Assembly: GCA_001768235.1 (NCBI GenBank)
Contig: MENK01000024.1
Location: 246,919 to 310,918, forward strand
DNA length: 64,000 bases
Origin: Bacteroidetes bacterium GWB2_32_14
GTDB lineage: Bacteria > Bacteroidota > Bacteroidia > Bacteroidales > UBA12077
Reading direction: 5' to 3'
The notes below the pieces were generated by a model. That model ran no database searches, was not told the origin of the DNA, and saw only the letters and a list, made by a program, of their open reading frames with translations. Positions 1 through 64,000 of this stretch are shown piece after piece (the stretch's first letter is position 1; every line of letters begins with the position of its first letter). The position numbers were made by a program, and so were the translations under genes.

Positions 1-3000
1 ATTTAAAAGGGGAAAAAATTAGAAAAAGGCATATATCCCGTGAAGAACATTATTTAAACGAGTTTAAAAAAATTTGCGAAGTTCAGAATTTTAATAAAGA
101 ATTGGCCGAAAAACTTGAACGGGCAATCTTTTATCAAAGACCATTGAAGTCTCAAAAAGGACTTGTTGGTAAATGTACATTGCAGAATAATAAACACAGA
201 TGTCCCATATCAAGGCCAGAGTTTGAAGAATTCAGGATGTGGCAGTTTATCAATAGTATTAAATATAAAAACAGTGATGGGAAATTTGACTTTTTAAATA
301 AGGAACAAAGAGAAAATATTATTCCTGCATTTGTTTCAAATAAAAACGCCACATTCGAATTTTCAAAAATCGAAAAAATTCTCAATAAAGGCGTACACAT
401 ATATCAATTTAATTATAAAAGCAATCATACCATAGGAAGTAATCAGACAATGATAAATTTTATGGACGTTTTTGATATTGATAGAAAATTAACTAATGCA
501 TGGTTGCTATGTGTAAATAAGATATATGAATTATATACTGCAAAGACTAAAAAGGATGGTTCATTAAAAAGTAAAAGTGAAGTAATTACTGATGTATGGC
601 ATGTACTTTTTACATTTGATAATGAAGAAAATCTAAAAGAGTTTGCAAGAAACAAGCTTCTTTTAGATGAGAGTTCAGCACAAAAATTTAGTAAAATAAA
701 CTTAAAGCAAGATTATTCTCAATTAAGTTTAAAAGCAATTAATAAGATTCTTCCGTACTTACAAGAAGGATTGATATATAGTTATGCTGTTTTTATTGCA
801 AATATTGAAAATGTTATTGGCAAAAGTATATGGAATATTAAGGAAAATCAGCAAATAATTAGAACAAGTATAAAAAAAATTATTGATAATCATAAAACAG
901 AATTAGATATTAATACAATTACTAATAGTCTAATCAATGATTTTAAGGTTAACTATAACAATGCCCATAAAGAATACAAGGTTGATGATATTGATTTAAA
1001 AAATATCAGAGAAAAGATTATTAAATATTATGGAAACAAAACGTGGAATTGTTTGCCCGAAGATGAGAAACTCTATGTTAAGGAAAAGGTTGAAAAATTA
1101 TATGAAAAACAATTAAAAAGCGGTAAACGGGGAATTTTTATAGAAAAAATAAGACTTGATGACAGAATTGAAAACTTTTTAAAAGATAATTTTGATTCTT
1201 CAGAACTAAATCTAAAAAAGTTATATCACCCATCTGATGTGAGTGTATATAAATCAGTAAAAATTACCGATTTAGGATTACGATTGTTAGGTAGTCCAAT
1301 GATTCCAAGTATAAAAAACCCGATGGCTATGAGAGCTATGCATCAGTTACGCAAGCTTATAAACCACTTGATTATTGAAGGAGTAATTGATGATAGCACA
1401 ATTATAAATGTAGAGATGTCAAGGGAATTAAATGATGCAAATATGCGTAAAGCTATTGAGCGTTATCAAAGACAAAGAGCAACTGAAAACGAAGAATTTA
1501 AAACAAAAATAAAAGAGCTTTATAAAAAAGAATGTGGAACCGATTTTGAACCTAACAATGATGATATTATGAAATATCGTTTGTGGGAAGAACAAAATCA
1601 TAAGTGCTTATATACAGGCAAAAGTATTGGTATATGTGATTTTATTGGCTCAAACCCGGCTTTTGAAATTGAACATACAATTCCCAGAAGCTTGTCGTAT
1701 GATAATTCTCTCGAAAATAAAACTTTATGCGAAAAAGAATTTAACCAACAAGTTAAGAAAAACAGAATTCCATTTGAACTTTCGAATTATAAAGAAATTA
1801 TTTCAAGAATAAATAACTGGGAAATAAAAGCAGAAGAATTATTTAAACAGATTCAAAAAGTAAAAATCCAAAGCAGAATGGCTGCTACAAAAGAAATTAA
1901 GGATAATGCAATTCAGAGAAAACATTTGTTGCAAATGGAATTTAACTATTGGAATGGAAAGTTATCCCGTTTTACACGCGAAGATGTACCAGAAGGTTTT
2001 AAAAATAGTCAATTAGTAGATATTGGAATTATTACAAAATATGCCAGGGCTTATCTTAAAACGGTTTTCAATAATGTAAATACTGTTAAAGGTTCTACTG
2101 TTGCCGAGTTTCGTAATATTTGGGGCTTGCAGGAATACTTTGAAAAGAAAGATCGTTCTAATCATATACACCATTGTATTGATGCTATTACAATAGCTTG
2201 TCTAACAAAAGATAAGTACGATTTTCTTGCTCATCTTTACCATCTTGATGAACAAAATAACCGGGATGCAGTTCACCGGGCAATGATTAAATCTAAACCG
2301 TGGGAAAATTTTGTACAAGATGTTAAAGAAATTGAAAATCAAATTCTTGTTTCTCATTACACCCCAGATAATTTGCCAAAGCAAAGTAAAAAGATACTTA
2401 GAAAAAGAGGTAAAATACAAAAAAATGAAAATGGAGATTTAATATATGAAAAGGGAGATGCAGTTAGAGGAAGTTTGCACAAAGAATCGTTTTATGGTGC
2501 AATAAAAAGGGAAATAATAAATAAAAAAGGTGAAACAGAAGAAAAAGTGCTTTATGTGAAAAGAAAACCTTTAGAGTTTTCAGATTTAGGATTTAAAACT
2601 ATTAGCGAATTGGAAAATATAGTAGATGATGCTGTTCGAGATAAAGTGTTAAATGCTGTAAAAGATAAAGGCCTAAAGCAAGCTTTAAATGAACCAATCT
2701 GGATGAACGAAGAAAAGCAAATTCCTATAAAAAAAGTTCGTTGTTATACTCCTTCTGTAACAAATCCAATAAATTTGAAAAAACATCGTGATAAATCTAA
2801 ACACGAGTATAAACAAAGTTACCATGTTACTAATGATGGTAATTATTTAATGGTTATTTACGAAGGAAAAGATTCACAAGAAAAAGTTAAAAGAGATTAT
2901 GAAATTGTAAGTAATTTACAAGCAGGTGAGTATTTTAAACAATCGGTACATGGTGTTTTAAAAGCCCAGGGAATAAATAATCTTGAAGGATTAATTCCAA

Positions 3001-3341
3001 AATTTAAAGAAAGCGGGAAAAATATTTTGCCACTAAAATACATTTTAAAAACAGGTACAATGGTTATATTTTGGGAAAATTATCCTGAGGAAATATGGGA
3101 TATAGATAAAAATCAATTATACAAAAGATTATTTAAAGTTACTCAGTTTGAATCAGATGGAAGGATTCAAGCAAGGTTTCATCAGATAGCGAAACCAGAT
3201 AATGAACTTACTAAAGTTTCTGAACTCGATTTTAGTAATATAGCAGAAAAGATTAGACTTAGTAAAGGAAATCTAAATATGCTAGTAAATGGGTATGATT
3301 TTAAAATAAATGTACTTGGACATATAGAAAAACTATCTTAG
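1..3341 (+). CDS. cas9: Cas9 endonuclease, type II-C-like, 5' partial (continues off the left edge)
   Basis: Reading frame is open from nt 3 (LKGEKIRKRHISREEHYLNEFKKIC...) into the listed ORF; AIFYQRPLKSQK..GKC motif; RuvC-II INVEMSRELN; HNH EIEHTIPRSLSYDNSLENKTLC; RuvC-III HHCIDAITIAC; followed directly by cas1-cas2 and an array. The listed start at 102 is an internal TTG. Confidence 0.97.
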   Translation, partial: LKGEKIRKRHISREEHYLNEFKKICEVQNFNKELAEKLERAIFYQRPLKSQKGLVGKCTLQNNKHRCPISRPEFEEFRMWQFINSIKYKNSDGKFDFLNKEQRENIIPAFVSNKNATFEFSKIEKILNKGVHIYQFNYKSNHTIGSNQTMINFMDVFDIDRKLTNAWLLCVNKIYELYTAKTKKDGSLKSKSEVITDVWHVLFTFDNEENLKEFARNKLLLDESSAQKFSKINLKQDYSQLSLKAINKILPYLQEGLIYSYAVFIANIENVIGKSIWNIKENQQIIRTSIKKIIDNHKTELDINTITNSLINDFKVNYNNAHKEYKVDDIDLKNIREKIIKYYGNKTWNCLPEDEKLYVKEKVEKLYEKQLKSGKRGIFIEKIRLDDRIENFLKDNFDSSELNLKKLYHPSDVSVYKSVKITDLGLRLLGSPMIPSIKNPMAMRAMHQLRKLINHLIIEGVIDDSTIINVEMSRELNDANMRKAIERYQRQRATENEEFKTKIKELYKKECGTDFEPNNDDIMKYRLWEEQNHKCLYTGKSIGICDFIGSNPAFEIEHTIPRSLSYDNSLENKTLCEKEFNQQVKKNRIPFELSNYKEIISRINNWEIKAEELFKQIQKVKIQSRMAATKEIKDNAIQRKHLLQMEFNYWNGKLSRFTREDVPEGFKNSQLVDIGIITKYARAYLKTVFNNVNTVKGSTVAEFRNIWGLQEYFEKKDRSNHIHHCIDAITIACLTKDKYDFLAHLYHLDEQNNRDAVHRAMIKSKPWENFVQDVKEIENQILVSHYTPDNLPKQSKKILRKRGKIQKNENGDLIYEKGDAVRGSLHKESFYGAIKREIINKKGETEEKVLYVKRKPLEFSDLGFKTISELENIVDDAVRDKVLNAVKDKGLKQALNEPIWMNEEKQIPIKKVRCYTPSVTNPINLKKHRDKSKHEYKQSYHVTNDGNYLMVIYEGKDSQEKVKRDYEIVSNLQAGEYFKQSVHGVLKAQGINNLEGLIPKFKESGKNILPLKYILKTGTMVIFWENYPEEIWDIDKNQLYKRLFKVTQFESDGRIQARFHQIAKPDNELTKVSELDFSNIAEKIRLSKGNLNMLVNGYDFKINVLGHIEKLS

Positions 3342-4235
3342 ATGTTAAAACGAACCCTGTATTTTACCAAGCCCAGCCATCTGTCGGTTAAAAACAAACA
3401 ACTGGTTGTTGAATTAAAAGATGAAAATCAAACCAAGACTGTTCCGGTTGAAGATATTGGTTTTATTGTAATTGAAAATATGCAGATAAGCCTGAGCACA
3501 CCACTAATTGAAGAGTTGATGAATTACAACGTGGCTGTAATTTTTTGCGACAGCAAACATCACCCGCAATCCATGCTTATTAATTTCGAAGGCAACCATC
3601 AGCAAACCGAAGTTTACAGGCAGCAGGTTGCGGCATCGGAACCATTAAAGAAAAATCTTTGGAAACAAACTGTAGAAGCAAAGATTGAGAACCAGGCTAA
3701 AGCATTAATAAAATTGGGTATCAATGCCGATCCCCTGCCGCATTTGGCAAGCCAGGTTAAAAGCGGCGACAGCGATAACCGCGAAGGAATGGCAGCCCGG
3801 TTGTACTGGAAAAAGTTATTTGGCGATGAGTTTAACCGTGAGCGTTTTGGCGACTGGCCGAATGCCCTTTTAAATTACGGGTATATTGTTTTGCGGGCAG
3901 CAACTGCAAGGGCATTAACGGGTTCGGGTTTATTGCCTTCGTTTGGCATTTTTCACAGCAACCGGTTCAATGCTTTTTGCCTTGCCGACGATGTAATGGA
4001 GCCATACCGCCCTTTTATCGATTTGCTGGTATATGATTTGCATGTTAAGTACCCCGGTATGCAGGAATTACAAAAAGAAATAAAAGCAGAAATATTAAAC
4101 GTGTTGTCGGCCGATGTAAAAATGAAAGACAGTACCCGGCCATTGATGATTGCCCTCACGCATACATCGGCATCGCTGGTGGCATGTTACAAGGGCGAAC
4201 GAAAAAATATTGAATTTGCAACAGTTCAGTTATGA
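3342..4235 (+). CDS. cas1: CRISPR-associated integrase Cas1 (type II)
   Basis: 297 aa; MLKRTLYFTKPSHLSVKNKQLVVE...VEDIGFIVIENMQISLSTPLIEELMNYNVAVIFCD; starts immediately after the cas9 stop. Confidence 0.97.
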   Translation: MLKRTLYFTKPSHLSVKNKQLVVELKDENQTKTVPVEDIGFIVIENMQISLSTPLIEELMNYNVAVIFCDSKHHPQSMLINFEGNHQQTEVYRQQVAASEPLKKNLWKQTVEAKIENQAKALIKLGINADPLPHLASQVKSGDSDNREGMAARLYWKKLFGDEFNRERFGDWPNALLNYGYIVLRAATARALTGSGLLPSFGIFHSNRFNAFCLADDVMEPYRPFIDLLVYDLHVKYPGMQELQKEIKAEILNVLSADVKMKDSTRPLMIALTHTSASLVACYKGERKNIEFATVQL

Positions 4236-4573
4236 TTGAATTTAACCGTTTAAATGCATATCATATCATGTGGTTATTTGTATTTTTCGATTTACCCACA
4301 AATACCAAGAAAGAACGGAAGGCAGCAGCCCATTTCCGTAAAGATTTAATTCAGGATGGTTTTACCATGATGCAATACTCGGTTTATGTCCGTCATTGCG
4401 CGAGTAAAGAAAGCGGCGATGTGCATTGCAAAAGGATAAAAAATTGTGTTCCCGAAAAAGGGCAGGTGAGTATTTTAGCAATAACCGACAAGCAATATGG
4501 AATGATAACAAATTTCTGGGGCGCTAAAGAAAAACCATTGGCCGAAGGCCCCAAACAATTGGAAATGTTTTAA
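4232..4573 (+). CDS. cas2: CRISPR-associated endoribonuclease Cas2
   Basis: 113 aa; WLFVFFDLPTNTKKERKAAAHFRKDLIQDGFTMMQYSVYVRHC; 4-nt ATGA overlap with cas1. Confidence 0.96.
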   Translation: MIEFNRLNAYHIMWLFVFFDLPTNTKKERKAAAHFRKDLIQDGFTMMQYSVYVRHCASKESGDVHCKRIKNCVPEKGQVSILAITDKQYGMITNFWGAKEKPLAEGPKQLEMF

Positions 4574-4644
4574 CTATTTATATAAAAAAACAACAGGTTC
4601 TTTGATATTCTGGCTCTTAAAAACCAATTAAAGTTTAAAATACG

Positions 4645-4676
4645 TTGCAGATTTTTGATTTAGAATCGTAAATTTG
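4645..4676 (+). promoter_or_regulatory. Putative Bacteroidetes-type promoter in the CRISPR leader
   Basis: TTG (4645-4647), 21 nt, TAAATTTG (4669-4676) matches the TTTG/TAnnTTTG consensus; points into the array. Confidence 0.5.
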
Positions 4677-4770
4677 AACAACAGAAAACCACTTCTTGCG
4701 GGAAATGCCCGGGAATTTAATTCAATAAATTACCCCAAAGGCAGGCAAAATAAGGCCTAAAAACACCCAG

Positions 4771-7701
4771 GTTGTGGTTTGATGTAATTTCAAGATGATA
4801 AAAAACAATTGCAAAATGCGGGTTTAATCCATCGAGGTTGTGGTTTGATGTAATTTCAAGATGATAAAAAACACACCATATGCAGCTATACTCTCACCCA
4901 TGGTTGTGGTTTGATGTAATTTCAAGATGATAAAAAACCATAGCATAAGTACCTATAATTGTATTAGAGTTGTGGTTTGATGTAATTTCAAGATGATAAA
5001 AAACTTGACCCAGATGATTTTGAAACAGCCGATGGTTGTGGTTTGATGTAATTTCAAGATGATAAAAAACCCGCTGCAAGTACGGAAGAAACCTCAACTG
5101 GTTGTGGTTTGATGTAATTTCAAGATGATAAAAAACATATTTCAAAATATTTTGAATACATAATAGTTGTGGTTTGATGTAATTTCAAGATGATAAAAAA
5201 CGATGATAATTCTTTTTGTAACCACATTTGGTTGTGGTTTGATGTAATTTCAAGATGATAAAAAACTAGTTAAACGTAAATCGCGTAAAGTAATAGTTGT
5301 GGTTTGATGTAATTTCAAGATGATAAAAAACTTTGGTATTTTATAAAAACTTACCTACCTAGTTGTGGTTTGATGTAATTTCAAGATGATAAAAAACAAA
5401 TATTTGGTTATTCACTGCAGCGATACAGTTGTGGTTTGATGTAATTTCAAGATGATAAAAAACACACTATGTGGTGACTAACCCTTTTGTTAAGTTGTGG
5501 TTTGATGTAATTTCAAGATGATAAAAAACATTTCTTTCTCCTGAATAAGCCTTGCCTGAGTTGTGGTTTGATGTAATTTCAAGATGATAAAAAACTAAAC
5601 TTTGTTGTATTAATAATCTTTAACCGTTGTGGTTTGATGTAATTTCAAGATGATAAAAAACTTTTCATTAGTAATTATATCGCCTTGTTTAGTTGTGGTT
5701 TGATGTAATTTCAAGATGATAAAAAACAATATTTTAAATTCAATTTTAAAATATCTGGTTGTGGTTTGATGTAATTTCAAGATGATAAAAAACCTCGCGC
5801 ATGGAGTCTCAATCACTTCAGTGTTGTGGTTTGATGTAATTTCAAGATGATAAAAAACAATACTTGATTTGTTTACAAATCAATACGCGTTGTGGTTTGA
5901 TGTAATTTCAAGATGATAAAAAACAATGGCAGTTTTTAAAAATAATTCCATTGAGTTGTGGTTTGATGTAATTTCAAGATGATAAAAAACGCATTGTCGG
6001 TAAACTCCTTGAGGGTGAGGGTTGTGGTTTGATGTAATTTCAAGATGATAAAAAACTAGAATGCAGTATATCTCAAATAACCACTAGTTGTGGTTTGATG
6101 TAATTTCAAGATGATAAAAAACTACAGGTTGTATAATAATCGGTTAAATTTGGTTGTGGTTTGATGTAATTTCAAGATGATAAAAAACTTATACTCTTTG
6201 GGCTTGTACATCGAAACGTTGTGGTTTGATGTAATTTCAAGATGATAAAAAACGTACGAATTAATTATGATTTCAGAAATAAAGTTGTGGTTTGATGTAA
6301 TTTCAAGATGATAAAAAACCATCATTTAATAATGGTGCTTATATCCATAGTTGTGGTTTGATGTAATTTCAAGATGATAAAAAACATTACCGGTCAGTTA
6401 TTGACAGCATCAGCAGTTGTGGTTTGATGTAATTTCAAGATGATAAAAAACTAAAAGTGTTATCGTAGTATTCGACTAAAGGTTGTGGTTTGATGTAATT
6501 TCAAGATGATAAAAAACAGGTCGTTATGAAATAGAATTTACATTGATGTTGTGGTTTGATGTAATTTCAAGATGATAAAAAACATACGGAGCAAGATTTT
6601 ACAGACGAAACGTGTTGTGGTTTGATGTAATTTCAAGATGATAAAAAACATTATGGAAAATCAATTAATAATTCCCGGGTTGTGGTTTGATGTAATTTCA
6701 AGATGATAAAAAACGAATTTCTTATTTAGTAAATGCTGCAAAAAGTTGTGGTTTGATGTAATTTCAAGATGATAAAAAACACTTAGATAATAATGGATAT
6801 TTGCAAGATAGTTGTGGTTTGATGTAATTTCAAGATGATAAAAAACTCGAGAAATTACGCTAAAAAGGCAATTTTAGTTGTGGTTTGATGTAATTTCAAG
6901 ATGATAAAAAACTTTTCATTTTAAATCAGTATTTCAATGATGGTTGTGGTTTGATGTAATTTCAAGATGATAAAAAACTTTTTTAGTTGATGTTGAATAT
7001 TCAGGAACGTTGTGGTTTGATGTAATTTCAAGATGATAAAAAACATGTATGCGTAGCTGGGGCAATCGAAGCTAGTTGTGGTTTGATGTAATTTCAAGAT
7101 GATAAAAAACATTATGTTTTCTTTTGCCTCCATCTCTCGAGTTGTGGTTTGATGTAATTTCAAGATGATAAAAAACACCTACAATTGAAAAACCATCAAC
7201 TATTGAGTTGTGGTTTGATGTAATTTCAAGATGATAAAAAACTTGTGATTTAGTTGCTCCTCTTACGTTGTAGTTGTGGTTTGATGTAATTTCAAGATGA
7301 TAAAAAACATCTAAATTTGTCGCATATATTAATGGATTGTTGTGGTTTGATGTAATTTCAAGATGATAAAAAACATTGGTAGTAGTGGTATTTATTACAG
7401 TTGGTTGTGGTTTGATGTAATTTCAAGATGATAAAAAACGTTTTCAACTTCTTTTGCTTGATTTTCGTCGTTGTGGTTTGATGTAATTTCAAGATGATAA
7501 AAAACAATCAAAATTTTTTCGTCATTTTCTAAATAGTTGTGGTTTGATGTAATTTCAAGATGATAAAAAACACCACCACAACGATTAGCCGGATGTAATG
7601 GTTGTGGTTTGATGTAATTTCAAGATGATAAAAAACAAGAAGCAGGAGCACGATATTTTAGGCAACGTTGTGGTTTGATGTAATTTCAAGATGATAAAAA
7701 C
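4771..7701 (+). CRISPR. CRISPR array: 45 repeats, 44 spacers; repeat GTTGTGGTTTGATGTAATTTCAAGATGATAAAAAAC
   Basis: 36-nt repeat at a 65-66 nt period (starts 4771, 4837, 4903 ... 7601, 7667) counted by hand; spacers 29-30 nt; the last repeat lacks one A and runs into the palindrome. Confidence 0.99.
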
Positions 7702-7739
7702 CAGTAAAGATGCATAATTATGCATCTTTACTGGTTTTT
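7696..7739. terminator. Perfect 44-nt palindrome at the distal end of the array; bidirectional intrinsic-terminator-like
   Basis: AAAAACCAGTAAAGATGCATAA/TTATGCATCTTTACTGGTTTTT, perfect inverted repeat with A/T flanks. Confidence 0.85.
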
Positions 7740-7752
7740 CTTTGTAGTTACA

Positions 7753-7814
7753 AGAGTGTTTTAAGATTCTGTTGCCGGTTTTCGGCAGGCGAGGGCTTAA
7801 AACCGCTCTTTTTT
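7753..7814 (+). other. Structured intergenic segment ending in a T-run (possible small RNA or terminator)
   Basis: AGAG(T)GTTTTAAG pairs with CTTAAAAC(CG)CTCT; inner TGCCG-GTTTT-CGGCA hairpin; followed by TTTTTT. Confidence 0.4.
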
Positions 7815-7946
7815 ATTTTAATGTTTAAGCTCCTGCCAAAGGCCGGTTAACCCATGGAGCTTCTTTTAAAACAAACTAACAGATTATCAATGTTTTTTGG
7901 ATAGTTTTAGAATTATAATTTTTAATTCTTATATCTAACTCACGTT
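7815..7946. repeat. Dispersed repeat copy A (truncated MITE-like element)
   Basis: TTTTAATGTTTAAGCTCCTGCCAAAGGCCGGTTAACCCATGGAGC...ATCTAACTCACGTTAT closely matches 28194-28342, same orientation. Confidence 0.8.
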
Positions 7947-7949
7947 ATT

Positions 7950-8432
7950 TTATGGTTGTTTTTCAAACCCCAAATCACCAACTTTGCGCCACAATATTTG
8001 TAAACCGAGGCAAAGCCTGTGTTCAATATTTTCGAAATCGGTTTTTTCATCAGAAATAACGGTCATCTCTATTAAAAACGACTGGGTTTTATCGACAGTA
8101 AAACCAACAGATTCAATGTAATCATCAATAATATTGTCGTATAAAACTTCATTGTTTTCAATATTTTTTATAATATAATGCACGGGGTATTTATTATCTT
8201 TCGTGCAAAATATTAGCTTGTAATCTTTTCCCCCGTAAAACACGATTCTTGCATAAGAAGGAATATTTACGATCATCAGGGCGCTCCTGGATTTTCCATA
8301 TTCATTGTACGTTTTATCGTCATATGGTTTGCAGTATTCTGCATGGAAACCATTACAGTTCTGGCTCATTGCTGAAAAAACAAAAGAGCTCAGAATTAAA
8401 AAAAGGAATATGGCTGTTTTATATCTCGGCAT
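7950..8432 (-). CDS. Small secreted protein, CxGFH...YGxSRSA family
   Basis: 160 aa with signal peptide; shares NCNGFH, YGKSRSA, YGGKDY, YIESVGFT, LGLQILWRKV with 29152..29628. Confidence 0.7.
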   Translation of the reverse strand: MPRYKTAIFLFLILSSFVFSAMSQNCNGFHAEYCKPYDDKTYNEYGKSRSALMIVNIPSYARIVFYGGKDYKLIFCTKDNKYPVHYIIKNIENNEVLYDNIIDDYIESVGFTVDKTQSFLIEMTVISDEKTDFENIEHRLCLGLQILWRKVGDLGFEKQP

Positions 8433-8460
8433 TTTTATTTTTTGTTTTTAAATGTACTAT

Positions 8461-10749
8461 TTATCCTAAATATTTCATAATCATGTTGATTAATTTAGCT
8501 TCGTTTATAGGTTTCGAGATATAATCGTCGCATCCTGATTTTATTGCTTTATCTTTATCTCCCTGTTGCGCGTAGGCCGTTTGAGCGATAATTATTATTT
8601 CGGGATTTAACTCCTTAATTTTTGCAGAAGCTTCGTAACCATTTAGCCTTGGCATTTTTAAATCCATTAAAATTAATGAAATTTCCGGATGTTTTTTAAC
8701 CATTTCAATGGCTTCTATTCCATTGGAGGCTTTAAAATTCTTTATTCCCAAGTTATCAATAATTTCTTTTAAATACAAAAAGTTTATTTCTTCATCGTCA
8801 ACGATTAAAATGGGTGTAAACGTATTTAATTTGGGTTTACTAATCAGTTTGGTTATTTCGGGTGATAATTTTTGAACTTCTTCGGTTTTACCAACCGGTA
8901 TTGTAAAATAAAATACAGATCCTTTGTTTAAGCCGGATTCAACCCATATTTCCCCGCCAAGTTTTTCTACCAGGGCTTTGGATATGGATAAACCCAAACC
9001 GGTTCCCCCGTAGTTTCGTGACGAACCTTCATCGACCTGGCGGAACCTGTCGAAAATAATTGACTGGTGCTCCGGGGCAATACCAATTCCGCTATCTTTA
9101 ACATAAAACTCAACTTCGTCTTCATCTTGTTTTACCGAATATCCAAATTGAATACCCCCATCGAGTGTAAATTTGAGTGCGTTGTTTAACAGGTTTGTAA
9201 TAATTTGCTGTAAGCGCACTTTATCGCTTTCGATAAAAAAAGAATGTTTTTTTGAACCTTGTATAAGTTCAAAATCAAGATTTAAGCTGTCAAGTTTGGG
9301 TTTATACAAGGTAAAAGTATAATCCATTATTTCGTTGAGATCAAAAATACCTTTTTCAATACGAATCTGCCCGGTTTCAATTTTCGAGATATCAATAATA
9401 TCATCAATAATTGATAAAAGCTGGGTTCCGCTTTTTCGGATTATGTCTAAAAAGAGTTCTCGTTTTGTATCATCGATACTATCACGTACCAACATGTCTG
9501 AAAATCCTAAAATGCCATTCATCGGGGTACGAATTTCGTGGGAGATGTTGGCAAGGAATGCTGTTTTTAACCTGTCGCTTTCTTCGGCTTTTTCTTTGGC
9601 TTCGATTAATTCATTCAACATTCTTTTCTTTTCGGTAATATCATCAATAATAGCTACAAAATGGGTTATTACATTCTTTTCGTCAATAATTGGTGAAATG
9701 ATTACATTTTCCCAATAAATATTTCCGTCTTTCTTTTTATTTACAAGTTCACCCTGCCAATTTTTCCCTGATAAAATTGTTTTCCACAAATAGTCGTAAA
9801 ATTCTTTGGATTGAATGCCTGACTTTGAGATGTTGGGATTTTGCCCGATTGCTTCATCGTAGCTGTAACCTGTAATTTCAGTGAACCTGGGATTTACATA
9901 CTCGAAAAATCCTTCCGGGTTTACAATTGCAATACTAACAGGGCTTTGTTCTATTGATTTATTAAGTAACTTAACTTTCTCTTCGGCTTTTTTTCTTTCT
10001 GAAATATCGTGAACGATCGAGTAAAGCAGGTTTTTCCCTAATGATTTTATTAACCCGGAATATACTTCAACAGTACGTTTTTCTCCATTTGCCAGGTAAT
10101 GATCGATTACAAATAAATTCTTTTCACTATTTATTGCAAGCGAATATATTTTTTTAAGCTCTGTCTCTGAAAGCCTGTTTATATCTTTCATAGTCATGCT
10201 TATTAATTCATTGTATGGCCAGCCGTAAAATTCGCAAGCTGCCGGATTGGCATCGACTATTTGCCTGGTTTCCGGATCAATAATTAGTATTACTGCCTTG
10301 TTGTTATGGAATAATGATTTATAGCGTTCTTCACTTTCTTTCAAGTTGTTTTCTATAACCTGTTTTTCTAATTTAATCTTATTTTGTTTAACAGCTTCCA
10401 TCACTGCAAAAGGCAAACGGGTAATGTTGTCTTTTAAAATATAATCTGTAGCACCTGCTTTCATGCATTGTACAGCAGTTTCCTCGTTAATTGATCCTGT
10501 TAATACAATAAATGGTAAATCCGGGGAAATTTCTTTTGATATTTTTAATGCCTGCATGCCATTAAATAAAGGCATTGAATAATCTGAGATAATAAGGTCG
10601 GGATTATAATCTTTTAACTCTCTTATAAAATCATTTTCTGTTTCGATTCTTGTATAATCAAATTCGATGTTGTATTTTTTTAGTGCCCTGACAGCCATTT
10701 CGGTGTCAACCGGTTGATCTTCTACAAATAAAAATTTATACTTATCCAT
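8461..10749 (-). CDS. Hybrid histidine kinase (REC-PAS-PAS-HisKA-HATPase-REC)
   Basis: LFVEDQPVDTEMAV / LIISDYSMP receiver; PAS; FLANISHEIRTPMNGILGFSDML; GGTGLGLSI; C-terminal receiver LIVDDEEIN..LILMDLKMP. Confidence 0.95.
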   Translation of the reverse strand: MDKYKFLFVEDQPVDTEMAVRALKKYNIEFDYTRIETENDFIRELKDYNPDLIISDYSMPLFNGMQALKISKEISPDLPFIVLTGSINEETAVQCMKAGATDYILKDNITRLPFAVMEAVKQNKIKLEKQVIENNLKESEERYKSLFHNNKAVILIIDPETRQIVDANPAACEFYGWPYNELISMTMKDINRLSETELKKIYSLAINSEKNLFVIDHYLANGEKRTVEVYSGLIKSLGKNLLYSIVHDISERKKAEEKVKLLNKSIEQSPVSIAIVNPEGFFEYVNPRFTEITGYSYDEAIGQNPNISKSGIQSKEFYDYLWKTILSGKNWQGELVNKKKDGNIYWENVIISPIIDEKNVITHFVAIIDDITEKKRMLNELIEAKEKAEESDRLKTAFLANISHEIRTPMNGILGFSDMLVRDSIDDTKRELFLDIIRKSGTQLLSIIDDIIDISKIETGQIRIEKGIFDLNEIMDYTFTLYKPKLDSLNLDFELIQGSKKHSFFIESDKVRLQQIITNLLNNALKFTLDGGIQFGYSVKQDEDEVEFYVKDSGIGIAPEHQSIIFDRFRQVDEGSSRNYGGTGLGLSISKALVEKLGGEIWVESGLNKGSVFYFTIPVGKTEEVQKLSPEITKLISKPKLNTFTPILIVDDEEINFLYLKEIIDNLGIKNFKASNGIEAIEMVKKHPEISLILMDLKMPRLNGYEASAKIKELNPEIIIIAQTAYAQQGDKDKAIKSGCDDYISKPINEAKLINMIMKYLG

Positions 10750-10760
10750 GATTGTGATTT

Positions 10761-11201
10761 TTAAATTATAGGACTTTGGTTAAGGAGCAACCAGTATAAA
10801 CCGAAATTTTTAATGGCTTCAACAAATTGGTCGAAATCAACAGGTTTGGTTATATAACTGTTAACACCTAGTTTGTAACTTTCAATAATATCTCTTTCTT
10901 CTTTGGATGAAGTAAGCATTATAACTGGAATTACTTTTGTTTTATCGTTTGATTTTAATTCTTTTAATACTTCCAAACCATCAACTTTAGGGAGTTTTAA
11001 GTCGAGCAGGATTATTTTGGGCAAGCTGTGTGAAACATTGTTTTTTAAACAATTATGAATTAAACTTAACGCTTCTTCGCCATCAGTAACATGAATTATG
11101 TTATTTGCCAGGTTGTTTTTCTTTAATGCCCTTATTGTTAGTTCTGCATCGTTTGGATTGTCTTCTACAAGCAAAATCTCTATTTCATTAAGATGTTCCA
11201 T
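10761..11201 (-). CDS. Single-domain response regulator, Rcp1-like
   Basis: [24 protein letters not shown]...[17 protein letters not shown]...[11 protein letters not shown]...[11 protein letters not shown]. Confidence 0.93.
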
Positions 11202-11386
11202 ATTTTATTGTTTGTTAAGTAAATATATGCTTTTTGTATGGCAGATTCAAGTTTTTTATCGTGTATGAGTGTTTGTTTTACCTTTTTGCAATACAAAATT
11301 TATTGATATTTAAATATGGCTGTTAGTATTCTTCATTTTATTCAGATTTAGGTATTTCCATTATTACAAATAATTTAACAATTCAT

Positions 11387-13960
11387 TTATTCTTTATCTT
11401 TATCAGGAAAACTGAGATAGAAGGTTGATCCTGCTCCTAATTCACTTTCGGCCCATACTTTACCACCGTGCCGGTTTATTATTCGTTTAACAATAGCTAA
11501 ACCCACACCTGTTCCTTCGAATTCACTGTCTTTATGTAAACGTTGAAAAACGCCAAATAATTTAGATTCGTACCTTGTATCAAACCCAACGCCGGAATCT
11601 TTTATATAATAAACAACCGATTTATTTTCGAAATAAGCCCCAACTTCAATCGTGCACTTATCGCTATTTCTCGTAAATTTAATCGCGTTACTGATTAAAT
11701 TAATCCAAACCTGTTTAAGAAGTACAATATCACCATAAACTTCGGGTAAGTTATCTGCTGTAAATTTGAATTTTTGTATAGTTTCTGGAGTGCTGATTTC
11801 GTTATATATTTGATGAACAAACTGGTTCATGTTTATTTTGTTTAAATGCATATCGTTACGGCTAATCTTCGATAATTGCAATAAATCCATGATGAGCTGG
11901 TCCATTTTTTTCGTGTTATCGCGGATTACATTCAGGAGCCTTAATCCTTCAGCATCAAGTTTATCGCCATAATCTTCAATGAGGAATCTTGAAAATCCAT
12001 CGATAGCCCTGAGCGGGGCTTTTAGATCGTGTGATACGGTATATGTAAATGCTTCGAGTTCTTTATTTGCTTCTTTCAGTTTTTCGTTAACCTTTTGTAT
12101 TTCGTCTCTCGATTCATTTATATCTTCAAGTAAAAAAAGTAAGGCATCCTGCGATTCTTTCAGTTTTAAAGTTTGTTCATTCAACATGGTTGTTCTTTCC
12201 TGTACAATTTTTTCCAGGTTTTCGTGATGTTGCCGGAGTTCGAACTGAACAGATTTAAGTTCGTCGATATCGGTATGAGTGCCTAACATCCTGGTCGGGT
12301 TACCATCTATATCCCGTTCAACAATTTTACCTGTTGATAAAATCCATTTCCATTTGCCTTGTTTCGTTTTCTGGCGGAATTCAATTTTGTAATCCGAAAT
12401 AATTCCGGCAACATAATCTTTAAAAGCTTGTGCAGTTAGTTCAAGGTCGTCGGGGTGAAGCCTTTCAATCCATGCCTGATTTGTTTCATGGAGCTCTGAC
12501 GGATTGTACCCTAACATAATTGCATATTCATCATTAATTATGGTTTCACCGGTTAGTAAATTTAAATCATATATGCCCTGTTTTGAAGAACTAATAGTTA
12601 ATCTTAACCTTTCTTCGCTATCGCGTAATGCTTTTTCTGCTTTTTTTCGTTCAGTAACATCCATAATTATTGTTAAATAAGCAGGTGTTTCTCCATAATC
12701 AACCTTTTGTAAGTAAACTTCAACCGGGTATTCTGTATTATTTTTTCGACGATGAATGGTTTCGAAATATATTTTGGGTTTTAAATCTTTTTCAACGGAT
12801 TCAATTAAATCTTTGAATTGATTTAATGTATATAAGGGTTTAATATTCAGGGGAGTCATTTCTTTTAACTCGTCTAAGCTATACCCGATATTTTTTATTG
12901 CTCCTTCGTTAACATCAATGAACTTGAAATTTTTTCGCGAGAAAATATATATTTCGTTCAAAGATTCCTGGATGATCTTATTTAAATTTGCTGATTTTTC
13001 TTCTGATTTTAACCTGTCTGTAATATCATGAATAATAGAAAATAAAACTGTTTTATTTTCTATCGTGGTTGAACCACTATAAACCTCTACATTTCTTATG
13101 CTTCCGTCTGACTTGCGGTGTTTGAAAATAAAATACCCTCTTTTATTTTCAAGTGCCAGGTTCATTTCTTTTTGAATTTCGACACTTGAAAGTGTATTGA
13201 TGTCGGTTATATATAATTCATTTTTAAATTGTTGATAAGTATATCCGTAAAATGAAGTTGCAGCGGGATTTGCATCCAATATTTTATTTGTACCGGGGTC
13301 TATAATAAGCATTATGGCATGGCTGCTCATAAACAGGTTTCGAAATCTTTCTTCGCTTTCTTTTAAATCAATTTTATTTTTCCAGTTTTCTTCCCTGTTA
13401 ATTAATAAAAATCCCAGTAAAACAGTACCAATTGGATAGATGGTTAATGCCGGTAGTGCAATATTTTTAAATATTAACCACATTTTATCTCCAGGTAATA
13501 GAAAAATACACAGAAGCATTACTATATGAACCGATATTCCCAGTTTTAAAAATTCGTACAGGCTATTTTCTTTTCTAAAATCAGGCCTTAGTTTTCTCCA
13601 TAATATCCCGATAGCTCCTGACGATATAATTGTTGCCACTCCCATAAAAACACCGTCGCCACCCAGTGTAACCCTGTAAATTCCTGTAATAAGCATTGCA
13701 ATAAGGGTTGGAATTGTTCCAAAAAATAAACCTGAAACCGAAAGCATTATTGTACGGGTATCAAAAACAAGCCCGGGGGCTAAAATCCAAGGGGTGAGCA
13801 TTAAAATGATACCAATAAAACCAATGATAAGGCCGGTTCCTAATTTATAAATTACAGAATCCCGCTTTTTGTATTTCATCCATATATAATCATATAGCAT
13901 ACTAAAAGCAAGTAGTATTGCAATATTCTGAATTAATCCGAGTATTATTGAACTTTTCAT
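11387..13960 (-). CDS. Membrane PAS histidine kinase with LytS-like 5TM N-terminus
   Basis: Multi-TM N-terminus (DTRTIMLSVSGLFFGTIPTLIAMLITGIYRVTLGGDGVFMG), several PAS, YTVSHDLKAPLRAIDGFSRFL, GTGVGLAIVKRI. Confidence 0.93.
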   Translation of the reverse strand: MKSSIILGLIQNIAILLAFSMLYDYIWMKYKKRDSVIYKLGTGLIIGFIGIILMLTPWILAPGLVFDTRTIMLSVSGLFFGTIPTLIAMLITGIYRVTLGGDGVFMGVATIISSGAIGILWRKLRPDFRKENSLYEFLKLGISVHIVMLLCIFLLPGDKMWLIFKNIALPALTIYPIGTVLLGFLLINREENWKNKIDLKESEERFRNLFMSSHAIMLIIDPGTNKILDANPAATSFYGYTYQQFKNELYITDINTLSSVEIQKEMNLALENKRGYFIFKHRKSDGSIRNVEVYSGSTTIENKTVLFSIIHDITDRLKSEEKSANLNKIIQESLNEIYIFSRKNFKFIDVNEGAIKNIGYSLDELKEMTPLNIKPLYTLNQFKDLIESVEKDLKPKIYFETIHRRKNNTEYPVEVYLQKVDYGETPAYLTIIMDVTERKKAEKALRDSEERLRLTISSSKQGIYDLNLLTGETIINDEYAIMLGYNPSELHETNQAWIERLHPDDLELTAQAFKDYVAGIISDYKIEFRQKTKQGKWKWILSTGKIVERDIDGNPTRMLGTHTDIDELKSVQFELRQHHENLEKIVQERTTMLNEQTLKLKESQDALLFLLEDINESRDEIQKVNEKLKEANKELEAFTYTVSHDLKAPLRAIDGFSRFLIEDYGDKLDAEGLRLLNVIRDNTKKMDQLIMDLLQLSKISRNDMHLNKINMNQFVHQIYNEISTPETIQKFKFTADNLPEVYGDIVLLKQVWINLISNAIKFTRNSDKCTIEVGAYFENKSVVYYIKDSGVGFDTRYESKLFGVFQRLHKDSEFEGTGVGLAIVKRIINRHGGKVWAESELGAGSTFYLSFPDKDKE

Positions 13961-14057
13961 GTGTTAATTTTTATTTTTTTATTAAGGTCACATGGAATAT
14001 GCCATGAAATAATCATTTTTGTTTTGTGTGAAATTTATTTCTCATGGCTATTTCATA

Positions 14058-15707
14058 TTAATCGGTTTGTTTTTTATTTGGACTTTCAATGCTTCTCAGC
14101 TTTGTTTTAAGCTCGTTAATCCGATGTTCTCTCCCGAAAAACAGCTTGTTTATTTTTTCTAATTCTTCATTTGCTTTTTTTAATTCGCTTGTTCGTTTTT
14201 CTACTTTTAATTCCAGCTCATTGTAAAGTTTTATGTTTTCAATTGAAATTGCAGCTGTTTCTGCAATTGTTTCGAGTAATTTTATTTCAAAATCAGACGG
14301 GGTGTGTTTTTCTTTCCAGTAATTACCAATTGCACCCAGCGAAGTGTTTGAAAATATAGGTATCATAACCAGACTCTTGACAAATGTTTCTTTATAAATC
14401 TTAATAGGTATCCTGGAATCTTTATAAATGTCTTCAATGATAACTGTTTGCCTGTGTATCATAGCCCAACCGCTTATACACGATGCCATAGGATATTTAT
14501 TCCCTTTCCAGAGTGGTTCTATGGCATCTTCGTCGGCATAGAAACATAAATCATCATCGCGTAAAACAAAAGTTACTCCGTCTGAATTTATTAATTTGCG
14601 CAAGGATTCTTTTATAATTTCCTGAATAGATTCAATGTTCCTGGCTGAAGCGAGTTTTTTATTTACACTGATTAATTGATTTAATTTGTTATTTAAATCT
14701 TTGATTTTTTGCTCGTTCTGTTTATGTTCTGTAAAGTCTCTTATTATCATGCTGGTTCGTAATTCGCTGTTTTTGTCGGTAAAGATGGTTGATGTTATCT
14801 CAACAGGGAATTTAATATTTCCTTTTTTCAGCATGGTAAGTTCAACGGTAGCTGTTCCTTTTTTATCTCTTTCTTCAAGAGCCGGTTTCAATCTTTCGTC
14901 TGTTAAATCGACTATCCCGTTTCTGCCTTGTTGAATTATTTCTTCTTTTGTTTTTCCAAACATCTTGCAGGCTGCCGGGTTTGCGTCATGTATGGCCCCG
15001 TCCGGGGATGTTAATAAGATTGCATCTTTAGATTTTTCGAAAAGAGAATGATACCGGGTTTCACTTTCATGTAATGCCAGTTCTGCATTTTTTCGTTCTG
15101 TAATATCCATAAATGTTCCATAAAACCGAACAGGTTCCCCTTGCTCATTGTATTCGACTATTCCTTTGGTATTACAGTATTTTATATTTTTTTTACCTGT
15201 AATTACCCTGAGATCATAATCCAGTGCCCCGTGGTCTTTAATAATTCTTTCAACTTCGTTACGGTAAATAATTCTGTCTTCAGGGTGTATATATTGGGCA
15301 TTCGAGTTATAATCAGGAGTATAATTGCCAGGATTTAATTCAAGAATACGATAAAGTTCTTCTGACCACCAGATGGAATTATTTATCATATTCCAATCCC
15401 AGCTGCCAATACGGGCAGTTTTTTGAGCGATGTTAAACCTGTTTATTAATTCTGTTTTTAATATTTCTGCTTTCAGGATATTTGCATTGGTTTCAATTAT
15501 TTTTTTATACTGTTCGTGAATCAGATAATAAAGCAATAGTGCAGTAACTACTATAAACATCCATCCTTTGTATGTTTGGTATTTTGTCAGGGCATGTGTA
15601 TCTGATGCAATTTTTTCAAGCAAAATGTCAGAAAAAAGAATCCAGATTATTCCAAACACCAAATAAGTGCCTACTATACTTAACGGTTTAGATATCTTTA
15701 AATTCAT
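14058..15707 (-). CDS. Membrane PAS-PAS-GAF sensor protein with no kinase domain
   Basis: Two-TM N-terminus; PAS repeats; GAF-like segment; no H-box or ATPase; ends KINKLFFGREHRINELKTKLRSIE. Confidence 0.85.
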   Translation of the reverse strand: MNLKISKPLSIVGTYLVFGIIWILFSDILLEKIASDTHALTKYQTYKGWMFIVVTALLLYYLIHEQYKKIIETNANILKAEILKTELINRFNIAQKTARIGSWDWNMINNSIWWSEELYRILELNPGNYTPDYNSNAQYIHPEDRIIYRNEVERIIKDHGALDYDLRVITGKKNIKYCNTKGIVEYNEQGEPVRFYGTFMDITERKNAELALHESETRYHSLFEKSKDAILLTSPDGAIHDANPAACKMFGKTKEEIIQQGRNGIVDLTDERLKPALEERDKKGTATVELTMLKKGNIKFPVEITSTIFTDKNSELRTSMIIRDFTEHKQNEQKIKDLNNKLNQLISVNKKLASARNIESIQEIIKESLRKLINSDGVTFVLRDDDLCFYADEDAIEPLWKGNKYPMASCISGWAMIHRQTVIIEDIYKDSRIPIKIYKETFVKSLVMIPIFSNTSLGAIGNYWKEKHTPSDFEIKLLETIAETAAISIENIKLYNELELKVEKRTSELKKANEELEKINKLFFGREHRINELKTKLRSIESPNKKQTD

Positions 15708-15750
15708 GTTTTTTTAATATTTAATTGCTGTTAAAACAGGGAAACAGGTT

Positions 15751-17505
15751 TTAATTTTTATTTCTGGTATTAACAATGTTTTCAAGTTCTTTTATCTTGT
15801 CTCTTAATTCTTTAATGCGTAATTCGCGGCCAACAAATAAGTTGTTCATACGTTCAAGCTCGTCTATTTTTTGTTTTAATTCACTTGTGCGTTCTTCAAT
15901 TTTTTTTTCAAGTTCAGTATTTAATTTAATTATTTCTTCTTTTGCATTTTTAAGATCGGTTATATCAATAACAAATCCCAAAAACCTTTTATCAGAAAGT
16001 TTAACAGCCGAAACTATCCAATGGTTTTTAGAGCCGTTTTTTCGAATATAAGGTATTTCAGCTATAGCTTCTCCTTCATTTTTCACTCGTTCAAAATGCT
16101 GCAAAGCAACGGGTAATGCGTCTTCAATAAACAGGTTAGGGATGCTCATTGTCAATAATTCGTCTATACCTGAACCAGTTATAATGCTTGCAGCGGGATT
16201 TACTTCTAAAAATTCCCCTTTTTCATTTGCAATAAAAACGCCAAGTGGCGAATGTTGTATGTAGCTCTTGAATTTTTCCTCACTTTCCTTTAATGCATCT
16301 TCGACATGCTTTCGTTCGGTAATGTCGGTGGAAGTACCAATATAACCAATTAAATTTCCTTTATCGTCCACTTGGGCAACAGCTTTACCACTAACCCATG
16401 ATATAGTTCCATCGGGCCGTAAGAATCGATACTCAGCCAAAGAAGATTCGCTTTTTTCTACAGCTTTTTGCCATCCTTCTGTTATTATACCGCGATCATC
16501 GGGATGGACGGCATTAATCCAACCATTCCCTTTTGCTTCATTTAAGCCTATGCCGGAAATTTCGCACCATCGGGGATTAACGTAGGTTGTATTTCCGTTT
16601 GCATCAGTTTTAAAAATTCCAACCGGGGCTTCTTCAGTCAGGGCTTTAAATTGTTGCTCGTTTTTTTGTAAAGCGTCTTGGGCATGCTTGCGCTCCGTGA
16701 TATCTTCTATAATTCCCTCGTAGTAAAGTATGGTGCCTTCCTTGTTGTAAAATGCTTTGGCACTCTCGCGAACATAAATGATCGAGTTGTCCTTTTTTTT
16801 CCATGTCGATTCAAATCCTTTGATAAAACCTTCTTCTTCAATATGTTTTATAAATTCATCCCGTTGATGCTTTGTTTCGTAACCTTGCAATTCAATATTA
16901 ATAGATGCCAGATCATCGAAATTATCATAACCTAACATCAGAACAAGGGTTGGATTGGCAAGTAGAATCTTACCATCTGGGGAAGTACGATAGATTCCTA
17001 AAGTAGAATTTTCGAAAATACTGCGAAACCTTTCTTCATTTTCTTTACAACGTTCCTGTGCTTCTTTGTGCTCTTTTATTAACGCGTTATGTTCAAGTAC
17101 CGACTTAATGGTTGGAGAAAGGCCCTGTATGTGTTTAACCGATTTAATTACATAGTCAGCGGCGCCCATTTTCATTGCCTGGATTGCAATTTCTTCGGAT
17201 CCTGTACCTGTAACAATAATTACCGGTAAATCGGGTTTTACTTTTTTCACAACGCCTAAAACCTGGAGCCCATCGAAACCAAGAATGTTAAAGTCGCTTA
17301 GTACCAGATCGAACTCTTTTTCGGAGAGATACTTTTCAAATTTATCCCTATTATCAGCAGAAATAATTTCATATTCACTGTATTCTTTTTCAAGAACATC
17401 GCGTACTAAGATCCTGTCATGAATGCTATCGTCAACATGAAGAATCCGGATTTTTGTTTTCATAGTTTTTAATTTTATCACAAACCTGCCTATTGGCATG
17501 GACAT
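15751..17505 (-). CDS. REC-PAS(x3) protein with no kinase domain
   Basis: LHVDDSIHDRILV..LVLSDFNILGFDG receiver; three PAS blocks ending DITERKHA/DITERKHV/DITDLKNA; C-term RMNNLFVGRELRIKELRDKIKELE. Confidence 0.88.
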   Translation of the reverse strand: MSMPIGRFVIKLKTMKTKIRILHVDDSIHDRILVRDVLEKEYSEYEIISADNRDKFEKYLSEKEFDLVLSDFNILGFDGLQVLGVVKKVKPDLPVIIVTGTGSEEIAIQAMKMGAADYVIKSVKHIQGLSPTIKSVLEHNALIKEHKEAQERCKENEERFRSIFENSTLGIYRTSPDGKILLANPTLVLMLGYDNFDDLASINIELQGYETKHQRDEFIKHIEEEGFIKGFESTWKKKDNSIIYVRESAKAFYNKEGTILYYEGIIEDITERKHAQDALQKNEQQFKALTEEAPVGIFKTDANGNTTYVNPRWCEISGIGLNEAKGNGWINAVHPDDRGIITEGWQKAVEKSESSLAEYRFLRPDGTISWVSGKAVAQVDDKGNLIGYIGTSTDITERKHVEDALKESEEKFKSYIQHSPLGVFIANEKGEFLEVNPAASIITGSGIDELLTMSIPNLFIEDALPVALQHFERVKNEGEAIAEIPYIRKNGSKNHWIVSAVKLSDKRFLGFVIDITDLKNAKEEIIKLNTELEKKIEERTSELKQKIDELERMNNLFVGRELRIKELRDKIKELENIVNTRNKN

Positions 17506-17520
17506 TAAGAGTATTTAGGT

Positions 17521-17967
17521 TTACTGATTATCGGGTGGATTAATATTTAACGAAAACCAGTAATCATCAATTTTTCTTACAACGTCTGTAAACCCATCAA
17601 AAGAAACAGGTTTTAGTAAGTAACTGTTTGCACCAATGTCGTAACTTAATGCGCGGTCGCCTTCTTCTCTTGATGATGTAAGAATAATTACAGGAATGCG
17701 TTTAAGCTTTTCCGTGCCCTTAACCTGTCTCAAAACTTCGAATCCATCTATTCCAGGCATTTTTAGATCAAGCAGGATTAAAGCCGGCAATGGAAATTCG
17801 TCCCTGTTGGCATATTTGTCATTCCCAAAAAGGTAATCGAGTGCTTCCTGTCCGTTTCGGGCAACATGAATTGTATTTTTGAGCTTAGCTTCCCTGAATG
17901 CATCTAAAGTAAGCACAACATCCATTTGGTTATCTTCTACTAAAAGTATTTGAGCCAGTTTTTCCAT
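17521..17967 (-). CDS. Single-domain response regulator, Rcp1-like
   Basis: ILLVEDNQMDVVLTLDAFREAKL...ALILLDLKMPGIDGFEVL...IILTSSREEGDR...ANSYLLKPVSFDGF. Confidence 0.93.
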   Translation of the reverse strand: MEKLAQILLVEDNQMDVVLTLDAFREAKLKNTIHVARNGQEALDYLFGNDKYANRDEFPLPALILLDLKMPGIDGFEVLRQVKGTEKLKRIPVIILTSSREEGDRALSYDIGANSYLLKPVSFDGFTDVVRKIDDYWFSLNINPPDNQ

Positions 17968-17973
17968 TTTAAA

Positions 17974-19872
17974 TTAAATTTTTGATTTAGGTAAATGTAT
18001 AAAAAATGTAGTCCCTCTATTAACAACCGATTCAACCCAGATTGTACCGTTTAACATACTTACCGACTTACGAACTGTTGCAAGCCCAATCCCGGTTCCG
18101 GGGTATTCATCTTCGCTATGTAGCCGCTGGAAAATGTTAAATATTTTATCCCAATATTCTTCGGGTATTCCTATCCCGTTGTCTGAAATTTTTAATGTAA
18201 TGCCTTTAGCATCCTGATCGTAATTGATTTTTATTTCTAAAGGCTCATCTTTACGTCTATAAATTACTGCGTTATCAATTAAATTGGTGAAAATTTGTTG
18301 TAACAGGCTTTCGTTTCCATAAATTTCGGGTATTTCTTTATCCACAAAAAAAGTTGCTCCCACGTTTTCGAGTTTCTGCTTAAAATCGGAATAAATATTA
18401 TCGATTATTTTATTAAGCGAAACAGGGTAAATATCTATTGATTTGCGGCCAAGCCTTGAATAATCAAGTAAATCATTAATCAGGTGTTCCATTCGGACAC
18501 TTGCCTGAACAATGTAATTCATGTATTGCTGCCCTTCTTCGTTTAACGATGCACGGTGCCTGTTTGTAAGTATTTGCGAAAAGCCAAATATAGCCCTGAG
18601 TGGTGCCCGCAAGTCGTGCGATATGGAATAGCTGAATGATTCCAATTCTTTATTAATAGATGCAAGCTGGGCTGTTCTTTCTGCTACACGTTCTTCAAGG
18701 GTTTGGTTTAATATTTTAATTTCTTCCTGGGCAAGCAACCGCTCATCAAGTTCAACCCGCAATTGCTCGTTTAGCAGGCTTAATTCATACGTACGTTCAT
18801 TTACTTTTTGTTTCAGCTCCCTGTTATGTTTTTGCTTGTTTTTAAAGGCATAGTAAATTGTTAATACCAGAAAAACAACCAGGATTGTAATTATAGCGAG
18901 CAAATACATTAAATTTCTCTGACGATGAATTGTTGAACTCTGTGTTTTTAGTATATCGGTTTGATTTTTAATTTGATATTCCTGACTTTCAATTTCTTCT
19001 CTTTGCCGTAGCAATAACTGGCTGCCTTCGTTTACATCAGCAGAAAGGGCTCTCAATTTTTCTGATTGTTGATCAAATACCCGGCGTTGCTCTGAAATTT
19101 GTTGTATTTTAATACCCAGTTCTTTTTCACGCTGGTTAAGCAACAGAGATTGGTTATCCAGGATTCTTTGTTGTTCCCTGATTTTACGAGTTTGCCTGTT
19201 TAAACTGTCTTTATTAATCTCAACTTCTTTAGTTATAGCAGAAATACTGTTTTTAAGCTGAGCCAGGTTGTTTTCAAGATTTTCCGTGTGTTTTTGCAGG
19301 GTGCGCAGGCTTTGCTGTCCTTCCCTGTATAGTTCGGCAACATCAATTTCAGTTCCTCCAAGCAAAATCATATCCTGCATAATACCAAGATGCTGATTAA
19401 TAATATTCGCCTTGTTTATTTCGAACAAGAGATTGCCCTCTTTGGAATCGATAAAGTTTATCATCACAATTTGTTTGTTCTGGTAATTGTCGCTCACCAT
19501 CAGGATATTTTTTCCTTCAATACGGTCGAACAGGTTTACCAGGTTTTCTTCGTTTCCTTTTGTAGCAAAAACCAATTGCACATTGTTGATATCGCTCAGA
19601 GTTGTGGCTGATGTAACCCGGATAGGTTTATTTCTTATCGTTTTTGTTTTCGAAAGTGTAATTAGTTCATGAAGGATGTTTTCATCCTGGCCAATGATGA
19701 GAAAATGAAACTCGTTTATAGAATCTTCGTTTTGCCACTGAATGTTTTTTGCAAAATTGTAAATATAAGCGCTTATTGCAATTTCGCGACTCACTTGTTG
19801 TGCACTAATACTCCCGTTTAGCCCCCAAAAACAAGCAGTTGATAAATAAACATAAAGAATTAATTTTTTCAT
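17974..19872 (-). CDS. Histidine kinase with periplasmic YfiR-like (DUF4154) domain and coiled coil
   Basis: Signal peptide, SREIAISAYIYNFAKNIQWQNE...FHFLIIGQ...VQLVFATKG...GKNILMVSD YfiR-like; TM; YSISHDLRAPLRAIFGFSQIL; GTGIGLATV. Confidence 0.88.
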   Translation of the reverse strand: MKKLILYVYLSTACFWGLNGSISAQQVSREIAISAYIYNFAKNIQWQNEDSINEFHFLIIGQDENILHELITLSKTKTIRNKPIRVTSATTLSDINNVQLVFATKGNEENLVNLFDRIEGKNILMVSDNYQNKQIVMINFIDSKEGNLLFEINKANIINQHLGIMQDMILLGGTEIDVAELYREGQQSLRTLQKHTENLENNLAQLKNSISAITKEVEINKDSLNRQTRKIREQQRILDNQSLLLNQREKELGIKIQQISEQRRVFDQQSEKLRALSADVNEGSQLLLRQREEIESQEYQIKNQTDILKTQSSTIHRQRNLMYLLAIITILVVFLVLTIYYAFKNKQKHNRELKQKVNERTYELSLLNEQLRVELDERLLAQEEIKILNQTLEERVAERTAQLASINKELESFSYSISHDLRAPLRAIFGFSQILTNRHRASLNEEGQQYMNYIVQASVRMEHLINDLLDYSRLGRKSIDIYPVSLNKIIDNIYSDFKQKLENVGATFFVDKEIPEIYGNESLLQQIFTNLIDNAVIYRRKDEPLEIKINYDQDAKGITLKISDNGIGIPEEYWDKIFNIFQRLHSEDEYPGTGIGLATVRKSVSMLNGTIWVESVVNRGTTFFIHLPKSKI

Positions 19873-19882
19873 CTTTTTTGGT

Positions 19883-21886
19883 TTAATTATTTAGCGTATA
19901 ACCAACAGAAAACATGATGGTACGCTGTGCCTGGCGATACCTGTCGGGGTCTCTGTTTGATGTATGATAGTATTCTGTGTTTAATATGTTTTTTGCTGAA
20001 AGTTGAACTGAAAATCCTTTGTAGTTTACTAATGACAATGCCCCGTGAAATATCAAACAAGGGTCAATATACGTGCTGCTGGTTGAAGATATCATTTTAG
20101 GATTTTCTCTTTTTCCAATGTAATTGGCATGGATGTTAATTTTTATGTATTCGTTAAAAGAATAGGTTATATTCATATTTCCTGTATGTTTACTTATTTC
20201 GGGTACTAAATCACCAGATTCGTTATAACTTTGATTAAATGTATAATTAATTGATGATTTTAGCTTACGGGAAGCATACCTGATATATATTTCTACCCCG
20301 TCGGTTTCAATTTTGCCACCATTAACCCATCTGTAATCGTCGTTAATAACTTCTTTTGTTATGGCATTTTCAAGATTATTTTTATATCCAATGATATCCA
20401 TCGTGTAATTATCGGCTATAGAGAAAGTAAATGCCGTTTCCAGCGATTTCATTTTTTCGGGTAACAATGAAGGATTTCCTAAACCATCGGTGTAATCCCA
20501 GGGTTTTGGGGCCCTGAAAGCTTCAGCATAGGAGAGGCGGAAAAGATGTTTTCTGAAAATATAACTAAGGCCAGCCCTCGGTGTTAATACTTGATCATAA
20601 ATACTGCTTTGATCAAAACGGGTTCCCCCGGAAAGAAAAAGATTTTTAAACAGAGTAAATCGGGGTTCTATAAAAATGCTGGTAAGGTAATTTGTTATCA
20701 TTTCTGGTTTTGTTGGTACGGGGGGAGTTTGTTCTGGCGATTCGCTGTAAGATAAAGATGCTTTTTCTGACAGTTGCCCGTATTCAAATGTTAAACCACC
20801 TGTAACTGAAAAAAACGTATTGGCGGTATAATCCAGTATGTTTTCAAATCCTGTTAAATTGTTTGGCCTGTAATATCCTACCTGGGCGGTATCGAGTACA
20901 AAATACACTGTGTTGTCGAGTACGGTGGTATTTCGGTTGTATAATACTGAAGAATATGTTAGTTTATCGCTTATCTCTTTCGTGTATTTGAGATAATTAT
21001 TTATAAACCGGATATTCCATGAAGTTCCATAATCCCTGTACAGCGTTCCATCAGATTTTTCCAGTGTGGCTGTTGAGGTTTCTTTATAATTGTAGTTGGT
21101 TCCTAAAATGAAATCCTTTGCTTTAATTTTAAAATCAAATGAATAATCGTTTTCAAAGTTATCCATTTCGTCAGTCCAGTTATAATCGCCAGCTCTTCCT
21201 TTTAAATCTGCCTTATCGGTTTTCTTAAACATGCCGGATGTATTGATACCAAACGTGTTTTTATTATTTATATAACTGTAATTAAAATTACTTTCAACGG
21301 TATTAAAATTACCTGCTAAAGCATTGATCTCGATTTTTTTTTCTGTTGGATTTTGAGTAATTATATTTATAATGCCTGATACGGCATTCGTGCCGTAAAC
21401 TACTGATGAGGGCCCGTAAATGACTTCAATACGTTCGATATTTGACAGGTTGTATTGCCCCCCGGCATAGAAACCTCCAGAGTTGAGTTCATTTACCTGT
21501 ACTCCGTCAATAAGCAGCAAGGTGAGGTTATTTTGATTAGGTATTCCTCGTTGAAAAACATAACTGTTAATTCCGTTAATATTTCTAAACTGAAACCCGG
21601 GAAGTTCTGAAAATACTTCTTCTATTGTAAAATATCCATTTTCTCTTATTTGGTCACCCGTAATTACAAAAACTGTTGATGGTACTTCGTTTATATTCTG
21701 AGACACTTTTGAAGCGGAAGTAATTTTAAGTTTTGAAAGTTGAGTTAAGCTTAAATCGTAAATACTGATACTGTCTGTTTGAGAATGGGATACATTTGTG
21801 CCGAGAAAAAAGAAAATCAGTACAATTACAAAACCATACCCGGGCTTTGTAACTAAATTCAAGGATTTCACCGGTGTTTTTTTCAT
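19883..21886 (-). CDS. TonB-dependent outer-membrane receptor
   Basis: Plug domain VFVITGDQIRENGYFTIEEVFSELPG...IERIEVIYGPSSVVYGTNAVSGIINIITQ; C-terminal barrel. Confidence 0.93.
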   Translation of the reverse strand: MKKTPVKSLNLVTKPGYGFVIVLIFFFLGTNVSHSQTDSISIYDLSLTQLSKLKITSASKVSQNINEVPSTVFVITGDQIRENGYFTIEEVFSELPGFQFRNINGINSYVFQRGIPNQNNLTLLLIDGVQVNELNSGGFYAGGQYNLSNIERIEVIYGPSSVVYGTNAVSGIINIITQNPTEKKIEINALAGNFNTVESNFNYSYINNKNTFGINTSGMFKKTDKADLKGRAGDYNWTDEMDNFENDYSFDFKIKAKDFILGTNYNYKETSTATLEKSDGTLYRDYGTSWNIRFINNYLKYTKEISDKLTYSSVLYNRNTTVLDNTVYFVLDTAQVGYYRPNNLTGFENILDYTANTFFSVTGGLTFEYGQLSEKASLSYSESPEQTPPVPTKPEMITNYLTSIFIEPRFTLFKNLFLSGGTRFDQSSIYDQVLTPRAGLSYIFRKHLFRLSYAEAFRAPKPWDYTDGLGNPSLLPEKMKSLETAFTFSIADNYTMDIIGYKNNLENAITKEVINDDYRWVNGGKIETDGVEIYIRYASRKLKSSINYTFNQSYNESGDLVPEISKHTGNMNITYSFNEYIKINIHANYIGKRENPKMISSTSSTYIDPCLIFHGALSLVNYKGFSVQLSAKNILNTEYYHTSNRDPDRYRQAQRTIMFSVGYTLNN

Positions 21887-22046
21887 ATTTTAATATATAA
21901 ACGAATCACGCTGATTAATTTCTGTATTCTTTTATTCCCAATCTTTACTCTTTGTATTTTAGATTTTTTTTTATTACAAAATGCTGTTAATTAGTTAAAT
22001 ATAATCATAAATTATGAATTGGCATTCAAAATAGTTTTATATTTTT

Positions 22047-25000
22047 TTAATTTCTATTTTCCAATTCCTTAATCTTTTCCTTGAGTTCTTTTATTCTCAT
22101 TTCGCGTCCAATAAAGGCTTTATTCATACGCTCCAGTTCACTGTTTTTATTTTCAAGATCTCTTGTGCGTTCCTGGATACGTAATTCTAATTCCTCGTTT
22201 AGTTTAATAATTTCCTGTTCAACTTTTTTCCGGTCAGTAATGTCAATTGTAAATCCGGCAAGTATTGGCGAATTATTTTCGTCGCGAATCGGGAATTTTA
22301 TTGTTGTATAGTAACGATCGTTGAAAATCTCATCTACCACGATCATCTTACCTTCTTTAACTATTTTTTTGTCATCTTCAATCATTTTATTGGCGAATTC
22401 TGAAGGAAATAGCTCAAACATATCTTTCCCTAAAAGTTCTGAAAGTGGTTTACCCAACATTTGTTCATAATTTTTACTTAAATGTATCGACTTAATATCA
22501 CGGTCTTTAAAGAAAATATAAATCGGGCTGTTGTCCATTAATGCCTGGAAAAGTAATTCTCTTTCCTTTAATTGAGCTTCAGTTAATTTTAAATTGGTGA
22601 TATCATTATTTACAACAATGGCTCCATCAATATTTCCATCATTATCAAATATGGGGGCCGTGTAATTCAGAACTATTTTTTTTGCACCATCGAAAGCACT
22701 GATTTCCAATAGTTCGTCAGTTATTGTAACTCCCCTGGTAATGGTATGATATAATGCCCAATCGTTGTTTGCTATTTCTTCGCCTGAAGGTAACCTGCGT
22801 GCTTTAAAAACTTTATATTCTTCAATACCAACTTTAGGTTCGGCTCCCCAAATTTTTATTCCTGCCGGATTTCCTTTAATTATTTTGCCATTTTTATCAG
22901 CAAACCATAATCCTATAGGTAAGATATCGAAAATTCTCTGAAGCAGGTTTTCCCGTTTTGTTAATTCTATTTCTGCTTTTTTTCGTTCTGTAACATCCCA
23001 AACAACAGAAATCATTAGTCCTTTTCCTGCTATCGGAATATTTTTAGCGGAAATATAAGAAATCAATTGGCCTTTACGGCTAATGGGTATATCTTCCCAG
23101 AACATCTGATCAGGGTTTCCGCTTGCGCAATCGTCTAATACTCTCTTTTTTATTTTCTCTCTAAATTCAGAATCCTCATATACTGCTTCCCAAAAAACAT
23201 TGTTGTCAACAAGATTTTCTTTACTTGTCCTATAAAATCTGGCGAAATTATCATTCATGTATTCAAATTGTACAGTTGGATCAACCGAATTAACGGCAAC
23301 ACCAATTGGTAAATTATCTAATATAACTTTGATGTATGCTTCACTTTCGCGTAAAGCTATTTCCGAATTTTTTCGTTCGGTAATATCATTAACAAAGCCC
23401 AGGAACCTGTTTTCAGATAATTTTACTGCAGATACTATCCAATATCTTGTTGATTTGTTTTTATGAATAAAAGGAATTTCAATATGGGCTTCACCTTCAT
23501 TTTTAACAATTTCAAAAACGGGTAATATTTCATTAGAAATCAGGTCGGAAATACTCATGGAAAGCAATTCATCTTTGCTATAACCTGTTATATCACAGGC
23601 AGCTTTATTAACATCAATATACTTTCCATTATTATCTGTAATAAAAACTCCAAGAGGTGAATAATCAATATAGCTTTGGAATCTTGCTTCGCTTTGGCGA
23701 AGGTTTTCTTCAGCTTTCATTTTTTCAGTAATATCTATAGACAGGATAAAAACACCTTCAGGTATAGGTTCAATACTTAAATCGAACCATCCAACAGCTC
23801 CATCAGGAAAAACAAATTTGTTTACAATATGGGCCGGAATTTTTTCATCCATGCATTTTTTTATAAGTAAGAAGATATTGGAGCCTTCAATTCCAGGCCA
23901 CGTGTCCATATATTTTTTACCAAGCAGTTCGGATTTGGGCCTGCGATTATGAACTTCTGCAACATTATTGAGATACACGTATTTCCAGTCTAAATCAATA
24001 ATCTGGCATCCTTCGAGCATGTTATCGAGGGTTGAACGTAATCGTTGTTCACTTTCAGTTAAAATTTTCTGACTTAACCGTTCTTCAATTTGATCTCTAA
24101 AAACCAATACAACACCTGTAATATTTCCTTTTACATCCTTTATTGGAGCGCCACTGTCGGCAATAGGTATTCTGTTACCATCTTTTGAAATTAATAAAGT
24201 ATGATTTGCCAATCCCACAATCAATCCTTCTTTTAATACTTTTTTTACAGGATTTTCAACAGGTTCAAGGGTTTCTTCATTTATTATCTTGAAAACTTCT
24301 TCAAGTTTTTTCCCTTTGGCCTCTGTTTCTGTCCAACCCGTAAGTTGTTCAGCTATTGGGTTTAATTGTTTTATTATTCCTTTTTTATCGGTTGTTATAA
24401 CTCCATCGCCAATGCTGTAAAGTGTTGCCCTGTATTCTTCCTGCGACTCGTGCAATTCAATTTCATTGGCCAGTAGTTTTTTATATATGTTTTTTTGCCG
24501 TGAATTGTAGATCCATGTCAGTAATGCACCGTTAAACAAGATAAGAATCAGTACCATTAATGTGATAAATGTGGCTTCTTTGTTTAGTTCTTCAAAAATT
24601 TCTTTTTTATCAACCTTAGATACCATGTACCAATTTGTACCCGGAATTTTATCTAAATGTGTTAAAACATCAATATTTCTGTAATCTCGTCCCTCAAAAA
24701 ATCCTGTCTTACCTGAAGCAGCTTGTACCGCGGGCAAATTTTTATTATTTATTGAAGATTTCATTCTAAGTGCTGTTCCTTTTGCATGCCTTAATTCGTT
24801 TAGGAAAACAATACTGTCGTTTTCGGAGCGAACAATTAATGTCTCAGCAGACTTGCTTGGTGTAGGCCATTTCTGAATAAGTGGATACAAAAAATCTTCC
24901 GGATTAATACTGAAAAAAATTGTGGCAATATATTTATTATTTTCCCCTTTAACGGGAGCCATAATATCGTAATGTACCTTTTCGTGTATAGGGCACATAT

Positions 25001-25463
25001 AAAAATCGCCGACAAAAACATCGTTTAATTTTTTAGTTTTTTGAGCCAAACTTAAAGATGTGGTATCTACAGTATTGAATGTACTATCTAATGTAAATAA
25101 TAATACCCCGCTGCTATTTAGAATAAAAATATTATCATATCCATATAAATCACGGAATCGGGAAAACTCTTTGTATAAGTTCTTTTTAGAATTCAGATTT
25201 CCTGAGACTAAATTTTCAATATCATAAACCATTCGGTAATTATTAGAAATAAATTTTGCATCCGATATTCTTTCGTTTTGCCATAGTAAAAACTCATTAA
25301 TTTTTAAATTGGCTATTGCTTTTAGCTCATTGTACTTTTCATTACGTGTAATGTTTTTGTCGTTATTGTAATATAACGTTCCTGCAATAATAATTATCCC
25401 GCTTATTATAATAATAAGCACAATTATCAGGTACTTATAACTACTTGGTTTAATTGCTTCCAT
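22047..25463 (-). CDS. Membrane multi-PAS sensor (Cache-like periplasmic domain) with no kinase domain
   Basis: Two N-terminal TMs around a periplasmic domain; multiple PAS/PAC (DITERKNSE, DVTERKKAE, DITDRKKVE); C-term RMNKAFIGREMRIKELKEKIKELE. Confidence 0.87.
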   Translation of the reverse strand: MEAIKPSSYKYLIIVLIIIISGIIIIAGTLYYNNDKNITRNEKYNELKAIANLKINEFLLWQNERISDAKFISNNYRMVYDIENLVSGNLNSKKNLYKEFSRFRDLYGYDNIFILNSSGVLLFTLDSTFNTVDTTSLSLAQKTKKLNDVFVGDFYMCPIHEKVHYDIMAPVKGENNKYIATIFFSINPEDFLYPLIQKWPTPSKSAETLIVRSENDSIVFLNELRHAKGTALRMKSSINNKNLPAVQAASGKTGFFEGRDYRNIDVLTHLDKIPGTNWYMVSKVDKKEIFEELNKEATFITLMVLILILFNGALLTWIYNSRQKNIYKKLLANEIELHESQEEYRATLYSIGDGVITTDKKGIIKQLNPIAEQLTGWTETEAKGKKLEEVFKIINEETLEPVENPVKKVLKEGLIVGLANHTLLISKDGNRIPIADSGAPIKDVKGNITGVVLVFRDQIEERLSQKILTESEQRLRSTLDNMLEGCQIIDLDWKYVYLNNVAEVHNRRPKSELLGKKYMDTWPGIEGSNIFLLIKKCMDEKIPAHIVNKFVFPDGAVGWFDLSIEPIPEGVFILSIDITEKMKAEENLRQSEARFQSYIDYSPLGVFITDNNGKYIDVNKAACDITGYSKDELLSMSISDLISNEILPVFEIVKNEGEAHIEIPFIHKNKSTRYWIVSAVKLSENRFLGFVNDITERKNSEIALRESEAYIKVILDNLPIGVAVNSVDPTVQFEYMNDNFARFYRTSKENLVDNNVFWEAVYEDSEFREKIKKRVLDDCASGNPDQMFWEDIPISRKGQLISYISAKNIPIAGKGLMISVVWDVTERKKAEIELTKRENLLQRIFDILPIGLWFADKNGKIIKGNPAGIKIWGAEPKVGIEEYKVFKARRLPSGEEIANNDWALYHTITRGVTITDELLEISAFDGAKKIVLNYTAPIFDNDGNIDGAIVVNNDITNLKLTEAQLKERELLFQALMDNSPIYIFFKDRDIKSIHLSKNYEQMLGKPLSELLGKDMFELFPSEFANKMIEDDKKIVKEGKMIVVDEIFNDRYYTTIKFPIRDENNSPILAGFTIDITDRKKVEQEIIKLNEELELRIQERTRDLENKNSELERMNKAFIGREMRIKELKEKIKELENRN

Positions 25464-25493
25464 GAAATTTTATTTAATAAATACAGAAAATAA

Positions 25494-25925
25494 TTATGAT
25501 TGATTTGCCAGTTTAGAGAAAAATGGCTGGTATAGCCAACTATAAAAAGGTTTTACCTGCTCGAAAGAATCTCTTGATAATTTATTTCTCAGAATATCCA
25601 GTACCTTATTTAACATAGTTGGCCAATATGCAAAATTGAATCCGTGATTCGAGTACACCCTGAAAACCCATAACACGGTTTCCACAAGTATTTCCGGGTT
25701 ATAATCAATAAACATGGAATTCATAAACCGCAACAGGTTCCGGTGGTTATCAAGCATCATGGTTTCGTTGTTCTCGCCAATTAGCAAAACCAAATCGGGT
25801 CGCGAAAGCATTGTTTCGTTCAACTCGGAAAGCGTAATATCCATGTTGTTGAAGAATTCTATCTGAGCTTCTTCAGATGGTTGTTTTAGCTTTTCCGCGA
25901 TAGAAATTAATTCACTCTTGGTCAT
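25494..25925 (-). CDS. Predicted all-alpha hypothetical protein, 143 aa
   Basis: ORF within the same-strand cluster; helical pattern; no family recognised with confidence. Confidence 0.75.
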   Translation of the reverse strand: MTKSELISIAEKLKQPSEEAQIEFFNNMDITLSELNETMLSRPDLVLLIGENNETMMLDNHRNLLRFMNSMFIDYNPEILVETVLWVFRVYSNHGFNFAYWPTMLNKVLDILRNKLSRDSFEQVKPFYSWLYQPFFSKLANQS

Positions 25926-26028
25926 ATTTTGGGGTTTATTAGGTTATTTATTGTTTGTTACGGATTTCTTATTTACATATTTATGATTTTTAATTCATAA
26001 TTTAAACTTGTTTTCAGCAGGCAGGTAT

Positions 26029-27138
26029 TTAATTGTATTCCTGCTTTATTGGCAGGGAGAAATAAAATACAGATCCTTTTCCCAATACACTTTCTGCCCA
26101 TACCCGCCCGTTATGTTCATTAATTATTTTTTTTACAATAGCCAGTCCAAGCCCGGTACTTGATTCTCCGGCGGTTGTTTCAGAATCTGTTTTACTAAAA
26201 AATTGAAATAATTTTGATAAATCATATTTCTTAATGCCAACACCTTCATCACTTACAGAAACAATTATTTCGTCATTATGTTTTTTTACAATTACTTTAA
26301 TTGTTGTATTATTTTTTGAATACTTTATTGCATTTGAGATATAATTATCGAGGACCTGGTCAATTTTTGCAGAGTCGATATTAAGAATTAATAACTCTTC
26401 AGGCTTAAAGAGGTTTATCTGAATTGATTTTTGATCTGCAAAGAAGCGGTTTCTATCAATGTTTTTTTTAATTAATTGAAAAACATCTGTATTTGCTCGC
26501 TCTAAACGTAAATTACCTGATTCAATAACAGATACATCTAATAAATCGTTAATTAATTTAAGTATAGAATCGCCTGATGATTTTATTATTTCGAGAAACT
26601 GCTTTTGTTTGTCCTGATTCATATTACTATTGGCAAGCAATGAGCAATACCCTGAAATCAGGGATGCAGGATTTCGAATATCGTGTGCTGCAATACCTAA
26701 AAACTCGTTTTTTAAATCGTTTAATTTTTTTAACTCAGTATTTTTCTTGATTAATTCGCGCGAAAGGTTATTCAGTTCGTTACTTAACTGAACAAATGAG
26801 ACATTCATTTTCTCCAGCTCGATCACGTTATGTTCGCCTATTGCAATGTATCCATCCCGGGTTTCAAAAAAAGAGAACTGTAATGTTATTGGAATGCCGG
26901 TAAGTGTATTTATTGAAAGTAATTGTCCCGAACCGGATTTTATATCGTTGATGTTAAATTTACCATTAAAATCGACAACAAGCTGATGAAACTGTCCGTT
27001 AAGTTGTTTTTTGCCAGCTATTTGTTCTATATATGTATTAAACGTAATAATCTTACCATCTTTATCAAGGTAAATAATTACAATAGAAGCCCGATCGTTT
27101 AAATAAGATTCAATAATCTTTGTTTTTTGATTATTCAT
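26029..27138 (-). CDS. PAS sensor histidine kinase
   Basis: FLGIAAHDIRNPASLISGYCSLL; DNYISNAIKYS; DEGVGI; STGLGLAIVKKI. Confidence 0.92.
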   Translation of the reverse strand: MNNQKTKIIESYLNDRASIVIIYLDKDGKIITFNTYIEQIAGKKQLNGQFHQLVVDFNGKFNINDIKSGSGQLLSINTLTGIPITLQFSFFETRDGYIAIGEHNVIELEKMNVSFVQLSNELNNLSRELIKKNTELKKLNDLKNEFLGIAAHDIRNPASLISGYCSLLANSNMNQDKQKQFLEIIKSSGDSILKLINDLLDVSVIESGNLRLERANTDVFQLIKKNIDRNRFFADQKSIQINLFKPEELLILNIDSAKIDQVLDNYISNAIKYSKNNTTIKVIVKKHNDEIIVSVSDEGVGIKKYDLSKLFQFFSKTDSETTAGESSTGLGLAIVKKIINEHNGRVWAESVLGKGSVFYFSLPIKQEYN

Positions 27139-27159
27139 AGTTTTATATACATATAGAAC

Positions 27160-27789
27160 TTAGGATATCATTTTTTCAAGAGCATAGAGAGAATCTATAT
27201 AATTTACATGTTTTAAACGGCTTATTGCTTGTTCGCCCCCATGTTTAAAGGCTTGTCCGCCAACAATTAATTCAATATTTTTAAAATTATCCTGTAAAAT
27301 ATTGATTGCCTGAACCAGGTAATTGATATTAAAATAAATACTTAACGATAATCCAACCATATCCGGTTTTTTTTCATCAACGAATTTAATTAAATCGTTA
27401 ACAGGTGTATTTGAACCTATAAAATAGGAATTCCACTGATTTAATTCGAAAATATCGGCAACCATTTTCGCGCCAACCTGGTGCAGTTCGTTTGCAACGC
27501 AGGCAATTATAACATTTTTTCCATTTTTAGATTCGGAAAAGATTTGCGGGTAAAGAATTAACATTAACCGTTCGGTAATTGATGTAGCTAAATGTTCTGT
27601 TGCAACAGAAATTTTATTATTTTCCCATAATTTCCCAATTTCATACAATGATTCCTGGAAATAATCAACATATATTGTTTTAACGTCTGCGCCTTGTTCA
27701 ATCTTATTTTGTATAAACAATGTACAAAAATCTTTATCTCCATTAATCAAGGCATTCAAATAATTAGTATAAGCCTTATTTTCATGCAT
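27160..27789 (-). CDS. Stand-alone cobalamin-binding (CarH/B12-binding-2-like) sensor protein
   Basis: LWENNKISVATEHLATS matches Wx9EH; ACVANELHQVGAKMVADIFELNQW matches the ExHxxG B12-binding motif; no MerR DNA-binding domain. Confidence 0.82.
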   Translation of the reverse strand: MHENKAYTNYLNALINGDKDFCTLFIQNKIEQGADVKTIYVDYFQESLYEIGKLWENNKISVATEHLATSITERLMLILYPQIFSESKNGKNVIIACVANELHQVGAKMVADIFELNQWNSYFIGSNTPVNDLIKFVDEKKPDMVGLSLSIYFNINYLVQAINILQDNFKNIELIVGGQAFKHGGEQAISRLKHVNYIDSLYALEKMIS

Positions 27790-27937
27790 ATTAAAATAGA
27801 TTATTGATCTACTAAGCTAAAAGAAAGGTACTAAAAGAATATCAGATAGTAAAGTGTTTTTATTATAATTTTGTAAAAGTAGAATTTGTTTTTTTTTATA
27901 ATAACGTGAGTTCGATATATGCTTGGTTTATTTCTAA

Positions 27938-28185
27938 TCACTATTGTCCTGTAAAACTTTTAACAAGTATTTACTGTCGTGCTTACAGCACTTTTGATTT
28001 TTGTAAGTTGCTGATTATTACCATACTTTTGCCCCGATGGGGCTTTTGTTGAGTTCCAAAGGAACGAAAGTATGGTAAAACAATGCCAACCAAAAAGGAA
28101 AGCCCTGTAAGGGCGAAAGAAACATGGATGTCTTATTGTTTCAAGATATCATTATATATCTATATTTTTTATCGGACAACAGTGA
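27938..28185. mobile_element. Inner MITE-like element nested in the outer one, with 12-bp TIRs and 7-bp TSD
   Basis: TCACTATTGTCC ... GGACAACAGTGA (11/12), flanked on both sides by TTTCTAA (27931-27937 and 28186-28192). Confidence 0.72.
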
Positions 28186-28193
28186 TTTCTAAT

Positions 28194-28342
28194 ATATTTT
28201 AATGTTTTATGCTCCTGCCAAAGGCAGGTTAACCCATGGAGCTTTTTTCGAAACAAACTAAATGATTATCAATGTATTTTGAATAGTTTTAGAATTATAA
28301 GACAAGAATCTATTTTTAATTCTAATATCGAACTCACATTAT
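28194..28342. repeat. Dispersed repeat copy B (right part of the outer element)
   Basis: Aligns with 7815-7946 with few substitutions and a 12-nt insertion (AGACAAGAATCT). Confidence 0.8.
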
Positions 28343-28390
28343 AATCAGGTAAACCCAGATAATCATCGAGAGTTTTATCGTATTCTTTTT

Positions 28391-29146
28391 TTACTTTTCG
28401 TTGATTATTTCCACTGAAACCAAATCTATGTAGTAATATGCTATTCTGTTCTCTGTTATCCTGTTTTCAAGAGAATTATTAAACACTGAAACATCCAGCT
28501 TAATGTAATCTGTATGGATATCATCATAAAAATTTCCGATGGTAATATATTCTTCATTTCCCCCGGCAGTTAGTGTATCCATCAGCGTGTACCAATAACC
28601 CCGTTCAGTAAAAATGGGTTCACGTGGTACACTTGCAGTGGGTTTGTAATTAAGTACTTTACTCGAGAGCCTGCTTTTTATTTTTTTTTCGGTTAAGCAT
28701 ATTCCTAAACCATTTGTAGCATACGTGGAATAGTTTGCAATAGCATAGTTAATTGTAATACAGTATCTTTCCCCCTTTTTTAGAGGCCTTGTTAATTTCG
28801 CCTGTAAATATTCCCTGTAATTATTTAATTTATTTTTATTTGATTTATTTTCAGGTGGTTTTTCCAAAAGTACTATCCCTGCATACGCGTTCCCTTCAAA
28901 AGCAAATAAGTTACCAATAAAATTTTGCGGGATACCAACCTGGTATTTAGTACACGAATTAAAATAATCGCTTGTTCCACGGGTAGGCAGGTACCAATGG
29001 GGAATCAAATAACGAACCGAATACAAGGTCATGTCGGCAGGGCAGGTGGTATAAATTTCAAAACCCGGGTTTGGAACAAGGTTTTGTGATTTTACAATTC
29101 CAGGCAATACACAAATAAAACCAAAGATTAGTAAAGTTTTTTTCAT
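28391..29146 (-). CDS. Secreted protein with N-terminal NPGFE-type domain
   Basis: Signal peptide; NLVPNPGFEIYTTCPADMT...PHWYLPTRGTSDYFNSC. Confidence 0.7.
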   Translation of the reverse strand: MKKTLLIFGFICVLPGIVKSQNLVPNPGFEIYTTCPADMTLYSVRYLIPHWYLPTRGTSDYFNSCTKYQVGIPQNFIGNLFAFEGNAYAGIVLLEKPPENKSNKNKLNNYREYLQAKLTRPLKKGERYCITINYAIANYSTYATNGLGICLTEKKIKSRLSSKVLNYKPTASVPREPIFTERGYWYTLMDTLTAGGNEEYITIGNFYDDIHTDYIKLDVSVFNNSLENRITENRIAYYYIDLVSVEIINEK

Positions 29147-29151
29147 TTAAA

Positions 29152-29628
29152 TCAAAATCCAACTCTTGGTACCTTACGCCAAATGATATTAATTCCGACA
29201 CAGGCTCTTGTTTCTGAGCCATCTTCGGGTTTTACCCGTTCTGCAAGGAGTGTAATTTCAAGAATTACAGAACGTGTATTCTCATTTGTAAACCCAATTG
29301 ATTCGATATAATTTTCATTTGCATTATCGTATATTGTTTCTTTTGTTTCGGCATCAAGAATCCTAAAATGAACGGGTTCATAATTTGATTCAGTACATAC
29401 AATAAATATAAAGTCTTTTTTCCCGTATAAAACAAATTTATATTCGAAAGTTTTGTTAATTTCAAGCATGGCGCTTCTCGATTGGCCGTAATTCTGAAAT
29501 GCTTGCGGGAAATTATGCCTGCATGCTTTTGACTTATGGAAACCTGAACACATTTGAGCATGTATTGGATTCAGGGCATATAATGAAATAAAAATTAGAA
29601 GGCTGTATTTTACGATTTGTTTTAACAT
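29152..29628 (-). CDS. Small secreted protein, CxGFH...YGxSRSA family (paralogue of 7950..8432)
   Basis: MCSGFHKSKAC, YGQSRSAM, LYGKKDF, YIESIGFTNENTRS, VGINIIWRKV. Confidence 0.72.
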   Translation of the reverse strand: MLKQIVKYSLLIFISLYALNPIHAQMCSGFHKSKACRHNFPQAFQNYGQSRSAMLEINKTFEYKFVLYGKKDFIFIVCTESNYEPVHFRILDAETKETIYDNANENYIESIGFTNENTRSVILEITLLAERVKPEDGSETRACVGINIIWRKVPRVGF

Positions 29629-29640
29629 TTTACAGGGGAT

Positions 29641-30519
29641 CTACTTTTCATAATAAGTTACGATACTTTTGCGAACTTGTGTAATTGATTTCTTGAAGTT
29701 TTTGAAAGCTTCATCATTAATAATAAATTCTGTTCCGCCTTCAATTTTTAATTGATTTCCCTCTCCCCTGGAAACTTTTGTTTCTACATTGGTTGCTTGC
29801 AATTGTTCAAACATGAGCTTTAATTCATTCAATTCGCCAAGAATACTTTTTACATAAACATCGGAGCTATATTGCATTGTAAAATTATAAAAGTTGTCAA
29901 ATACATATTTTTGTTCAAAAATACGTGTAACCATATTTTCGAAATCCGATATGTTATTAATATTCATTGAAGCCAGGTAAAGCGATTCAACAATAGCACC
30001 GGTAGTAATTAACGCTAAAATATTATTCCTGTTAGTATTTTCTAATAAGTCTGAAAGTTTATAGTAAAGTTCCTGTGAAATGCTTTGCAATGAATCGCCA
30101 TTAATTATATTCGCCTGAATCCTGTTTAATACAGATTCGTCGATTAAACCAAACAAATTGATTTTTTCAGATAAATCGCGGATAACTTTTAAATACTCAA
30201 TCTCAATATGTGTTTCATCGGTATAACTTAAATAAGCGAAATCGGCAATATAAACCCCAAGTACAATAGCCTGGTAACGGGTGTCTATGTATTTTACCGA
30301 GTTTTCAACGGGATTCACGAATGAAGGATCAGGTTTCATGTTTTCCATAAAAATCTCATTTATGATCTCGTCGGGCGAAGGTAAAAGAAACATGATTTCA
30401 GAATCATTGTCTGAAACAGCTAACTCATCTGTGTCGGAAACATTTGTTTTATCGGATTTACATTGAATTAAAGTTATAATGAAACCCAAAACAAGAATAA
30501 AATGCGTGATTGTTTTCAT
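29641..30519 (-). CDS. Predicted lipoprotein, 292 aa
   Basis: LVLGFIITLIQCKSDK lipobox-like N-terminus; sits 11 nt downstream of the ABC transporter gene. Confidence 0.75.
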   Translation of the reverse strand: MKTITHFILVLGFIITLIQCKSDKTNVSDTDELAVSDNDSEIMFLLPSPDEIINEIFMENMKPDPSFVNPVENSVKYIDTRYQAIVLGVYIADFAYLSYTDETHIEIEYLKVIRDLSEKINLFGLIDESVLNRIQANIINGDSLQSISQELYYKLSDLLENTNRNNILALITTGAIVESLYLASMNINNISDFENMVTRIFEQKYVFDNFYNFTMQYSSDVYVKSILGELNELKLMFEQLQATNVETKVSRGEGNQLKIEGGTEFIINDEAFKNFKKSITQVRKSIVTYYEK

Positions 30520-30529
30520 GAGTATTTAT

Positions 30530-33500
30530 TTAAAAAGGTTTCTTGCTAAATAACAAATATAGTAAAATTGAAACAATAATTGTCATTATCCATAATGTGA
30601 TAATGTTAAATGCCAAAGTATTCATGGTATGCCTGCCAATTTTTTTTGTTGAAGAATAAAACTGGGCCCTTCCTGATTTTGAATCAGGTACCTGGTATAT
30701 GGGCTCGATTTTTCGAAGAATAACATTTTCGCTAACAGTATATGTTTCCAGGTTTGTCCTGTTAAGAACAATTTCGGCAAGTTTTACATTATAATGCTTG
30801 TTTTTAAATTCGTTAAAACTTTTATTGTCCCCTATATTTTTATGCAATGCGCGAGTTATTTTATCTTTATCAATACTTAAATTATTGAGTCGTTTACCAT
30901 AATATGTTTTTGCCGTTTTCAGGTAATTCTCAGTTCTGGTTATCATTTCGTTTGTTAATTCGTTTGGGTTAACCTGGTTGATATTTTTAAAACCACCGGC
31001 ATAATCTATCTTTTTTAACCCGTTTTTAAGTAAGGTTATTTTATTTATTCTTTCTGAATTTTCGGGATGGTCAGAATCCTGCATTATTTCATTAAGTGTT
31101 TTTGAAAGAACGGGTATTAAAAAAATTAAATCGAATTTTACATTGCTTTCGTCCATTTCAATATCGAAATAGCTTTTCTGGTACGGGTTATTTTTAAATT
31201 GAGCAACCATAAGAGCCTCGTATGCCCAACGAGAGGCCATTATGTCGCCAATTATCGGCGTATATTGTTGTGATACAAAATTTTTATTTAGCTGATCGTA
31301 TTGAACAACAACCCCGCTTAACAAAAGTTGTGGAACAATTAAAATGGGAACCAGTATATATATTACAATAACCGAATTGAAAACAGTAGAGATGAGTAAG
31401 CCTAGTATATTGGCAAAAAAGGATGTTGCAAATAACACGAGCCAGTAAATTAAAAACATTTCTTTTATTTCAAGAATAAAATTACCGATACTCACGTATA
31501 AAAAAGTCTGTATAAGGCTTAAAAAGAAAAGGAATCCGATTTTTGAAAGCAGGTAACTTTTTTTATCAAGTTTAAGAAAAGATTCACGTTTTAATATACC
31601 ACGATCTTTAAATATTTCTTCTGCACTAATTATTAAACCGATAAAAAGAGCAACAATAACACTCATGAAAAGATACGCGTGAATATTTTTATTAAAAGCA
31701 AAAATATAACCTGAATCTGGATTGTATGGATCAACACCAGAGCGACAAAGCAACGAAAGTATTAAAGCCAGCACGGGCGAAACAAGTACAGATAAAAAAA
31801 TATACTGGTTGTTTGATATCTTACTTAGAAAGTTTCGTTTCGAGAATATTATGAATTGTTTAAACTTCCCCGGTTTTTTAAACAAAACAGAAGGCAAATC
31901 ATCATTGGTATATGTTTGATGTTCAGGTTTTGAATTTTTTTCGATGAATAACCTGTTCCATTCTTCAGGGCTCACCTTGCGTTCATTCGTGCTATTCCCG
32001 AATTCATCAATTTTTTTTTCTTCAATTATTCTGAAAACAGATTCATGATTTATGTTTCCACAAATATCGCAATGGTCGCTTGAATTGATATAACGTCCGG
32101 TGGTTTCGTTAAAATATGTAATAGAATCAACAGGATTTCCAAAATACACGGTATATCCTTCTTTGTCGAGTACTAAAATCTCGTCGAACAATTTAAAATT
32201 ATCGGAAGAAGGTTGGTGGATATTAATAATAACAATTTTTCCTTTAATAGCTTGTTCGGTTAATAGTTTCATGATTTCATCGGCATCCGACGATGATAAT
32301 CCTGACGTGGGTTCGTCGGCAAGTAAAATCCATGGTTCGCGAATAAGCTCCAGGGCAATATTGAGCCTTTTACGTTGTCCGCCACTTATAAATTTATTTA
32401 ACGGGCTCCCGGTTTTTAAATCGCGTATATCGAAAAGATCTAAATCGATTAACAGGTTATTTACTTTTTCATTTATTTCGTCTTTTGTTAATTCTCCCAA
32501 ACACAATTGAGAATTTAAAAAGAGATTCTCGTAAACCGTGAGTTCTTCAATCAATAAATCATCCTGGGGAATAAAGCCTATTAATCCTTCAGTATTCTTT
32601 GTTTCCGTGTAGAGGTTGATATGATTTATCAGAACATCGCCTTTGTCGGGTTTAAGTGAACCGTTAAGCAAATTTAACAAGGTTGATTTCCCCACACCGC
32701 TCCGCCCGATTATACCAACCAGCTGGCCAGTGTTAAATGTAACCGATAAATTATGAACCCCAGTTTTGCTGTTACGATACCTGTATTCAAGGTTGTTTAC
32801 CCGGATGCTTATTTTAGGAACATTATCTGTTAAAAAAAGTTTTAAAATGTCGTTAAAATAAATGGGGGCAGAGTTTTCGAAACTTATTACTGTTCCTTTG
32901 TTTAAAATATAAATGTTATCGGTGAAAATCAGGTTGTGGTTTAATTTTAAATTTTCAGAACCTTTATAATAAAACAATATTGTTTCAACATTGGCTATAT
33001 GTAAAAAGTAGATTTGTCCGCCGATGTTTTCTTTTTCTATAAAGGTAAATTCTGTGTCGAAAAGTTTTTTGCTTCCAAATACCAGCAAATCTTTTTTGTT
33101 ACTGATATCGAACAATTTTTCATTTATAAACGATTTGCAGTTTAAAAAATCGGATGGATTAATTTTAAAATTTTCTGCAACAGATTGCAATACCCAATGA
33201 ATTGATTTATTTCCTGCTAACTGTTGCTGGAAATATTTGAATATGTATTTTTCGAAAATGAGTAAACGGATTACCAGTTGTAACCGGTATTTTTGGGGCA
33301 TTGTAGCATTTATCTGCAGTGTTGTTTGTTCAAGTATCGTGTAAAGAAATTCAGAATCTTTCGATTCGTTTTTCATTCCTTTATACTGTTCATAATAATT
33401 TTCAAATAAAATAATGTACTCGTTAATTAGCTGAGCTGTAAAATCTTTTTTTAAAAATAAACGGATAAACTGCTTAATATTATCAATAGATACCACGGGA

Positions 33501-33559
33501 AATAAGTTTGCAATTATTGCAAATAATCTTACCAGGTAATCTATTATTGCTTTATTCAA
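30530..33559 (-). CDS. ABCG-like transporter: N-terminal helical domain, ATPase and permease fused
   Basis: IIGRSGVGKSTLLNLLNG Walker A; SGGQRKRLNIALELIREPWILLADEPTSGLSS signature and Walker B; C-terminal multi-TM region. Confidence 0.92.
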   Translation of the reverse strand: MNKAIIDYLVRLFAIIANLFPVVSIDNIKQFIRLFLKKDFTAQLINEYIILFENYYEQYKGMKNESKDSEFLYTILEQTTLQINATMPQKYRLQLVIRLLIFEKYIFKYFQQQLAGNKSIHWVLQSVAENFKINPSDFLNCKSFINEKLFDISNKKDLLVFGSKKLFDTEFTFIEKENIGGQIYFLHIANVETILFYYKGSENLKLNHNLIFTDNIYILNKGTVISFENSAPIYFNDILKLFLTDNVPKISIRVNNLEYRYRNSKTGVHNLSVTFNTGQLVGIIGRSGVGKSTLLNLLNGSLKPDKGDVLINHINLYTETKNTEGLIGFIPQDDLLIEELTVYENLFLNSQLCLGELTKDEINEKVNNLLIDLDLFDIRDLKTGSPLNKFISGGQRKRLNIALELIREPWILLADEPTSGLSSSDADEIMKLLTEQAIKGKIVIINIHQPSSDNFKLFDEILVLDKEGYTVYFGNPVDSITYFNETTGRYINSSDHCDICGNINHESVFRIIEEKKIDEFGNSTNERKVSPEEWNRLFIEKNSKPEHQTYTNDDLPSVLFKKPGKFKQFIIFSKRNFLSKISNNQYIFLSVLVSPVLALILSLLCRSGVDPYNPDSGYIFAFNKNIHAYLFMSVIVALFIGLIISAEEIFKDRGILKRESFLKLDKKSYLLSKIGFLFFLSLIQTFLYVSIGNFILEIKEMFLIYWLVLFATSFFANILGLLISTVFNSVIVIYILVPILIVPQLLLSGVVVQYDQLNKNFVSQQYTPIIGDIMASRWAYEALMVAQFKNNPYQKSYFDIEMDESNVKFDLIFLIPVLSKTLNEIMQDSDHPENSERINKITLLKNGLKKIDYAGGFKNINQVNPNELTNEMITRTENYLKTAKTYYGKRLNNLSIDKDKITRALHKNIGDNKSFNEFKNKHYNVKLAEIVLNRTNLETYTVSENVILRKIEPIYQVPDSKSGRAQFYSSTKKIGRHTMNTLAFNIITLWIMTIIVSILLYLLFSKKPF

Positions 33560-33565
33560 TTTTTC

Positions 33566-34741
33566 TTATTTGTTATTGTTTATATTTAGTATTATTTCAA
33601 CAGTTCCTCCTGTACCGGCTTTATTGTATATTTTTAGTTCTCCATTATGCAATTCCGATATTAATTTTGCAATATACATGCTCATGTCGTTTACTTTATG
33701 ATAATCGGAGTTATTAAATGTGAAAGGCGAAAAAATTTCATCAGGATCATTCTCTGAAAAACCTTCGCCAAAGTCTGTAATCGTGCATTTAACTTTAGAA
33801 TTGAACCTGATTGTTTCAATTTCAATTGTTTTTCCATCTGGTGTATGAGAAATAGCATTTTCAATAATAAAACTAAAAAGTTTCGATAGCAATTCTTTAT
33901 CGGCATGTACAAGTAAACTGTTATCCATTTTATCAAGCAGTTGAATATTTTTCTTGAAAATAACTTCGTTATAATCGAGAAGGCAAAACCTGATAAGTTC
34001 TGTAAGGTTTACCATTTCCATTTTATATGAATAACTGTTTGAACTGAGTTCGGTTGTGAGAATTGCTTTACTGGCAAAACTTTCTAACCTTGTTATTGAT
34101 TTTTCGAGCAGTTCAATAAGATCTTTAAGGGTAGTAGCAGCTTCCTGGTTTTTAAGTAAATGCAGAGTTCCTACTATTCCTGTTAGTGGTGTTCGTATTT
34201 CGTTGCTTGTTAAATGCAGGAAGTGATTTTTCATTTTATCGAGTTTTTGAATCTCGATTAATGTTTCGTTTAGTTTTTTATTCGTTTCGCTTAATTCCTT
34301 TGTTTTTTCATTTACTTTTTCTTCTAACCAGGTATTCACATTTTTAAGTTTATCTTTACTTGATTTTAACTCGATGTGTGTTTTTATTCTTGCTGTTAGT
34401 TCTGTTGTATCGAAAGGTTTACTTATATAATCCTGGGCATTTAGCTCGAATCCTTTAACAACACTGTATTTATCGGTTTTTGCAGTAAGAAAAATAACAG
34501 GCACATCATCAAAATCTTTATTTTTTCTTATTTCCCGGCATACTTCAAATCCATCCATCCCAGGCATCATAATATCGAGCAAAATAAGATCGAACATTTC
34601 TGTTTTGATCCATTCCAATGCTTCGCTTCCGCTTTGAGCATATTCAACAAGATAATTGTTTTTTTCAAGCAGGTTTCCAAGTACTTGTAGGTTTTGTGGG
34701 TTATCATCAACAATTAAAAGTTTAAACTTTTCGTCAACCAT
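33566..34741 (-). CDS. REC + degenerate histidine-kinase (pseudokinase) protein
   Basis: Intact receiver (LLIVDDNPQN, LILLDIMMPGMDG, FLTAK, SKPFD); H-box reads LTSNEIRTPLTG (His to Asn); G2 box degenerate (VNDMSMYIAKLI). Confidence 0.88.
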   Translation of the reverse strand: MVDEKFKLLIVDDNPQNLQVLGNLLEKNNYLVEYAQSGSEALEWIKTEMFDLILLDIMMPGMDGFEVCREIRKNKDFDDVPVIFLTAKTDKYSVVKGFELNAQDYISKPFDTTELTARIKTHIELKSSKDKLKNVNTWLEEKVNEKTKELSETNKKLNETLIEIQKLDKMKNHFLHLTSNEIRTPLTGIVGTLHLLKNQEAATTLKDLIELLEKSITRLESFASKAILTTELSSNSYSYKMEMVNLTELIRFCLLDYNEVIFKKNIQLLDKMDNSLLVHADKELLSKLFSFIIENAISHTPDGKTIEIETIRFNSKVKCTITDFGEGFSENDPDEIFSPFTFNNSDYHKVNDMSMYIAKLISELHNGELKIYNKAGTGGTVEIILNINNNK

Positions 34742-34801
34742 ATATTTGGTTATTTAATAATTATAAATATTTATTAAAAGTTATGATTTTGCTATTCCTG
34801 T

Positions 34802-37183
34802 TTACTTTTTTAAAGTTTTTAGCTTGTCAAGTATTTTACCCAAGTCGTTTATTAATTGTTTTTCCTTTTCAACATTAAATGATTTTGAAGCACTTAATAA
34901 TTCATTTCCAATTGCTGCAATTGCATCTAATTTATGTTTTTTACCCAGGATATCTAAACTAAATCCCAGTTCATTTACCAGCTTTTTAGGCCTTATTTTT
35001 TGTAATTGATTAACTATGGGTATTATGTTATTGTTAATATCAACAATTAACTCATCTATATTGTTAATTTTAATTTCATTATATATATCTAAGTCTAAGT
35101 TATCAATTTCTCCTGATTCGTTATAGTTGGCAGAAAGAAAGGTTTTTAATATAGATTTGAGTTCCCTGTAATCTATTGGTTTGGTTAAATATCCTGCAAA
35201 CCCTATATTCATAACCTGTTCCCGTTCATTGTTTAAATTATATGCTGTAATTGCAATTACAGGAATATCTTCCCATTCAGGGTTTTGCTGTATCTTTTTA
35301 AATGTTTCGAACCCATCTAAATTCGGCATTAGCAAATCCATTAAAATTAAACATGGTTTACTTTTCTCTATCAATTCAATGGCTTTGTTACCGTCTGGTG
35401 CTTCGAAAACGTTAAAGTTCAGTTTTTTTAAATACAGGCTTATTACTTGCCTGTTGCTGTCAATATCATCAACCACCAGGATATTTGCTTTTTTAAATTG
35501 ATAAACTTCGTGTTGCAATATTTTATTTTTTTCAGTTAAACCCTGGCTGGTTGAAATTTCAATGTTTTTTAACCTGACAATAAATGTACTTCCTTTTCCT
35601 TTTTCACTTACAACATCAATCTCCCCATTAAAAAGCTGGATAAGTTTCTTGGAGATTGCTAATCCAAGTCCAGAGCCTTCATATTTTCTGTCGTTATCTC
35701 CTTCTATTTGTTCAAATACATTGAATATTCTTTGTTGTTGATCTTTATCAATTCCAATACCCGAATCTTCGATTTGGATTGTCAAATTAATTGTATCCTT
35801 GTTTACAGTTTTATAGGTAACGGATACTTTAATAAAACCCTGATGCGTAAATTTTAAGGCGTTGCTCACCAAATTAAGCAAAATCTGTTTTATACGAAGC
35901 TCATCGAGTAATAAGTAAGTGGGTAACCCGGGATCAACATTTGTAATAAATTCAATGCTCTTTTCTTTTATTTTAAATTTAAAAATATCTGCAATTTCTT
36001 GTACTACAAATCTTAAATTTACCGGTTCTTTTTTCATTTCAATTTTCCCTGCTTCAATTTTCGAGAAGTCGAGAATGTCGTTTATTAAACCGAGCAAGGT
36101 TTTACCGCTGGCCTGAATGGAACGTACATAATTAACCTGGGCGGTATTTGATATTTCGTTTATTAATACCTCGGCATAGCCTAAAATGGCATTCATAGGG
36201 GTGCGAATCTCGTGGCTCATGTTGGCTATAAATTCACTTTTAGCTTTATTTGCTGCTTCTGCCGCGAGCTTTGCTTTGAGTGTTTCTTCTTCCATCATAA
36301 TCCTGTAAGAAATATTCTCTTCGAGTAACCTGATTTCAGTAATATCGTTAAAAATTACAACCATATTTTCTCCAATGGCAGAAGCGTGTAACTGGATAAC
36401 TTTTTCTTTACCATCTTTACATGTAACAATAGTTTCAAGTGGTTCTATAGGTAAATTCGTTTTAAATATTTTTGCTATCCGTTCGTTCCATTGTTTAATA
36501 TAATTGTTACGCATTTCTTTATTCGGATAAGCTCTTAAATACCAATCATTAATAGTGGGTACATCTTTTAAAGTATAGCCAAAAACCCTTGTAAATTGGT
36601 GATTTAAATCAGTAATAATGGTTTCTTTATTTGAAATACCAATGGGTATAGGCGATAAATCAATTATCTTTCTTAATTTTCTTTCGTTTTTTTCGAGCTC
36701 ATCCTTTGATTCTTCCAGTTCGACAAGAATCTCGTTTTTCGTGTTAATAGATTCTTTTAATTTTATTGTTTGCAGTCTCAGCTTGTTTGTTAACTCTATG
36801 TTTTTTTGGCGTAAAACATAATCCTGAATGGCACTGTCTATTATTGGTTTAAGCTCTTCACGGGTCCAGGGTTTTTTAACATACCTGAATATTTTAGCCC
36901 TGTTTACTGCTTCTTCCAGTGCAATTATATTGTTAAAGGCTGTTAATAATATTCGGTTTGGGCCAGGTTTAATTTTTAATAAGTGTTCAAAGAATTCAAC
37001 CCCCGACATTTGTGGCATGGCCTGGTCTGAAATTATTAAATCAAAATCTTGTTTTTCAATTATTTTAAGAGCTTCGAATCCTGAAAAGGCGGTTATTATA
37101 AAATAATCATACTGGAAAACTTCGGTAAAAAGAAGCAGGTTAGTTTCCTGATCGTCGATATAAAGAATTTTATAACGTTTCAT
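34802..37183 (-). CDS. Hybrid histidine kinase (REC-PAS-HisKA-HATPase-REC)
   Basis: LYIDDQETNLLLF..LIISDQAMPQMSG; FIANMSHEIRTPMNAILGYAEVL; GSGLGLAI; C-term LVVDDIDSN..LILMDLLMPNLDG. Confidence 0.94.
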   Translation of the reverse strand: MKRYKILYIDDQETNLLLFTEVFQYDYFIITAFSGFEALKIIEKQDFDLIISDQAMPQMSGVEFFEHLLKIKPGPNRILLTAFNNIIALEEAVNRAKIFRYVKKPWTREELKPIIDSAIQDYVLRQKNIELTNKLRLQTIKLKESINTKNEILVELEESKDELEKNERKLRKIIDLSPIPIGISNKETIITDLNHQFTRVFGYTLKDVPTINDWYLRAYPNKEMRNNYIKQWNERIAKIFKTNLPIEPLETIVTCKDGKEKVIQLHASAIGENMVVIFNDITEIRLLEENISYRIMMEEETLKAKLAAEAANKAKSEFIANMSHEIRTPMNAILGYAEVLINEISNTAQVNYVRSIQASGKTLLGLINDILDFSKIEAGKIEMKKEPVNLRFVVQEIADIFKFKIKEKSIEFITNVDPGLPTYLLLDELRIKQILLNLVSNALKFTHQGFIKVSVTYKTVNKDTINLTIQIEDSGIGIDKDQQQRIFNVFEQIEGDNDRKYEGSGLGLAISKKLIQLFNGEIDVVSEKGKGSTFIVRLKNIEISTSQGLTEKNKILQHEVYQFKKANILVVDDIDSNRQVISLYLKKLNFNVFEAPDGNKAIELIEKSKPCLILMDLLMPNLDGFETFKKIQQNPEWEDIPVIAITAYNLNNEREQVMNIGFAGYLTKPIDYRELKSILKTFLSANYNESGEIDNLDLDIYNEIKINNIDELIVDINNNIIPIVNQLQKIRPKKLVNELGFSLDILGKKHKLDAIAAIGNELLSASKSFNVEKEKQLINDLGKILDKLKTLKK

Positions 37184-37341
37184 TTTGGGTTTTGTTAGTA
37201 TGTTTAAATATACGTTTTTTTTCCTGAATCGGAGTAAATTTTTTATGTTTTATTAATAAAATGATTATTATATTAATCTTGATTTGATGAAGTTAAAGGG
37301 TTGGAAATAAAAAATCCCGGTTGATTTAACCGGGATTATAG

Positions 37342-37425
37342 TGCCCAGAACAAGACTCGAACTTGCACGCTTTTGACGGCGCCAGCCCCTCAAGCTGGTG
37401 TGTCTACCAATTCCACCACCTGGGC
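37342..37425 (-). tRNA. tRNA-Leu (anticodon GAG)
   Basis: Minus strand GCCCAGGTGGTGGAATTGGTAGACACACCAGCTTGAGGGGCTGG...GTTCGAGTC...CTGGGCA; acceptor, anticodon stem-loop and T-loop readable by eye. Confidence 0.93.
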
Positions 37426-37441
37426 ATTCTATTTATAATAT

Positions 37442-37494
37442 GCTGGTATATCTACCAACCTGCCTGCCGGCAGGCAGGTTCCACCACCTGGGCA
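37442..37494 (-). pseudogene. Duplicated 5' fragment of the tRNA-Leu interrupted by a palindrome
   Basis: GCTGGTATATCTACCAA + insert + TTCCACCACCTGGGCA matches tRNA sequence GCTGGTGTGTCTACCAA + TTCCACCACCTGGGCA with 2 mismatches. Confidence 0.85.
37457..37480. repeat. 24-nt perfect palindrome AACCTGCCTGCCGGCAGGCAGGTT
   Basis: Direct reading; lies inside the duplicated tRNA fragment. Confidence 0.9.
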
Positions 37495-37606
37495 ATATTT
37501 TTGAGATTACAAAATTAATTAAATTCTACAAACATCAATAATCAAAACTAAAAAAGTAGTGAGAATATTCTATCTTGATACTCACATCTTGATACTCAAT
37601 ACGAAT

Positions 37607-39781
37607 TTATAGATTTTCCAAAATAAAATTAGTCATCCGGGTATAAAGGTGTAATTGTGTATTTTTGCCTCTTATTCCATGACCTTTATCCATATAGAAC
37701 TGTTCTTCGAATTGTTTATTCGCCTGGACAAGTTTTTCTGAAAGTTCAATAGCATTTTGAAAATGTACATTGTCATCGGCAGTTCCATGTACCAGTAAAA
37801 ATTTGCCTTGTAACTTATCGGCATGATTCAATGGAGAGTTGTTATCGTAACCTTCGGCATTGTCTTTTGGTAAGCCCATGTAAAGCTCGGTATATATTGA
37901 ATCGTAGAACCTCCAGTTTGTAACGGGAGCAACAGCAATTGCCATTTCAAAAACATGGGAGCCATTAAAAAGGCATAATGCTGACATGAATCCTCCATAG
38001 CTCCATCCCCATATACCTGTTCTATTTTTGTCAATATAGGGTAAACTACTCAGGTATTCGGCAGCTTCAACCTGGTCAATGGTTTCGTATTTCCCCAACT
38101 GGCCGTAGGTCATTTTTTTGAATTCTTCGCCCCGGGCTCCGGTTCCCCGGTTATCAACACAGGCAATTATGTATCCTTTTTGTGCAAGCATCTGAAACCA
38201 GTACCATTCTCTCGACCAGCCATCGGTAACTTCCTGCGAGCCGGGGCCTCCATATAAAAACATGAATAATGGATATTTTTTGTTTGGATCAAAATCTGAT
38301 GGTTTAATCATGTATGCGTTTAAATCCCAATTGCTCGAAGGTGTATTTATTGTTAAAAACTCAACCGGGACGAAATTATATTGCTTTGCTGTTTCTTTCA
38401 ATTTTAAGTTGTCTTCAAGAGTCCTTAGAAGTTTACCCTTGTTATCGTGTAATGTAATTACGGTAGGAGTATTGGCATTCGAATAATAGTTTATGTAATA
38501 TTTAAAACCTGTACTAAAAACTGCCTTGTTAGTTCCTTTTAGTGAACTTAGTTTTTTCTTCTTTGTACCATCAAGCTTAATTGAATAAACATCCTTAACC
38601 AGAGGAGATTCTTCTGCTGCATGGTAATATATCGTGTTGGTTTTACTATCAAGCCCGATAAAAGATGTTACTTCCCATGCACCTTTTGTAATCTGGTTAA
38701 TAAATTCACCATTGATATCGTATAAATAAAAATGATTCCAACCATCTTTTTCGCTGTTAATAATAAAATACCTGCCATCACGGGTTAAAGTCATGTAAGA
38801 ATCATCTATTCGTTCAATGTAATATTTATTTGATTCTTTGTAAATGATTTTATGTGTTCCGTCATTTGGATTCGAAAGGAGAATCTCGATTTTATTTTGT
38901 AACCTGTTTTCGCGAATGATTGCAAGTTTATTTCCCGGGGTCCACTTTATACGTGGAATATATTGGTCTTTTTCAGGGCCAATATCCATTGTTTTTGTTT
39001 TCCCGGATATCAAATCGTAAACATGAATACTTACCACAGAATTTGATTCTCCTGCTTTGGGGTATTTAAATGCATAGTTTTCAGGATAAATCTCACTTTT
39101 ATATTTGGTCATATTAAAAACAGGAACATTACTTTCATCGAACTTATAGTATGCAATTTGATTTCCATCGGGTGACCAGAAAAATGCACGTGTAAAAACA
39201 AATTCTTCTTCGTAAACCCAGTCGGTACCACCATTTATAATATAATTGAACATCCCGTCGAAAGTAATTTGTTGCTCAGTTTTTTGAATTAAGTCTTTAA
39301 TAAAAATGTTGTTATCACGAACAAATGCAACTTTCGAGTTGTCAGGAGAAAATGATGCAAACATCTGTGCCCCGTTTTCGCTCAGTTTTTCGCATGTTTT
39401 AGCAGTTAAATCATAAATGGAATAATCGGCTTTGTACGACCTGCGATAGATATATTCTTCATTTGTTGCAATGAGAATTTTTGATTCATCACCAGAAAAT
39501 TCATAGTCTTTTACATCAATTTCATTGCTGAAGGCATTAAAAATAATGCTAACCACATCTCCTGTTTTGTAGCTGTACTTTACAATTTGATTATCGTTTT
39601 CGAGAAGTGTAAAATGCTCGCCGTCATTCATTGAGCGTAAACCAGATACCGTTTTTTCAGTAAAAACTTTGTCTTTAAAAATATCTTCGAGTGTAATTTT
39701 TTTTATCTCTTGTTGAGCTACAATCTCTGTTGAAAAAAATAATAAGATAAATGTTAAGCTGCAGAAAATGAATGATTTCAT
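37607..39781 (-). CDS. Dipeptidyl peptidase IV-like S9 serine peptidase, secreted
   Basis: Signal peptide; DWVYEEE; GIWGWSYGGFMSALCL nucleophile; TADDNVHFQNA; KGHGIRG. Confidence 0.93.
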   Translation of the reverse strand: MKSFIFCSLTFILLFFSTEIVAQQEIKKITLEDIFKDKVFTEKTVSGLRSMNDGEHFTLLENDNQIVKYSYKTGDVVSIIFNAFSNEIDVKDYEFSGDESKILIATNEEYIYRRSYKADYSIYDLTAKTCEKLSENGAQMFASFSPDNSKVAFVRDNNIFIKDLIQKTEQQITFDGMFNYIINGGTDWVYEEEFVFTRAFFWSPDGNQIAYYKFDESNVPVFNMTKYKSEIYPENYAFKYPKAGESNSVVSIHVYDLISGKTKTMDIGPEKDQYIPRIKWTPGNKLAIIRENRLQNKIEILLSNPNDGTHKIIYKESNKYYIERIDDSYMTLTRDGRYFIINSEKDGWNHFYLYDINGEFINQITKGAWEVTSFIGLDSKTNTIYYHAAEESPLVKDVYSIKLDGTKKKKLSSLKGTNKAVFSTGFKYYINYYSNANTPTVITLHDNKGKLLRTLEDNLKLKETAKQYNFVPVEFLTINTPSSNWDLNAYMIKPSDFDPNKKYPLFMFLYGGPGSQEVTDGWSREWYWFQMLAQKGYIIACVDNRGTGARGEEFKKMTYGQLGKYETIDQVEAAEYLSSLPYIDKNRTGIWGWSYGGFMSALCLFNGSHVFEMAIAVAPVTNWRFYDSIYTELYMGLPKDNAEGYDNNSPLNHADKLQGKFLLVHGTADDNVHFQNAIELSEKLVQANKQFEEQFYMDKGHGIRGKNTQLHLYTRMTNFILENL

Positions 39782-39921
39782 ACGATAGCATTTTGTTAGA
39801 AATGAAATTTACTTAAAAAATAAAAATAGGAATTAATTTGATAGGAAGAAATGGATATAGTTTAAATCAAGATAATTTAAAAAGGGGGTAGTACTATTTT
39901 TTATGATTTAATACAACAATA

Positions 39922-39991
39922 TCTTTATAAAATCTTTATACCCATCATAAAAATCTTTACATAAAATTTACGAAACAGCTGGTAACTTTGT
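39922..39991 (+). promoter_or_regulatory. 70-bp Trk promoter element upstream of trkA
   Basis: 64/70 identical to the inverted sequence at 46748-46817; contains TAACTTTG (-7 type) and spaced TCTTTA repeats. Confidence 0.75.
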
Positions 39992-40003
39992 CCACTAAAT
40001 GTA

Positions 40004-41356
40004 TTGATGATGAAAATAATTATTGCGGGGGCAGGCGAAGTAGGAACCCATTTGGCAAAAATGTTAAGTGTTGAATTTCATGATATTACAGTAATTGATA
40101 ATGATGAAAAAAACATAAAAAACATGAATACCAACCTCGATCTGATGACGATTACCGGTTCAGCAACATCGTTTGAAGTATTAAAAGATGCTTATGTAAA
40201 GAAGGCTGATTTATTTATTGCTGTGGCGCATTCTGAAGAAGCAAATATTCTTGCATCTATGATAGCAAAAAAACTTGGTGCTAAAAAAACCATTGCCCGG
40301 GTTGATAATTACGAATATATTGAACCGGAAAATATAGCCCATTTCACAGGTTTAGGTATCGACTATTTAATTTACCCTGAACGAATAGCAGCACGCGAGG
40401 TTGTTAATTTACTTGGTTATGAAATTTCTGAAGTGGTTGATTTTTCAGGTGGTAAACTTTCATTGTATGTTTTAAAACTGGATAAAAATGCACCGGTTAT
40501 TAATAGCACATTGATGGATGTTACCAAACAAAATAAAGATATTGAATTCAGGGCTGTTGCTATTACCCGCAACGGAAAAACAATTATTCCCCGTGGCCAC
40601 GATTCATTTATGGTAAACGATTTGGTATATGTTGTTACCAACAAATCAGGTTTCGACGATGTTATGAAATATTCGGGTAAAAAGAAACTCGATGTAAAAA
40701 ATGTAATGATAGTTGGAGGAAGCCGTATAGGTAAACGTACAGCTAAAATGCTCGAGGGAAGGTTCAATATTAAACTCATTGAAAAAGATAAAGATAAAAG
40801 TTACAAACTGGCCGATTACTTAAAAAATACAATGGTTGTTAATGGCGATGGAAGCAATATTGATTTATTAACTGAAGAAGGATTACCTAAAATGGATACA
40901 TTTATTGCAGTTACAGGAAATTCTGAAACAAACATCCTGTCGTGTGTACTTGCCAAGAAAATGGGTGTTAAAAAAACCATTGCCGAAATAGAAAATATTG
41001 ATTATATCGACTTGGGAGAAAGTATGGGAATTGATACCATTATTAATAAAAAACTAATAACAGCAAGCCGGATTTATAAATATACAATGAGTTCTGAAGT
41101 TGAATCAATGAAATGTTTAACCGGTTCGGATACAGAAGTACTGGAATTTATAGCTCGTGAAGGTTCCCTGATTACAAAGGGAAAACTTCGAAATATAGAA
41201 TTTCCTAAAAATGCAATAGTCGGGGGATATATCCGCGATCATAAAGGATTTATTGCTAAAGGCGATACTCACATTGAAGCAGATGACCGGGTTGTTGTAT
41301 TTGCAATTCCATCAGCTATTAAAAAACTTGACAATTTCTTTAACCAGGTATTTTAG
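40004..41356 (+). CDS. trkA: Trk system potassium uptake regulator TrkA
   Basis: Two Rossmann-type halves (IIIAGAGEVGTHLAKMLS; MIVGGSRIGKRTAKML), 450 aa. Confidence 0.96.
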   Translation: MMMKIIIAGAGEVGTHLAKMLSVEFHDITVIDNDEKNIKNMNTNLDLMTITGSATSFEVLKDAYVKKADLFIAVAHSEEANILASMIAKKLGAKKTIARVDNYEYIEPENIAHFTGLGIDYLIYPERIAAREVVNLLGYEISEVVDFSGGKLSLYVLKLDKNAPVINSTLMDVTKQNKDIEFRAVAITRNGKTIIPRGHDSFMVNDLVYVVTNKSGFDDVMKYSGKKKLDVKNVMIVGGSRIGKRTAKMLEGRFNIKLIEKDKDKSYKLADYLKNTMVVNGDGSNIDLLTEEGLPKMDTFIAVTGNSETNILSCVLAKKMGVKKTIAEIENIDYIDLGESMGIDTIINKKLITASRIYKYTMSSEVESMKCLTGSDTEVLEFIAREGSLITKGKLRNIEFPKNAIVGGYIRDHKGFIAKGDTHIEADDRVVVFAIPSAIKKLDNFFNQVF

Positions 41357-41407
41357 AATCAAAAATTAATAGAAGAAAAGTAAATTCAATTCCTGTTTTC
41401 AATTGCA

Positions 41408-42091
41408 TTATTCACCAAACCGGTATCCAATACCCGATTCTGTAACTAACAAGGTTGGTTTTGAAGGATTGTCTTCAATTTTCTTTCTTAACTGAGCAAC
41501 AAAAACCCGTAAATATTGAGTTTGTTCTATATAGCCAAACCCCCATATTTCTTTAAGTAAATATTGATGTGTAAGTACACGCCCCTCGTTTTTAGCAAGC
41601 AGGCAAAGTAACGAAAATTCTGTAGTAGTCAGCTTTAAAATCTCATCATTTTTCTTTGCAATATGATTAACAATATCAATAGTAAGTGAACCAAACTTAA
41701 ACAGGGTTTCATCAGTCTTATTTTCTCCATGTCTTATTGCAGAACGAATTCTTGCAAGCAATTCTCTGCTTCTGAATGGCTTTGTAAGATAGTCGTTTGC
41801 CCCATTATCTAATGCCTTTATTATATCATCTTCCGAATTGCGGACAGACAGAATAATAACCGGTTTAAAGTACCATTCCCGTAGTTTTTTTAAAATTTCC
41901 TGTCCATCAATATCGGGTAAACCCAGATCAAGAATAATGAGCGATGGATGGTGGGTTGCAGCATCAATCAAACCTTCTTTACCGTTTGCCGAATATAAAA
42001 CCTTATACCCATCTGCTGAAAGTGTTATTTCGAGTAAACGGCGAATTTGTAATTCATCATCAATAATTAATATGGTTTCATTTTCGTTCAT
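41408..42091 (-). CDS. OmpR-family response regulator, KdpE-like
   Basis: ILIIDDELQIRRLLEITLSADGYKVLYSANGKEGL...LDLGLPDIDGQEIL...winged-helix TTEFSLLCLLAKNEGRVLTHQYLLKEIWG. Confidence 0.93.
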   Translation of the reverse strand: MNENETILIIDDELQIRRLLEITLSADGYKVLYSANGKEGLIDAATHHPSLIILDLGLPDIDGQEILKKLREWYFKPVIILSVRNSEDDIIKALDNGANDYLTKPFRSRELLARIRSAIRHGENKTDETLFKFGSLTIDIVNHIAKKNDEILKLTTTEFSLLCLLAKNEGRVLTHQYLLKEIWGFGYIEQTQYLRVFVAQLRKKIEDNPSKPTLLVTESGIGYRFGE

Positions 42092-43632
42092 ACTTTTCCT
42101 TTTGTCAAAAAGTTAATTTCCGGATTTTCAGATGGAATTCTGATGGTGAACCGGGCTCCTCCGTTTTTCCTGTTTTCAACATCTATAAAACCTTTGTGTG
42201 CTTCAACAAAACCTTTAACAATAGATAATCCCAATCCTAAACCACCGGTTTTTGAATTATCTACTCTGAAAAATTTATTGAACACATTATTTAGTGCATC
42301 ATCAGGAAACCCGGTACCCCTGTCCATTATTTGTATGATAAGCTCATTGTTTTTATAATTTGCAATTAACCTGATGTTTGAAGCTACAGGAGCATGTTGG
42401 CACGAATTAAATAAGAGATTATATAAAACCTGTTCCATTAAACCAAAATCAATTTTAACCAAAGGCATATCTTCCTGAATTGAAACAAGTAAAGTAAATG
42501 GTTTTAATTCGTCTTTTAAATCATCTACAACTTTATTTACCAGGTCGTTAAACTCATGCCAATCTAAATGGATTGAAATTCTGTCGTTTTCTAACCGGGA
42601 CATGTTTAGAAGATTCTCTATAAGACGGTTTAGACGTATTGATGCGGTAAATATTTCATTACATAAAGCCGATTGAACATTTCCCGAATGAGATGATGTT
42701 AATAAAGTATCGGAAGCGCCAAGTATGGTTGCCACAGGGATTCGTAATTCGTGCGAAATAGAGTTAAACAGGGTTTTATATAACCTGTCGGATTCATCCA
42801 GAAAACTTGCTTTTTTTGCTAACTCTTTCAGGAATTCCCTTTCTAATGCATTTGATATTTGAGTCAGGAATGTATCCCAAAAAGTAATCTTGTCATTTGT
42901 AAGTGAATTTTCGTTATGAACTGCAATAGCAATTTGTTTTAGTCGAATTCCGGGTAACTGATAATATGTGTATTGTCCTGCAGGTAAATTGTCGGATAAT
43001 TTACCCGTTTTTTTTATTTGCCTGAAAATGGAGTCTGCTAAAAGATAATCCTTTTGAATACTATTTTTTCCCAGATGAAAATTCTCAGGTGTTGAGATGT
43101 TATTATCATCCTTTAGTACAAAATAGACATCAATTAAAAAGTGATTTTTAATTTCATTGATTGCTACAGTTAAAATCTCATCAATACCACTAGCCTTTGA
43201 AAGCTCTTTAGTAAGCTGGAATAAAGCATTTGTGCGTTCTTCCCGGTCGCGTGTCAATCGTTCCTGCTTACGAACTCTCGATGTTAAAACACCATTAAGC
43301 AGGGCAATTACAAAGAATATTCCGAACATTAATATGTCTTCTGTTTTATCGATATGAAAAGTAAAATGCGGAGGAATGAAAAAGAAGTTCCAAACAAGAG
43401 AACTGAGCGCTGCAGCAAGCAAAATAGGGCCAACTTCCATAAAGGTTGCCATTATGGACACAACAAAAATTAAAATAAATGAGACAACATGGTAATTTGG
43501 TGTTTTCGAGAGAGGAGTACAAAGAAATGCCGTAAATCCAATGATTACAATAGTTAGAATATAATGATTAATCTGAAAAATAGTTTTCAGCAATGATTTA
43601 CTTTTTATTTTTCTCTTTTGATTCATATTCAA
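42088..43632 (-). CDS. KdpD-like histidine kinase lacking the N-terminal KdpD domain
   Basis: DUF4118-like four-TM region (SLVWNFFFIPPHFTFHI), SISHELRIPVATILGASDTLL, GGLGLGLSIVKGF. Confidence 0.9.
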   Translation of the reverse strand: MNMNQKRKIKSKSLLKTIFQINHYILTIVIIGFTAFLCTPLSKTPNYHVVSFILIFVVSIMATFMEVGPILLAAALSSLVWNFFFIPPHFTFHIDKTEDILMFGIFFVIALLNGVLTSRVRKQERLTRDREERTNALFQLTKELSKASGIDEILTVAINEIKNHFLIDVYFVLKDDNNISTPENFHLGKNSIQKDYLLADSIFRQIKKTGKLSDNLPAGQYTYYQLPGIRLKQIAIAVHNENSLTNDKITFWDTFLTQISNALEREFLKELAKKASFLDESDRLYKTLFNSISHELRIPVATILGASDTLLTSSHSGNVQSALCNEIFTASIRLNRLIENLLNMSRLENDRISIHLDWHEFNDLVNKVVDDLKDELKPFTLLVSIQEDMPLVKIDFGLMEQVLYNLLFNSCQHAPVASNIRLIANYKNNELIIQIMDRGTGFPDDALNNVFNKFFRVDNSKTGGLGLGLSIVKGFVEAHKGFIDVENRKNGGARFTIRIPSENPEINFLTKGKV

Positions 43633-43690
43633 TATTCTGAAAACAAATTTATAAGTAATTTAAGGCTTTTCATTTCAAATTAAAAAATAT

Positions 43691-45265
43691 TTAAATCTTT
43701 CTCGGGTTTGTACCTAAAAAAACAGCTCTTATCAATGCAAGTACCGGGATAAATTCCAATCTTCCTGCCCACATCTGAAAAATATATAAAAGTTCAAGAG
43801 CAGGTGACATGGAAGGATCAGTAATTCCTGTTGATAACCCGGCCGTACTTTGTGCCGAAGCTGATTCAAACAACGAATCGGCAAAATCGAAATTATTTCC
43901 CGTAAGAAATGTGCCAAGTATTGCAGAGATAATAATGAGCATAAAAAACAGGATTGCATAAGAAGCTGCCTGGGTAAATTCATCGTTCATATCGTCAGGG
44001 AGCATTGTTTTGTTGTTAAACCTGATAGTTTTTATAGTATTATCTGAAAAGAAAACTTTATTAACCTGCCATCGAAGTCCTTTGCTTATAAGCAAAGCAC
44101 GAACCATTTTAATACCCCCGGCTGTTGAACCTGATGCACCACCAACAAATAATGCGGTTGCCACGATAAAAACTATTGATAACCAATCCCACCCGGCAAT
44201 ATTCGATGTTTGCCATCCTGTAGTTGATAATGCACTTACGAATTGAAAAACACCTTCACGAAAAGGATTTGAAACAGAATTAGCAAAGAATAATAAAAAC
44301 GATTGAATTATACTTCCGACAACAAATGCAATAATCAATCCATGGGTTTGAATATCTTTCCAAAATTCATTTATTCTTTTTTCAAAAATTACTTTGTAAA
44401 AAAAGGGTAATGAAAAAGAACCAATAATCATGGGAAGTAAATAAAGCATATCCATATATGGGGAATTGTAATCAGCAATGCTATTGTCTAATGTACTAAA
44501 GCCGCCGGTTGATTGTCCGGTCATTGCGTGATTAAGGGAATCAAAAAGATTGTCTTTTAAAGGATAATCAGGTAAAATTATGTAGGTTCCAATAATTAAA
44601 TAGATAAAAGAAAAAAGAGTGACAATTAAATAAGCTTTCCAAATATACCTCGTTGTTTCAATTATTCTCGGCCTGAGTTTCATACCTGTAGCTTCAGAAC
44701 CATAAAGTAAAACTGCACTTTTACCCGAAAATTGTTTAAAAACAGCTAAAGCCATTATAATAAAACCGGCTCCGCCTAACCACTGTGCAAATGAACGATA
44801 AAAGAGCACACCTTTACCAACCGATGGTTCATGAACAGTCATTGTAAGTCCTGTAGTAGTATAGGCACTCATACTCTCGAAAAAACAATGGATGTAGTTT
44901 TTAAAATAAATGAGACTTGATGATGTATATGTTGCTCCACGGGGTATAAATTCATTCATTACTTCAACAGGTGTAATGTGTGCAATTACAAAAAATGGTA
45001 GTCCACCCATTATTGTTCCCAATAACCAGCTAAAAGCGGCAATTATAAGAGCATGATGGAACAGGGGTTCGTCGGAATGATAAAATCCTTTGTGCAGAAT
45101 ATAACCTGCTCCGGCAGAGATTAATGCTGATAATAAAAACCCAAGAGCCGAATACCACTCTGCATAGATCATTGATACGGGAGCACAAAAAGCAAAAACA
45201 AATCCCAATAAAATAAGCAGGTTGCCGGTTTGTTTCAATACAATTTTATAAGTACTTCTTTTCAT
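43691..45265 (-). CDS. trkH: Trk-type potassium transporter TrkH
   Basis: SAYTTTGLTM, AMTGQSTGGFSTLD, SALSTTGWQTSN, ASAQSTAGLSTGI pore repeats. Confidence 0.94.
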   Translation of the reverse strand: MKRSTYKIVLKQTGNLLILLGFVFAFCAPVSMIYAEWYSALGFLLSALISAGAGYILHKGFYHSDEPLFHHALIIAAFSWLLGTIMGGLPFFVIAHITPVEVMNEFIPRGATYTSSSLIYFKNYIHCFFESMSAYTTTGLTMTVHEPSVGKGVLFYRSFAQWLGGAGFIIMALAVFKQFSGKSAVLLYGSEATGMKLRPRIIETTRYIWKAYLIVTLFSFIYLIIGTYIILPDYPLKDNLFDSLNHAMTGQSTGGFSTLDNSIADYNSPYMDMLYLLPMIIGSFSLPFFYKVIFEKRINEFWKDIQTHGLIIAFVVGSIIQSFLLFFANSVSNPFREGVFQFVSALSTTGWQTSNIAGWDWLSIVFIVATALFVGGASGSTAGGIKMVRALLISKGLRWQVNKVFFSDNTIKTIRFNNKTMLPDDMNDEFTQAASYAILFFMLIIISAILGTFLTGNNFDFADSLFESASAQSTAGLSTGITDPSMSPALELLYIFQMWAGRLEFIPVLALIRAVFLGTNPRKI

Positions 45266-45271
45266 TATATA

Positions 45272-46699
45272 TTAATATTTTCTATTACATGATGGTGTAA
45301 GTAATAGTAAAAAGGTGTAAATCTCAATACGTCCCAGGATCATCAGGAAGATTAATATTATTTTACCTGCTTCTGGTAAGCCAGCCAAACTATGATTATA
45401 ACCAAAAGTTGATAGAGCTGAAATTGATAAAAAAACAGATTCTTTAAAACTAATTTTTAATAACGAAAGGGCCATTGTTCCTAACATGAAAGCGATTCCG
45501 AAAACGGTTATATAAGTTATTACTGAAAGGTTTGAGTTTTCATTCAGGTTTTTATTGTTGTATTTTATCTTATAGTCAGTCAATTGCGAAACAAACATCT
45601 TGAAAGTCATTTTCAGGTTTCTAAACAGAATAAGGAATCTTGACATCTTTATCCCGCCTGAAGCAGAAGAAGTACACCCTCCTGTAAAAAGGAAGAAAAC
45701 CAATATAAGTAAAGTGTAACTGGGCCATAACAAATAATTGGTTATTGAATATCCCGAAGTAGTTATAAATGAAATAACTTGAAAAAGGCCTTCCCTGAAT
45801 GCAGGTTCAATACCTTTAAATAATTTAAAGTATAGAATTCCGCTAATTAATAAAGTAATAAGAAATATAGTTAATACAAACAGCTTTACTTCTTCATTTA
45901 TAAATGCAATTCTGAATTTCCCGGTTATAATGAAATAATAAAAAATATAACTTATGCCGGATAAAAACATAAACAGGATCATTGTATAATGAATATATGG
46001 TGAATATCCTGCCAAGCCTTTGTTTGCAAGTGTAAAACTTCCTGTCGATACTGTTCCGAATGAATAACAAATACTTTCAAAGAAATCCATTCCGCCCGAA
46101 TAAAGAAACAAGGTTTGAGCAAAAGTTAAAATGAAGTATATAAGGATCACGCTTGAAATAATATTACGGAATTTATAACCCGTATGAGTATTTGAATATG
46201 AATTAAAAGAAAATAATTTATTCCCTCCAAAATTAAGTTTAGGCAGAATAAATATTGCAGTAATAATTGCTCCAAAACCGCCTAACCAGTGTGTAATACT
46301 TCGCCAAAACAGAATTGATTTGGGTAAATTTTCAATATTTGTTAATATTGTTGTTCCTGTAGTTGTAAAACCCGAAACAACCTCAAAAAGCATATTAATA
46401 TAGGAAGGTACTGATTTGTCTATAAGATAAGGGAATGTTCCAAGTATAATTAATAACATCCAGGAATAGAATAATAAAGCAATAACCTGGTAATTATCAT
46501 TAATTCTATTGATGGTTTTATAAGAAAAGATGAAGAACAACAATCCAAATGCAATAGTAAAGAGGCCTGGAAGTAAAAATGGAGTAAGTGGTTCGTGATA
46601 GTATAGAGCAAAGGGAATACAGAAAAAAAAAGATATTCCCTCAATTATTAAAATTAAAGATGTTACAAATACTGTTGTATTAAAATTTATGTTAAACAT
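45272..46699 (-). CDS. Second TrkH-family potassium transporter
   Basis: VVSGFTTTGTTIL, FGTVSTGSFTLANKG, VISFITTSGYSITN, ISALSTFGYNHS pore-like repeats. Confidence 0.92.
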   Translation of the reverse strand: MFNINFNTTVFVTSLILIIEGISFFFCIPFALYYHEPLTPFLLPGLFTIAFGLLFFIFSYKTINRINDNYQVIALLFYSWMLLIILGTFPYLIDKSVPSYINMLFEVVSGFTTTGTTILTNIENLPKSILFWRSITHWLGGFGAIITAIFILPKLNFGGNKLFSFNSYSNTHTGYKFRNIISSVILIYFILTFAQTLFLYSGGMDFFESICYSFGTVSTGSFTLANKGLAGYSPYIHYTMILFMFLSGISYIFYYFIITGKFRIAFINEEVKLFVLTIFLITLLISGILYFKLFKGIEPAFREGLFQVISFITTSGYSITNYLLWPSYTLLILVFFLFTGGCTSSASGGIKMSRFLILFRNLKMTFKMFVSQLTDYKIKYNNKNLNENSNLSVITYITVFGIAFMLGTMALSLLKISFKESVFLSISALSTFGYNHSLAGLPEAGKIILIFLMILGRIEIYTFLLLLTPSCNRKY

Positions 46700-46747
46700 A
46701 ATTTTTTGATAAATGATAATTAAACTTCATACAGGTGTATTAACATT

Positions 46748-46817
46748 ACAAAGTTACCAGCCGTTTCATAAATATTATGTTAAGATTTTCGTGATGGGTA
46801 TAAAGATTTTATAAAGA
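46748..46817 (-). promoter_or_regulatory. 70-bp Trk promoter element upstream of the trkH2-trkH1-kdpD-kdpE operon
   Basis: Reverse complement TCTTTATAAAATCTTTATACCCATCACGAAAATCTTAACATAATATTTATGAAACGGCTGGTAACTTTGT. Confidence 0.75.
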
Positions 46818-46974
46818 AACCTGTTTGATTTAGCCGGGAAAATGAATTTTTGCAATTTTTTAAACATTACAGTCAAACCATTGTTTTTAATTGAAAGGCT
46901 TACTTTTAGCTAATATTTTTATTTATAAAACAGGAATATTTTTATATCTTTGCAAACTTGTAAATAAATGTACG

Positions 46975-48924
46975 ATGATAAAGATAACATTACCCGATAA
47001 TTCAATTCGAGAATACCCTAAAGGTATTTCTGGTTATGAAATTGCCGAAAATATTAGTCCTCGTTTAGCTAAAGAAGTACTTTCAATAAGTGTAAATGGC
47101 GAAGTGTGGGATTTACAACGTCCAATCCATATCGATGCCCGAATAAAATTGCATAAATGGGAAGATACAGAAGGTAAAGATGCTTTCTGGCATTCATCTG
47201 CCCACTTAATGGCTGAAGCTTTAGAAAGTTTATATCCCGGAATTAAGTTCGGCATAGGTCCAAGCATTGAAAATGGTTTTTATTACGATGTCGATTTAAC
47301 TGACGGGAAAGTTATTACTGATGCTGATTTTCAGAAAATTGAAGCAAAAGTAATAGAGCTTGCTCAACAAAAAAACAATATAACACGTCACGAAGTCTCT
47401 AAAAAAGAAGCTCTTGACCTTTTTACAAAAAAGGGTGATGAATATAAAACGGAGTTGATAAGTGAACTGGAAGACGGAACCATTACTTTATACAAACAGG
47501 GCAATTTTACCGATTTATGCCGTGGCCCGCATTTACCCAATACCGAACATATTAAAGCATTTAAAGTTTTAAGTGTAGCCGGAGCATATTGGCGTGGTGA
47601 TGAAAAACGTAAACAACTAACACGTGTTTACGGGATTTCTTTTCCTAAACAAAAAATGCTTGAAGAATACCTTGTTTTGCTTGAAGAAGCTAAGAAAAGA
47701 GATCATCGTAAAATTGGAAAAGAACTTGAGCTATTTACTTTCTCTCAACGGGTAGGGCCGGGGCTGCCTTTATGGTTACCTAAGGGAGCTATGCTTCGGG
47801 AAAGGCTGGAAAATTTTTTGAAGAAAATTCAAAAACGATACGGATACCAACAGGTAATTACTCCTCATATTGGATTAAAAGAACTGTGGGTAACATCAGG
47901 ACATTATGCTAAATACGGGAAAGATTCATTTCAACCCATTCATACACCAGCCGAGGGCGAAGAATTTTTATTAAAACCTATGAATTGCCCTCACCATTGC
48001 GAAATATACAAATCGAGTCAGCATTCATACAAAGATTTACCTGTTCGTTATGCTGAATTTGGAACAGTTTATCGCTACGAGCAAAGTGGAGAATTACATG
48101 GTTTAACACGTGTTCGTGGATTTACACAGGATGATGCACATATTTTCTGTACTCCGGATCAGTTGAAAGATGAGTTTAAAAAAGTGATGGATATTATTTT
48201 TATCATTTTTAATGCACTCGATTTTAAAGATTATATAGCACAGGTTTCCTTACGCGACCCGAATGATCATACCAAATATATTGGAACAGACGAAAACTGG
48301 GAAAAAGCTGAAACAGCTATTCTCGAAGCCGTAGAAGAAAAGAAACTGAATTATGTAGTTGAATATGGCGAGGCCGCATTTTATGGCCCGAAACTCGATT
48401 TTATGGTTCGCGATGCTATTGGACGCAAGTGGCAACTTGGAACAATACAGGTTGATTATAATTTACCAGACAGGTTTGAATTGGATTACATTGGTGCAGA
48501 TAACCAAAAACACCGTCCGGTAATGATTCACCGGGCACCTTTTGGTTCAATGGAGCGATTTGTTGCCGTTCTTATTGAGCATACAGCCGGAAAATTCCCT
48601 TTATGGCTGACTCCTGATCAGGTTGTTGTATTACCTATCAGCGAAAAATTTAACGATTATGCAAAAAAAGTTTTGAATTTCCTAAATAATTACGATATTC
48701 GCACTCTGATTGATGACCGTAACGAGAAGATAGGTAAAAAGATAAGAGATAATGAGTTAAAGCGTATTCCGTATCTTTTGATTGTAGGTGAAAAAGAAGC
48801 TGAAAGTGAAACAATTTCGGTTCGAAAACAGGGCGAAGGAGACAAAGGAAGTATGAATTTGAACGAATTTGTTGATTTTATAAATAAAGAGATTAAAGCA
48901 CAAACAGAGAATTTTAAATTATAA
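46975..48924 (+). CDS. thrS: Threonyl-tRNA synthetase
   Basis: [46 protein letters not shown]; start placed at ATG 46975, not the listed 46891. Confidence 0.97.
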
Positions 48925-48966
48925 TTGCATCTAAATATAAACTAAAATTATTGGGAGGACCTAGAC

Positions 48967-49515
48967 ATAGCAGTACCAAAAATTATTAAAAGGGAGCAGG
49001 CGGCGCATCGCATCAATGAATTTATTCGCGTAAAAGCCGTTCGTTTAGTAGGGGATAATATTGAAAACCCCGATATTTATTCAATACAAGATGCCTTAAA
49101 ACTGGCAGAAGAATTAGAACTCGATTTGGTTGAAATTTCACCAAATGCTGATCCCCCTGTTTGTAAAATTGTTGATTACCAGAAGTTTCTTTATCAACAA
49201 AAAAAGAAACAAAAAGAAATTAAATCGAAAGCTGTAAAAGTGGTTCTTAAAGAAATTCGTTTTGGGCCACAAACAGATGAACATGATTATAACTTTAAAC
49301 TTAAACATGCTCAAAAATTTCTTGAAGATGGAGCTAAAGTAAAAGCTTTTGTATTCTTTAAAGGACGATCAATCCTGTTTAAAGAACAAGGCGAGATTTT
49401 ACTTCTCAGATTAGCCCAGGATCTTGAAGAATATGGAAAAGTAGAACAACTGCCTCGGTTAGAAGGTAAACGAATGATAATTTTTATTGCACCAAAAGCA
49501 GTAAAAAAGAAATAG
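48967..49515 (+). CDS. infC: Translation initiation factor IF-3, apparent AUA start
   Basis: Frame gives (I)[69 protein letters not shown]-like GGGAGG at 48953-48958; no ATG/GTG/TTG before 49126. Confidence 0.93.
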
Positions 49516-49542
49516 TAAACATTAAATTAAATTTTTAGAAAA

Positions 49543-49740
49543 ATGCCAAAGATGAAGACAAATTCGGGAGCTAAAAAAAGATTTAGCTTAACCGGATCAG
49601 GGAAGATTAAAAGAAAGCATGCTTTCAAAAGTCACATCTTAACCAAGAAATCAAACAAAAGAAAAAGAAACCTTGGTTATTTCGGACAAGTTGATAAAAC
49701 TGACGAGAAAAATGTGAAACTTTTATTAGCAATGAAATAG
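49543..49740 (+). CDS. rpmI: 50S ribosomal protein L35
   Basis: [36 protein letters not shown]. Confidence 0.97.
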
Positions 49741-49840
49741 TATTTTAATCACAATTTATTATTAGTATTTAACCAGAGTGAATTAGCAGGAAAAAGTGCC
49801 GAAAAAGAGCGGCCGCTAACCATTCAAAAAACAAAAAATT

Positions 49841-50188
49841 ATGCCAAGATCAGTAAATTCAGTTGCTTCAAGAGCACGAAGAAAAAAAGTTTTAAAGTTA
49901 ACCAGAGGTTACTTTGGAGCAAGAAAAAATGTATGGACTGTTGCAGTGAATGCCTTCGAAAAAGGTATGGTATATGCTTTCAGAGACAGACGTACCAAAA
50001 AGAGAAATTTCAGGGCCCTTTGGATTCAGAGAATTAATGCTGGTGTTAGAGAACATGGTTTATCATACTCGGAGTTCATAGGCAAACTAAACAAAAAAGG
50101 TGTTGCTTTAAACAGAAAAGTACTTGCCGATTTAGCTATGAATCATCCAAAAGCTTTTGCCGAAGTTGTTAAAACAGTGAATAAATAA
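49841..50188 (+). CDS. rplT: 50S ribosomal protein L20
   Basis: [35 protein letters not shown]. Confidence 0.98.
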
Positions 50189-50214
50189 ACGATTCAAATA
50201 ATATATGCATTTGA

Positions 50215-50241
50215 GGGAAGTAATTATGCTTCCCTTTTTTT
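50215..50241 (+). terminator. Intrinsic terminator after rplT
   Basis: GGGAAG-TAATTATG-CTTCCC followed by a T-run. Confidence 0.8.
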
Positions 50242-50365
50242 ATATTTACGCTTTCATTTTAGGTGCATAAAATGCCTAAATTTGTAAAATATTTAACATT
50301 AATTAAGAATCTTTTACAATACTTTCAGAGAATCTTTTATACTTTGCACAAATATTATTATACAA

Positions 50366-51082
50366 ATGAAAATTGCAATTATAGGTTATGGTAAAATGGG
50401 AAAAGAGATAGAGAAACTTGCTCTTGAGCGTGGCCATTCTATAGGTATAATTATTGATAAAGATGATTTGAACAAACTTTCTCCTGAAAATCTTGAAAAT
50501 ATTGATGTCGCGATAGAATTTACAACTCCCGATAGTGCTTATCAAAATATAATTAAATGTTTTAACACAAACATACCTGTTGTTTGTGGAACTACCGGTT
50601 GGACTAATAAATTAAATGACGTGATTGATATATGTGAAAAACAAGGGAAAACATTTTTTTACGCGCCAAACTACAGCCTGGGAGTAAATATTTTCTTTAA
50701 ACTGAATACTTTTCTTGCCAGCATAATAAATAATTACCCGGCCTACGATGTTCGCGTAGAAGAAACACATCATACACAAAAACTCGATGCCCCGAGCGGA
50801 ACAGCAATTACAATTGCTGATGGTATATTGAAAAATATGGATAGAAAATCGAAATGGGTTAAAGAAAAAGCTGAACATAAAGACGACCTGGTAATCAAAT
50901 CATTTCGCGAAGGGAATGTTCCGGGAAATCACAAGGTAATTTACGAATCATCGCTCGATAAAATTCAAATCGAGCATGATGCAAAAAACAGGCAGGGCCT
51001 TGCTTTTGGAGCCGTGCTTGCTGCAGAATACATACTGGGGAAAACAGGTTATTTTACTATGAACGATCTTTTAAAAATATAA
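50366..51082 (+). CDS. dapB: 4-hydroxy-tetrahydrodipicolinate reductase
   Basis: IAIIGYGKMGKEIE; FTTPDSAYQN; VCGTTGW; APNYSLGVN; EETHHTQKLDAPSGTA. Confidence 0.96.
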   Translation: MKIAIIGYGKMGKEIEKLALERGHSIGIIIDKDDLNKLSPENLENIDVAIEFTTPDSAYQNIIKCFNTNIPVVCGTTGWTNKLNDVIDICEKQGKTFFYAPNYSLGVNIFFKLNTFLASIINNYPAYDVRVEETHHTQKLDAPSGTAITIADGILKNMDRKSKWVKEKAEHKDDLVIKSFREGNVPGNHKVIYESSLDKIQIEHDAKNRQGLAFGAVLAAEYILGKTGYFTMNDLLKI

Positions 51083-51099
51083 TAACAAATACATTTGCA

Positions 51100-52509
51100 A
51101 TGACACTAAAAGAAATCCTAAAACACAAGTATTTTAAATTCTCATTAACTGTAATTATTTATATTCTTTGGGTAATTTGGTTAAGAAACCTGTGGTTTTT
51201 ATTCGGTTTACTTGTAATAATTGATATGCATATTACAAAATATGTAAACTGGACATTCTGGAAAAAACGTGATGAACCTAAAAAGAAAAATGCACTTATT
51301 GAATGGATTGATGCATTGATTTTTGCAGTTATTGCAGCTACTTTAATCCGGATGTTTTTTATTGAGGCCTATACCATTCCGACATCTTCAATGGAAAAAA
51401 CCTTACTTGTTGGCGATTATTTATTTGTAAGCAAAGTAAGCTATGGCCCCAAAATGCCAAATACACCCGTTTCTTTTCCATTTGCACATCATACTTTGCC
51501 ATTAACAAAAAGTACGAAATCATATGTTGAATGGATTAAACGTCCATATAAACGTATAGCCGGTTTTGGCGATATTAAACGTAACGACATTGTTGTTTTT
51601 AATTTCCCGGCAGGAGATACTGTTGTTCTCGAAATGCAGGAAAAAGATTATTACGGCATTGTTCGTGAAAACGCTTACGAATACATGCGTCGCGATATTC
51701 AAATGGGGAATCCCATAAAATCATTTGATGAGTATGTTGCGATCATGCGTAAACTGGTATGGGAAAAATACAATATCGTTGTTCGTCCTGTTGATAAACG
51801 CGAAAATTATATCAAGCGTTGTGTTGCTATACCTGGTGATACCTTAAAAATCGTTCACGGGCAGGTTTATGTAAATAGCAAGATGCAGCCCCATTTTGAA
51901 AAAATGCAGTACGATTATTTCGTGAATACCAACGGCAAGGAAATAAATTCAAAACATTTTGAAAAACTGGATATTGCTGTTGATGATCGCCGTTATATTG
52001 CATCAAGTTCATTATACGAACTCCCCTTGACAAAGGAAAATGTAGAAAATCTTAAAAACTTTCCCGCGGTAACAAGTATTACAAAGTACGAAAATACAAA
52101 TACAAACATGTCGGGAATTTCAATTTTCCCTTTTAGCCCCGAGTATTCTTGGAATGAAGATAATTTTGGCCCATTGTATGTGCCGGAAAAGGGAGCTACC
52201 GTTCTGCTTAATTTAACAAATTTGCCTTTATACAGCAGGATAATTGAAACATACGAACACAACAAATTAACTGTTATCGACGATAAGATTTTTATTAATG
52301 ATAAAGAAGCTAATTCATATACTTTTAAAATGGATTATTATTTCATGATGGGCGATAACAGGCACAATTCAGCTGATTCACGTTATTGGGGATTTGTTCC
52401 TGAAGATCATGTGGTTGGTAAAGCTGTATTTATCTGGCTATCGCTCGACAAAGACAAACAGTTTCTGAATAAGATTCGCTGGAACAGGATGTTTTCACTT
52501 ATACATTAA
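51100..52509 (+). CDS. lepB: Signal peptidase I
   Basis: EAYTIPTSSMEKTLLVGDYLFVSK (Ser) and YIKRCVAIPGDT (Lys) catalytic boxes; MGDNRHNSADSRYWGFVP. Confidence 0.95.
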   Translation: MTLKEILKHKYFKFSLTVIIYILWVIWLRNLWFLFGLLVIIDMHITKYVNWTFWKKRDEPKKKNALIEWIDALIFAVIAATLIRMFFIEAYTIPTSSMEKTLLVGDYLFVSKVSYGPKMPNTPVSFPFAHHTLPLTKSTKSYVEWIKRPYKRIAGFGDIKRNDIVVFNFPAGDTVVLEMQEKDYYGIVRENAYEYMRRDIQMGNPIKSFDEYVAIMRKLVWEKYNIVVRPVDKRENYIKRCVAIPGDTLKIVHGQVYVNSKMQPHFEKMQYDYFVNTNGKEINSKHFEKLDIAVDDRRYIASSSLYELPLTKENVENLKNFPAVTSITKYENTNTNMSGISIFPFSPEYSWNEDNFGPLYVPEKGATVLLNLTNLPLYSRIIETYEHNKLTVIDDKIFINDKEANSYTFKMDYYFMMGDNRHNSADSRYWGFVPEDHVVGKAVFIWLSLDKDKQFLNKIRWNRMFSLIH

Positions 52510-52526
52510 AAATAAATAAATCAGGA

Positions 52527-52562
52527 AAAATACATCAGCCAAAAATGACTGGTGTATTTTTT
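52527..52562 (+). terminator. Putative intrinsic terminator between the two signal peptidase genes
   Basis: AAAATACATCAG / CTGGTGTATTTT stem (one G-U) followed by T's. Confidence 0.6.
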
Positions 52563-52576
52563 ATTTAAAAAGATTA

Positions 52577-53665
52577 TTGCAATTGACTGGAAAAGGAAAA
52601 TTAACAAAGAAAAAAACTTCCGGCAGGAAAGGAAAGAAAAAAAACAACCCTGGAAATTGGTTCCTGGCAATATTAATTGCTTTTATAATTCTTTTAATTA
52701 TAAAAGCAATTGTTGCTGAACCGTATATTGTCCGATCAACAAATATGGGACAAACTGTTATTCCCGGCGAGTTAATTCTGATTAATAAAACCGGTTATGG
52801 AGCGCGTTTACCCGGTACTTTGCTTAGTATTCCTTTTTTTGGTTTGAATTATTATTCCACTTTAATTGAACTTCCTTATTTCAGATTAGCAGGTTCTGAT
52901 AAAATCAACCGTTTTGAAATAGTGTTGTTTAATTTACCTTACCAGAAAGAAAAACCAGTTGATAAGCGAACACAAAAGATTTCACGAATTATAGGTATGC
53001 CAGGTGATACTCTTGAGATTGTAAATTCAAAAATTAAAATCAACGACTTATATACCGATATTCCTGAAGATAAATTGTATTTCGGCTATACCGTTATTTC
53101 TGCAAATCCTGAAAAAATGAGTGGGATATTCGATAAATATGATATAAACGAAGGTTCTATGAATGAAAAAGAACAATACATTATATCAACATCAATAAGT
53201 AATTATGAAAACCTTAAAAACGAGAAGGATGTAAGGAAGATTTATAGAACGGATATTTCCGCGTATAATGAGAATCTTGTTTTTCCTGGTGAAAAATCAT
53301 ATCATTGGAGCATGAATAGTTTTGGCCCATTGGTAGTTCCGGGAAAAAACAGGAGCGTTTTTCTGACTAAAAACAATATTGCCGTTTATAAAGATATAAT
53401 TGAAAATTTTGAGAATTGTAATTTGAAAATTACTTCATCATCAATAAGTATTAATGGGAAAAAGGTCAGCGAATATACGTTTAAATACAACTACTATTTT
53501 GTTTTAGACGATAACAGGGAAAATGCAAATGACTCCAGGTATTGGGGTTTCTTGCCTGAAAACTGTATTATTGGAAGATGCTCAACTGTTTTGTATTCTA
53601 TTGATAAATCAAAAAAAGATATTCATAAAATTCAATTATCAAGGTTTTTTAAAAGAATTGAATAA
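52577..53665 (+). CDS. Signal peptidase I-like paralogue with both catalytic residues substituted
   Basis: VRSTNMGQTV where lepB has IPTSSMEKTL; KISRIIGMPGDT where lepB has YIKRCVAIPGDT; retains DDNRENANDSRYWGFLP. Start likely a non-ATG (TTG) codon. Confidence 0.9.
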   Translation: MQLTGKGKLTKKKTSGRKGKKKNNPGNWFLAILIAFIILLIIKAIVAEPYIVRSTNMGQTVIPGELILINKTGYGARLPGTLLSIPFFGLNYYSTLIELPYFRLAGSDKINRFEIVLFNLPYQKEKPVDKRTQKISRIIGMPGDTLEIVNSKIKINDLYTDIPEDKLYFGYTVISANPEKMSGIFDKYDINEGSMNEKEQYIISTSISNYENLKNEKDVRKIYRTDISAYNENLVFPGEKSYHWSMNSFGPLVVPGKNRSVFLTKNNIAVYKDIIENFENCNLKITSSSISINGKKVSEYTFKYNYYFVLDDNRENANDSRYWGFLPENCIIGRCSTVLYSIDKSKKDIHKIQLSRFFKRIE

Positions 53666-54297
53666 TGAACACTAAAATTATACTTTCAACAGCATACCTG
53701 GCCCCGGTTCAGTATTATTCAAAACTTATTTCATATGATGAAATATGGGTTGAAGCACACGAAAATTTTATAAAACAGACATATCGTAACCGGTGTACAA
53801 TATATGGAGCAAACGGGGCTTTATCACTTTCTGTTCCAATAAAAAAAACAGCTGCAAAAATTAAGATTAACGAAGTATATATTGATTATGCAACCAACTG
53901 GCAAAAACTACACTGGAAATCAATAGAATCAGCATACAGATCATCCCCGTTTTTTGAATTTTATGCAGATGAGCTTTTTCCTTTTTATAAAAGAAAATAC
54001 GATTTACTAATAGATTATAACCACGAATTACAGAATACTATATTGAGTATTTTGAATGTAGATGTTTTATTTAAAGAAACTACGGATTTTAACCTGAACT
54101 ATAACCGCGAATATGATGATTTTCGATATTCGATACATCCCAAAAAAGATTTGGGTGATTCGAATTTCCACCCAATTGAATATATCCAGGTTTTTAAACC
54201 GAAATATGGGTTTATCCAAAACCTCAGTATTATAGATTTGATATTTAATTCAGGGAATGATGCTTTATCTGTACTCCGAAAATCTTTTCAAATATAA
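53665..54297 (+). CDS. WbqC-family protein
   Basis: LSTAYLAPVQYYSKLISYDEIWVEAHENFIKQTYRNRCTIYGANGALSLSVPI...NWQKLHWKSIESAYRSSPFFEFY. Confidence 0.9.
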   Translation: MNTKIILSTAYLAPVQYYSKLISYDEIWVEAHENFIKQTYRNRCTIYGANGALSLSVPIKKTAAKIKINEVYIDYATNWQKLHWKSIESAYRSSPFFEFYADELFPFYKRKYDLLIDYNHELQNTILSILNVDVLFKETTDFNLNYNREYDDFRYSIHPKKDLGDSNFHPIEYIQVFKPKYGFIQNLSIIDLIFNSGNDALSVLRKSFQI

Positions 54298-54390
54298 ATT
54301 TCTTAATATCTTTTTAAAACTTTATAAATCAATTGTTTTGATATTTAAAAAATTCTATTAAATTTGATATAGATTTATAAATGAAAAGAG

Positions 54391-54765
54391 ATGCAAAACT
54401 TATTTATTGATGGTACAGATACAACTCCTGCTATTAATTTTTATACTAATGGCAAATTATTAATAAAAGGCAGATCATTGCCCGAAGACGTTCATAAGTT
54501 TTACGAACCAGTATTTTTTTGGATCAAAGAACTGGAAGCAGAAAATGTCCATATTGAACTTAAAATGGAATACATCAATACATCATCAACAAAGAAAATC
54601 CTAAATCTTCTGATTGAGCTTGAAGGAAGTCCCAAAATAAAAAATATTGATATACACTGGTATTATGAGTATGATGACCTGGATATGATGGAATTGGGAG
54701 AATTATTCGAGTCTAACCTTAAACGATCTGATTTTCAACTAATTGAAGCCGTAGATATTTTTTAA
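54391..54765 (+). CDS. SiaC-family (DUF1987) protein
   Basis: TPAINFYTNGKLLIKGRSLPEDVHKFYEPVFFWI...YINTSSTKKILNLL. Confidence 0.85.
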   Translation: MQNLFIDGTDTTPAINFYTNGKLLIKGRSLPEDVHKFYEPVFFWIKELEAENVHIELKMEYINTSSTKKILNLLIELEGSPKIKNIDIHWYYEYDDLDMMELGELFESNLKRSDFQLIEAVDIF

Positions 54766-55127
54766 ATAATATATTATTAATACTCAGATATTTACCGTCA
54801 AATCGATGGTTTTTTTATCGTTTATTGATAAAACATGTTATTAAACATACAATTGAGTGTAACCCTGTTTTGTAATGAATTCAATATGTACAGTAAGTTG
54901 CGTGTTTTAAATGAAACAGTATCTGTAAATGCAATCAAAAAAAGAATTGAAGTTTTATTTAAAGTATTAAATTTACTTTTTATATAACAAATAATGAGAA
55001 AGTTATTGAAAATGAATTGTATTTATTACCCGGGTATTTATCGAAAATGTTAACCAAAGGCATAACAAAAAATTTAGATATGGATATGCCCGATGGCAAA
55101 TGGTATTAGATTTAAGAAAAGTTTAAA

Positions 55128-58100
55128 ATGTATTATATGAAGCAGCTGTTACTCCCTTTTTTATTATTGTTTGCATTAAATGTTTCCTCTCAGGAAGGTA
55201 CAAAACAATTTATGCCCAATTCAGAAGAATCTGAAAGATTATGGCTTGAGTTTTACACGTTCGACGGAAATGATTTTGGTACTTATGATTGCGATACAAA
55301 CGAACGAATTAACATTTATCTTAGAAATGGCGAAAAAATGCATTTTGGAATGAAAATGCAAACAGCAAGTAATTACGGGGGAGATGTTTTAACCGATGAT
55401 GATTTGGTAACTTTTCGTGTAAAAGATCCTGATGGTATTATTGTTTATTCGGAAAGCTGGATGAGAACTTCGGGAAACGGATATATTGATACGTACGAAC
55501 AGGCTGTTAAAGGGCCCAATGATGTAATTTTAAATGGTACTACAATTAGCGGGGGCTACGATCCATTAATAATCAATGCAACTAAAGATGGCAATTATTA
55601 TATTGAATTTGAAACGTGGAGGTACAATAAGTGGGGTGACAGAGTTATTAATCCGGGCAGGCGTTTTGCACTCCAATATTTCGATGTAACAGTTACTGAT
55701 GGTTCTTATAATGTAATTACAAATCCCGGCGAACCAAATAAGTCGGCTGGCAGGTTATGGTCGTACGGTTGGTCATTTACAAATACTGCATTTTCTGATC
55801 AGTATCGTGTCAATGCGCATTTTTATGTATTTACATCCGATGAGTTTATTAATAAAGTAAACTTCCAAATGTATCCTTATTCTTTTGCTTTTGTTGTAAA
55901 TTCTTATGGAGTAACTACATTAACAGACGAGAGTAATTATATAAAAAGAACACAAAGTCAGGAAGGAGACCAAACCACTGACGATAATATTACTGAATAT
56001 AAGGTCTTTTTGAATGATCCAGATCGTACCGTTTGGCCAAATACAACACTCGTTCCACCAAAAGCAAAAGTATGGACTGAAGATACACTTTTTATGGACT
56101 ACAGTTACAATCGCGATCCCTTGTACCTGCCATTAGATCATAGTAGGGTTGTTATGGAAAAAAATATGCCATCATGTTTATATGATGATATTGCTATTTT
56201 TAAAATTGAAATAAACATTGATGGATTTACAGCAATTTTAATCGATATAGATAATGATGGCGAATATTCAATAGGTGGCAGCGACAGGGTTATCTATCGC
56301 AATATGAAAAAAGGCCTTAATTATGTTTTATGGAATTTTAAGAATGATGCTGGTGCCGAGGTTGCTGAAGGTGATTATAATGCTTCTGCAACTTTTTTAG
56401 GCCGTGGCCCGGCACATTTCCCTTTATACGACGTGGAACAAATGGATGGAGTCACAACTTCGTCTATTCGCCCGTTTATTAAACTGGAAACTACAATTTA
56501 TTGGGACGATACAGAGATTACTCTCTGGGGCGATCAGGACGGGGGCGACCTTATGGATGAAACTCAGCGAAAACAACTTGTCGTAGAAAATGATGTTCCC
56601 CGGATTTGGTCATATCACGAAGATTTAGCCGATGTAAATTATAACGGGAATAAAAATACCTTAAATACATGGTTCAATGCACTCGATTTAGGATATTCAT
56701 CTATTGGTTTACATGTTCAGGAAAGTGCTACTAAATGCGTTTATGGTTTAGCTCCGTGGGTTGGAGATATTTACATGGAAGGCCCCAAAAATATTGATAT
56801 TGAATTTGATACATTGGATTTTACGTACAAATTTTTTGATCCACGGGAATATTTATTATCAAGCATTCAAATACTTTCATTACCTGAAAATGGTACATTA
56901 AAACTTTCAACAGTTGATGTTGCGGTTAACCAGGTAATTTCTAAAGCTGATTTATCAAATTTAACTTATACTCCCGATGGTGATTGGTTTGGAAAAGACA
57001 GCTTGCAATGGAAAGCATTTAATGGAGAGTACTGGTCAAACAACCAGGAGAATATATATCTAATTATTAATACACCTCCCGTAATTTCTGATATTCCTGA
57101 CCAGACATTGTGTACAAATAATCAAACCGATTCAATTGATTTTACAATAAACGATGATGAAAACGATATCAATGAGATTGAAGTTACAGGTTTTTCCGCG
57201 GATCCAACATTTGTTCCAAATAGTAATATAGTAATTAGTGGAACAGGTACAAACAGGATAGTAACTGTAACACCAGTTGCCAATAAATCGGGGATGGCTA
57301 TTATATACATTATGGCCGACGATGGGCTTAGCCAGGTAATTGAAGAATTTACAGTATATGTTGGCCCGGATTTACAATTCTCAGGCGATACCAGTATTTG
57401 TGTTGGCGATCCTTTATTTCTTACAGCCCAGGAACCCGGTGCAACATCCTATTTATGGAAATATGAAGGTTCGGTTATTTCGAATTTGCAAACTGTGCAG
57501 CAAGCAGCAGGAAGTGTTAGTATAGGACAATGGTCGCTTACAATTGAAAAAGACGGATGTACATCAACCCGTTATTTTACAGTATCTGTTTCTCCATTAA
57601 CTACATTTACCGGAGATGTTGATGTGTGCGTTGGAGAAACACTTTCGTTAAGTGCTACTGAAGTGAATGCCAGTTATATTTGGAGAAAGGGAACAACTAC
57701 AGTATCTACTTCAAAAATATATACAATAACTACTGCAGCACTGACAAATGCCGCGACAAATTATTCTCTTTATGTTGATAAAGATGGTTGCACGAATACT
57801 TCCGATACATTTGCGATAACAGTAGAAGTGCTTCCAAATAATAGTCTTACTGTATCAGGCAATACTGTTGATCCTGAAGAAGATGGTACGATTACTGTTA
57901 ATAGTGCTCAAAACGATATTACTTACAATGTATATAATAGCGAAAATATTTTAGTTGCAGATAGCTTGGGTGCGGGAACTAATCTCGCGATTAATATTCC
58001 ACATGAATATTTATCTGTTGGTGATAATATTTTTCATGTAGGGGCTAATAATGGAAACTGTGAAGTAGATTTAACAGATACAGCGAAAATTATAGTTCGG

Positions 58101-61100
58101 ACACCCGGAATTATCGTATCAACAATAAGTGGAAATACTACTGAAGCATTAGGAACAGCAACATTTACAATTAGATTGAATACAGAACCTGATTCAAGTG
58201 TTACTATTGCACTAAGTTCAAGTGATCCAACTGAAGGTACAGTATTTCCTGCAAGTGTAACATTTACAGCATTAAATTATAATACAAACCAAACAATTAC
58301 TGTTACAGGGGTTAATGATTTTATTATTGACGGGGATATAAGTTATACTGTCAATACAGCAGCAGCAATAAGTACAGATATTAAATATAATGGATTGGAT
58401 GCAGCTGATGTTGATGTAATTAATACCGATAACGATGTTGCGGGAGTTACTGTTTCGCCAGCAAGTGAATTAATAACAACCGAAGCATTAGCTACAGCTA
58501 CATATACTTTGACGCTTGATTGTGAGCCGGTTTCTGATGTTACCATTGATATTAGCTCTAGTGATACCGGCGAAGGAACGATTTCCCCAGTTCAGGTTAT
58601 TTTTAGTTCTGCAAACTGGAACACTCCACAAACAGTAACAATAACAGGTGTTAATGATGATATTGACGATGATGATCAGTCCTATACGATTATTAATTCA
58701 AATACAAATAGTTCCGATACTCATTTTGATAATATAAATGTTACTGATGTTTCTGTAACAAATATCGATAATGATGATGCAGGAATTACTGTGTCACCTG
58801 TTTCCGGGTTAACAACAACCGAAGCAGGTGGAACCGGTATATTTACAATTGTTTTAAACACAGAACCTGCGGCAAATGTTACCATTGCGTTAAGTTCAAG
58901 TGATACCACCGAAGGTTCGGTTTCTCCATCAAGTATTACCTTTACTCCTGAAAATTGGGATATCCCACAAACAACTACTGTTACAGGTGTTAATGATGAC
59001 ATTGACGATGATGATCGGCCCTATACAATTTTTACTGCTCCGGCAACGAGTGATGATTTAAAATATAGCCTTGTAGATCCTGCAAATGTCTCAATTACAA
59101 ATACTGATAATGATATATCCGGGTTAACCATTTCAAAATCAGGTATAACAACAAGTGAAGCAGGTGGGGCAGAAAGTTTTACGATAAGATTGAATACTCA
59201 GCCAACAACATCAATAACAATAGAACTAATTTCAAGCGATACTGGCGAAGGAACGGTTACAACAGGGAGCTTTTTAACTTTTACAACCGCAAATTGGAAC
59301 ACCTCGCAAACAGTTACAATAACGGGTGTTGATGATTATATTGTTGATAGTGATGTACCCTATACAATTTCAGTTTCAATAAATTCAGGCGATAGCAAGT
59401 ATTCTTCTGCTTTAAATACATCAGTATCCGCATCCAATACCGATAATGATGTAGCAGGGGTTACAGTATCCCCCACATCAATTGGTACAAGCGAAGCATT
59501 AACAAGTGCTATCTTTAGTTTAGTTCTTACATCTCAGCCAACATCAGATGTAACAATTAGCCTTACAGGAGTTGATGCAACTGAAGGTACAATTGATAAA
59601 ACAAGTGTAATTTTTACATCAGTAAATTGGAATGCTGTACAGAATGTTACTGTGACTGGAGTAAACGACGATATTGCCGATGGAAATATTCCTTATACTA
59701 TTATTACAACAGCAACAAGTTTGTATGGATTATATAACGGGATAACCGTGGATGACATTTCGGTTACCAATGCCGATAACGATGTGCCTGGAATTACCGT
59801 ATCACCAACTACTCTTACTACTTCCGAAACAGGAAATAATACATTTACAATAGCTTTAAATACACAACCTGCAGCCGATGTAATAATTACTATTACTTCA
59901 CTCGATTTAACGGAAGGAACAGTTAGCCCGTCAGATATTACTTTTACAAATTCAGATTGGACTGCTAAAACAATTACAGTAACCGGAGTTAATGATGCTA
60001 TTGATGATGGCGATATTACTTACACAATTCAAACATCCAATACAGCTAGCACCGACGGAAACTATAATAACAAACCTGTTGATGATGTTTCAGTTACGAA
60101 TACAGATGATGATATTGCCGGAATAACCGTTTCGGCTATAAGCGGAAATACTACTGAAAGTGGAACAATGGCAACGTTTACTATTGTTCTTAATTCCGAA
60201 CCTGCTGCAAATGTAATTATTGATTTAAGTTCCGGTGATGCTTCAGAAGGAACAGTTTTACCGGCAAGTTTAACATTTACTTCTGCCAATTGGAATATTC
60301 CACAATCTGCGACAGTTGCAGGAGTCAATGATGATATTGACGATGGAGATATTGAATATACGATTATTACGGCTACTGCAAGCTCTACTGATGGAAAATA
60401 TAATATATTAAATCCTTCTGATGTAATTGTAACAAATACTGATGATGATACAGCTGATTTTATTGTTTTTCCAACGAGCGAATTAACTACAACCGAAGTT
60501 GGCGGAACAGCTACATTTACTGTAAGACTTGCCAGTCAGCCAACAGCCGATGTAATAATAACTTTAACATCGGGAAATACCGCAGAAGGTACAGTTTCAC
60601 CTTCAAGTCTTACTTTTACAAGTGCAAACTGGAACTCTGCACAAACAGTTACAGTTACAGGAGTTAATGATTTTGTGGATGATGGTAATATTTCATATAC
60701 AATTTTAACGAATGCAGCTTCGAGTGGTGATTCTAAGTATAACGGATTAAATGCTGCTGATGTTTCTGTTACAAACACAGATGATGATACAGCGGGTATT
60801 ACCCTTTCAGCAATTAGCGGGTTAACAACCACAGAAGCTGGTGGTACAGCAACATTTACTATTGTGCTAAATAGCAGGCCTACTACTGATGTTGTAATTG
60901 GATTCAGTTCAGGAAATACCGCAGAAGGTACAGTATTACCTACAAGTGTTACTTTTATTCCTTCAAGCTGGAATACTGCAAAAACAATTACTCTTACTGG
61001 AGTTGATGATCATATTGTTGATGGTTCAGTACCTTATATCGTTTCAATATCAATAAATACCGGAGATAGTAAATATAATTCATCAATGAATACAACTGTT

Positions 61101-64000
61101 TCTGCAACAAATACCGATAATGATGTTGCAGGAGTTACTGTTTCCCCAACATCAATTAGTACAAGCGAAACGTTAACAAGTGCTGGTTTTGGCTTGGCAC
61201 TTACATCACAACCAACTTCAGACGTAACCATTGCATTTACTGGCATAGATGCTACTGAAAATACTATTGATAAGACAAATGTAGTATTTACTTCAGAAAA
61301 TTGGAATGTCGTTCAAAATGTAACTGTTACAGGAGTGAATGACCTTGTTGATGACGGGGATATTACATATAATATAATTACTACAGCAACAAGTCCTTAT
61401 AGTTTGTATAATGGCATTGATGTTGATGATATATCAGTTACCAATACAGATAATGATGTTTTTGGAATAATAGTAGAAGCAACTGCCGGTTTATATACAA
61501 GAGAAGAGGGCACACAAACAACATTTGTTATTAGATTAAATAGCCAGCCTGCTGATGTTGTTACCATTGCGCTAAGTTCAAGCGATTTAACTGAAGGAAC
61601 TGTATCACCATTAAGTATATCGTTTAATTCAACCAACTGGAATACAAATCAAACAGTTACAGCTACCGGTGTTAATGACAATGTTGATGATGGCGATATT
61701 GCATATTCAGTTATTACAGGCCCGGCTGCTAGTGGTGATCCATTATATAATAATCTGGATGCACAAAATGTATCAATAACCAACCGTGATAATGATGTTG
61801 CCGGAATTACAGTTAATCCGGAAAGTTTAACATTAAATGAAGAAGGCTCGGCAAAAACATTTACAATGGCATTAAATAGCGAGCCTGTAGCAAATGTTAC
61901 AATAGATATGAATTCTGATGATATTGATAAAGGTACGGTTTCTCCTGCCAGCATAACATTTACACCCGTTGATTGGGATATAAATCAGGTAATTACAGTT
62001 ACTCCTGTTGATAATTCAATAGATGATGGAAATATTATATTTAATGTAGTTACTGCACCGGCATCAAGTTTGGATGATAATTACAAGAACAGAAATGCTG
62101 CTGATGTTACTGTTACATCTATTGATAATGATGTGGCCGCTATTACCGTTTCCTCAATTTCTGGAAATACATCAGAAGATTTAATAACAGCGACGTTTAC
62201 TATTGTATTAAATAGCGAACCAACTGATGATGTTACAATAGGAATTATTTCTGATAATACTACCGAAGGTACAGTTTTACCTGCAAACATAACATTTACA
62301 CCTGCCGATTGGAATATTCATCAAACAATTACTGTAACGGGTATTGACGATGCTATTGCTGACGGCAACCAAACATACCATATTATTATTGGTGCATCTG
62401 TTAGTACCGACTTTAATTATGATGGAGTCGATCCTGATGATATTACCGTTGTTAATAGCGATAATGACAGCCCCGGAGTTACAGTATTTCCAATCAATAA
62501 TTTATATACAACCGAAGCTGGTGGTACTGCAACTTTTACTGTAAGGTTAAATAGTCAACCAACTGATAATGTTGTTATTGATATTAGTTCTGGTGATACA
62601 GAAGAAGGAACAGTATCTCCTGCAATTGTATTATTTACAACGGCTGATTGGAATACTCAGCAAACTGTTACAATTACCGGTGTTGATGATTCAGATAATG
62701 ATGGAGATATTGCATATTCAATAGATTTAGATAACCCCGAAAGTGCTGATACAGGTTACGATACAATTACTTATGTTCAGGATGTATCTGTTACAAACAG
62801 GGATGATATTGGGCCAAGATTATTTGATGATTCAGCAACAACCAATGAAGATACAAATATCAATACAGATGTATTAACAAATGATTTTGGATTAGATGAT
62901 GGAAGTTTAGTTATTACAATTTCTACACAACCATTACATGGAACAGCTATTGTTGAGCCTGATAAAACAATTACATACCAACCCAACGGGTTATTTAATG
63001 GAACCGATACCTATGTATATAAGGTATGCGATGCCGAAAATGATTGTGATGAAGCTGTAGTTTCAGTTAATGTAACTCCTGAAAATGATGTTCCGGTTGC
63101 TTTGCCCGATACACGGGGTACAAGTTTAAACACTCCTGTTGATATAGATGTTCTCTTTAACGATTACGGAATGGAAGATGGCGGTATTCAAATAACAGTT
63201 GAAACATCTGAACACGGAACAGCTATCGTTAACCCTGACAAAACGGTTACATTTAATCCAACATCAGGATATATTGGTTTAGCAACATTTATTTATAAAT
63301 TACAGGATATCGACACGGACTCTGATACTGCAATTGTCAGAATAAATGTCCGTGATGTTAATCATGTTCCTGATGCAGTTAATGATGCAGCAAGTACGTT
63401 GATAAATACACAAGTAGATATACATGTTTTATCTAATGATACAGGTATTCAAGATGGTTTTGGCAGTTTATCACTACATTCGGTACCATTACATGGAACA
63501 GCAAGTGTAACTGTTAACAGAACGATAATATATATACCATCAGCTGGTTACACGGGTAATGACTTATTTGAATATTTTATTGAAGATGTCGATGGTGATT
63601 TTGATATTGCAACAGTAAATATTACAGTTAACCCTATAAGCGATTCTTATCCTGTAGCAGTTAACGATAGTCAGGCTACAGAATTTCAAACAGCAGTTAC
63701 CATTGATGTTTTGGCAAATGATACAGGACTCGGAGATGGAGTTCAAAGCATAACAATTTCTTCTTTCCCTGTAAATGGGGTGGTAGTTGTTAATGGAGAT
63801 TTTACGATTACTTATACACCAAATGGAGATTTTACAGGAATAGAAAGTTTTAGCTACCAAATATCTGATTCAGATGGGGATAATTCGAATATAGCCACGG
63901 TAACGATAACAGTGCTGCCTGACGGGGTACCCAATCATGTTCCAGTAGCAGTTTCAGATACGTCAACAACTTTAGCAAACACCCCTGTAGATATCAATGT
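55128..64000 (+). CDS. Giant secreted repeat protein (Calx-beta-like and cadherin-like/Big repeats), 3' partial
   Basis: Frame starts MYYMKQLLLPFLLLFALNVSSQ (signal peptide); spot-checked in frame at 55.2, 56.4, 58.1, 62.5 and 64.0 kb; at least 2,957 codons. Absent from the ORF track because the stop lies beyond the window. Confidence 0.93.
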   Translation, partial: MYYMKQLLLPFLLLFALNVSSQEGTKQFMPNSEESERLWLEFYTFDGNDFGTYDCDTNERINIYLRNGEKMHFGMKMQTASNYGGDVLTDDDLVTFRVKDPDGIIVYSESWMRTSGNGYIDTYEQAVKGPNDVILNGTTISGGYDPLIINATKDGNYYIEFETWRYNKWGDRVINPGRRFALQYFDVTVTDGSYNVITNPGEPNKSAGRLWSYGWSFTNTAFSDQYRVNAHFYVFTSDEFINKVNFQMYPYSFAFVVNSYGVTTLTDESNYIKRTQSQEGDQTTDDNITEYKVFLNDPDRTVWPNTTLVPPKAKVWTEDTLFMDYSYNRDPLYLPLDHSRVVMEKNMPSCLYDDIAIFKIEINIDGFTAILIDIDNDGEYSIGGSDRVIYRNMKKGLNYVLWNFKNDAGAEVAEGDYNASATFLGRGPAHFPLYDVEQMDGVTTSSIRPFIKLETTIYWDDTEITLWGDQDGGDLMDETQRKQLVVENDVPRIWSYHEDLADVNYNGNKNTLNTWFNALDLGYSSIGLHVQESATKCVYGLAPWVGDIYMEGPKNIDIEFDTLDFTYKFFDPREYLLSSIQILSLPENGTLKLSTVDVAVNQVISKADLSNLTYTPDGDWFGKDSLQWKAFNGEYWSNNQENIYLIINTPPVISDIPDQTLCTNNQTDSIDFTINDDENDINEIEVTGFSADPTFVPNSNIVISGTGTNRIVTVTPVANKSGMAIIYIMADDGLSQVIEEFTVYVGPDLQFSGDTSICVGDPLFLTAQEPGATSYLWKYEGSVISNLQTVQQAAGSVSIGQWSLTIEKDGCTSTRYFTVSVSPLTTFTGDVDVCVGETLSLSATEVNASYIWRKGTTTVSTSKIYTITTAALTNAATNYSLYVDKDGCTNTSDTFAITVEVLPNNSLTVSGNTVDPEEDGTITVNSAQNDITYNVYNSENILVADSLGAGTNLAINIPHEYLSVGDNIFHVGANNGNCEVDLTDTAKIIVRTPGIIVSTISGNTTEALGTATFTIRLNTEPDSSVTIALSSSDPTEGTVFPASVTFTALNYNTNQTITVTGVNDFIIDGDISYTVNTAAAISTDIKYNGLDAADVDVINTDNDVAGVTVSPASELITTEALATATYTLTLDCEPVSDVTIDISSSDTGEGTISPVQVIFSSANWNTPQTVTITGVNDDIDDDDQSYTIINSNTNSSDTHFDNINVTDVSVTNIDNDDAGITVSPVSGLTTTEAGGTGIFTIVLNTEPAANVTIALSSSDTTEGSVSPSSITFTPENWDIPQTTTVTGVNDDIDDDDRPYTIFTAPATSDDLKYSLVDPANVSITNTDNDISGLTISKSGITTSEAGGAESFTIRLNTQPTTSITIELISSDTGEGTVTTGSFLTFTTANWNTSQTVTITGVDDYIVDSDVPYTISVSINSGDSKYSSALNTSVSASNTDNDVAGVTVSPTSIGTSEALTSAIFSLVLTSQPTSDVTISLTGVDATEGTIDKTSVIFTSVNWNAVQNVTVTGVNDDIADGNIPYTIITTATSLYGLYNGITVDDISVTNADNDVPGITVSPTTLTTSETGNNTFTIALNTQPAADVIITITSLDLTEGTVSPSDITFTNSDWTAKTITVTGVNDAIDDGDITYTIQTSNTASTDGNYNNKPVDDVSVTNTDDDIAGITVSAISGNTTESGTMATFTIVLNSEPAANVIIDLSSGDASEGTVLPASLTFTSANWNIPQSATVAGVNDDIDDGDIEYTIITATASSTDGKYNILNPSDVIVTNTDDDTADFIVFPTSELTTTEVGGTATFTVRLASQPTADVIITLTSGNTAEGTVSPSSLTFTSANWNSAQTVTVTGVNDFVDDGNISYTILTNAASSGDSKYNGLNAADVSVTNTDDDTAGITLSAISGLTTTEAGGTATFTIVLNSRPTTDVVIGFSSGNTAEGTVLPTSVTFIPSSWNTAKTITLTGVDDHIVDGSVPYIVSISINTGDSKYNSSMNTTVSATNTDNDVAGVTVSPTSISTSETLTSAGFGLALTSQPTSDVTIAFTGIDATENTIDKTNVVFTSENWNVVQNVTVTGVNDLVDDGDITYNIITTATSPYSLYNGIDVDDISVTNTDNDVFGIIVEATAGLYTREEGTQTTFVIRLNSQPADVVTIALSSSDLTEGTVSPLSISFNSTNWNTNQTVTATGVNDNVDDGDIAYSVITGPAASGDPLYNNLDAQNVSITNRDNDVAGITVNPESLTLNEEGSAKTFTMALNSEPVANVTIDMNSDDIDKGTVSPASITFTPVDWDINQVITVTPVDNSIDDGNIIFNVVTAPASSLDDNYKNRNAADVTVTSIDNDVAAITVSSISGNTSEDLITATFTIVLNSEPTDDVTIGIISDNTTEGTVLPANITFTPADWNIHQTITVTGIDDAIADGNQTYHIIIGASVSTDFNYDGVDPDDITVVNSDNDSPGVTVFPINNLYTTEAGGTATFTVRLNSQPTDNVVIDISSGDTEEGTVSPAIVLFTTADWNTQQTVTITGVDDSDNDGDIAYSIDLDNPESADTGYDTITYVQDVSVTNRDDIGPRLFDDSATTNEDTNINTDVLTNDFGLDDGSLVITISTQPLHGTAIVEPDKTITYQPNGLFNGTDTYVYKVCDAENDCDEAVVSVNVTPENDVPVALPDTRGTSLNTPVDIDVLFNDYGMEDGGIQITVETSEHGTAIVNPDKTVTFNPTSGYIGLATFIYKLQDIDTDSDTAIVRINVRDVNHVPDAVNDAASTLINTQVDIHVLSNDTGIQDGFGSLSLHSVPLHGTASVTVNRTIIYIPSAGYTGNDLFEYFIEDVDGDFDIATVNITVNPISDSYPVAVNDSQATEFQTAVTIDVLANDTGLGDGVQSITISSFPVNGVVVVNGDFTITYTPNGDFTGIESFSYQISDSDGDNSNIATVTITVLPDGVPNHVPVAVSDTSTTLANTPVDIN
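58090..62800 (+). repeat. About 14 tandem Calx-beta-like repeats, roughly 337 nt (112 aa) each
   Basis: Recurring TEAGGTATFTIxLNSxP ... TEGTVSPSSxTFTxxNWNxxQTVTVTGVNDDIDDGDIxYTI ... VSVTNTDNDVAG; TEA/TSE motif near 58138, 58480, 58818, 59155, 59487, 59823, 60150, 60490, 60830, 61165, 61500, 61840, 62170, 62510. Confidence 0.9.

Follow-up and report, generated by a model that had tools for sequence, protein, structure and literature searches.

Three genes follow one another on the minus strand of the window (the whole stretch of DNA that was analysed, 64,000 nt). The first (27160..27789, minus strand) encodes a putative B12 sensor protein of 209 residues, in which a four-helix cap is joined to a Rossmann B12-binding fold without a DNA-binding domain. 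The second starts 21 nt downstream and encodes a cytosolic histidine kinase of 369 residues (26029..27138, minus strand). The third encodes a phycobiliprotein-like globin of 143 residues, here named X143 (25494..25925, minus strand). A preliminary description, made from the sequence alone, had paired the B12 protein with a PAS kinase lying 21 nt after it; the open reading frame coordinates agree, and both members of the pair are present, but the description overlooked the globin gene as the third part.

Two Pfam domains were matched above the cut-off in the 209-residue protein, B12-binding_2 (PF02607, residues 9-79, 3.4e-14) and B12-binding (PF02310, residues 92-187, 3.2e-15). They were its only Pfam matches, which bears out the reported absence of a MerR domain. 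The two motifs for which the gene was first singled out were found in the open reading frame: W-x9-EH (W55, E65 and H66; LWENNKISVATEH, 27592..27627, minus strand), which in CarH and in photocobilins lies at the upper face, in the adenosyl pocket, and ExHxxG (ELHQVG, i.e., E101, H103 and G106; 27472..27489, minus strand). In the alignment to 8j2w, H103 coincides with His108, the lower axial cobalt ligand of SasPcob. Residues G52, W55, E65, H66, E101, H103, G106, G125 and P129 were invariant among 15 homologues, and G-x2-W-x9-EH was found in all 45 B12-domain sequences that we compared. Hence, these signature motifs are not due to chance. The equivalents of CarH Trp131, Glu141, His142 and His177 are W55, E65, H66 and H103, respectively.

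The label "CarH-like" fits the fold and the motifs of the protein, but its closest solved relatives are photocobilins. The best matches among PDB sequences were SasPcob (8j2w/8j2x, 3e-18), a cobalamin-binding protein (8jbs, 5e-12) and AbPcob (8j2y, 2e-10), with CarH (5c8a, about 3e-5) far behind 8j2w. The protein of 8jbs is probably the CtMerR of the signature-motif study (PMC11796333). The light-response signature defined with SignatureFinder consists of GxxW, EH, GxxH and GxxxP (PMC11796333); GxxW (G52, W55), EH and GxxxP (G125, P129) are present in the 209-residue protein, and GxxH has Asn100 in place of Gly. The residue directly after Trp55 is Glu56, as first noted, and not the His of Thermus CarH, from which it was argued that the light chemistry might differ. 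This concern is weakened by the photocobilins, which are photoactive without bis-His ligation and have a water/hydroxide-ligated light state (PMC10979010), so that the missing His is no argument against light chemistry. SasPcob has Gln at this position in the sequence alignment, and His was found there in none of the 45 compared sequences, including the MerR-CarH encoded in the same genome.

The only Pfam matches of the kinase were HisKA and HATPase_c. Its N-terminal 115 residues adopt a PAS fold in the AlphaFold model (pLDDT 80), the best PDB match of which in Foldseek was the PAS domain 3olo (prob 1.00). The designation "PAS kinase" therefore holds, with the PAS domain at about residues 1-112, although Pfam shows none. 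The residues of the H-, N-, D- and G-boxes were invariant in the alignment and all boxes are intact, including the phospho-acceptor His152 in HisKA (26683-26685, minus strand). No response regulator adjoins the kinase gene in the window; in the relative L035 a receiver gene lies 3' of the kinase and is the first candidate for a phosphotransfer partner.

The third gene had no match in Pfam, PF00502 included. Searches of PDB sequences with phmmer and hmmsearch gave chance matches alone, which were discarded. The structural model of X143 is confident (pLDDT 93.7), and Foldseek ranked allophycocyanin chains first (prob 1.00, TM 0.66, E only 0.04-0.3), followed by other globins. By its predicted structure, X143 is thus a phycobiliprotein-like globin with allophycocyanin as its nearest relative. 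A scan of genome contigs recovered nine relatives, and the X143 profile matched photoglobin domains with a P-value of 2.6e-6 (probability 89%). The invariant W86 aligns with Trp296 of SasPcob in the profile-based alignment, and N60 aligns with the bilin-anchoring Asp270, the residue being Asn in 13 out of 13 X143 sequences. The pocket has a conserved N60-H61-x-N63 of non-bilin type. The bilin-attachment motif CxRD is missing along with its Cys, with M-L-D-N at that place. Judged from sequence, X143 appears to be a divergent globin subfamily, homologous to the photoglobin-type domains that are fused to kinase-linked B12 proteins.

The gene after X143 encodes a multi-PAS protein of 1138 residues (22047..25463, minus strand) with a weak dCache match and without a kinase domain in Pfam. 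It is probably a co-transcribed neighbour of the module. A gene of this type is kept beside X143 in L041 and L042, and this pairing persists where the B12 gene and the kinase gene themselves are broken. In L043, L045 and L094, too, the product encoded after X143 is a large multi-PAS protein. No output domain was recognisable in the 1138-residue protein.

The linkage of the B12 protein to a kinase recurs in other genomes. We surveyed 396 Bacteroidota genomes, of which 41 (counting the window genome) matched the B12 profile strongly. A kinase was adjacent or one gene away in 18 of the 29 Bacteroidota loci inspected; these consisted of 13 fusions, three loci with the order B12-X143-kinase, one with B12-kinase-X143, and one with B12-kinase. 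The remaining 11 homologous loci had unrelated neighbours and no adjacent kinase. The kinase follows the B12 gene directly, in the same order, in L029/L043, L030 and L032-L036, and is also adjacent in L044 and L045. The complete order of the window (B12 protein, kinase, X143) was found in L043 and L044 (Bacteroidales/Bacteroidia) and in L045 (Deltaproteobacteria). The preliminary description had proposed a B12-dependent sensor signalling through the kinase, to be abandoned if the linkage was not conserved. The search for B12-binding-2/kinase pairs showed that they recur widely, in the 18 Bacteroidota loci and in further relatives, which supports the proposal.

The globin is also tied to the B12 protein. 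Besides the window genome, X143 was found in four of the 396 Bacteroidota genomes, each time beside a B12 gene. In Desulfonatronospira, Syntrophobacteraceae, Clostridia and Spirochaetales (L046-L049) it forms the N-terminal part of a fusion with the B12 domain, and in three of these loci (L046, L047 and L049) the next gene encodes a GGDEF diguanylate cyclase. Such fusions argue strongly for a joint function of the globin and the B12 protein. The kinase-linked B12 proteins of L032-L036 carry an N-terminal globin of the phycobilisome type (PF00502, 4.6e-9; allophycocyanin by profile, 4.6e-9). In the maximum-likelihood tree of the B12 domain the globin fusions stand apart with 99% support, and the window protein and other split forms sit in a larger group. 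Kin to the split forms are the kinase-free CarH-type B12 proteins of another Bacteroidota class (L069, L071, L075, L078-L084). They are apparently conserved beside genes of PAP2 type and CBM/alpha-amylase genes, not beside photolyases, and their context is therefore silent on light.

The genome itself encodes other functions relevant to the module. It has a PduO-type adenosyltransferase (PF01923) and, outside the window, a photolyase of the 8-HDF type (L090, contig C1, 1763-3070, minus strand) divergently transcribed from a separate MerR-CarH-like regulator of 293 residues with W-x9-EH and EYHELG (3294-4175, plus strand). The same arrangement is repeated in G016 (L091); near the regulator of L090 there is a gene that by eye resembles an ECF sigma factor. 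Photolyases were found in 8 of 10 relatives with the B12 family vs. 18 of 49 (Fisher p 0.016, kinship ignored). The genome also carries a COX1 gene, so that strictly anaerobic life cannot simply be assumed for the organism. We found no heme oxygenase of the PF01126 family in the window genome or in 58 relatives. The family was absent from 39 of the 40 Bacteroidota with the B12 family, and present in 44 of the 396 Bacteroidota.

These traits can be compared with known systems. Photocobilins consist of a CarH-type B12 domain fused to a phycobiliprotein-like globin able to carry biliverdin; they respond to green light by breakage of the Co-C bond and to red light through the bilin (PMC10979010). 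Our module shares with SasPcob and AbDPcob the B12 domain (W-x9-EH, ExH), the globin, an associated output enzyme, and the lack of His after Trp. Unlike in photocobilins, its B12 protein and globin are encoded by separate genes (the same globin being fused in L046-L049), a histidine kinase serves as the predicted output, Asn replaces the bilin-anchoring Asp of the globin, and no heme oxygenase was found. Stand-alone globin genes beside genes of B12-binding proteins are also known from the BBAG-2/B12 pairs of Myxococcales, but Myxococcales with BBAG-2 encode a heme oxygenase (PMC10151467), and our unit includes a kinase in a genome where no heme oxygenase was found. CarH/LitR of Thermus and Myxococcus have the same B12-binding fold and adenosyl-pocket motif, whereas the window protein lacks the MerR domain, has a kinase as its predicted output, and carries Glu56 in place of His132, so that a bis-His light state is not expected; the genome moreover has its separate MerR-CarH beside the photolyase. 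Schneider et al. 2022 reportedly described a "light-sensing bundle" of photoglobin and B12, predicted to be tied to prokaryotic signal transduction proteins. Photoglobin and B12 domains go together with such proteins in both cases, but X143 is divergent, is unmatched by PF00502, and is part of a three-gene arrangement. Since the module has neither the fusion and bilin Asp of photocobilins nor the MerR domain of CarH, we class it as a variant rather than a member of these groups. It is probably a recently described kind of B12 switch, here in split form with a kinase output.

On balance, we favour the interpretation that the three genes form a split photocobilin-like sensor with two-component output. 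In the 209-residue protein, adenosylcobalamin would be bound base-off/His-on with His103 as ligand, and Trp55 together with Glu65-His66 would pack against the adenosyl group at a head-to-tail dimer interface. X143 would dock on the B12 protein and, like the fused globin of photocobilins, cap the corrin edge. Light, by analogy green light, would cleave the Co-C bond, the adenosyl group would depart, and the dimer would loosen. The change would affect how active the partner PAS histidine kinase is, and this kinase would pass its phosphate to a receiver encoded elsewhere. That the ligand is adenosylcobalamin, that light is the signal, that the kinase is contacted physically and which way the response goes are all inferred. 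Light acting through adenosylcobalamin is the likeliest input, with somewhat better than even chances, given the intact adenosyl pocket and the adenosyltransferase, photolyase and separate MerR-CarH of the genome. X143 may work without biliverdin, because it has Asn at the place of the bilin-anchoring Asp and no heme oxygenase of the canonical PF01126 family was found in the genome or in nearly all other Bacteroidota with the B12 family, which thus seem unable to make the bilin. It is conceivable, at a little under even chances, that X143 is a conserved bilin-free partner, either capping the corrin or with another ligand bound, and that in bacteria without bilin synthesis B12 alone or with some unknown metabolite controls the histidine kinase or the diguanylate cyclase.

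An unlikely alternative, though the best of those that we weighed, is a sensor of cobalamin status or of redox/oxygen, in which the level of adenosylcobalamin or the oxidation state of cobalt would be passed to the kinase without light, the globin being a cap or a binder of another ligand. It would suit the X143-B12 fusions, found in MAGs of typically anaerobic groups, as well as the lack of heme oxygenase and the conserved non-bilin pocket. Yet, the Trp and Glu-His residues of the adenosyl-photolysis pocket are all kept, the same genome encodes the photolyase and MerR-CarH, and the loss of the module in relatives with groundwater-type names suits a light sensor. This loss is seen within the genus. 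In G003 the B12 and kinase genes are reduced to scraps and the X143 and PAS genes are intact; G019 has an internal deletion, so that B12 residues 1-45 run on in frame into kinase residues 88 onward; and in G009 X143 is shortened and the kinase broken (decaying copies at L092, L038 and L093). The copy in the window is intact, with every kinase box and, apart from N100 for Gly in GxxH, every B12 motif. The records of G003 and G019 are named in the manner of groundwater metagenomes. At least two relatives with the module or its remnants (L041 and L042) have names of this kind, and as light is unlikely in such a habitat they count against a light input, although the B12 gene is broken in both.

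Somewhat less likely still is a full photocobilin, in which X143 would carry biliverdin, either scavenged or made by an unrecognised enzyme, and would extend the response to red as in SasPcob. The allophycocyanin-like fold, the invariant W86 and the biliverdin bound by the stand-alone BBAG-2 globins beside Myxococcales B12 proteins (PMC10151467) are consistent with it. The Asn in place of Asp270 in all X143 sequences and the missing Cys of CxRD argue against it, the more so as AbPcob, with His at the position equivalent to Asp270, has lowered biliverdin binding (PMC10979010). The lack of PF01126 in the genome, in the 58 relatives and in nearly all B12-family Bacteroidota casts doubt on the bilin side of a photocobilin model. 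That the 209-residue protein is instead a corrinoid methyl-carrier (MtbC/MtgC/MtaC-like) of a methyltransferase system, as weak NCBIfam corrinoid-protein matches far under the cut-off might suggest (e.g., MtgC, 2.2e-11), is scarcely credible and was rejected on context: no methyltransferase or activator gene was present among the adjacent genes examined, the neighbours are consistently sensor genes across phyla, the W-x9-EH and ExH signature is present, and the nearest PDB relatives are photoreceptors.

A split photocobilin-like sensor would connect light perception by B12 with two-component signalling, using parts that are separate and exchangeable, and natural split versions could be useful for optogenetics. 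The module also raises the question of why relatives of bilin-binding globins persist beside B12 sensors without a canonical heme oxygenase, which bears perhaps on whether the partnership of globin and B12 predates the use of bilins.

The Rfam scan of the 64,000-nt window revealed no cobalamin riboswitch, its sole match being a tRNA, and the promoter scan of the module region did no better than shuffled sequences. Short G+C-rich hairpins (GCCCTTACAGGGC, GCCCCGATGGGGC and GTGCTTACAGCAC), terminator-like on both strands, cluster at 27975-28120, within the gap of 600 nt that precedes the B12 gene. Further signalling genes lie on the same strand as the module at 11387-21886, i.e., a TonB receptor, a YfiR-domain histidine kinase, a single receiver, a receiver-PAS protein, a PAS-GAF protein and a 5TM-PAS kinase. 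At the other end, a very long open reading frame of at least 2957 codons (55128-63998) runs past the end of the window.
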